Shown here one piece after another: positions 1 to 32,180 of a stretch of DNA of 32,180 nt (position 1 is its first letter; the number at the start of each line of letters is the position of its first letter). The stretch lies in NCBI RefSeq assembly GCF_026130045.1, contig NZ_JAIBNX010000074.1:1-32180 (forward strand), read 5' to 3'. The position numbers and the translations under genes are program-made. Source of the DNA: Micromonospora sp. CPCC 205371. Its GTDB lineage: Bacteria; Actinomycetota; Actinomycetes; Mycobacteriales; Micromonosporaceae. Under the pieces are notes generated by a model that saw only the letters and a list, made by a program, of their open reading frames with translations, was not told where the DNA came from and did not search any database.

Positions 1-57
1 GATCAAGGGCAAACGCACGCGGATCTGAGATCAAACCACGTGCATTCGCCCTTGATC
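1..57 (-). repeat. 57-bp hairpin-forming intergenic repeat, copy 1
   Basis: The first 57 bases begin with GATCAAGGGC and end with its reverse complement GCCCTTGATC. The two 22-base arms pair around a 13-base loop. Read on the minus strand, the three arm mismatches become G-U wobbles, so the RNA from this strand pairs fully. The reverse complement matches bases 17613-17669 at 54 of 57 positions by hand comparison. It looks like a REP-type or small non-autonomous palindromic element. The window starts exactly at its edge, so flanking sequence to the left is unseen. Confidence 0.75.
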
Positions 58-125
58 GACGAGAACGACCGCGCAGCGCCAGCGGGACGCCCGCGACGAG
101 AAAGACCACGCGGCGCCGACGGAAC

Positions 126-190
126 GGCCGCGACGGGAAGGCCACGGCCGGAAGGCCGCGACGGGAAGGCCACGGCCGGAAGGCCGCGAC
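126..190. repeat. 28-bp GC-rich tandem repeat, about 2.3 copies
   Basis: A 28-base unit starting GGCCGCGACGGGAAGGCCAC repeats exactly at 126-153 and 154-181, and a partial third copy starts at 182. It lies in the 221 bases between the hairpin repeat and the end of the leftward operon. A 72-codon open frame crosses it, but its arginine/glycine-rich product looks like a by-product of the repeat. No gene is seen in 58-278. Confidence 0.7.
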
Positions 191-278
191 GCGGCGGACG
201 GAAGGCCGCAAGGACGCGGCGGGGAGTGCGGCGGTGGGCGGGTCTCGAGCGACGGTAACGGGCGGAGCGTGCGCCGGG

Positions 279-1193
279 TTACGTGGCCGGGTCGAGAAGG
301 TAGTGGCCCAGGGGGCGCACGACCTCCGCGAGCTGGCGGGACTCGTCGGGCGTGCATGGTGCCAGTGGTGGGGCGGCGTGTGGTGGGCACAGGCCCCACC
401 GGGCCAGTAACGCCTTCACGGCGGGCACGCCCGGGCGTACGGCGTGCAGGGCGGCGAGGCGGGTGTTCAGCGCCTGCAGGCGGTCGAGCTCGGTGTCGTC
501 GCCGGCGGCGTGCGCGTCCATCATCTCGATGGCGAGGCGCGGGGCGAGGTTGGCGGTGCCGGGCACGATGCCGCCCGCTCCGGCCCGCAGCGCCGCGGCG
601 AGCTGGCGCTCGTCGCCCTGGCTCACCGTGAAGTCGGGCCGGCTGCGGGCGGCGGCTATCAGGGCCGCCAGCATGGCCGGGTCGCCGGACGAGTCCTTGA
701 CGCCCACCACGTGCCGCAGCGCCACGATACCGTCCACACTGGACTGTTCCAGCGGTGTCGCGTATTTGGGAGCGTTGTAGGCGACGACCGGCAGGCCGTG
801 ATCGCCCAGGGCAGCGTAGTGGGCGACGACCTCGTCGGGGCGGTGCCGGAAGTACGTTGGCGGGCTGAGCACGAGGGCGTCCGCACCACCCGCTGCGGCC
901 GGCTCGGCGCGCAGCAGCGCCTCGTCGGTGCCGGGGGCGGTGACGTTCACCAGGATCACCCCGCCCGGCACCAGCTCCCGCCATCGGGCCACCACGCCGG
1001 CGACGTACCCGGCGGTCCGGTCGGCGGGCACCAGCGGCCCTTCGCCGTTGCTGCCGAACAGCATCAGCCGCCGCACGCCGGCGCCCGCCATCGCGCTCAG
1101 CAGCGGCTCGGCCGCCTGCGCGGAAGGCAGGCCGGGGCGCTCCATCGCCGTCACGAGCGGGACCACCACGCCGCCGAGCAGGTCGCCGCTCAT
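279..1193 (-). CDS. Dihydrodipicolinate synthase / N-acetylneuraminate lyase superfamily protein
   Basis: A 304-residue class I aldolase of the DapA/NanA superfamily, the usual length for the TIM-barrel family. Visible motifs are GSNGE at 47-51 (the GxxGE substrate-carboxylate loop), tyrosine 139 in the YN motif, and Schiff-base lysine 166 in GVKDSS. Family members cleave or form 2-keto-3-deoxy acids through a lysine imine with pyruvate. The exact substrate cannot be read from these motifs: GVKDSS is not the classic sialic-acid-lyase version. The ATG overlaps the preceding ATPase stop as ATGA, so it is the last gene of the LacI/ABC operon. A role in splitting a ulosonic or ketodeoxy sugar released by the divergent glycosidases is inferred. 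Confidence 0.88.
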   Translation of the reverse strand: MSGDLLGGVVVPLVTAMERPGLPSAQAAEPLLSAMAGAGVRRLMLFGSNGEGPLVPADRTAGYVAGVVARWRELVPGGVILVNVTAPGTDEALLRAEPAAAGGADALVLSPPTYFRHRPDEVVAHYAALGDHGLPVVAYNAPKYATPLEQSSVDGIVALRHVVGVKDSSGDPAMLAALIAAARSRPDFTVSQGDERQLAAALRAGAGGIVPGTANLAPRLAIEMMDAHAAGDDTELDRLQALNTRLAALHAVRPGVPAVKALLARWGLCPPHAAPPLAPCTPDESRQLAEVVRPLGHYLLDPAT

Positions 1194-1996
1194 GACTCGG
1201 TGTTCAGTTCGAGGGCGGCGCCGACCAGTGCTTGGGTGTACTCGTGCCGCGGCGCGCCGAGCACGTCGCCGGCCGGGCCTTGCTCCACCAGGACGCCACC
1301 GCGCATGACGGCGATCCGGTCCGCGATCTGGTGCACCACGCCGAGGTCGTGGGAGATGAACAGCATCGACAGGCGGTGCCTGACCCGCAGGTCCACCAGG
1401 AGCCGCAGGATCTGCGCCTGGACCGACACGTCCAGCGCCGACACCGCCTCGTCGCAGACCAGCAGGCGCGGCTTGACGGCGAGGGCGCGGGCGATGCTGA
1501 CGCGCTGGCACTGCCCGCCGGACAGCTCACCGGCGTGCTGGCGGGCCACGCTGGTGTCCAGCCCGACGTCGTCGAGCAGCCGGTGCAGCGCGGCGGTACG
1601 GTCGCCGGCCGGCGCGGAGACTGGATGGGTACGCCAGGCCTCGTCGACGATCGCCGCGACGGTCATCCGCGGGTTGAGCGACGAGCGCGGGTCCTGGAAC
1701 ACCATCTGTACCGCGCGTTGCAGCGCGGCGGGGCGCCGCCCGACCGGCCCGAGGCGGTGTCCGTCCACTGTGACCGTTCCGGCGTCCGGCCGTACCAGCC
1801 CCACGACCGCGCGCGCCACGGTGGTCTTGCCCGATCCTGACTCGCCGACCAGGCCGACCGTCTCGTCCGGTCCGACGTCGAGGCTCACGCCGTCGACGGC
1901 AACGAACTCCCGCGTGGCGCCGCGCCGCCACGGCGGCCCGGTGCGCCGGCCGAAGCTGACCCGCAGGTCGCGCACCTCCAGCAGCGTCTCAGACAC
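1190..1996 (-). CDS. ABC transporter ATP-binding protein, OppF/DppF type
   Basis: A 268-residue ATPase of the peptide/nickel importer class, working at the inner face of the membrane with the partner ATPase encoded just upstream. It shows Walker A GESGSGKT, Q-loop MVFQDP, signature ELSGGQ, Walker B LLVCDEAVSALD and H-loop FISHD. The GTG at 1994-1996 is chosen because it gives the usual N-terminus (LLEVRDLRVSFG) and overlaps the upstream gene by 8 bases. The longer open frame upstream is an antiparallel or shifted shadow. Unlike many DppF proteins it stops right after the nucleotide-binding domain (RHEYTQALVGAAL) and lacks the cysteine-bearing C-terminal extension. Confidence 0.93.
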   Translation of the reverse strand: MSETLLEVRDLRVSFGRRTGPPWRRGATREFVAVDGVSLDVGPDETVGLVGESGSGKTTVARAVVGLVRPDAGTVTVDGHRLGPVGRRPAALQRAVQMVFQDPRSSLNPRMTVAAIVDEAWRTHPVSAPAGDRTAALHRLLDDVGLDTSVARQHAGELSGGQCQRVSIARALAVKPRLLVCDEAVSALDVSVQAQILRLLVDLRVRHRLSMLFISHDLGVVHQIADRIAVMRGGVLVEQGPAGDVLGAPRHEYTQALVGAALELNTES

Positions 1997-3011
1997 GATC
2001 AGCCATCTCCTCCGCGAAGTGGCAGGCGGTCCAGTGGTCGGGCGCCACCGACCGGACGGCCGGCTGCTCGGTCCGGCACCGGTCGCGTGCCAGCGGGCAG
2101 CGCGGATGGAACGCGCACCCGGCCGGGCGGTTGACCGGCGTGGCGGGCGTACCCGGAAGGGGGTGCGCGAGCGCGGTGCGCGTCCGGATCGCCGGCACGC
2201 TGTCGACCAGGGCGCGCGTGTAGGGGTGGGCCGGGCGGCGCAGCACGGTAGCGGTCGGCCCGCGCTCGGCGACCCGCCCGGCGTACATGACCACCACCTG
2301 GTGGGCGACGTGCGCCACCACGCGCAGGTCGTGGCTGACCAGCAGCATGGCCAGCCCGTCGCTCTCCTGGATGGTGCCCAGGAGCCGCAGAATCCGGGCC
2401 TGCACGGTGACGTCGAGCGCGGTGGTCGGTTCATCGGCGAGCAGGAGCGCGGGGTTGCCCGCCAGCGCGAGGGCGATCATGGCGCGCTGCCGCATCCCGC
2501 CGGAGAACTCGTGCGGGTAGTTGTTCAGGCGGCGGGGCGGTTCCGGGATACCGGCGCGGTCGAGCAGGTCGACCACCCGCCGCCGTACCTGGTCGCGGGC
2601 CAGGCCGTCGCGGCGAAGGATCTCTCCTACCTGCCGGGCGATCGTCTGTGTCGGGTTGAGCGCCGCCAGCGGGTCCTGGAAGATCATCGCGATCTCCCGC
2701 CCCCGCACCCGCCGGCGCCGCCTGCGGTCGACGCGCAGCAGGTCCTCACCGCGCCAGCGCAGCGCGCCGCCGGTCGTGGCGCCCTCGGGGAGCAGGCCGA
2801 TGATGGCGTTCGCCGTCATCGTCTTGCCGCTGCCTGACTCCCCGATCAGTCCCACGGTGGTGGCCGGCGGGATGTCGAACGACACCCCGTCGACCACCCG
2901 GATCGCGCCGCGGGAGCCCGGCAGGTCGACGACCAGGCCGGCCACCTCCAGCAGGCCTGCGGTCGCGCCGGCGTCCACCGGTGCCGGCGCGACCGCCCGT
3001 GCCTCGTTCAT
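1989..3011 (-). CDS. ABC transporter ATP-binding protein, OppD/DppD type
   Basis: A 340-residue ATPase that pairs with the OppF-type protein. Walker A GESGSGKT, Q-loop MIFQDP, signature EFSGGM, Walker B LLLADEPTTALD and H-loop LVSHD are all present. A C-terminal oligopeptide-transporter extension carries several cysteines (CAFHPRC, DRC, ACHF), the pattern that in some DppD proteins binds an iron-sulfur cluster. ATG at 3009-3011 overlaps the binding-protein stop as ATGA. The family imports peptides, but many actinobacterial members beside glycosidases carry oligosaccharides, and the setting here favours the latter. Confidence 0.94.
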   Translation of the reverse strand: MNEARAVAPAPVDAGATAGLLEVAGLVVDLPGSRGAIRVVDGVSFDIPPATTVGLIGESGSGKTMTANAIIGLLPEGATTGGALRWRGEDLLRVDRRRRRRVRGREIAMIFQDPLAALNPTQTIARQVGEILRRDGLARDQVRRRVVDLLDRAGIPEPPRRLNNYPHEFSGGMRQRAMIALALAGNPALLLADEPTTALDVTVQARILRLLGTIQESDGLAMLLVSHDLRVVAHVAHQVVVMYAGRVAERGPTATVLRRPAHPYTRALVDSVPAIRTRTALAHPLPGTPATPVNRPAGCAFHPRCPLARDRCRTEQPAVRSVAPDHWTACHFAEEMADRV

Positions 3012-4528
3012 GAGCTCCGGACCTGCGCGGTGGAGAAGTCGGGCAGTCCGTTCGGGTCTGGCGTGAACCCTTCGAGGCGCTTGTTCCAGGCGTACGCGTA
3101 CTTGACCGCCATCGGGAACATGCCGACCGCGTCCTGCCAGATGATCTGGCTGGCCTGGCCGTACAGCTTGACCCGCTCGGCCTGGTCGGGGCTGGACCCG
3201 GCCGCGCTCAGCAACTGGTCGAGCTGGGGGTTGCAGTACCCGTTCCGCTTGGCCGCGCAGGGGTACAGGCGGCCGAGCGTGTTCGCCGCGTCGAACGTCG
3301 GGTTCGACAGCTGCTGGAAGTTGATGTCCCAGTTGAGGGCCAGCAGGTCCTTCGTGAACACCGCCTGTTCCTTCTCCAGCAGGTCGATCTGTACCCCGAT
3401 CTTCGCAAGGTCGGAGACCACCGCCTGGTTGAACTGCCGGAACTCGGCGTTGGCGAACTGGAGCCGCAGCTTCTTGGAGAAGTCGAAGCCGGCCGCGGTG
3501 AGGGCGGCCTTCGCCGCGTCGGGGTCGTAGGTGACCGGCTGCTGGGCGACATAGCCGAGCGTGATGGGCGATACCGGCGCGTCGGACAGGCCGCCCGTCT
3601 GCGGGTACAGCTGCTTGATGATCGTCTGGAAGTCGACGGCCTGCCACAGCGCCCGCCGCACCGCAGCGTCGCGCAGCGCGGGCGTCGACGAGTTGAACCA
3701 CATCGTGAACACGGCTGTGCTCGGCACGGTCTCGACGGTGAGGTTGGAGTCGCTCTGCAGTTGGCCGAGCTGGTCGTCGGGGATACCCCAGATGACGTCC
3801 GCCTCGCCGGTTCGCAGCGCGGTCAGCCGGGCGGCGAGCTCGGGCATCTTGCGGATCGTCACGCGCGTGACCTTCGGTGCCCCGGCGTAGTAGTTCTTGT
3901 TGGGCACGAGCGTCAGGGTCTGGGACGGCGTGAACTTCTCGACGGTGAACGGGCCCGACCCGACCGGCTTCTGGAAGAACGCCGCGTCGGTCGTCGCGAC
4001 GCTCGCCGGCACCACGTAGAAGGTCGCGAGCTTGCCGGGCACGGCGGCGTCCGGCTTCGTGGCCTTGAGGACCACCTCGCTGTCCGAGGTGGCGGTCATC
4101 GTGTACCCGGGGAAGTTCGCCGCGTTCGTGCCCTTGTTGTCGATGAGGCGCTTGAACGAGGCGACGACGTCGGCGCCGGTGACCGCCTTGCCGTCGCTGA
4201 ACGTGACGCCCTCGCGGAGGGTGAAGGTCCACTGGGTGGCGGTCGCGTCCGGCTTCCATTCGGTGGCGAGGTCGCCTTCGAGGGTGCCGTCGGCCTTCGG
4301 GCGCACCAGCCGGCTGAAGAGCTCGCGCGCGGCGAGTTGGGTGCCGGTGCCGCCGCCCTGCGGGCCGTGGGGGTCGAGGCTCTCGATGGGGTACGTGCCG
4401 GCGACGGTGATCTCGCCGGAGCCTGACCCGGACCCGTTGCCGGTCGTCGCGTCGGTGCACCCCGCGAGCGCGACCGGCGCGAGGATGATCATGGCCGTTA
4501 GCGCGCGTGATCTCAGTGCCCTGAACAT
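3008..4528 (-). CDS. ABC transporter substrate-binding lipoprotein, family 5
   Basis: A 506-residue extracytoplasmic solute-binding protein of the SBP_bac_5 (OppA/DppA) family. The N-terminus has a charged start, a hydrophobic stretch and lipobox ALAGC with lipidated cysteine 24, followed by a serine/glycine linker. Family hallmarks are ITVAGTYPIESLDPH near the start, LREGVTFSDGKAVTGADV, and the PVGSGPF motif. A clear Shine-Dalgarno AGGAG lies about 8 bases before the ATG. This is one of the few junctions in the operon with a real gap (34 bases after the permease stop), which may allow extra expression of the binding protein. Ligand is unknown; the context suggests a glycan fragment. Confidence 0.95.
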   Translation of the reverse strand: MFRALRSRALTAMIILAPVALAGCTDATTGNGSGSGSGEITVAGTYPIESLDPHGPQGGGTGTQLAARELFSRLVRPKADGTLEGDLATEWKPDATATQWTFTLREGVTFSDGKAVTGADVVASFKRLIDNKGTNAANFPGYTMTATSDSEVVLKATKPDAAVPGKLATFYVVPASVATTDAAFFQKPVGSGPFTVEKFTPSQTLTLVPNKNYYAGAPKVTRVTIRKMPELAARLTALRTGEADVIWGIPDDQLGQLQSDSNLTVETVPSTAVFTMWFNSSTPALRDAAVRRALWQAVDFQTIIKQLYPQTGGLSDAPVSPITLGYVAQQPVTYDPDAAKAALTAAGFDFSKKLRLQFANAEFRQFNQAVVSDLAKIGVQIDLLEKEQAVFTKDLLALNWDINFQQLSNPTFDAANTLGRLYPCAAKRNGYCNPQLDQLLSAAGSSPDQAERVKLYGQASQIIWQDAVGMFPMAVKYAYAWNKRLEGFTPDPNGLPDFSTAQVRSS

Positions 4529-4562
4529 ATGTCGTACTCCTGTCGCTCGTGAGGGAGGAGAG

Positions 4563-5372
4563 TTAGCGCAGGTGACCTCGGCCGTACCGGGCGGTGAGCT
4601 GGTCGCCGAGGATGCCGATGTTGACGATCAGCACCGAGAGCGCGATGCCCGGCAGCGCCGAGATCCACCACGCGGTTTCCAGGTACTGCTTGCCGTTCGC
4701 GATCGTCTGGCCCCACGACACCGCGGAGTTGGGCAGGCCGATGCCCAGGAAGCTGAGACCGGCCTCGGCCAGCACGACGAGCGCGAACTCCAGGGTCGCC
4801 AAGGCGACCACCGGACCGATGGTGAAGGGCAGGATGTGCCGCACCAGGATGGCCGGGCGCGGTACGCCAAGGACGCGGGCGGCGTCCACCCAGGGACGTT
4901 CCCGCAGCGAGAGTGCGATGCCGCGGGTGACGCGGGCGAAGGAGATCCAGGCGGTCGCGGACAGCGCGGTCACGACCAGCAGGACGCTGCGCTCGAACGC
5001 CCCCGCGATCACGATGGTCAGCAGGATCGCGGGGAAGGCGAGCAGGATGTCGATGCCACGGGCGAGGATGGTGTCGAGCCAGCCCCGGAAGTAGCCGGCC
5101 ACGGTGCCGACGGCCACTCCGATGAGGCAGGCGAGGGCGACGGTACAGATGCCGATGATCACGGAGGTGCGGGCGCCGTAGACGACCTGGGCGAGCACGT
5201 CGCGGCCGAGCGCGTCGGTGCCCAGCCACGCGGTGCCATAGGACACCTCCGACCCTGGCGGGCGCAGCCGGTCCGGGAGCGAGGTGGGCACCGGGTCGTA
5301 CTCGATCAGCAGCGGCCCAGCGCCGCCGACCAGGGCGTAGAGCGCCAGCACGAGATACGGGATGCGCCTCAT
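4563..5372 (-). CDS. ABC transporter permease, DppC/OppC type
   Basis: A 269-residue membrane permease. It has an N-terminal hydrophobic segment (YLVLALYALVGGAGPLLI), the family hallmark WLGTDALGRDVLAQVVYGAR, several hydrophobic helices, and the cytoplasmic EAA-type coupling loop around RPWVDAARVLGVPRPAI that contacts the ATPases. The C-terminal region LAEAGLSFLGIGLPNSAVSWG is typical of DppC. ATG at 5370-5372 overlaps the DppB-type stop as ATGA. It forms the channel together with the DppB-type partner. Confidence 0.95.
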   Translation of the reverse strand: MRRIPYLVLALYALVGGAGPLLIEYDPVPTSLPDRLRPPGSEVSYGTAWLGTDALGRDVLAQVVYGARTSVIIGICTVALACLIGVAVGTVAGYFRGWLDTILARGIDILLAFPAILLTIVIAGAFERSVLLVVTALSATAWISFARVTRGIALSLRERPWVDAARVLGVPRPAILVRHILPFTIGPVVALATLEFALVVLAEAGLSFLGIGLPNSAVSWGQTIANGKQYLETAWWISALPGIALSVLIVNIGILGDQLTARYGRGHLR

Positions 5373-6298
5373 GACACGGTGTCCAGCTTGATCCGTGGGT
5401 CGAGCCGCGAGTACAGCAGGTCGGCGACCAGGTTGAACAGCATGACGATGCCGGCGATCAGGAAGGTGGCCGCCTGCACCACCTCGTAGTCCCGGCTCGC
5501 GACGGCGTCGACGACCAGGGAGCCGAGTCCTGGCCAGGCGAAGACGTTCTCGACGATGACCGCGCCGCCCATGAGGCCACCCATGTGCAGGCCGACGATC
5601 GTGACGACGGGGATGAGCGAGTTGCGCAGCGCGTGGCCGATCAGCACCTGCGGCTCGGTGAGGCCTTTGGAGCGGGCGGTCTGGATGTACGGTTCGCGCA
5701 TCGTCTCCGCGACGCTGGTGCGGGTCAGTCGGGCGACCGTGGCGGTGAACGGCAGCGCCAGCGTGACGGCGGGCAGGACCAGGTGGGCCGGCGTGCCGGC
5801 GTCGGCGCTGGGCAGTACCCCCAGCCACAGCGCGAAGACGAGGATCAGCATGATGCCGACCCAGAAGGTGGGGAACGACTGGAGCGCGATGGTGCTCGCG
5901 GAGACCACGCGGTCGACCAGCCGGCCGGGGCGCGCGCCGGCCAGCAGCCCGAGGGTGACGCCGAAGACGACGGCGATCGCGGTGGAGGAGAGCATCAGCT
6001 CGGCGGTCGCGGGCAGGCGCTCAAGTACCTCCGACATCGCGGGACGGCCCAATCGGTACGACTCGCCGAAGTCGAAGCGGGCGACGTCAGCGAGGTAGTG
6101 GGCGTACTGCGTCAGCTTGGGCTGGTCGAGGCCGAGCCGCGCGGTCAGCTCGGCGATCTGCTCGGGGTCCGCGTCCGGTCCTAATAGGATCGTCGCGGGA
6201 TCGCCGGGCGCGACCCGGACGATCAGGAAGATGAGCGAGGCCGCGCCCCACATCACGAGCAAGCCGACGAGCAGCCGCTTGACGATCACGCGGATCAT
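5369..6298 (-). CDS. ABC transporter permease, DppB/OppB type
   Basis: A 309-residue permease. The N-terminus RLLVGLLVMWGAASLIFLIV is the first membrane span, followed by the family hallmark RVAPGDPA and a periplasmic segment DPEQIAELTARLGLDQP. The EAA-type loop is at EPYIQTARSKGL, and the C-terminus ends LLYSRLDPRIKL, the usual DppB ending. ATG at 6296-6298 overlaps the LacI stop as ATGA, so regulator and transporter are translationally coupled. Confidence 0.95.
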   Translation of the reverse strand: MIRVIVKRLLVGLLVMWGAASLIFLIVRVAPGDPATILLGPDADPEQIAELTARLGLDQPKLTQYAHYLADVARFDFGESYRLGRPAMSEVLERLPATAELMLSSTAIAVVFGVTLGLLAGARPGRLVDRVVSASTIALQSFPTFWVGIMLILVFALWLGVLPSADAGTPAHLVLPAVTLALPFTATVARLTRTSVAETMREPYIQTARSKGLTEPQVLIGHALRNSLIPVVTIVGLHMGGLMGGAVIVENVFAWPGLGSLVVDAVASRDYEVVQAATFLIAGIVMLFNLVADLLYSRLDPRIKLDTVS

Positions 6299-7371
6299 GA
6301 CGGCCCCGCTGATGGTGCCGGCCCGATCGAGTCGCCGGTCACGAAGCTGCACCGCAGGCTCCGGTGCTGGGGCGCGTCCTGCCGGCCTTCGAGCAGGTCG
6401 ATGAGCATGCGCGCGGCCTCGCGCCCCATCTCGACCCGCGGCAGCGAGAAGCGCGTCCAGTCCGGCCTCTCTGGAGTCCATGATGGAGGGTCGCCGAGAA
6501 GGGCGATCGAGCAGTCCTGCGGGAACCTGATCCGCGCGGTGGCGGCGATGGCGTCCAGCGCGGACGTGAGCCGAGTGTCCTCTGTGGGTTCTATGAGGAC
6601 GGCGGTGACGCCGTACCGGGCGATCCAGTGCTCCAGGTGCTCGGCGGTGAGCTCCGCGGGGTCGGCGAGCGCCTGTATCAGCGACTCGTCGACCGGCAGA
6701 CCCGCCGTGGCGAGCCCCTGCCGGTAACCGGCCTCGCGGTCGAGGGTGGGCTCGGTGTCCTCGATGGCGCGCAGGTAGAGGATGCGCTCGTGCCCGTGCC
6801 CGGCGAGGGTCGTCACCATGTCGCTGGTGGCGGTCACGTAGTCGGCGGCAACGTAGGAAAGCTCGCCGTCCGGCAGCTCCCTGCGGCCGAGGAAGACGAA
6901 GGGGAAGTCCTCCCGCACGAGCGCGGCGAGCTCGTCGCGGCGCACGTTGCGGCCCAGCAGCACGCATCCGTCGGCGATCCGCAGCCGGTTGACCCCACCG
7001 GCGTAGATGGAGCGGTCGGCGGCCGAGGTGACCGAGCTGAACAGCAGCAGGTCATAGCCGAGGGCCGCGGTGGCCTCCTCGACGCCGACCAGGAACGGGT
7101 AGTAGAAGTCGCGCTGGTCGACGGGGAAGACCGGCTCGAACGTGTAGACGCCGAGCAGGTGGTTTCGCTTGCCACGCAGCCGGCGCGCCGCGACGTTGGC
7201 GGTGTAGCCCAGCTCAGCGGCCGCGGCCAGCACGGCCTGTCGCGTCGACTCGGCGACCTGGTCGCTGACCGCGCCGCCGCTGATCACCAGCGAGACCGTG
7301 GCCTGCGAGACGCCGGCACGGCGCGCGATGTCGACCTGGGTGGGTCGGCCTTTACGCGGGGGCAGGGACAC
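6295..7371 (-). CDS. LacI-family transcriptional regulator
   Basis: A 358-residue LacI/GalR repressor. The helix-turn-helix is at residues 11-31 (TQVDIARRAGVSQATVSLVI), the hinge helix follows at about 61-74 (AARRLRGKRNHLLG) with the leucine that normally inserts into a central CG step, and the rest is a periplasmic-binding-protein-like sugar sensor. The GTG at 7369-7371 is chosen because it places the HTH at the usual distance; a longer frame would read through the operator. It heads the leftward operon and faces the sialidase gene. Two CG-centred palindromes in the shared 188-base gap are its likely operators, giving autoregulation and control of both arms by a glycan-derived inducer. Confidence 0.93.
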   Translation of the reverse strand: MSLPPRKGRPTQVDIARRAGVSQATVSLVISGGAVSDQVAESTRQAVLAAAAELGYTANVAARRLRGKRNHLLGVYTFEPVFPVDQRDFYYPFLVGVEEATAALGYDLLLFSSVTSAADRSIYAGGVNRLRIADGCVLLGRNVRRDELAALVREDFPFVFLGRRELPDGELSYVAADYVTATSDMVTTLAGHGHERILYLRAIEDTEPTLDREAGYRQGLATAGLPVDESLIQALADPAELTAEHLEHWIARYGVTAVLIEPTEDTRLTSALDAIAATARIRFPQDCSIALLGDPPSWTPERPDWTRFSLPRVEMGREAARMLIDLLEGRQDAPQHRSLRCSFVTGDSIGPAPSAGPS

Positions 7372-7385
7372 CGCACAGCTCCAAT

Positions 7386-7397
7386 TAATACGTATTA
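7386..7397. promoter_or_regulatory. Predicted LacI operator O1 (leftward arm)
   Basis: TAATACGTATTA is a perfect 12-base palindrome with a central CG, as expected for LacI-family sites. It lies 14 bases before the regulator's GTG and just downstream of the predicted leftward promoter. The same core recurs at 7519-7532 in front of the sialidase gene. Confidence 0.8.
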
Positions 7398-7415
7398 GAA
7401 GATCCAGTGGGAGCG

Positions 7416-7445
7416 ACCATACTCGCGATCTCCGGGAAACGTCAA
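7416..7445 (-). promoter_or_regulatory. Predicted leftward promoter for the lacI-ABC operon
   Basis: On the minus strand TTGACG (7440-7445) is followed after 18 bases by TATGGT (7416-7421). Transcription would start near 7409, so operator O1 sits in the first transcribed bases, where a bound repressor would block escape. The layout mirrors the rightward promoter. Confidence 0.6.
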
Positions 7446-7473
7446 CGGGCCATTTCGGCCGCGTTTCCGGCCG

Positions 7474-7503
7474 TTGACGCACCTGAAGCGGGTCCAGTAC
7501 TGT
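7474..7503 (+). promoter_or_regulatory. Predicted rightward promoter for the sialidase operon
   Basis: TTGACG at 7474-7479 and TACTGT at 7498-7503 are separated by 18 bases. The start would fall near 7510, directly before operator O2. The same -35 hexamer and spacer are used by the opposite promoter. Confidence 0.6.
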
Positions 7504-7518
7504 CCCAAGGAGTTGATC

Positions 7519-7532
7519 TTAATACGTATTAA
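7519..7532. promoter_or_regulatory. Predicted LacI operator O2 (sialidase arm)
   Basis: TTAATACGTATTAA is a perfect 14-base palindrome with a central CG, sharing its 12-base core with O1. The centres are 134 bases apart. It lies between the predicted transcription start and the sialidase ribosome site (AGGAG before ATG 7560). Confidence 0.82.
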
Positions 7533-7559
7533 TAACTCCGCGCCCGATCAGGAGCTCGC

Positions 7560-9653
7560 ATGACCAACCCCATCAGCAGGCGGGCGTTCACGCTCGGCCT
7601 CGCGGCGGGCGCCGCCGCGACCGCGCTCCCGTCCAGCGCCGCCCTCGCCTCCGGACCCAAGCCCACCCCCGCCGAGCCGTTCTTCGCCGAGACCACGCTG
7701 TGGGACAACACCGTGGACCCGCTGGCCAGCTATCACGTGCACGCCCTCACCGCGCTGCCCGACGACACCATCCTGGCCTGCACCGAGGGCCGGTACGAGA
7801 ACTGCGACGCCGGCCCGCACGACCTGCTGCTGCGGCGCAGCACCGACCGTGGCGCCACCTGGGCACCGTCACAGACGCTGGTCGCCGCCACCGAGGGCCA
7901 GTGCTGGGCCAACCCCACCTTCGTCGTCGACCGGACCACCCACGAGGTGTTCCTGTTCTACAACCACTGCGTGCGGCTGCCGGAGAATACGAGCTGCTCA
8001 GCCGACTTCAGCACCATGTACGTCATCTCCAGCACCGACGGCGGCGTCACCTGGGGCGCACCGCGCGAGCTCACCGCGCTCTTCGACCACTTCCCCTTCA
8101 ACTGGGCGATGCACGGCCCCGGGCCCGGCCACGGCATCCAGCTCGCCAACGGCCGGCTGCTGCTGACCGTCTCGCACCGGACCATCATCAGCGGCGTACC
8201 CACCAGCGAGCGCAACTACGGCGTCTGCACGCTGTACAGCGACGACCACGGCCGCACCTGGCACGCCGGTGACGCGGTGCCGATGGCCACGGAGTACCCC
8301 ACGGTGGGCGAGGCGCGGCTTGTGGAGCGCGCCGACGGCACCGTGCTGATGAACAGCCGCGCCGGCTCGGGCGCCAACTGGCCGCGCAGCGTCTCGGTCA
8401 GCGCCGACGGCGGCGTGACCTGGTCGGTGCCCCGGACGGACGAGGGCGCCTGGCTGTTCAACGGCGTCGACGCCGGGCTGCTGCGGTTCACCGGGGGCCC
8501 GCGCAGCGGTGACGTCGACCGCGTGCTGCTCAGCCGGCCGGACGCGCCGATGCGGTGGAACATGACCGTCTCGGTCAGCTACGACGAGGGCTACTCCTTC
8601 CGGTACAGCCGGGTGGTCAACCCCGATCGCTCGTTCTACTCCGACCTGGCCCGCCTGTCCGACGGCACGATCGTGCTGCTGTACGGCTGCGACGGCGACC
8701 TCGACGGCACCCCACAGCGGGTCGCCGTCGCCCCGTTCAACCTGGTGTGGGTGACCCCGGGGCGCGGCAGCCGGGCCCCCGGCCCGCCCCTCCGCGAGTA
8801 CACACAGGACCTCGGGCGCCTCGCGCCGCTCGCGCGCCGCTCCGGCGGCACGGTCGCGGTGGTACGCGAGGGCACCGCGCGTCACGGCGCCCGCGCCGCC
8901 TACAGCCCCGGTGCGGTCGGGGACTTCATCGAGTACCCATTCGTCGTCGGCTGGCCCGACGAGTACGAGCTGTGGTTGCGCTTCTTCCGCTCCCCCGACG
9001 GCGGTGTCGTCCGGATCACAGTGGACGGCGAGGAGCCGAAAAACTCCACGATAGACCTCACATCGTGGCGGACCGCCGGGTACGACGTGCTGCGGCTGGA
9101 CCGGACCCGGCTGCGATCGGGCCGGCACACGCTCCGGTTCACGCTCGCCGGCCCTGGTCGCGGTGGCGGCACGGCCATCTCGGTCGACGAGCTGAGCCTG
9201 GTGCGGGCGTCCGCCCCGGCGGACGTGCGCGACGACGTGACCGTCGACAATGGAGAGTTGGGCTTCCAGGTGGTGTCCGGCTCGTGGCCGAGCAGCCGCG
9301 GCGTTCCGGGGTATTACGGCTTCAACTACCTCTCGCACGGGGCGGGCACCGGCGCCAGCGCGGTGAGCTGGCGTCCGGCCCTGCCCGGCGACGGCCGGTA
9401 CGAGGTGCTGGTCTCGTACTCGGCGGGTACCAACCGGGCCACCAACGCCACCTACACGGTGCACCACGACGGCGGCAGCACGCCGGTCACGGTCAACCAG
9501 CAGGTGGCCGGGGCAGCCGAACCGCGCGGCGGCGAGTGGGCCTCGCTGGGCGCGTTCCCGTTCCGCGGCGGCATCGACGGGTACGTGGTACTGACCGACG
9601 CCGCGGACAAGACCGTCATCGCCGACGCCGTGCGCTTCCGGCGGGTCTCTTGA
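7560..9653 (+). CDS. Secreted exo-alpha-sialidase-like glycosidase (GH33 type) with C-terminal accessory domains
   Basis: A 697-residue exported enzyme. A twin-arginine signal (SRRAFTLGL, residues 6-14) precedes an Ala-rich stretch. A six-bladed propeller is marked by Asp-boxes at about 94 (STDRGATW), 158 (STDGGVTW), 227 (SDDHGRTW), 281 (SADGGVTW) and a degenerate one at 340. Candidate catalytic residues fit GH33: arginines 78 (EGR), 267 (NSR) and 332, Asp83, Glu251 (GEAR) and Tyr360 (FYSDL). A beta-sandwich region at about 430-560 resembles a carbohydrate-binding module, and the last ~130 residues resemble the golvesin/xanthan-lyase C-terminal domain (ending VIADAVRFRRV). GH33 removes terminal sialic or other ulosonic acids; which one is undetermined. 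AGGAG precedes the ATG; the stop overlaps the next ATG by one base. Confidence 0.9.
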   Translation: MTNPISRRAFTLGLAAGAAATALPSSAALASGPKPTPAEPFFAETTLWDNTVDPLASYHVHALTALPDDTILACTEGRYENCDAGPHDLLLRRSTDRGATWAPSQTLVAATEGQCWANPTFVVDRTTHEVFLFYNHCVRLPENTSCSADFSTMYVISSTDGGVTWGAPRELTALFDHFPFNWAMHGPGPGHGIQLANGRLLLTVSHRTIISGVPTSERNYGVCTLYSDDHGRTWHAGDAVPMATEYPTVGEARLVERADGTVLMNSRAGSGANWPRSVSVSADGGVTWSVPRTDEGAWLFNGVDAGLLRFTGGPRSGDVDRVLLSRPDAPMRWNMTVSVSYDEGYSFRYSRVVNPDRSFYSDLARLSDGTIVLLYGCDGDLDGTPQRVAVAPFNLVWVTPGRGSRAPGPPLREYTQDLGRLAPLARRSGGTVAVVREGTARHGARAAYSPGAVGDFIEYPFVVGWPDEYELWLRFFRSPDGGVVRITVDGEEPKNSTIDLTSWRTAGYDVLRLDRTRLRSGRHTLRFTLAGPGRGGGTAISVDELSLVRASAPADVRDDVTVDNGELGFQVVSGSWPSSRGVPGYYGFNYLSHGAGTGASAVSWRPALPGDGRYEVLVSYSAGTNRATNATYTVHHDGGSTPVTVNQQVAGAAEPRGGEWASLGAFPFRGGIDGYVVLTDAADKTVIADAVRFRRVS

Positions 9654-11434
9654 TGGCTCCCGTCGTTCCCCGTCCGGAGGCCGCGGTCACCCTCCGCCCA
9701 CTCTCCGCCACCCGTGTCACCGGTGGTCTGTGGGCGGAGCGGATGGCCGGCAACCGGGCCGCCATCCCGGTCGTGTACGAACGGCTCGTCGCGGCCGGGC
9801 ACATCCGCAACCTGCGTATCGCGGCGGGCGCAGAATCCGGCACCGTCGAGGGAGCCGCGTTCCGGGACTCCGACGTCTACAAGTGGCTGGAGGCGGTCGC
9901 CTGGGACGGCTCCGGCCACCCCGAGGCGCCGGCTTTGACGCGCGTCATCGGCGCCGCCCAGCGCGACGACGGCTATCTGAACTCGGTCATCCAGGTCAGC
10001 GGTGAGCAGCCGTACACGCGGCTGTGGAGCAGTCACGAGCACTACGCCGCCGGGCACCTGTTTCAGGCGGCGGTAGCGGCGGCACGGGCGAGCGGCGACG
10101 GGGGACTCCTGGACGTCGCGACCCGGCTGGCCGACCACCTCGCCGCCACGTTCGGGCCGCACGCCCGCACCGAATTGGACGGGCACCCGCTGGTCGAGAT
10201 GGGCCTGGTCGAGCTGTACCGCCAGACCGGCACACCGTCCTACCTGGAGCTTGCCCGGCACTTCGTCGACACCCGCGGGTACGGGCGGGCCACCAAGCCG
10301 GGCTTCGACCCGTCGCACTACGGCGACCCCGCCCACTACACCGACGCGCAGCCGGTACGCGAGGCCGAAACCCTGTCGGGGCACGCGGTCCGTGCGGTGT
10401 ACTTCGCCGCTGGCGCCACCGACGTAGCCATCGAGACCGGTGACGCGGAATTGCTGGCCGCGGTGCGCCGGCAGTTCGACGCGGTACGCCGGCAGAAGCA
10501 GCACGTCACCGGTGGCGTCGGGTCGCGGTGGGACGGCGAGGCGTTCGGCGAGCCGTACGAGCTGCCGCCCGACCGCGCGTACGCCGAGACGTGCGCCGCG
10601 ATCGGCATGCTCCAGTGGGCGTGGCGACTGCAGCTGGCCACCGGCGAGGCCCAGTACGCCGACCAGGTCGAGCTGCTGCTGTACAACGCGGTGCTTCCCG
10701 CGGTGTCCTTGACCGGCACGGAGTTCTTCTACGTCAACACGCTGCACCGGCGCACCGGCGCCCGCGGCGACCTTCAGCGCTCCCCCGCCAACGGCAGGCG
10801 CCCCTGGTTCAACTGCGCCTGCTGCCCGCCCAACGTCCTGCGCACCCTCGCCAGCCTGCCGGCGTACCTGGCCACGGGCACCGGCGACGGGCTCCAGATA
10901 CACCAGTACGCGGCGAGTTCGGTGCGAGCCGGCGAGTTCGCCGTGGAGGTCGACACCGGGTATCCGTGGGACGGCGGTGTCGCGGTGACCGTGCGGGCCG
11001 CGCCGAGCCGCGAGGTGGAGCTGGCCCTGCGGATACCGGCCTGGGCCGAGGGCGCCACGGTGGACGGCAAGCCGGTGCCGGTGGGCGGGTACGCCCGGCT
11101 GCGGCGCGCGTTCCACCCCGGAGACCGCGTCCTGCTGGACCTACCTCTGCACCCAAGGCTGGTCCTGCCCGACGATCGGGTCGACGCCCTGCGCGGCTGC
11201 GTCGCCGTGGCGCGCGGCCCGCTGGTGTACGCGATCGAGCAGCCCGATCAGCCGCCCGGTGTCATCCTGGAGGACATCCGCTTCGACCCGGCGGCGCCCC
11301 TGGAGGCCGAACACCGGCCGGACCTGCTCGGCGGCGTGACCGTCCTGCGCGCCGCCGGCGTGACGCTCATCCCGTACTTCGCATGGGCCAACCGGGGCCC
11401 ACACGCGATGCGAGTCTGGATACCGAAGGTATAG
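9653..11434 (+). CDS. GH127-family glycoside hydrolase (beta-L-arabinofuranosidase-like)
   Basis: A 593-residue protein of the GH127 (DUF1680) family, known for beta-L-arabinofuranosidases that use a zinc-held cysteine as nucleophile. The metal and catalytic set is intact by comparison with the Bifidobacterium enzyme: Glu296 (GEAF), Glu312 and Cys314 (AETC), Cys390 and Cys391 (NCACCPPN). No signal peptide is seen, so it probably works in the cytosol on imported fragments. ATG 9653 shares a base with the sialidase stop (TGATG). GH127 also includes enzymes acting on other rare pectic sugars, so the exact sugar is open. Confidence 0.92.
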   Translation: MAPVVPRPEAAVTLRPLSATRVTGGLWAERMAGNRAAIPVVYERLVAAGHIRNLRIAAGAESGTVEGAAFRDSDVYKWLEAVAWDGSGHPEAPALTRVIGAAQRDDGYLNSVIQVSGEQPYTRLWSSHEHYAAGHLFQAAVAAARASGDGGLLDVATRLADHLAATFGPHARTELDGHPLVEMGLVELYRQTGTPSYLELARHFVDTRGYGRATKPGFDPSHYGDPAHYTDAQPVREAETLSGHAVRAVYFAAGATDVAIETGDAELLAAVRRQFDAVRRQKQHVTGGVGSRWDGEAFGEPYELPPDRAYAETCAAIGMLQWAWRLQLATGEAQYADQVELLLYNAVLPAVSLTGTEFFYVNTLHRRTGARGDLQRSPANGRRPWFNCACCPPNVLRTLASLPAYLATGTGDGLQIHQYAASSVRAGEFAVEVDTGYPWDGGVAVTVRAAPSREVELALRIPAWAEGATVDGKPVPVGGYARLRRAFHPGDRVLLDLPLHPRLVLPDDRVDALRGCVAVARGPLVYAIEQPDQPPGVILEDIRFDPAAPLEAEHRPDLLGGVTVLRAAGVTLIPYFAWANRGPHAMRVWIPKV

Positions 11435-11437
11435 ATC

Positions 11438-13270
11438 ATGTCTTATGAGGACGCTCAGCGGCGGCTCGCCCGCGGCTGGAACACCTGGGACACGCACAGC
11501 CTGCTGACCCAGGTGCTGCTGCCCGACGGGCTCGCGGTCGCGCTCGGCCTCAAGGAGTACTACCGCGGCAACACGCTGCACCGAGTCCACATCGGACGCC
11601 GCGACCCGGACGCCGAGGACGTCACCCTCGGCCCGCACGCGATCGACGGTTCCTACACCGCCGTCACCGTGCGCTGGCGCGGCGTCGAGATCGTGGTCGA
11701 GACCGCGCACGCCGGCAACGACCTGGTGCTGCTGGCCACCCCGCTGGCGAACCAGGCCCAGCCGGCGACGCTCACCGTCTCGGTTGGCCTGCTGTGGAAC
11801 CGCCCCGGAAGCGTCCGGCGCGACGGGGACGCGATCGCCGCTGAACTGCCCGGCCGCGCCCCGGTCGCCGTGTACGGCACCGCGCCGCGGTACGACGACC
11901 CGTACGTCGACCTGACCGGGCCGTATCTGGCGATGCGGCTCTCCGGGCCGGTCGGCGTGTCCACCGGGCGGCCGCGCGACCTGGCGGAGATCGAGGCGCT
12001 GGTCGCCGCGGCCCGGCTCGCGCCGCCGGAGAGCGCCGACGGGCGGCACCGGGAGCTGGTCCGGGACGCGATCGCCTGGAACACCGTGTATGAGCCGGCG
12101 GGCGAGCGCGTCGTGACCACCGTGAGTCGACTGTGGAACGTCGGCAAGCGCGGCGGGTACGCGCTGTTCTGCTGGGACAACTACTTCAACGCGCTGCTCG
12201 CCGGCGTGTTCAGCGCCGACCTGGCGTACGCCAACGCGGTCGAGATGACCCGGGAGCTGACCCCGGACGGCTTCGTGCCCAACGTGGCACAGGGCACCGG
12301 CCGGCGCACCTACGACGGCTCCCAGCCGCCGGTCGGCGCGATGGCGGCGTGGCAGCTGTACCGCCGCTTCGGCGACCGCTGGTTCCTGGCCGAGGTCTTC
12401 GACGGGCTCCTGACCTGGAACCGCTGGTGGTGGCGGGTACGCCGGCACGGCGACCTGCTGTGCCTCGGCTCGACCGCGTTCACCCCGCAGTGGCCGTCCC
12501 CTCAGGACATCCCCCGCATCGACCAGCACTTCGGCGCCACCTGCGAGAGCGGCTGCGACGACCATCCCGTGTTCGCGGACATCCCGTACGACCCCTCGGT
12601 CGGCCTGCTGATGGCCCATGACGTCGGCCTCAACAGCGAGTACGTGGTGGACTGCGAGGCGCTGGCGGAGATCGCGGGCGTACTGGGAAGGGACGCCGAG
12701 CGGGACGAGCTCCGTGAGCGCGGCGCGGCCGTGGCGGACGCCGTCGAGCGCCGCCTCTGGTCGGAGGAGACCGCCTCGTACCGCAGCCGCCGCCTCGACA
12801 CCGGCGAGTTCACATCGGACATCTCGCCGATGAGCTTCTACCCGTTGCTGGCCGGGCTCGGGGCGGGCGGGCGCGCCCGCCTCATGGTGGAGCGGTACCT
12901 GCGCGACGAGACGTACTTCGGCGGCCAGTGGGCGATACCGTCCACGCCGCGCACGGACGTCGAGTCCGCCTCACGCAGCTACTACTGGCGCGGCCGGGTC
13001 TGGCCACCGATGAACCTCCTGGTGTACCTCGGGCTGCGCCGGCTCGGCCTGGCGGACGAGCGGCGGTGGCTGGCCGAGCGCAGTGGCGAGCTGGCGATGA
13101 AGGAGTGGGGCGAGGCGCGCCACGTACACGAGAACTACTCCGCCAACACGGGCGAGGGCTGCGACAAGGCCAACAGCGAACCGTTCCACTCGTGGGGCGC
13201 CCTGCTCAGCCTGATCCCCCTGATCGAAAACGGTCTGGAACCGTACTTCACCGAGGAAGGAACGCGATGA
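11438..13270 (+). CDS. GH63/MGH1-like glycoside hydrolase
   Basis: A 610-residue predicted (alpha/alpha)6-barrel enzyme of the GH63/mannosylglycerate-hydrolase-like group. Hallmarks are FCWDNYFNALLAG with candidate acid Asp247, the YYWRGRVWPPMNLLVYLGL segment, and HENYSANTGEG with candidate base Glu565. The N-terminal ~200 residues form a beta-rich domain common in this group. No signal peptide is visible, so a cytosolic role on imported sugars is likely. GAAGG lies 8 bases before the ATG, only 3 bases after the GH127 stop. Family activities range over alpha-glucosides and mannosyl compounds; catalytic assignments are by motif only. Confidence 0.85.
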   Translation: MSYEDAQRRLARGWNTWDTHSLLTQVLLPDGLAVALGLKEYYRGNTLHRVHIGRRDPDAEDVTLGPHAIDGSYTAVTVRWRGVEIVVETAHAGNDLVLLATPLANQAQPATLTVSVGLLWNRPGSVRRDGDAIAAELPGRAPVAVYGTAPRYDDPYVDLTGPYLAMRLSGPVGVSTGRPRDLAEIEALVAAARLAPPESADGRHRELVRDAIAWNTVYEPAGERVVTTVSRLWNVGKRGGYALFCWDNYFNALLAGVFSADLAYANAVEMTRELTPDGFVPNVAQGTGRRTYDGSQPPVGAMAAWQLYRRFGDRWFLAEVFDGLLTWNRWWWRVRRHGDLLCLGSTAFTPQWPSPQDIPRIDQHFGATCESGCDDHPVFADIPYDPSVGLLMAHDVGLNSEYVVDCEALAEIAGVLGRDAERDELRERGAAVADAVERRLWSEETASYRSRRLDTGEFTSDISPMSFYPLLAGLGAGGRARLMVERYLRDETYFGGQWAIPSTPRTDVESASRSYYWRGRVWPPMNLLVYLGLRRLGLADERRWLAERSGELAMKEWGEARHVHENYSANTGEGCDKANSEPFHSWGALLSLIPLIENGLEPYFTEEGTR

Positions 13271-14868
13271 ACCGGGCGGATGTGCTCGTCGTGGGTGGCG
13301 GCCTGGGCGGAGTCGCGGCGGCCCTGGCGGCGTTGCGGCGCGGCCGGACGGTGCTGCTCACCGAGGAGACCGACTGGCTGGGCGGTCAGCTCACCACCCA
13401 GGCGGTGCCGCCCGACGAGCACCCGTGGATCGAGCGCTTCGGCTGCACGGCGAGCTACCGGGCGCTGCGCGACGGGGTCCGCGACTACTACCGGCGCTGG
13501 TATCCACTCAGCGAACGGGCCCGGTCGGCGCGGTACCTCAACCCCGGCGAGGGCACGGTCAGCCCGCTGTGCCACGAGCCGCGCGTCGCCGCGGCCGTGA
13601 TCGATGCCATGCTGGCGCCGTGGACGGCCGCGGGGCGGCTGCGGGTCCTCACGCGGTACCGGCCGGTCGGCGCCGAGGTGGACGGCGACCGGGTGCGCGC
13701 GGTGCTCGTCGAAGGGCCGGATGGCGACCGGGTCGAGCTGGCCGCGCCGTACGTGCTGGACGCCACCGAACTGGGCGACCTGCTCGCGCTCACCGGCACC
13801 GAGCACGTCACCGGCTTCGAGTCCCGCGCCGAGACCGGGGAGCCGCACGCCCCCACCGAGGCCCAGCCGGACAACATGCAGGCGTTCTCGTGGTGTTTCG
13901 CCCTGGAGCACCGGGCCGGCGAGGACCACACCATCGACAAGCCGGCCGAGTACGACTTCTGGAGCGGGTTCAGCCCCGAGTTCTGGGGCGGAAAGCTGGT
14001 ATCGCTGACCGCACCCGATCCGCGCACGCTGCGCCGGTACCCGCGCACCTTCGTACCGAACCCGGTGGCCGACAGCGATGTCGTCGCCGACCAGAGTCTC
14101 AGCGCCGGCGACAGCGACCTGTGGGTCTTCCGGCGCATCGTGTCTCGCCGGACCCTCTCCCCCGGGCTGGTCGACAGCGACGTCACGCTGGTCAACTGGC
14201 CGATGATCGACTACTTCCTCGGGCCGCTGATTGGTGTCAGCGACGAGGAGAAGGCAAAGCACCTGGCGTCGTCCCGGCAGCTCAGCCTCAGCATGCTCTA
14301 CTGGCTACAGACCGAGGCGCCCCGGCCCGACGGCGGCACCGGCTGGCCCGGACTGCGCCTGCGCGGCGACGTGCTGGGCACCGCCGACGGCTTCGCCAAG
14401 GCGCCGTACATCCGCGAGTCACGCCGGGTCCGCGCCGAGTACACGGTGGTCGAGCAGGACCTCTCCCTGGAGGTGCGTGGCGAGTACGGCTCTGTCGCCT
14501 ACCCGGACAGCGTGGGCGTCGGCGCGTACCGGATCGACCTGCATCCGTCGACCGGCATGGACACGTACATCGACGTCGGCGCGACGCCGTACCACCTGCC
14601 GCTGGGGGCGCTGCTGCCGGTGCGGATGGAGAACCTGCTGCCGGCCGGGAAGAACATCGGCACCACCCACATCACCAACGGCTGCTACCGCATGCACCCC
14701 ACGGAGTGGAACATCGGCGAGGTGGCCGGTGCGCTGGCCGCGCACTGCCTCGACCGTGGCCTTGCTCCCCGGCAGGTCCGAGCGCAGGAGAGCCGGCTGG
14801 CGGACTTCCGCGCCGGCCTCGTCGCCGACGGTGTCGAGGTGGCGTGGCCCCGGCTGAGCGGTTACTAG
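13267..14868 (+). CDS. FAD-dependent oxidoreductase (FAD_oxidored family)
   Basis: A 533-residue flavoprotein. The Rossmann FAD motif VLVVGGGLGGVAAALAALRR starts at residue 6 and is followed by the acidic end TEETDWLGGQLTTQ, typical of the FAD_oxidored (PF12831-like) family. The C-terminal NIGTTHITNGCYRMHPTEWN region is the second FAD-binding segment. The substrate is unknown; members often sit beside polysaccharide-degrading genes and may oxidise a sugar or sugar acid. ATG overlaps the preceding stop as ATGA with AAGGA upstream, making it the last gene of the four-gene rightward operon. It ends 14 bases before the convergent operon's last gene. Confidence 0.9.
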   Translation: MNRADVLVVGGGLGGVAAALAALRRGRTVLLTEETDWLGGQLTTQAVPPDEHPWIERFGCTASYRALRDGVRDYYRRWYPLSERARSARYLNPGEGTVSPLCHEPRVAAAVIDAMLAPWTAAGRLRVLTRYRPVGAEVDGDRVRAVLVEGPDGDRVELAAPYVLDATELGDLLALTGTEHVTGFESRAETGEPHAPTEAQPDNMQAFSWCFALEHRAGEDHTIDKPAEYDFWSGFSPEFWGGKLVSLTAPDPRTLRRYPRTFVPNPVADSDVVADQSLSAGDSDLWVFRRIVSRRTLSPGLVDSDVTLVNWPMIDYFLGPLIGVSDEEKAKHLASSRQLSLSMLYWLQTEAPRPDGGTGWPGLRLRGDVLGTADGFAKAPYIRESRRVRAEYTVVEQDLSLEVRGEYGSVAYPDSVGVGAYRIDLHPSTGMDTYIDVGATPYHLPLGALLPVRMENLLPAGKNIGTTHITNGCYRMHPTEWNIGEVAGALAAHCLDRGLAPRQVRAQESRLADFRAGLVADGVEVAWPRLSGY

Positions 14869-14882
14869 GGCTCGATCCACCG

Positions 14883-15455
14883 CTACCGGGAGATGCCGAG
14901 GGTCGCGATGAGGTCCTCGTGGAGCTCGAACCAGACCCGGTGACACGAGTCGACCTCGATGCCAGTGATCCACACTGGATGGTCGATCGCCTGGGCCAGC
15001 GCACCGGCGAACCGGGCGTGGTAGCCGGCGAAGCGTGTCAGGTGCGCGGCGAGCCGCCCTTCGAGTAGGCGCAGTGCGTCGGCCACGTCCGCGAGCTGGC
15101 TGTGCACGTCATCGGGGCGGTCGAGCTGCGCCGCGGTGAAGAGGCGAGCCGCCCGCGCGTTGAAGGGCAGGAACTCCTCGTGCACGGCGTCGACGGCGGC
15201 GCGGGCGCCGACACTGTCAAGTTCCTCGCGCAGCTGGGACTCGTTTCGCTGCCGGCCGGTGCCCGTGAGTGACCATCCGGTCAGGTCGGCGAAGGACGAC
15301 TTGGTGACCCAGCCGTGAGCCTGCGCGTCGAGCAGGTACTCATTGGTGTCATGGGTGTCGAGGCCGAACCGGGCCGCGACGGCGCCGGTCTCGGCGTGCC
15401 CTTTGAGCCGCACCCCGTGGAGCACCAGCAGTCCGGTGGGCGACGCGTGGGTCAT
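14883..15455 (-). CDS. Winged-helix transcriptional regulator linked to a PEP-synthase-like gene
   Basis: A 190-residue protein. The N-terminal ~75 residues look like a winged helix (VAARFGLDTHDTNEYLLDAQ, then GWVTKSSFADLTGWSLTGTGR as wing). The remainder is helical and ends VDSCHRVWFELHEDLIATL. I recognise this as a conserved actinobacterial family that travels with PEP/pyruvate-binding proteins, but its regulon is not known to me. ATG overlaps the upstream stop as ATGA, so it is co-translated with the phosphotransfer protein. It may sense or be modified by that partner; this is inference. Confidence 0.75.
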   Translation of the reverse strand: MTHASPTGLLVLHGVRLKGHAETGAVAARFGLDTHDTNEYLLDAQAHGWVTKSSFADLTGWSLTGTGRQRNESQLREELDSVGARAAVDAVHEEFLPFNARAARLFTAAQLDRPDDVHSQLADVADALRLLEGRLAAHLTRFAGYHARFAGALAQAIDHPVWITGIEVDSCHRVWFELHEDLIATLGISR

Positions 15456-16624
15456 CGGGGACGCTCGATTCTTGTGGGCGGTGCGAGTTGCGCGGGCTGG
15501 GCGGCGACGGTGCCGAGCGTGCCGTCGATGGTCACGTCCTCTCCGTCGGGAACGCGGTCCATCGCGGCGGTGGCCCCGACGACCGCCGGGATGCGGTACT
15601 CCCGGGCGACGATCGCCGCGTGGCTGAGGATGCCGCCGGTCTCGGTGACGACGCCGGCGGCGACGCGAAACAACGGCGTCCATGCCGGGTCGGTCGTCCG
15701 GCACACGAGGATGTCGCCGCGCCGGACGCGGGAGAAGTCGTCGACGGTGCGCACCAGGCGCGCCGGTCCGCTCGCACACCCGGGGCTGCTGGGCACGCCC
15801 GTGACCAGTGCCGGGAGGGAAGCCGGTGCGGGCTGACCGGCCGAAGAGGACAGTGTCGTGATGGGCCGCGATTGCAGGAGCCAGACGCGGCCGTCGCGGG
15901 CCGCCCATTCGATGTCCTGGGGGCGGCCGAAGAGGGCCTCGCAGCGCCGGCCGAGAGCGACGATCTCGGTGATCTCGTCGGGTGTCAGGCAGCCGCGCGC
16001 ACGCTCCGGCCCCGGTACGGCGGTGCGGACCGGGGCACCGTCGCCGAGGTCGAGCCGGGTCTGCTTGGTGCCGATGGTCGTCCGGACGGTATCGGCCGGC
16101 GGGGTCACGATGAGCTCGTCCGGCGTGATCAGGCCGGAGACGACGGACTCCCCCAGGCCCCAGGAGGCGTTGATCACCAGCCGGTCCGCGCCACTTCGGG
16201 GATCGCGGGTGAAGAGCACACCCGCGCGGTCGGCCTCGATCAGTTCCTGCACGATCACCGGTGCGCTGGCCTCGCCGTCGAGGTCCAGGTGCATCCGGTA
16301 GGACCGGGCCCTCTGGGTACGCGTCGAGGCGGCGCAGGTCTGGATGGCGGCCAGTACCTCGTCGATGCCTCGGGCGCCGAGTACGGTCGCCAGTTGCCCG
16401 GCGAACGAGGCGGTCTCGGTGTCCTCACCTACGGCGGACGATCGAACCGCGACCGCCCGAGCACGCAGCCCGTGCAGGTGCGCCGCGATCAGCCGGCGAT
16501 CGGTGGCGGGGTCGGTGACGACGAAACCGTCCGGGACCGGGAGGCCGGCCCGCATAAGGGCGGCGAGTGCGGAGGCCTTCCGGCCGCAGGAGCGACCAGC
16601 CTCGGCCAGCGGTACGACGCTCAC
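15452..16624 (-). CDS. Minimal PEP/pyruvate-binding phosphotransferase-like protein
   Basis: A 390-residue protein with two parts of the PEP synthase / rifampin phosphotransferase fold. The N-terminal ATP-grasp domain carries GRKASALAALMRAGLPVPDGF, AVRSSAVGEDTETASFAGQ and the end motif EWAARDGRVWLLQSRPI. The C-terminal swivelling domain carries the phosphohistidine motif GGILSHAAIVARE with His335 and IPAVVG. The large middle or C-terminal substrate domain of full rifampin phosphotransferases and PEP synthases (about 800 residues or more) is absent, so the acceptor must be small, come from another protein, or be lost. GTG at 16622-16624 overlaps the upstream stop as GTGA. Confidence 0.85.
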   Translation of the reverse strand: MSVVPLAEAGRSCGRKASALAALMRAGLPVPDGFVVTDPATDRRLIAAHLHGLRARAVAVRSSAVGEDTETASFAGQLATVLGARGIDEVLAAIQTCAASTRTQRARSYRMHLDLDGEASAPVIVQELIEADRAGVLFTRDPRSGADRLVINASWGLGESVVSGLITPDELIVTPPADTVRTTIGTKQTRLDLGDGAPVRTAVPGPERARGCLTPDEITEIVALGRRCEALFGRPQDIEWAARDGRVWLLQSRPITTLSSSAGQPAPASLPALVTGVPSSPGCASGPARLVRTVDDFSRVRRGDILVCRTTDPAWTPLFRVAAGVVTETGGILSHAAIVAREYRIPAVVGATAAMDRVPDGEDVTIDGTLGTVAAQPAQLAPPTRIERPR

Positions 16625-17001
16625 GGTAACCGGGCCACCACGCGCTCGTGCCGCTGCTGCGCCGCCTGTGCGGTGCGCAACCCCAGCGCCTCGGCGATCT
16701 GCGCCCAGGTCAGCCCTTCCGCCCGGGCCACGAACAGCAGGCCCGCCTCCATCTGGTCCAGCTCGCCGCGCGCCGCCGCCAGCAGCGCGATCGCGGCGCA
16801 CAGGTCTTCCGGTATCTGAAGGGCGTCACGATCGGTGTTGGCACGCCACAGTGCCTGGCGGATCAGCGTGACGGCGTCGTGTGGCTGGCCGTCGATCAGC
16901 CACGGAAACCGGGGCAGGTGCTTGCCGCCGCGGTCCATCAACCGTTGCCGGGCGTGCTGCTCGACGTCGGCTGCGGTCTCGTCTCCTGACCCGCTACTCA
17001 T
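16621..17001 (-). CDS. Small HTH DNA-binding protein
   Basis: A 126-residue protein. The last ~30 residues form a sigma-region-4-like helix-turn-helix (LTWAQIAEALGLRTAQAAQQ). The N-terminal part, with KHLPRFPWLIDGQPHDA and a helical AAIALLAAARGELDQME segment, matches a family of short actinobacterial DNA-binding proteins. ATG at 16999-17001 is the first start after the divergent regulatory region. It leads a three-gene operon in which each gene overlaps the next by 4 bases. The tandem repeat at 17018-17047 is its most likely target, giving autoregulation. Confidence 0.75.
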   Translation of the reverse strand: MSSGSGDETAADVEQHARQRLMDRGGKHLPRFPWLIDGQPHDAVTLIRQALWRANTDRDALQIPEDLCAAIALLAAARGELDQMEAGLLFVARAEGLTWAQIAEALGLRTAQAAQQRHERVVARLP

Positions 17002-17017
17002 GCGCCCAGCGTCCCCT

Positions 17018-17047
17018 TCAACAACTTGTTTGTCAACAACCTGTTGA
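17018..17047. promoter_or_regulatory. Tandem 15-bp operator-like repeat
   Basis: Two adjacent 15-mers, TCAACAACTTGTTTG and TCAACAACCTGTTGA, differ at three positions. The second is a perfect inverted repeat TCAACA-N3-TGTTGA; the first is a weaker version. On the minus strand it contains TTGACA, a consensus -35 hexamer. It fills the gap between the divergent HTH and HAD-like genes and reaches the ATG of the latter, so a bound protein would affect both. Confidence 0.6.
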
Positions 17048-17547
17048 TGTACGGTCCACCCGTGTCCATCGCCCTCGTCCTCGACGTAGACGGCGTCGTG
17101 TGCCCGACCTCGGGGCTCAGCCCGTTCGGCGAGGTCGTCGAGGTCGGGGTCGCGCTTCGGCCAGTACAGGTGCCGCCGCTCCTGTGCGCCGCGCTGGCCG
17201 ACCTGGCCGCGCTGCCTGACGTGGCCCCGGCCTGGCTCACGAGCTGGCTGCCACAGACGCGGCGCGCCATGCGGCCACCCTTTCCCGGACCCGAGTGGGA
17301 GCAGATTGAGCTGGAGCCCGGCGAGGGATGGCCGAAGTGGTCGGCGCTGAACGCCTGGCTCGCGCGCAACCCCGAGATCACCCGGCTCGCCTGGATCGAC
17401 GACGACCTGGCCGGCCGAGCCCCGGTGCACGCCGAAGAGCTAGGCCGTCGCGGCCTCGACGCCTTGCTGCTCGCACCAACGACCGACTACGGCATGACCC
17501 CGAGCGACATCTCCCGCCTCAAGCACTGGCTCACCGGCCACCCGTAG
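17047..17547 (+). CDS. HAD-like hydrolase domain protein
   Basis: A 166-residue protein with the HAD motif I signature IALVLDVDGVVCPTSG (DVDG) and a late acidic motif LAWIDDDLAG matching motif IV. The ending GMTPSDISRLKHWL and overall length match the HAD domain family first described in RNA-repair fusion proteins, here stand-alone. The start is uncertain: ATG 17047 and GTG 17062 both lack a clear Shine-Dalgarno site, so a leaderless message is possible. It is divergent from the HTH/PEP-like operon and shares its operator region. Its phosphatase substrate is unknown. Confidence 0.75.
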   Translation: MYGPPVSIALVLDVDGVVCPTSGLSPFGEVVEVGVALRPVQVPPLLCAALADLAALPDVAPAWLTSWLPQTRRAMRPPFPGPEWEQIELEPGEGWPKWSALNAWLARNPEITRLAWIDDDLAGRAPVHAEELGRRGLDALLLAPTTDYGMTPSDISRLKHWLTGHP

Positions 17548-17612
17548 ACGCCAGGCCCGCGCCCACCCTGCCCGTGGCGGGCTCTCCCCGCGCCCTGCCC
17601 CGCCCTGCCGCC

Positions 17613-17669
17613 GATCAAGGGCGAATGCACGTGGTTGGATCTCATTTCCGCGTGCGTTTGCCCTTGATC
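17613..17669 (+). repeat. 57-bp hairpin-forming intergenic repeat, copy 2
   Basis: This copy sits in the 334-base gene-free gap 17548-17881. Its 22-base arms start GATCAAGGGC and end GCCCTTGATC, with G-U wobbles at the three imperfect positions when read as plus-strand RNA. It matches the reverse complement of bases 1-57 at 54 of 57 positions; the three changes are in the loop region (positions 25, 33, 34), none in a stem. Extra half-sites TTGCCCTTGATC at 17677-17688 and TTTGCCCTTGCTC at 17762-17774 suggest older, decayed copies. Nothing else was recognised in the gap. Confidence 0.78.
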
Positions 17670-17881
17670 CATGCGATTGCCCTTGATCGCGGCCGGCCAC
17701 GGCCTAGCCATCGCGGCGCGCGGGCCGCCGCGCCCTCTACCCGCTCCGCACGCCTTGCTCGTTTGCCCTTGCTCCGAGCATCTGCGACCGCGCATGTTCG
17801 GTCACGCGTGAGCGACGTGGGCACCCACCAGCGAACGCAGGCACGCGCTGGCGCGCGGCTGTCCTGGACCACGGCGGTCCG

Positions 17882-18868
17882 CTAGAGGCCCATGTCTTGG
17901 CGCAGGGCCGCGACCATCTTGACGTTGCGGACATACTCGTCCGCGGACGTCGCCTCGCTCGCCTGGTTCAGCCCGTGCGGCCAGAAGTGGGCGCCGTCGG
18001 CGTAGAGCACCGCGGCCGAGTTGTTGTCGAGCGTGCGGAGCTGGTTGATCGCGTTGGCACCAGTCCACCGGCCGCCGGAGATCCGGGAGGCCCAGTTGCC
18101 GTGGGTGCCCACGCCGAGGGTGTGCGCGATCTCGTGCATGGCGGTCGCCTGCTGCATAGTCGACTTGGCACCGAAGCGGATGGTGCCGTTGATGTTGCCG
18201 TCGGCCGTCGGCACGCTGGGCTCGTAGTGGATCGACAGCGCCTTGCTGACGCTGATGTAGCAGTTGTACACCGTCAGGGCCAGGTTCATGGCCTCGGTGA
18301 TCCGGTTGTACGAGTCGAGCTGGTCGGCGGTCGGCGCCGAGGCCCGGTGCAGCGTGTAGGTGATGCCGCCGGAGGCCGGGCAGCCGGGACCGCCGGTCGT
18401 GCTGTTCCACCGCTGGTTGGCGCCGCCGTTGCATGTCCACAGGATGATCGCCGTGCCGTTGGCGGTGCCGCCGCCGCTGGCGTCGAGGCAGAGCCCCGAC
18501 AGCGCGCTGGTGATCGTGCCGTTGCTGTTGACGTTCCACACCTGGTTGGTGCCGCCCGTGCAGTCCCATATGACCACCTGGGTGCCGGCCGTCGTGCCGT
18601 TGTTGTAGGCGTCCAGGCACTTCGTGCCCGCGTACGCCCGCAGCTGCCGGCCGGAGGTGTGGTTCCACTGCTGGTTGCTTCCGCCGTTGCAGTCGTACAG
18701 CTTCACCTGCGTGCCGTTGGTCTTGTTCGCGCTCGGCACGTCGACGCAGCGTCCGGACGGGGCGCCACGGATGGCGCCAACGGCGGCCGAGGCGGGGGCG
18801 GCGACGGCGAGCAGGGAACACGCGAGGGCGCTAGCGGTGGCAGCAGCGAGGAGGCGGAGGTTCGGCAT
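17882..18868 (-). CDS. Secreted ricin-lectin (CBM13-like) protein with metzincin-type zinc motif
   Basis: A 328-residue exported protein. A Sec signal ends near ASAA (about residue 29). A beta-trefoil lectin domain at about 30-160 holds three QxW repeats (66-68, 109-111, 152-154), each after a CLD/CVD-type strand. The C-terminal domain at about 168-328 carries HEIAHTLGVGTH (His245, Glu246, His249, His256), the HExxHxxGxxH zinc site of metzincin proteases. It is thus likely a glycan-targeted secreted metalloprotein. The ATG at 18866-18868 is chosen because GAGGAG lies 7 bases before it; a 17-residue longer frame has no such site. Confidence 0.88.
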   Translation of the reverse strand: MPNLRLLAAATASALACSLLAVAAPASAAVGAIRGAPSGRCVDVPSANKTNGTQVKLYDCNGGSNQQWNHTSGRQLRAYAGTKCLDAYNNGTTAGTQVVIWDCTGGTNQVWNVNSNGTITSALSGLCLDASGGGTANGTAIILWTCNGGANQRWNSTTGGPGCPASGGITYTLHRASAPTADQLDSYNRITEAMNLALTVYNCYISVSKALSIHYEPSVPTADGNINGTIRFGAKSTMQQATAMHEIAHTLGVGTHGNWASRISGGRWTGANAINQLRTLDNNSAAVLYADGAHFWPHGLNQASEATSADEYVRNVKMVAALRQDMGL

Positions 18869-18890
18869 GCTCTGACTCCTCATGGCCAGG

Positions 18891-18905
18891 GGGAATCGCT
18901 TTCCC
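18891..18905. promoter_or_regulatory. Possible operator upstream of the lectin-metalloprotein gene
   Basis: GGGAATCGCTTTCCC has 5-base inverted arms around a 5-base centre. It lies 22 bases before the lectin-metalloprotein ATG. Sites of the GGAAAGCG-TTTCC style are common targets of LacI-family regulators of secreted carbohydrate-active genes. The arms are short, so chance is possible. Confidence 0.35.
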
Positions 18906-18927
18906 GCGAACGTACACATTCAGATCT

Positions 18928-19394
18928 TTGGATGCAAGCGGCGTGCCGGCCACGCGACAGCGGTCGTTCCTGGCCGGCCTGCGCGTCGCCAGGCACCACA
19001 GCGGGCCGGCATCCCCGCCCGGCGCCCCGCTACCCACCATCGGCGGCAACGTCGTCGTCACGACCGGCGAAGGACCACTCACCCTGCTGTCCTGGGTGGA
19101 CGGTCGGGAACTCGTCGGAGACACCGCGGTCGAGCAACAACTGATCGGCTCCACGCTCGCCCTCGTACACCGTGCGCTGGCAACCGCGGACGTGCCCGAT
19201 ACGGAACGCTAGGCACGCTGACCGAGGCGGAGGTCCACCGTGGCCTGGCCCCGCTGCTCCAATTCCGATGGGCCGTACATGCCGACTACGTCGCTCGAAG
19301 GATCGCCAACCACGACCTGACTGGCATAACCGGCCCGCAGGACAACGAGGTTGGCCTCGAAGACGCCCACCGGCATCTGCGGGCCGGACGATGA
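18928..19394 (+). pseudogene. Degraded aminoglycoside-phosphotransferase-like gene
   Basis: Two pieces of one kinase-fold protein remain in different frames. Bases 18928-19212 encode a mid-N-terminal piece (VVVTTGEGPLTLLSWVDGRE, then LIGSTLALVHRAL). Bases ~19216-19394 encode a C-terminal piece (LLQFRWAVHADYVARRIANH and a DNEVGLEDA ending). The nucleotide-binding N-terminus and the whole catalytic segment (HGD...N and DFD-type motifs) are missing, and the frame changes between pieces. It cannot make an active phosphotransferase. The assignment rests on recognising the family's C-terminal pattern. Confidence 0.65.
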
Positions 19395-19555
19395 CTTTGA
19401 AGGCCTACCAAATAGTGCCGACGGAAGATTCCCAGGCGTGAGTAGCAATGAGGTGTTCATTCACTCCTCATGCGACTCAGCCACCGTAGACTTGTGATTC
19501 TCTAATCAACGACCTCGCTGCAAGATCGTATGCGAGCAGAACGGCGGGACGTGAC
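19395..19555. other. Low-GC intergenic stretch before the two-TM gene
   Basis: These 161 bases are more AT-rich than the surroundings. A TAGACT at 19487-19492 could be a -10 element for the next gene, but no -35 at proper spacing was found. No other structure was recognised. Confidence 0.3.
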
Positions 19556-20407
19556 ATGAGCATTGAACGCCTCCTGGACAAGCCGGCGCTCCGAAATACG
19601 CGCACGCTTGCGGCCACAGCAAATTCCGCCACCTTCTTCGTACTCGCCAGCATCAGCCTTTCGACCCTTGCGACGACAGCATTCACCGCCGTAATGAGGC
19701 GCCCAATCCATCTGCAAGCAGGAATTGCGATAGCAATGACCGCCGCAGGGCTTCTGCTAATATCGGCACATCACAGAGTTCGCGAGCAGAATCCAACCCA
19801 ATACACAATACTGGCACTTGAGGGAACACTAGAGGTCAGGCGGGAAAACGGCTACAGGCGCTACACGTACGAGCGGCTCCAAAGGATCGAGGCAGCACGA
19901 AACGATCTGCGCCTCATCGAGCTACGAGAACACTGGACGGGAAAGAGCGCCACAGATCCTCAGGTAGAGCTGTGCAAGCCGCGGGGCGCTCGCCTACTTG
20001 ACGGGAAGGACCCCGAAACAGACAGTCGGGTCTACCGGTGGGTTTATCCGGGGCGACCGATGAGGCGCGGAGAACAACTCGAAGTCATGGTGAGGCAAAC
20101 CCATGCCGACGACCTAGGCGTCCAACGACCATATTTCCGTCAGGGCGGCGGCAGGTACAAGACAAAGAGCGTGACTGTCAGGGTCCGTTTTCCGAAGGAA
20201 GAAGATCCAGGTGATGTCACGGGTGCCGCCTGGAACACGGGCAACGCATTACGACAGACGCAGATCATGACGGAGTTCCCGCCGCGAAGACACGACACCG
20301 ACGATGCTTCAATGGTGGAATACAGCATCGAGGTAACTTCACCGGCCCGGCACCACTCGTACGGACTCCGGTGGACCTGGCCCCGCTCGGAGGCGGAAAC
20401 GAAGTAA
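19556..20407 (+). CDS. Hypothetical two-transmembrane protein, low GC
   Basis: A 283-residue protein I do not recognise. Two hydrophobic segments at about 24-46 and 53-70 form a hairpin anchor. A charged, probably cytoplasmic domain follows: an Arg/Glu-rich helical stretch (YTYERLQRIEAARNDLRLIE) and a beta-rich C-terminus with YRWVYPGRPMRRGEQLEVMV, SVTVRVRFPKEE and a final YGLRWTW. The C-terminal pattern recalls beta-sandwich accessory domains of some actinobacterial regulators, a weak resemblance. The gene is clearly lower in GC than its neighbours, uses ATA and other rare codons, and has a TTA leucine codon at 20249-20251 (residue 232). These are signs of recent transfer and possible bldA-tRNA control. 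It is followed by its own terminator. Confidence 0.72.
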   Translation: MSIERLLDKPALRNTRTLAATANSATFFVLASISLSTLATTAFTAVMRRPIHLQAGIAIAMTAAGLLLISAHHRVREQNPTQYTILALEGTLEVRRENGYRRYTYERLQRIEAARNDLRLIELREHWTGKSATDPQVELCKPRGARLLDGKDPETDSRVYRWVYPGRPMRRGEQLEVMVRQTHADDLGVQRPYFRQGGGRYKTKSVTVRVRFPKEEDPGDVTGAAWNTGNALRQTQIMTEFPPRRHDTDDASMVEYSIEVTSPARHHSYGLRWTWPRSEAETK

Positions 20408-20408
20408 G

Positions 20409-20440
20409 CTGGGATTGGGGCCCCAATCCAGTTTGTTGTT
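20409..20440 (+). terminator. Rho-independent terminator after the two-TM gene
   Basis: Directly after the TAA at 20405-20407, GGATTGGGGCCCCAATCC is a perfect 18-base palindrome (extended by CT/AG past a one-base bulge), followed by the T-rich GTTTGTTGTT. It should stop rightward transcription. The remaining bases to 20630 show no gene. Confidence 0.75.
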
Positions 20441-20630
20441 GACTACAGCTTTCTCAAGCGAAATTGCTAGTCCCCGCCCATGTCTAGCCTCCTCACGCGG
20501 CGGCTGCGCGCCGGCAGCCACATCCATAGTGGTGCACAAAGAAGCCCGCCGAGAGGAAACCCTGAAGCTGCCTCGCGAGCAGCCCAGGATACTTCCCAAC
20601 CCGGCGGTCAACAGGACAAAAAGTATCAGG

Positions 20631-21167
20631 TCAGTCGCCGGCGATCGCGGGTGGGAGGTCGTCGAACCAGGCCAGCATCGCGCGCTCATAGGCGATCCCG
20701 AACCTCAGCGTCGCTATCGCGTACGGCTCCGCCTCGGCCGCCTCGGGTGGCAGCGCCGCGTCGATCTGCTCGTACGTGGCCAGGCGGTCGGCGTGCACCT
20801 GCCGGTGCTTGGCCACGATCGCGGCCAGCCGCTCGGCGGGCACGTGCCGGCCGAACATCACGGTCAGCAGCAAGGGAAACCGGATCGTCTCCGGATCGGG
20901 TTCGCGCGAGACCCATGCGGCGAACGCCGCCCGGCCGGCGTCGGTGATGGCGTACGGTCGCCGGTCTCGCCGGCCGCGTTCCTGTGCCTCGACGAGCCCG
21001 TCGGCCGCCATGGCGCTTAGCTCCCGGTACACCTGGCTCTGCGTGAGCGACCAGAAGTCGCCGATGCGGGACTGGGCCGTGGCGACCAGGTCCCAGCCGG
21101 ACATGGGTCCCTCGTGCAGGAAGCCGAGCAGCGAGGCGGCGGTCGCGTTCAGCGGGCGAGCGGTCAT
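20631..21167 (-). CDS. PadR-family transcriptional regulator
   Basis: A 178-residue PadR protein of the longer subtype. The N-terminal winged helix is visible (AASLLGFLHEGPMSGWDLV, then WSLTQSQVYRELSAMAADGL and the wing RRDRRPYAITDAGRAAFAAW). The C-terminal part is a coiled dimerisation domain (FGRHVPAERLAAIVAKHRQ onward). The ATG at 21165-21167 is chosen because AAGGAGG lies 6 bases upstream. It diverges from the DUF2306-like membrane gene, with a TGACA-N8-TGTCA site between them, suggesting it represses both itself and that gene in response to a small hydrophobic ligand. Confidence 0.93.
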   Translation of the reverse strand: MTARPLNATAASLLGFLHEGPMSGWDLVATAQSRIGDFWSLTQSQVYRELSAMAADGLVEAQERGRRDRRPYAITDAGRAAFAAWVSREPDPETIRFPLLLTVMFGRHVPAERLAAIVAKHRQVHADRLATYEQIDAALPPEAAEAEPYAIATLRFGIAYERAMLAWFDDLPPAIAGD

Positions 21168-21179
21168 CCAATCCCTCCT

Positions 21180-21197
21180 TGACATGTCATTGTGTCA
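21180..21197. promoter_or_regulatory. Predicted PadR operator overlapping a -35 box
   Basis: TGACA-N8-TGTCA is an inverted repeat with the 8-base spacing common for PadR sites. Its left part is also the 10-base palindrome TGACATGTCA. It overlaps TTGACA (21179-21184), a perfect -35 hexamer for rightward transcription toward the membrane gene, though the -10 is weak. Confidence 0.5.
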
Positions 21198-21251
21198 GGT
21201 CGCACGATGGAGTGACGATATTCCACTTAGATAGGTCACGGGGGCGTCTCC

Positions 21252-21740
21252 ATGGACTGGTTGCATCCCGCGCTCGTCGGCGTCCACGCCACCGCCGGCG
21301 GCCTCGGCCTACTGCTCGCCGGCCCGGTGATGCTGGCTCCCAAGCGGCGGGGCCGGCACCCGCTGCTGGGCCGGGCGTACGCGGTCTGCGCCGGCGTGCT
21401 GTGCCTGACCGCGTTCGGTCTCGTCGCCTACGACCCGGCGGGCCTGGTGGGGCTGGCCGTGCTCGGCATCTTCACGGTGGTGTGGGTGGCTGGCGGCGTG
21501 TGGATGGCCCGGCGCCGGCCCGTGCTGCACGGCAGCCGCTACGCCTGGCGTGTCTGGCACCTGAGCCTCATGGGCAGCAGCGTGATCGCCTTCGTCACGG
21601 CCTTTCTCGTCCAGATGGCCGAGGGTCATCTGGTCGCCTGGATCGCACCGACCGCCGTCGGAACGCTGCTCATCACGGTCGCCAACATTCGTGAGCTGGC
21701 GCGCCAAGCGGCACGGCCGTCGGTTACCCACACGTCCTGA
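21252..21740 (+). CDS. DUF2306-like four-helix membrane protein
   Basis: A 162-residue integral membrane protein with four hydrophobic segments (about 8-28, 42-62, 65-85 and 105-145 as a longer pair region). The GRHPLLGRAYAVCAGVL segment after the first helix, and the WHLSLMGSSVIAFVTAF segment, match the DUF2306 pattern in which conserved histidines follow membrane spans. Function is unknown; it is probably the target of the divergent PadR regulator. The start ATG has only a weak G-rich ribosome site. Confidence 0.8.
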   Translation: MDWLHPALVGVHATAGGLGLLLAGPVMLAPKRRGRHPLLGRAYAVCAGVLCLTAFGLVAYDPAGLVGLAVLGIFTVVWVAGGVWMARRRPVLHGSRYAWRVWHLSLMGSSVIAFVTAFLVQMAEGHLVAWIAPTAVGTLLITVANIRELARQAARPSVTHTS

Positions 21741-21860
21741 TGACTCGTGCCGTGCTGTGGCGGCGGACACGAAGGCGACATACGGGCGTTACGCGCCGTT
21801 CAGCTGCGCTAGCGTGGACGGCTGGCCGCGCGCCCGGTGGCGTGCCCAGAGAGGTGCGCT

Positions 21861-24800
21861 GTGACCCTGACGCCCGTCCTGCCGACTGCTGCTGCCGTCT
21901 TCCGGTCTGATACGGCACCGGCCAGCCGGACCCTTCTGGACATCCTGGACGGCACGGTCGCGCGGCATCCGGACGCTCCGGCGATCGACGACGGCACGCG
22001 GGTGTACGACTATCGCCGGCTGGCCGCGGAGGTCGACGCGGTGCGGCAGAAGCTCGCCGCGTCCGGCATCGGCGTGGGCGACCGGGTCGGCATCCGGATC
22101 TCGTCCGGCACCGCCGACCTGTACGTCGCGATCCTCGCGGTCCTCGCCGTCGGAGCCGCCTACGTGCCGGTGGAGGCCGATGACCCCGACGAGCGGGCGG
22201 AGCTGGTGTTCGCGGAGGCGAACGTATGCGCGGTACTCGGCGACGGCCTGGCGATGACGTCGCTGGCCCCGCCGGGGGCGTCGGCGCAGGGAAGGCCGGG
22301 GCCCGACGACGACGCCTGGATCATCTTCACCTCCGGCTCGACCGGCAAGCCGAAGGGCGTCGCGGTCAGCCACGCGTCGGCGGCGGCGTTCGTGGACGCC
22401 GAGGCGCGGCTGTTCCTGACCGCGGAGCCGATCGGGCCGGACGACCGCGTACTGGCCGGGCTGTCGGTGGCGTTCGACGCGTCGTGCGAGGAGATGTGGC
22501 TGGCCTGGCGGCACGGCGCGTGCCTGGTGCCGGCCGCGCGTTCCCTGGTACGCAGCGGCGTCGACCTCGGCCCATGGCTGGCGGCCCGGGGCATCACCGT
22601 GGTGTCGACGGTGCCGACGCTCGCCGCGCTGTGGCCCGCGGAGGCGCTCGACGGCGTACGTCTGCTGATCTTCGGTGGCGAGGCGTGCCCGCCCGAGCTC
22701 GCCGAACGCTTGGCCGTGCCGGGCCGCGAGGTCTGGAACACGTACGGGCCGACCGAGGCGACCGTCGTGGCCTGCGCCGCCCGGCTCACCGGCGAGGGGC
22801 CGGTACGGATCGGGCTCCCGCTGGCTGGATGGCGGCTCGCCGTCGTCGACGCGCTCGGCGAGCCCGTGCCGATGGGTGGCACCGGTGAGCTGGTGATCGG
22901 CGGTGTGGGCCTGGCCCGCTACCTCGACGCGGCCAAGGACGCGGAGCGGTTCGCGCCGCTGCCCTCGCTCGGCTGGGACCGTGCCTACCGCAGCGGTGAC
23001 ATGGTGCGCGCCGAGCCGGAGGGCCTCATCTTCATCGGCCGCAACGACGAGCAGATCAAGCTCGGCGGGCGGCGGATCGAGCTGGGCGAGGTCGACGCCG
23101 CGCTCCAGGCACTGCCCGACGTGGCCGGCGCGGCCGCGGCGGTACGTCGCACCAAGGCCGGCAACCAGGTCCTGGTCGGATACGTGACCCTGCTCGACGG
23201 CGCGGAGTTCGACCCGGACGCGGCGGCGGCACGGCTGCGCGAGCACCTGCCCGCCGCTCTCGTGCCGCTGCTCGCCGTCGTCGACACGCTGCCGACCCGC
23301 ACGTCCGGAAAGGTGGACCGGGCCGCGCTGCCCTGGCCGCTGCCCACAGTAGACACGCACGGGGCGGCGCTGTCCGAGACCGAGGCGTGGCTCGCCGAGG
23401 GCTGGGCGGAGATCCTCGGCGTACGGGTGACCGAGGCGGGGGCAGACTTCTTTCGCAACGGAGGCAGCAGCCTCGCCGCGGCGCAGCTGATCGCCTGGAT
23501 TCGCACCCGCCACCCCCAGGTGTCGGTCGGCGACCTCTACCAGCACCCCCGGCTGGCCGACCTCGCGGCGGTACTGGACGGGCTCGGCGCGAGCGCCACG
23601 ACCAGGCGCGAGGTCGCTCCCACGCCACGGCTCGCGGGCGCCATCCAGACGCTGCTCATGGTGCCGCTGCTGACGATCGTCGGGCTGCGCTGGCTGACCG
23701 TCCTGGCCCTGGCCGCCAAGCTCCTTGGCGCGCCGTGGGCGCCGGCCGTCTCGTGGTGGTGGGTCGCGCTGGGCTGGTTCCTGCTGTTCAGCCCGGTGGG
23801 ACGGATCGGCATCGCGGCGGGCGGGGCGCGGCTGCTGCTGCGCGGCGTGGGGCCGGGGCGCTATCCCCGCGGCGGCCCGGTCCACTTGCGACTGTGGACC
23901 GCGGAGAGGCTGGCCGACCTGAGCGGCGCGACCAGCGTCGCGGGCGCGTCGTGGATGACCCGGTACGCGCGGGCGCTCGGAGCCGAGATCGGCCGCGACG
24001 TCGACCTGCACTCCGCACCGCCGGTCACCGGCCTGCTGAAGGTGGGGCGGGGCGCGGCAGTGGAGCCTGAGGTCGACCTGAGCGGGTACTGGGTCGACGG
24101 GGATGTCGTCCACATCGGACAGGTCCGGATCGGTGCGGGTGCGCGGATCGGCGCCCGCAGCACGCTGCTGCCGGGTGTGCGGATCGGTAAGGGCGCGCAG
24201 GTCGGTGCCGGCTCGACGGCCCGCGGGACGGTGCCGGCGGGCCAGCGGTGGGTCGGTGCACCGGCCACCCGGGCCGGCAAGAGCGGCCACACCTGGCCGG
24301 TGGAGCGGCCGGGCCGGTCCCGGCGTTGGGGCACGGCATACGGCGCGACCTCGCTGCTGCTCGGCATGCTGCCGGCCGTGGCCGCCCTGCCCGGGATCGC
24401 CGTCCTGGCGCGCGCGGCCGCCGGCGCCGGCACGCTCGGCGGCGCGGTCACCGCCGCGCTGCTGGCCATCCCGGCCGCCGCGCTGATGTACGTCGCCGCC
24501 TACGCGGCGCTGGTGCTGGTCGCCGTCCGCTCGCTGAGCGTCGGACTGCGCGAGGGCTACCACCCGGTGCACAGCCGGGTCGCGTGGCAGGTGTGGGCGA
24601 CCGAGCGCCTGATGGGCATGGCGCGGGTCGGGCTCTTCCCGCTGTACGCCAGCGTGCTGACGCCGGCGTGGCTGCGGCTGCTCGGCGCGAAGGTGGGCCG
24701 GGGCGTGGAGGCGTCCACCGTCCTCGCGCTGCCGAAGATGACCACCGTCGCCGACGGCGCGTTCCTGGCCGACGACACGATGGTCGCCACGTACGAGCTG

Positions 24801-25715
24801 CGGAACGGCTGGCTGCACGTGGCACCCACCCGGATCGGCAAGCAGGCGTTCCTCGGTAACTCCGGGATGGCCGCGCCGGGACACTCCGTGCCGAAGCGGG
24901 GCCTGGTCGGGGTGCTGTCCTCCGCGCCGCGCAAGGCCAAGAAGGGCTCGTCCTGGCTGGGGATGCCGCCCATGCCGCTGCGCCGGTCGCCGGAGGAGGC
25001 CGACAGCAGGCGCACCTATGCCCCGCCGGCCCGGCTGAAGGCGGCTCGCGCCCTCGTCGAGCTGTTCCGCCTGGTACCGGTGGCGTGCGGCGGCGCGCTG
25101 GCGGTACTCGTGCTGGCCGCGCTCGCCGCGGTCTGGAACGCGCTGGGGCCGGTGGCCGCCGGGGCGCTGTCCGGTGTCGTGCTGCTGGGCGCCGGCGTAC
25201 TGGCCGCCGCGACCGCCACCGCGATGAAGTGGCTCCTGGTGGGGCGTTTCCGGGCCGGTGACCGTCCACTGTGGGACTCGTTCGTGTGGCGCAATGAGCT
25301 CGCCGACACCTTCGTCGAGGTCCTCGCGGTGCCGTGGCTGGTACCCGCCGCGAGCGGCACTCCCGTGCTCGCCGGGTGGTTGCGTACGATGGGCGCGAAG
25401 ATCGGCCGCGGGGTGTGGCTGGAGACGTACTGGCTGCCGGAGTTCGACCTCGTGCGCCTCGGCGACGGGGCCACGGTCAACCGGGGCTGCGTCGTGCAGA
25501 CACACCTGTTCCATGATCGGATCATGAGTATGGACGAGGTGACGTTGGCGGCGGGCGCCACGCTGGGCCCGCACGGGATCGTGCTGCCCGGCGCGACGAT
25601 AGGCGCCCGGACCACGGTGGGGCCCGGCTCGCTGGTGACCCGTGGTGACACGGTGCCGGCCGACTCGCGCTGGCTCGGCAACCCGATCGCGGCATGGCCG
25701 AACCACCGGGAATGA
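21861..25715 (+). CDS. pls: Pls/PosA-family NRPS (predicted epsilon-poly-lysine synthetase type)
   Basis: A 1284-residue membrane NRPS close in size to Streptomyces albulus Pls (about 1319). The adenylation domain has IIFTSGSTGKPKGV, NTYGPTEATV, YRSGDMV, GRNDEQIKLGGRRIELGEV and TRTSGKVDRAALP. A carrier domain follows with phosphopantetheine serine 537 (GGSSLAAAQL). Then come three pairs of membrane helices alternating with three left-handed-helix/acyltransferase-like domains (for example VRIGAGARIGARSTLLPGVR and the GATIGARTTVGPGSLVTRG repeat near the end). There is no thioesterase. Hand-aligned to GrsA, the pocket reads D206 A207 E210 S249 I270 G272 T294 V302 V303 K484, close to the lysine code DAESIGSVCK. 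GTG 21861 is preferred over an upstream in-frame GTG because GAGAGG precedes it by 6 bases. Confidence 0.92.
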   Translation: MTLTPVLPTAAAVFRSDTAPASRTLLDILDGTVARHPDAPAIDDGTRVYDYRRLAAEVDAVRQKLAASGIGVGDRVGIRISSGTADLYVAILAVLAVGAAYVPVEADDPDERAELVFAEANVCAVLGDGLAMTSLAPPGASAQGRPGPDDDAWIIFTSGSTGKPKGVAVSHASAAAFVDAEARLFLTAEPIGPDDRVLAGLSVAFDASCEEMWLAWRHGACLVPAARSLVRSGVDLGPWLAARGITVVSTVPTLAALWPAEALDGVRLLIFGGEACPPELAERLAVPGREVWNTYGPTEATVVACAARLTGEGPVRIGLPLAGWRLAVVDALGEPVPMGGTGELVIGGVGLARYLDAAKDAERFAPLPSLGWDRAYRSGDMVRAEPEGLIFIGRNDEQIKLGGRRIELGEVDAALQALPDVAGAAAAVRRTKAGNQVLVGYVTLLDGAEFDPDAAAARLREHLPAALVPLLAVVDTLPTRTSGKVDRAALPWPLPTVDTHGAALSETEAWLAEGWAEILGVRVTEAGADFFRNGGSSLAAAQLIAWIRTRHPQVSVGDLYQHPRLADLAAVLDGLGASATTRREVAPTPRLAGAIQTLLMVPLLTIVGLRWLTVLALAAKLLGAPWAPAVSWWWVALGWFLLFSPVGRIGIAAGGARLLLRGVGPGRYPRGGPVHLRLWTAERLADLSGATSVAGASWMTRYARALGAEIGRDVDLHSAPPVTGLLKVGRGAAVEPEVDLSGYWVDGDVVHIGQVRIGAGARIGARSTLLPGVRIGKGAQVGAGSTARGTVPAGQRWVGAPATRAGKSGHTWPVERPGRSRRWGTAYGATSLLLGMLPAVAALPGIAVLARAAAGAGTLGGAVTAALLAIPAAALMYVAAYAALVLVAVRSLSVGLREGYHPVHSRVAWQVWATERLMGMARVGLFPLYASVLTPAWLRLLGAKVGRGVEASTVLALPKMTTVADGAFLADDTMVATYELRNGWLHVAPTRIGKQAFLGNSGMAAPGHSVPKRGLVGVLSSAPRKAKKGSSWLGMPPMPLRRSPEEADSRRTYAPPARLKAARALVELFRLVPVACGGALAVLVLAALAAVWNALGPVAAGALSGVVLLGAGVLAAATATAMKWLLVGRFRAGDRPLWDSFVWRNELADTFVEVLAVPWLVPAASGTPVLAGWLRTMGAKIGRGVWLETYWLPEFDLVRLGDGATVNRGCVVQTHLFHDRIMSMDEVTLAAGATLGPHGIVLPGATIGARTTVGPGSLVTRGDTVPADSRWLGNPIAAWPNHRE

Positions 25716-27037
25716 CGGGCACCGCCCAGCCCGGTGCTGAGCATTCCGGAGACCCGTACCTTCCCGAGCACGGCAACGGCGGCTACCGGACCCGCCACTA
25801 CGACCTCGACCTGGACTACCGGATCGCCACCAACCGGCTCACCGGCAGGGCGACCATCACGGCGGTGGCCACGCATGGGCTGTCGCGGTTCAGCCTCGAT
25901 CTGGCCGGGTTGCAGGTCAAGCAGGTGCTCGTCGACGGCACGGCCGCGAAGTTCAACCACGCGGGCCACAAGCTGCACGTGCGGCCGGCCAGCCCGGTAC
26001 CCGTCGACGCGGTGTTCCAGGTCGAGGTCCGGTATTCCGGGCGGCCCCGCCCGATCGCCGGGCGGTGGGGCGACCTCGGGTGGGACGAGCTGACCGACGG
26101 CGTGCTCGTCGCCAGCCAGCCGGTGGGCGCGCCGTCCTGGTTTCCGTGCAACGACCACCCGGCCGACAAGGCGAGCTATCGCATCGCGGTGGCGGCGGCG
26201 ACGCCGTACACGGTCATCGCTACCGGAAGGCTGACGGAGCGCCGGCGCGGCGCGAGCACGACGGCCTGGGTCTACGACCTTCCCGAGCCGACGCCCACCT
26301 ACCTGGTCAGCGTCCAGATAGGACGGTACGAGCGGATGGACCTCTCCACTCGCTGGCCGGTGCAGCGGGCCGCGGTGCCGGGGAGGCTGCGGCGGCAGTT
26401 CGCACACGACTTCGGGCGCCAGGGCGAGATGATGCGGGCGATGCAACGGTTTTTCGGGCCGTACCCGTTCGGTGAGTACGCCGTCGTCGTGACCGACGAC
26501 GACCTGGACGATCCGATCGAGGCACAGGGCATGTCCATCTTCGGCGCGGGCCACGTCGACGGGCGGCGGACCCACGAGCGGCTGGTGGCGCACGAGCTGG
26601 CTCACCAGTGGTTCGGCAACAGCCTGACGGTGGCCGACTGGCGGCACATCTGGCTCAACGAAGGGTTCGCCACCTACGCGGAGTGGCTCTGGTCGGAAGC
26701 GTCGGGTGGCGGGTCCGTCAACGCGCTCGCCCGGCTGTGGCACGCGCGGCTCGTGGTGCGCCCGATGGATCTGCGGGTCGCCGATCCGGGCGTGGATCGG
26801 ATGTTCGACGAGCGGCTCTACAAGCGCGGCGCGCTGACACTGCACGCGTTGCGTCGCGAGGTGGGCGACGAGCGGTTCTTCCGGCTCCTGCACGCCTGGG
26901 TCGCCGAGAACCACCACGGCACCGTGACCACGCGGGCCTTCATCGCGCTCGCGGAACGGCACGCTGGCCGGCCGCTGACGAACCTGTTCGACGCCTGGCT
27001 CTACGCCGCCCCACTGCCGGTTCTGCCGCTGACTTGA
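25712..27037 (+). CDS. M1-family zinc metallopeptidase coupled to the Pls-type NRPS
   Basis: A 441-residue M1 (gluzincin) peptidase, shorter than standard aminopeptidase N because it ends soon after the catalytic domain. The zinc site is HELAHQWFGN (His294, Glu295, His298) with third ligand Glu317 in WLNEGFATYAEW. The usual GAMEN exopeptidase loop is replaced by IEAQGMSIFG. No signal peptide is evident. The ATG at 25712 overlaps the NRPS stop as ATGA; an alternative ATG at 25694 would overlap by 22 bases. Epsilon-poly-lysine producers are known to have zinc aminopeptidase-type degrading enzymes, so trimming or self-protection against the polymer is a reasonable inference. Confidence 0.92.
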   Translation: MTGTAQPGAEHSGDPYLPEHGNGGYRTRHYDLDLDYRIATNRLTGRATITAVATHGLSRFSLDLAGLQVKQVLVDGTAAKFNHAGHKLHVRPASPVPVDAVFQVEVRYSGRPRPIAGRWGDLGWDELTDGVLVASQPVGAPSWFPCNDHPADKASYRIAVAAATPYTVIATGRLTERRRGASTTAWVYDLPEPTPTYLVSVQIGRYERMDLSTRWPVQRAAVPGRLRRQFAHDFGRQGEMMRAMQRFFGPYPFGEYAVVVTDDDLDDPIEAQGMSIFGAGHVDGRRTHERLVAHELAHQWFGNSLTVADWRHIWLNEGFATYAEWLWSEASGGGSVNALARLWHARLVVRPMDLRVADPGVDRMFDERLYKRGALTLHALRREVGDERFFRLLHAWVAENHHGTVTTRAFIALAERHAGRPLTNLFDAWLYAAPLPVLPLT

Positions 27038-27047
27038 GCGGCACGGT

Positions 27048-29435
27048 TCACCGTGCTGGATCGGGCGGCATCGCCAGGTGCACCGGCTCCATCTGGTGGT
27101 CTATCCCGATGAACCCGCGTCCGGGTGGCGCGCTGAACAGCTGATCGGCCCCCAGCGTGAACCCAAGCTCGCGCCCGACGGCCACACTGGACGGCGCGAG
27201 CAAGATCCGGGTGCCGCTGGTGACAGCCTCGACGACGGGCTGCCGCAGGGACGGTCGCTGTCCATTCAGGATGGGCGAGGCGTCCCCGCACAGCACGAGC
27301 GCGGCCCGGCCAAGCCCGGCGGGCTCGGCGATCTGGTGCGGCAGCGTGGGGAGCTCGGTCGACGACTCCACCACCGCGTTGATGGACAGCCGGTCGACGT
27401 CGTCGACGATCATCGCGTACGGGCGCTCCCCGAACTGCGCGGCGACGGCGCGCAGGTCGCGGTCCTCGAAGCCGCTGCCAACCAGTACCCGGACCAGCCT
27501 GTCGTGTGGCAGCAGGCCGGGCAGCGCCGAGCGGGCCGGTGCCAGCGCGAGTACGGCCACGCCGCACCGGTTGAGCGCGTGTGCGATCGTCGCGGCGGCG
27601 GTGCTGCGGCCACTGCCGGCTGGGCCGGAGACCAGCAACACGTGTGGACCCGCGCCGAACAGGTCGAGCCTGAACGGGGCCACACGCGGTCCCCCGACGC
27701 CGACCGCGACACCGCGGCCGGGCACCGCCGCCGGCAGGTCGTCCAGCCGCACGACGGTTGGCAGCGCAGGAAATGCGCGCGGGCGGGGCTCGCCGGCCGT
27801 GAGCCAACCGGCCTGCCGCACCGATATCGCACCGCTGGTGGTGCTCGCGGCGCGGTCGGCTCCCGTGTCTCGCATCGACGCGAGCGACCGGGCGACGCCT
27901 TCGGCCCGGTCTCGGCTCAGCCAGTCAGCGCGACCCGAGACCGTGTGCGCGTCGCTGCCTCGGGTGACACGCACGCGGCCGGCATCCAGCTCGCATAGCA
28001 CCCCGCAGTCGCGCAGGCCGTCGCGGTCGGCGCAGATCGCGTAGATCCCCAGCGACGGCCCGTCCCGGAGAAGCTCGGGCACACCGGGCAGGTCCCGCAG
28101 CTCCGAGGCGCCGTCGAGGAGTACCACGATCTCCGGCAGGTGCGACCCGGCGGGCCTGCCCCGCCGCGCGGTGAGAAGCTCGCCCAGCTCGGCCGCCCGG
28201 TCCGCCCGGCTCTGAGGTGTGTTGCCCACCCAGCAGGTGGCCGCGCCGTCAGCGGCGTCCACGGCCATATGCGGCAGCCAGGTGGTCCAGGCCAACTCGT
28301 CATCGTCCGAGGCCGTCAGCACGACAATTCGAAGGTCGGCTGGACTTCGCAGCGTCGCCAACTGCACCAGCATCCACCGGACGGTCGGGGCGACATCGCC
28401 TGACTGACCAATCAGTCCGACCGCACCGGCCTCGCGAAGGTCCACCGTGGCCGGTACGCCCCGCACCACCGGCGGCGCGAATCCATCCCACGGTTCCCCA
28501 CGCAACGCGAGGCTCGCCAGGCTCTCCATCGAGCCCACCCGCAGCGACAACCCGTGCGGCGCGGTCGCGTCCCGCGACCACAGCCGGTCGCTGGCGCCGG
28601 TCGCGGCGAAGATGATGTCGATCTCGTCCGGCGCCAGCTCGCGACGCGCCTGCTCCTCGCGCGCCACATGGCGCGCGATCTCCTCGGCGGGCGCGTCGCG
28701 GGCCGCTTGGAAATCCCGGGGTGGCCGCGGCCACGCCCCGCGCCCGCACAGATACGTGGGGCCCGCTTCCACCGGGCCGAGCAGTGTCAGCAGCGCCAGT
28801 ACTGGAGTCTTGGCGGCCGCCGTCGGCAAGACCACCTCGGCCGGCGTCACGGTCGGGGCCGCCGCGACCCGGCGTTCGAACACCAGCCGCCCGTCGTCAC
28901 CGCGGACCGCGTCCAGCGGCACCTCGGGGCGGCCAACCAGCTCAAGGCGGCTCCCACCGACCTCCACCAGCGCCCCGGGTACCAGGTGGACGGGGGTGTC
29001 GGTCAGCAGGTCCGTGGCGCGGACCGTACCGTCGATGCCGACCTCCAGCATCAGGTGCCGCTCGGCGACCTCGGGGTCGGACATCCTCGGCAGGCAGCCT
29101 TCCTCGCGCCCCACGATGTGACGGCCGGCTGGCAGCCAGGCCACCGCACCCATGTCGGGGCCCGCGACGGCTCGCAACGCCGCTACCGCGTCATCGGGCA
29201 GCCGCGTCGCGGTTCCGGGCTCGCCCACGCGGATGACACAGCCCTGAACCAGCGGGCTGTCGGCAACGGTCTTGCCCGGATCGAGGCGCGCGTCGCCGAC
29301 GAAGCAGGGCTGATCACCGACCGGTACCGGCAGCGCGTCGAGCACCCGAGCGACCGTCGCACCGGGATCCACCTCGATGATCAGATCGGCGCGGGTCACC
29401 GGCGCCGGATGCCACAAGCTACAACGCAGCTCCAC
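27048..29435 (-). CDS. FtsK/SpoIIIE (EssC/EccC)-like FHA protein lacking the central motor
   Basis: A 795-residue protein. Residues ~1-90 match the EssC-type N-terminus, and ~100-175 form an FHA domain (HIVGREEGC, then AERHLMLEV). A helical stretch is followed by a degenerate P-loop domain around VGLIGQSGDVAPTVRWMLVQ. A last domain has an intact P-loop GPAGSGRST at 604-612 and Walker B-like YAMIVDDVD. In relatives of about 1400 residues, an active motor domain (GTTGSGKSE-type) lies between these two; here it is absent. The two N-terminal membrane helices are also not evident. GTG 29435 gives the family-like start (VELRCSLW); ATG 29456 is the alternative. It faces the M1 gene across 10 bases. 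Confidence 0.75.
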   Translation of the reverse strand: MELRCSLWHPAPVTRADLIIEVDPGATVARVLDALPVPVGDQPCFVGDARLDPGKTVADSPLVQGCVIRVGEPGTATRLPDDAVAALRAVAGPDMGAVAWLPAGRHIVGREEGCLPRMSDPEVAERHLMLEVGIDGTVRATDLLTDTPVHLVPGALVEVGGSRLELVGRPEVPLDAVRGDDGRLVFERRVAAAPTVTPAEVVLPTAAAKTPVLALLTLLGPVEAGPTYLCGRGAWPRPPRDFQAARDAPAEEIARHVAREEQARRELAPDEIDIIFAATGASDRLWSRDATAPHGLSLRVGSMESLASLALRGEPWDGFAPPVVRGVPATVDLREAGAVGLIGQSGDVAPTVRWMLVQLATLRSPADLRIVVLTASDDDELAWTTWLPHMAVDAADGAATCWVGNTPQSRADRAAELGELLTARRGRPAGSHLPEIVVLLDGASELRDLPGVPELLRDGPSLGIYAICADRDGLRDCGVLCELDAGRVRVTRGSDAHTVSGRADWLSRDRAEGVARSLASMRDTGADRAASTTSGAISVRQAGWLTAGEPRPRAFPALPTVVRLDDLPAAVPGRGVAVGVGGPRVAPFRLDLFGAGPHVLLVSGPAGSGRSTAAATIAHALNRCGVAVLALAPARSALPGLLPHDRLVRVLVGSGFEDRDLRAVAAQFGERPYAMIVDDVDRLSINAVVESSTELPTLPHQIAEPAGLGRAALVLCGDASPILNGQRPSLRQPVVEAVTSGTRILLAPSSVAVGRELGFTLGADQLFSAPPGRGFIGIDHQMEPVHLAMPPDPAR

Positions 29436-29473
29436 GAAAGAGATGATATGGAGCATTCATCCGGAATAGTCCG

Positions 29474-30079
29474 TTAATCGGGCGGTGGCTGCATCGGCGT
29501 GGCCGCCAGCGCTCGGGCGACCGTGACCAGGTTTCGCGCCATCGCCCGGCCGGTCTTGGCGGCCCAGTCGTGGCCACGCTGGTCGTCGAGGTAGTTGGGT
29601 CCAGCGCCCGGTCCGAGGTGCCAGTACGTCCACGCCTGCCCCGGGATGGTGAAGCCGATGTCGCCGAGCGCGCCGTTGATCTCGCTGATCACGTGATGGG
29701 CGCCGTCCTCGTTGCCGGTGTTGACCACGCCCGCGACCCGGTTGTACGCGACCGGCCGCCCCTGGTCGTCGGTCTCCGAGATCAAAGCGTCCAGCCGCTC
29801 GATGACCCGCTGGGCGACCGAGGACGGTCGCCCAACCCAGGTCGGTGTCGCAATGATCAGGATCTCGCTGGCGAGGATCTTCTCGAGTATCGGCGGCCAT
29901 TCGTCGCCCGGCCCCTGGTCGCTCTGCACGCCGGGTTTGATGTCATGGTCGACCGCGCGCGCCCAGTCCACCGAGACCCCATCCTTCTCCAGGGCCTCCG
30001 CGACGACGCCGGCGAGTGCCTCGGTGTTGGACGGCTCAGGTGACGGCTTCAATGTGCAATTGACGATGAGTGCCCGCAT
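29474..30079 (-). CDS. Flavodoxin-like NAD(P)H-dependent FMN reductase
   Basis: A 201-residue flavoprotein of the NADPH-dependent FMN reductase group. The phosphate-binding start RALIVNCTLKPSPEPSNTE replaces the usual short Ser/Thr loop, and ILIIATPTWVGRPSSVAQRV is the second flavin-binding strand-loop. VAGVVNTGNEDGAHHVISEI is the third. It likely reduces quinones or other small acceptors with bound FMN. The start is uncertain: ATG 30079 begins at the conserved core; GTG 30097 abuts the upstream stop (TGAGTG) and could allow coupling. No clear ribosome site was seen for either. Confidence 0.85.
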   Translation of the reverse strand: MRALIVNCTLKPSPEPSNTEALAGVVAEALEKDGVSVDWARAVDHDIKPGVQSDQGPGDEWPPILEKILASEILIIATPTWVGRPSSVAQRVIERLDALISETDDQGRPVAYNRVAGVVNTGNEDGAHHVISEINGALGDIGFTIPGQAWTYWHLGPGAGPNYLDDQRGHDWAAKTGRAMARNLVTVARALAATPMQPPPD

Positions 30080-30097
30080 GGCAGGTGCCATACCCAC

Positions 30098-30811
30098 TCA
30101 ACGGGAATTCACGCTCGTCTCCTCGTCGCGGAGCGTAGCCGCGACCGAGGCGCCGAACACCGCGAACGGAAACCCGATCACGGGAACGGCGACGCACGCC
30201 ACGAAGGTGAAGCTGAGGCTGAACCCCGCGGACGTCACGTCGCCTGCGAAGGTCCAGACGCCGTCGGCGGCGTGCTGGCGCAACGCGTCGAACACTCCCA
30301 CGGCCAAGGTGAGCGGCACGACCGCGATCGCGGTCCAGACGCCTGCCCGCACGCCCGCGCGGAACGACCGCCCGGCCGCCGCGGCGATGGACGCCGAAGC
30401 TGCGAAGATCAGCATCGATCCGAAGAGCAACTAGATGGCGGGCAGCCCTTCCCTGCTCGGGTAGGCGGAGGCCAAGCTACCGAGGGTGAAGGCGGCGGCG
30501 CCGACGCCCACGCGCGGCGCCAGGCGGGCGCCGCCCAACCCGGGGGGTGGGGGCACCGCCACCCAGAGGCCGCCGGCGAGCACGACGCCCAGGAGGACGG
30601 CGTTACCAGGCGGGAGGCCCTCGACGGCGCCCGGATGCCGGACCAGGAAGGTCGCAATGGCGGCGACGCACGCGGCGACGGCCCCGATCACCAGGGCGGT
30701 CGCGGCGGGAGCCGGCCATCGCGGCGGCACCGGAAGGAACAACACGGCCCGGGCACAGCTGAGCGCGAACCGCCAGCGGCGATCTCGTACCGGTGCTGCG
30801 GCCGGCTCACG
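30098..30811 (-). pseudogene. Decayed PadR-associated membrane protein gene
   Basis: One reading frame runs from the PadR stop to 30098 but is broken. The beginning (REPAAAPVRDRRWRFALSCA) resembles the N-terminus of membrane proteins usually encoded after such PadR genes. It has no start codon in frame and seems to lack part of its usual cytoplasmic prefix. An in-frame TAG at 30431-30433 then splits it into a 104-residue piece (from GTG 30745) and a 110-residue piece (from TTG 30430), each with hydrophobic helices. The pieces could still be made separately, but loss of function is more likely. A sequencing error at the TAG is an alternative. Confidence 0.6.
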
Positions 30812-31130
30812 CTCCCTGCCATCTCGGCCCCGATCGTCGCGGGGACGCCGCTGGTCGCGGCTGGGCTTGCGCCAACTCGGCCGCGAGCGCGCGGCCGGAG
30901 CCGGTCAGCCGGTACAGGTGGCGCGGCGGCCGGCCCGTCGGCTCGCCAGCCTGCCAAGAGGTGTCGAGCAGGCCACGGTCTGCGAGGCGCACGAGGATCG
31001 GGTACAGCGAGCCGGGCTTGAGACCGAGCTGCTTGCACAGGTCATAGCCGTACCGCCACTCGGCGGGCTCCTCCGCCAGCGCGAGGACGACCGCCGTGGT
31101 CTGCGCGGAGGGGCGGCGAGATCTGGTCAC
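30807..31130 (-). CDS. PadR-family transcriptional regulator (short)
   Basis: A 107-residue PadR protein of the compact subtype. The winged helix covers most of it (EWRYGYDLCKQLGLKPGSLY, then PILVRLADRGLLDT and wing RPPRHLYRLTGSGRALAAEL). GTG 31128-31130 is the only reasonable start. The stop overlaps the decayed membrane-protein frame, its former operon partner. A 6-N8-6 inverted repeat at 31136-31155 just upstream is the likely autoregulatory site and also faces the lipoprotein gene. Confidence 0.92.
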   Translation of the reverse strand: MTRSRRPSAQTTAVVLALAEEPAEWRYGYDLCKQLGLKPGSLYPILVRLADRGLLDTSWQAGEPTGRPPRHLYRLTGSGRALAAELAQAQPRPAASPRRSGPRWQGA

Positions 31131-31135
31131 GCCAT

Positions 31136-31155
31136 AACTCTACATATTCAGAGTT
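31136..31155. promoter_or_regulatory. Predicted PadR operator
   Basis: AACTCT-ACATATTC-AGAGTT is a perfect 6-base inverted repeat with an 8-base AT-rich centre, 5 bases from the PadR GTG. Spacing and position fit PadR autoregulation, and the site lies 21 bases before the divergent lipoprotein gene. Confidence 0.65.
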
Positions 31156-31176
31156 GACCCACGAAGAGGCCAGCTT

Positions 31177-31764
31177 GTGTCGATCTTGCACAATCGTCGG
31201 ATGCGTTCGACACCAGTCGCCCGTTTCGTCGCGGCATCCGCCACGCTGGTCCTGCTAGCGGGCTGTACCGACGACGAGGCGCCCACACCCGATCCGACAC
31301 CGCCCGCCCCCACCGCCACCGCCGCTCCGGCGTGCCCGCCGTCGGGTGTAGCGCTCAGCGCCGGGCAGGTGGAGTCCGCCTCGGGGCTGCGGGCGATGCG
31401 CGTCGAGATGGTCAACTGCGGCAGCCAGCCATACACCGCAAACGGCTACCCGACGCTCCAGGTCCTCGACGCCGACCGCAAGCCCCTCGACATCAGCGTC
31501 CTGCAAGGCACGGGCCAGATCTCGACCATCACCGGCTTCGACGGGCCACCCCGGCAGGTGACACTGGCACCGGGTGCGGGCGCGGCGGCGGTCGTGGTGT
31601 GGCGCAACACCGTCACCGACGCCAACGTCGGGGCAACCACCGGCACGTACCTGGAGATGGCACCGGCCGCGGGACAGCCGGCCCAGGTGCTCAGCCCAGG
31701 AGGCGGCATCGACCTGGGCACCACCGACAAAATCGCCACCAGTCCCTGGGTCGCCACCCCCTGA
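31177..31764 (+). CDS. DUF4232-like secreted lipoprotein
   Basis: A 195-residue lipoprotein. Lipobox VLLAGC gives lipidated Cys30, followed by a Pro/Thr-rich linker (PTPDPTPPAPTATAAP) that spaces the domain from the membrane. The C-terminal beta-sandwich has LRAMRVEMVNCGSQPYTANG YPTLQVLD-type features of DUF4232: two cysteines and the GYP motif. Function is unknown. GTG 31177 is preferred because GAAGAGG lies 7 bases upstream; ATG 31201 would give a shorter signal but has no ribosome site. Confidence 0.82.
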   Translation: MSILHNRRMRSTPVARFVAASATLVLLAGCTDDEAPTPDPTPPAPTATAAPACPPSGVALSAGQVESASGLRAMRVEMVNCGSQPYTANGYPTLQVLDADRKPLDISVLQGTGQISTITGFDGPPRQVTLAPGAGAAAVVVWRNTVTDANVGATTGTYLEMAPAAGQPAQVLSPGGGIDLGTTDKIATSPWVATP

Positions 31765-31839
31765 GAAACCCGGAGCCCTTTCCGGTCGTTGCTTTCCAGC
31801 ACTCCATGTTGGACAGCGCATCGAAAGGGAACGACGAAG

Positions 31840-32070
31840 GTGAATCAACCGCTTCGGCCAGCGGACTGCCGGTACTGCGGCAGCGGAATCGTGTGGGGCA
31901 CTCTGCAGAACGGCCGAGACCGCTGTTTCGACAAGCAGCCGATTCCCATCGTGGAGGCGGCTCCGCGCGACCGGTACGCCTACAGCCGCCGGCTTCGGGC
32001 CGTGGTGTGTCTGGATGGTGAGGCGCGGCCGCCCGCGTTGGTGCTTCGCGCGCACCGGTGCCGCGAGTAG
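31840..32070 (+). CDS. Small zinc-ribbon-like protein
   Basis: A 76-residue protein starting at GTG 31840, with AAAGGGA about 10 bases upstream. The N-terminal CRYCGSGIVWGTLQNGRDRC has a CxxC knuckle plus a later cysteine, and the FDKQPIPIVEA segment resembles small actinobacterial zinc-ribbon proteins that carry a C-x2-C...I-x-W...P pattern. Cysteines 10, 13, 29 and one or two near the C-terminus could hold zinc. Function unknown; it lies downstream of the lipoprotein gene by 75 bases. Confidence 0.65.
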   Translation: MNQPLRPADCRYCGSGIVWGTLQNGRDRCFDKQPIPIVEAAPRDRYAYSRRLRAVVCLDGEARPPALVLRAHRCRE

Positions 32071-32180
32071 CGGCGCCTCCGGTCAGTCTCGCGGCGACGG
32101 CCGCTCGCTCGCGCGCCCGGCCGCCCCCCGGGGGCCCGCGGGGGGGCCGAGGTTGGTCAGGGTTGTTCCCCCGGGGCCCT
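32071..32180. other. Extremely GC-rich window end
   Basis: The final 110 bases contain runs such as CCCCCCGGGGGCCCGCGGGG that can fold on themselves, and no gene. This could be a terminator-like structure or low-quality sequence at a contig end; I cannot tell which. Confidence 0.4.

Follow-up and report, generated by a model that had tools for sequence, protein, structure and literature searches.

The gene at 21861-25715 (+) of the window, by which we mean the whole stretch of 32,180 nucleotides of Micromonospora sp. CPCC 205371 analyzed here, very probably encodes a Pls that makes epsilon-poly-L-lysine, with the adjoining M1 peptidase acting on the polymer. Epsilon-poly-lysine is a polymer used as a food preservative. 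The original prediction of a Pls-type enzyme and a poly-lysine product is supported by a substrate code identical to that of Streptomyces albulus Pls at all ten positions, by an A domain sharing 333 of 485 residues with that enzyme, and by an M1 gene downstream of pls, which the prediction had not mentioned.

For the substrate, the polymerisation and the role of the peptidase, we infer the following scheme from characterised relatives. The A domain would activate L-lysine with ATP, E210 holding the amine of the lysine side chain and A207 giving room to the long chain, and the lysyl group would then be loaded onto the carrier domain. Lysines would next be linked one after another through the epsilon-amine by the three membrane-tethered C-like domains, giving a cationic isopeptide with no thioesterase involved. 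Trimming or degradation of the polymer would fall to the M1 peptidase, probably to protect the cell itself or to control chain length.

Reading frame, family and domain layout

The plus-strand frame runs uninterrupted between GTG 21837 and the stop at 25715, and the in-frame GTG 21861, with AGAGAGG directly upstream, gives as the pls start a protein of 1284 aa. Searched against NCBIfam, this protein matched TIGR02353 (the Pls/PosA family) with 733 bits (cut-off 423), the match covering residues 595-1276 and profile positions 2-695 of 695. Besides one strong TIGR02353 place, the window's genome contains five weak places (20.9-25.9 bits). The Pfam matches were AMP-binding, AMP-binding_C, PP-binding and two hexapeptide families, the latter at residues about 754-786 within the first soluble stretch. 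At E <= 0.001, Pfam showed neither a condensation nor a thioesterase family in the protein.

The adenylation domain, which carries the code DAESIGTVVK, occupies 21891-23348 (+, residues 11-496) according to its alignment to 7WEW_A (E 1.5e-203), and the carrier (T) domain lies at 23388-23573 (+, residues 510-571; PF00550, 40 bits), where an FFRNGGSSL motif holds the candidate phosphopantetheine serine. The C-terminal NRPS_term_dom at 23643-25688 (+), placed by TIGR02353 and hydropathy, consists of three pairs of TM helices with a soluble stretch after each pair. Its six membrane helices, predicted by hydropathy only, correspond to six peaks in three pairs (about 598-653, 832-887 and 1071-1116), and the three soluble stretches, taken to be the C-like domains, are deduced from the spacing of the pairs and from the family. 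The family, the intact frame and this Pls layout, in which A and T are joined to three pairs of TM helices and condensation and thioesterase domains are lacking, are direct observations, and the A-T-(TM2-C-like)x3 architecture lacking a thioesterase that had been proposed for the gene is borne out by TIGR02353, Pfam and the six hydropathy peaks.

Just upstream of pls, a gene at 21252-21740 (+) encodes a 162-aa product that has no family match (NCBIfam/Pfam) and is hydrophobic by eye, and a PadR-family regulator at 20631-21185 (-) is divergent from it. A scan of 21150-27300 for promoters and terminators found 0 of each, where shuffles expect 0.2 and 0.7; the promoter scan used a sigma-70 pattern, which says little for a GC-rich organism. 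Farther away, 1190-14868 looks like a glycan-use region, with an ABC transporter ATPase, a family 5 solute-binding protein, a LacI regulator, an FAD oxidoreductase, a BNR-repeat protein with a golvesin-type C-terminus and an MGH1-like glycoside hydrolase. A protein with a ricin-B-type lectin domain is encoded at 17882-18919 (-), next to a region in which GC is lower (0.65, 18001-20000).

The adenylation pocket and the lysine code

The code was read from motif anchors in the numbering of GrsA, with anchor positions that we take to be those of GrsA. The residues obtained were D206, A207, E210, S249, I270, G272, T294, V302, V303 and K484, and the resulting DAESIGTVVK is exactly the code that had been read by hand. 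The best solved-structure match of the A domain was 7WEW, an epsilon-poly-L-lysine synthase (E 1.5e-203), which appears in a table of PMC11253843 as S. albulus Pls solved with Lys-AMP bound. Alignment of the window's A domain with this structure gave 333 identical residues in 485 aligned, supporting the Pls reading. In the pocket, which is of the lysine type, identity is 10/10 for the code and 32/34 for the shell; the differing shell positions are F271 and A300, and at each of them 79 of 80 close relatives side with the window.

This identity of the pocket, itself a direct observation, supports lysine specificity beyond the strength first claimed for it. The code had been called near-lysine on comparison with DAESIGSVCK, which we take to be a lysine code; the lysine type holds, and the word near does not, since the match to S. 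albulus Pls is complete. S. albulus Pls itself is a better yardstick than DAESIGSVCK. Neither DAESIGTVVK nor DAESIGSVCK occurred as a string in a search of literature text.

As described in PMC10522769, code position 2 tends to track the length of the substrate, with Phe for Dap/Dab, Met for ornithine and Ala for lysine; the code of PosA is DMEHNGTVSK and that of the poly-beta-lysine enzyme DGESISVVNK. Because PosA, the poly-beta-lysine enzyme and the Dap/Dab enzymes differ in code, epsilon-poly-L-lysine is likelier than a related polymer as the predicted product.

The M1 neighbour and conservation among relatives

The M1 zinc metallopeptidase gene, PldII-like by position, lies at 25694-27037 (+; PF01433 and PF17900). 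Its frame from ATG 25694 shares its first 22 bases with pls, up to and including the pls stop, and an alternative in-frame start at ATG 25712 would give an ATGA overlap with the same stop; this overlap is observed directly and places pls in a peptidase operon, as in other Pls systems. The zinc motif HEXXH-18-E is present: HELAH occupies 300-304, and 18 residues separate it from Glu323. Among solved structures, the protein is closest to a putative zinc metalloprotease (E 1.2e-57). No hydrophobic stretch was found in the first 60 residues, and the location of the protein may therefore differ from that of S. albulus PldII, which we take to be an M1 enzyme. In S. albulus, pldII is translationally coupled to pls, and PldII is described as the main epsilon-PL-degrading enzyme, sited outside the cell membrane (PMC9223678). 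Downstream, 27048-29456 (-) encodes a product of 802 aa with a weak likeness to EccC, the type VII secretion ATPase (84 bits, cut-off 509), and also a weak Yop-YscD_cpl match.

Relatives were collected by scanning genome contigs with six peptides and keeping the best 80 of at least 592; since two of the six, DASCEEMW (three code residues) and EVWNTYGP (one), overlap the code, this set is biased. Among these best 80 of at least 592, whose Pls is 60.9-76.0% identical to that of the window, the code DAESIGTVVK was found in 80/80. An M1 homologue (49.2-68.6% identical) stands just downstream of pls likewise in 80/80, its match beginning between 24 bases before and 592 bases after the pls stop.

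As a less biased sample, 296 genomes of the phylum were searched with TIGR02353 at E <= 1e-50, and 15 of them, the window's included, hold 20 places. Apart from the window's own place there are 19, and 13 of these are 57-66% identical to the window and share both its code and an M1 gene next to pls. The remaining six (L100-L105) are remote, with segments 25-33% identical to the window; two of their codes were partly readable, both beginning DI, and four were unreadable, and no M1 match was found in their short flanks (a total of 3 kb in four cases and 1.5 kb in L100 and in L104). The code and the M1 neighbour are thus joined in every close homologue examined, 80/80 (best of at least 592) and 13/13, in two sets that may share species and so overlap. 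Because the two features co-occur, the pls-M1 pair is usable as a marker for the lysine-type members of the Pls/PosA family.

In the full-length tree (81 rows), the window grouped with nine Micromonosporaceae with support 99, and the A-domain tree agrees on this placement (98/87). L028 (Asanoa, Micromonosporaceae) sits elsewhere in the full-length tree, the Pseudonocardiaceae are scattered over several of its groups and 23 of its 78 inner branches are not resolved, all of which counts against simple inheritance. In the A-domain tree 7WEW has a branch of 0.92 where the median is 0.1, which would suit an S. albulus A domain that evolves fast or belongs to another lineage; because of this length its place is unsure, and the orthology of the window to 7WEW is not cleanly settled. 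One row titled as a Rhodococcus MAG (L046) bears a cyanobacterial family label in the trees, which looks wrong because the row groups with Rhodococcus.

Counting as near-invariant any column in which at least 78 of the 80 relatives agree on the residue, we obtained 431 columns, and the window keeps 427 of them, departing at E105, R363, A787 and H1008. Residue 1008, in the second soluble stretch, is His in the window and Arg in 80/80 close relatives. The pls protein looks intact and under constraint, and reduced activity is possible because of these four departures, H1008 among them.

Alternative readings and comparison with known systems

It is very improbable that the lysine-like code misleads and that the enzyme builds a cationic homopolymer from another diamino acid (ornithine, Dab, Dap or beta-lysine). 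The Pls/PosA family includes such enzymes, and code position 2 alone is not decisive for the substrate, because PosA M218A gained lysine activity and still preferred ornithine (kcat/KM 474 vs 27.6; PMC10522769), Ala at this position being insufficient for a lysine preference. The whole code of the window, however, equals that of Pls at 10/10 and is unlike those of PosA and the poly-beta-lysine enzyme, and a peptidase operon of the Pls kind is a context unlike that of the Dap/Dab synthetases, as far as PMC8117764 describes them. In addition, no aminomutase and no Dab- or Dap-forming enzyme was found among 19 scanned ORFs of the window (19 searched with Pfam, 10 with NCBIfam). The complete code and the neighbouring genes are the grounds on which readings with other substrates were rejected.

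A decayed or silent relic of pls that yields no polymer is very improbable, although H1008 and the three further departures from near-invariant columns would fit it, and although PMC8117764 reports no detectable polymer for native C. variabile. Against it, the frame is intact, 427 of the 431 near-invariant columns are retained, and so are the serine motif of the T domain and the zinc motif of the M1 protein.

With a lysine-polymerising Pls and its peptidase as the preferred reading, the known list of epsilon-poly-lysine producers gains a further probable entry near Micromonosporaceae; a Pls/PldII-like gene pair is of a kind already described in actinobacteria (PMC8117764). In the loci compared, the pocket stays the same across ten actinobacterial families, and the tree is partly family-wise. 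A speculative and rather doubtful extension is that the Pls-M1 pair is old and largely inherited, with a physiological role rather than a primarily antibiotic one, and that the S. albulus enzyme is a fast-evolving offshoot. If so, the pair would both make and recycle its product, a polymer serving the envelope or the response to stress.

Among known systems, PosA, the delta-poly-L-ornithine synthetase of Acinetobacter baumannii (8G95-8G98), resembles the window in having an A domain, a carrier, a membrane-bound terminal domain and a pocket with Asp and Glu, and differs in its code, DMEHNGTVSK, and in its single-gene operon (PMC10522769). Corynebacterium variabile, compared by description, belongs to another actinobacterial group and, like the window, has an operon of Pls and peptidase; the Corynebacterium Pls, 51% identical to Streptomyces Pls and encoded beside the peptidase gene, made epsilon-PL in S. 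coelicolor, and a C. glutamicum recombinant gave no detectable polymer (PMC8117764). S. albulus Pls (7WEW), compared over the A domain, differs from the window in 2 of 34 shell residues and in its long, separate branch, and is like it in 333 of 485 A-domain residues and all ten code residues and, according to the literature, in its layout and in the coupling of a peptidase gene, pldII, to pls (PMC8117764, PMC9223678).
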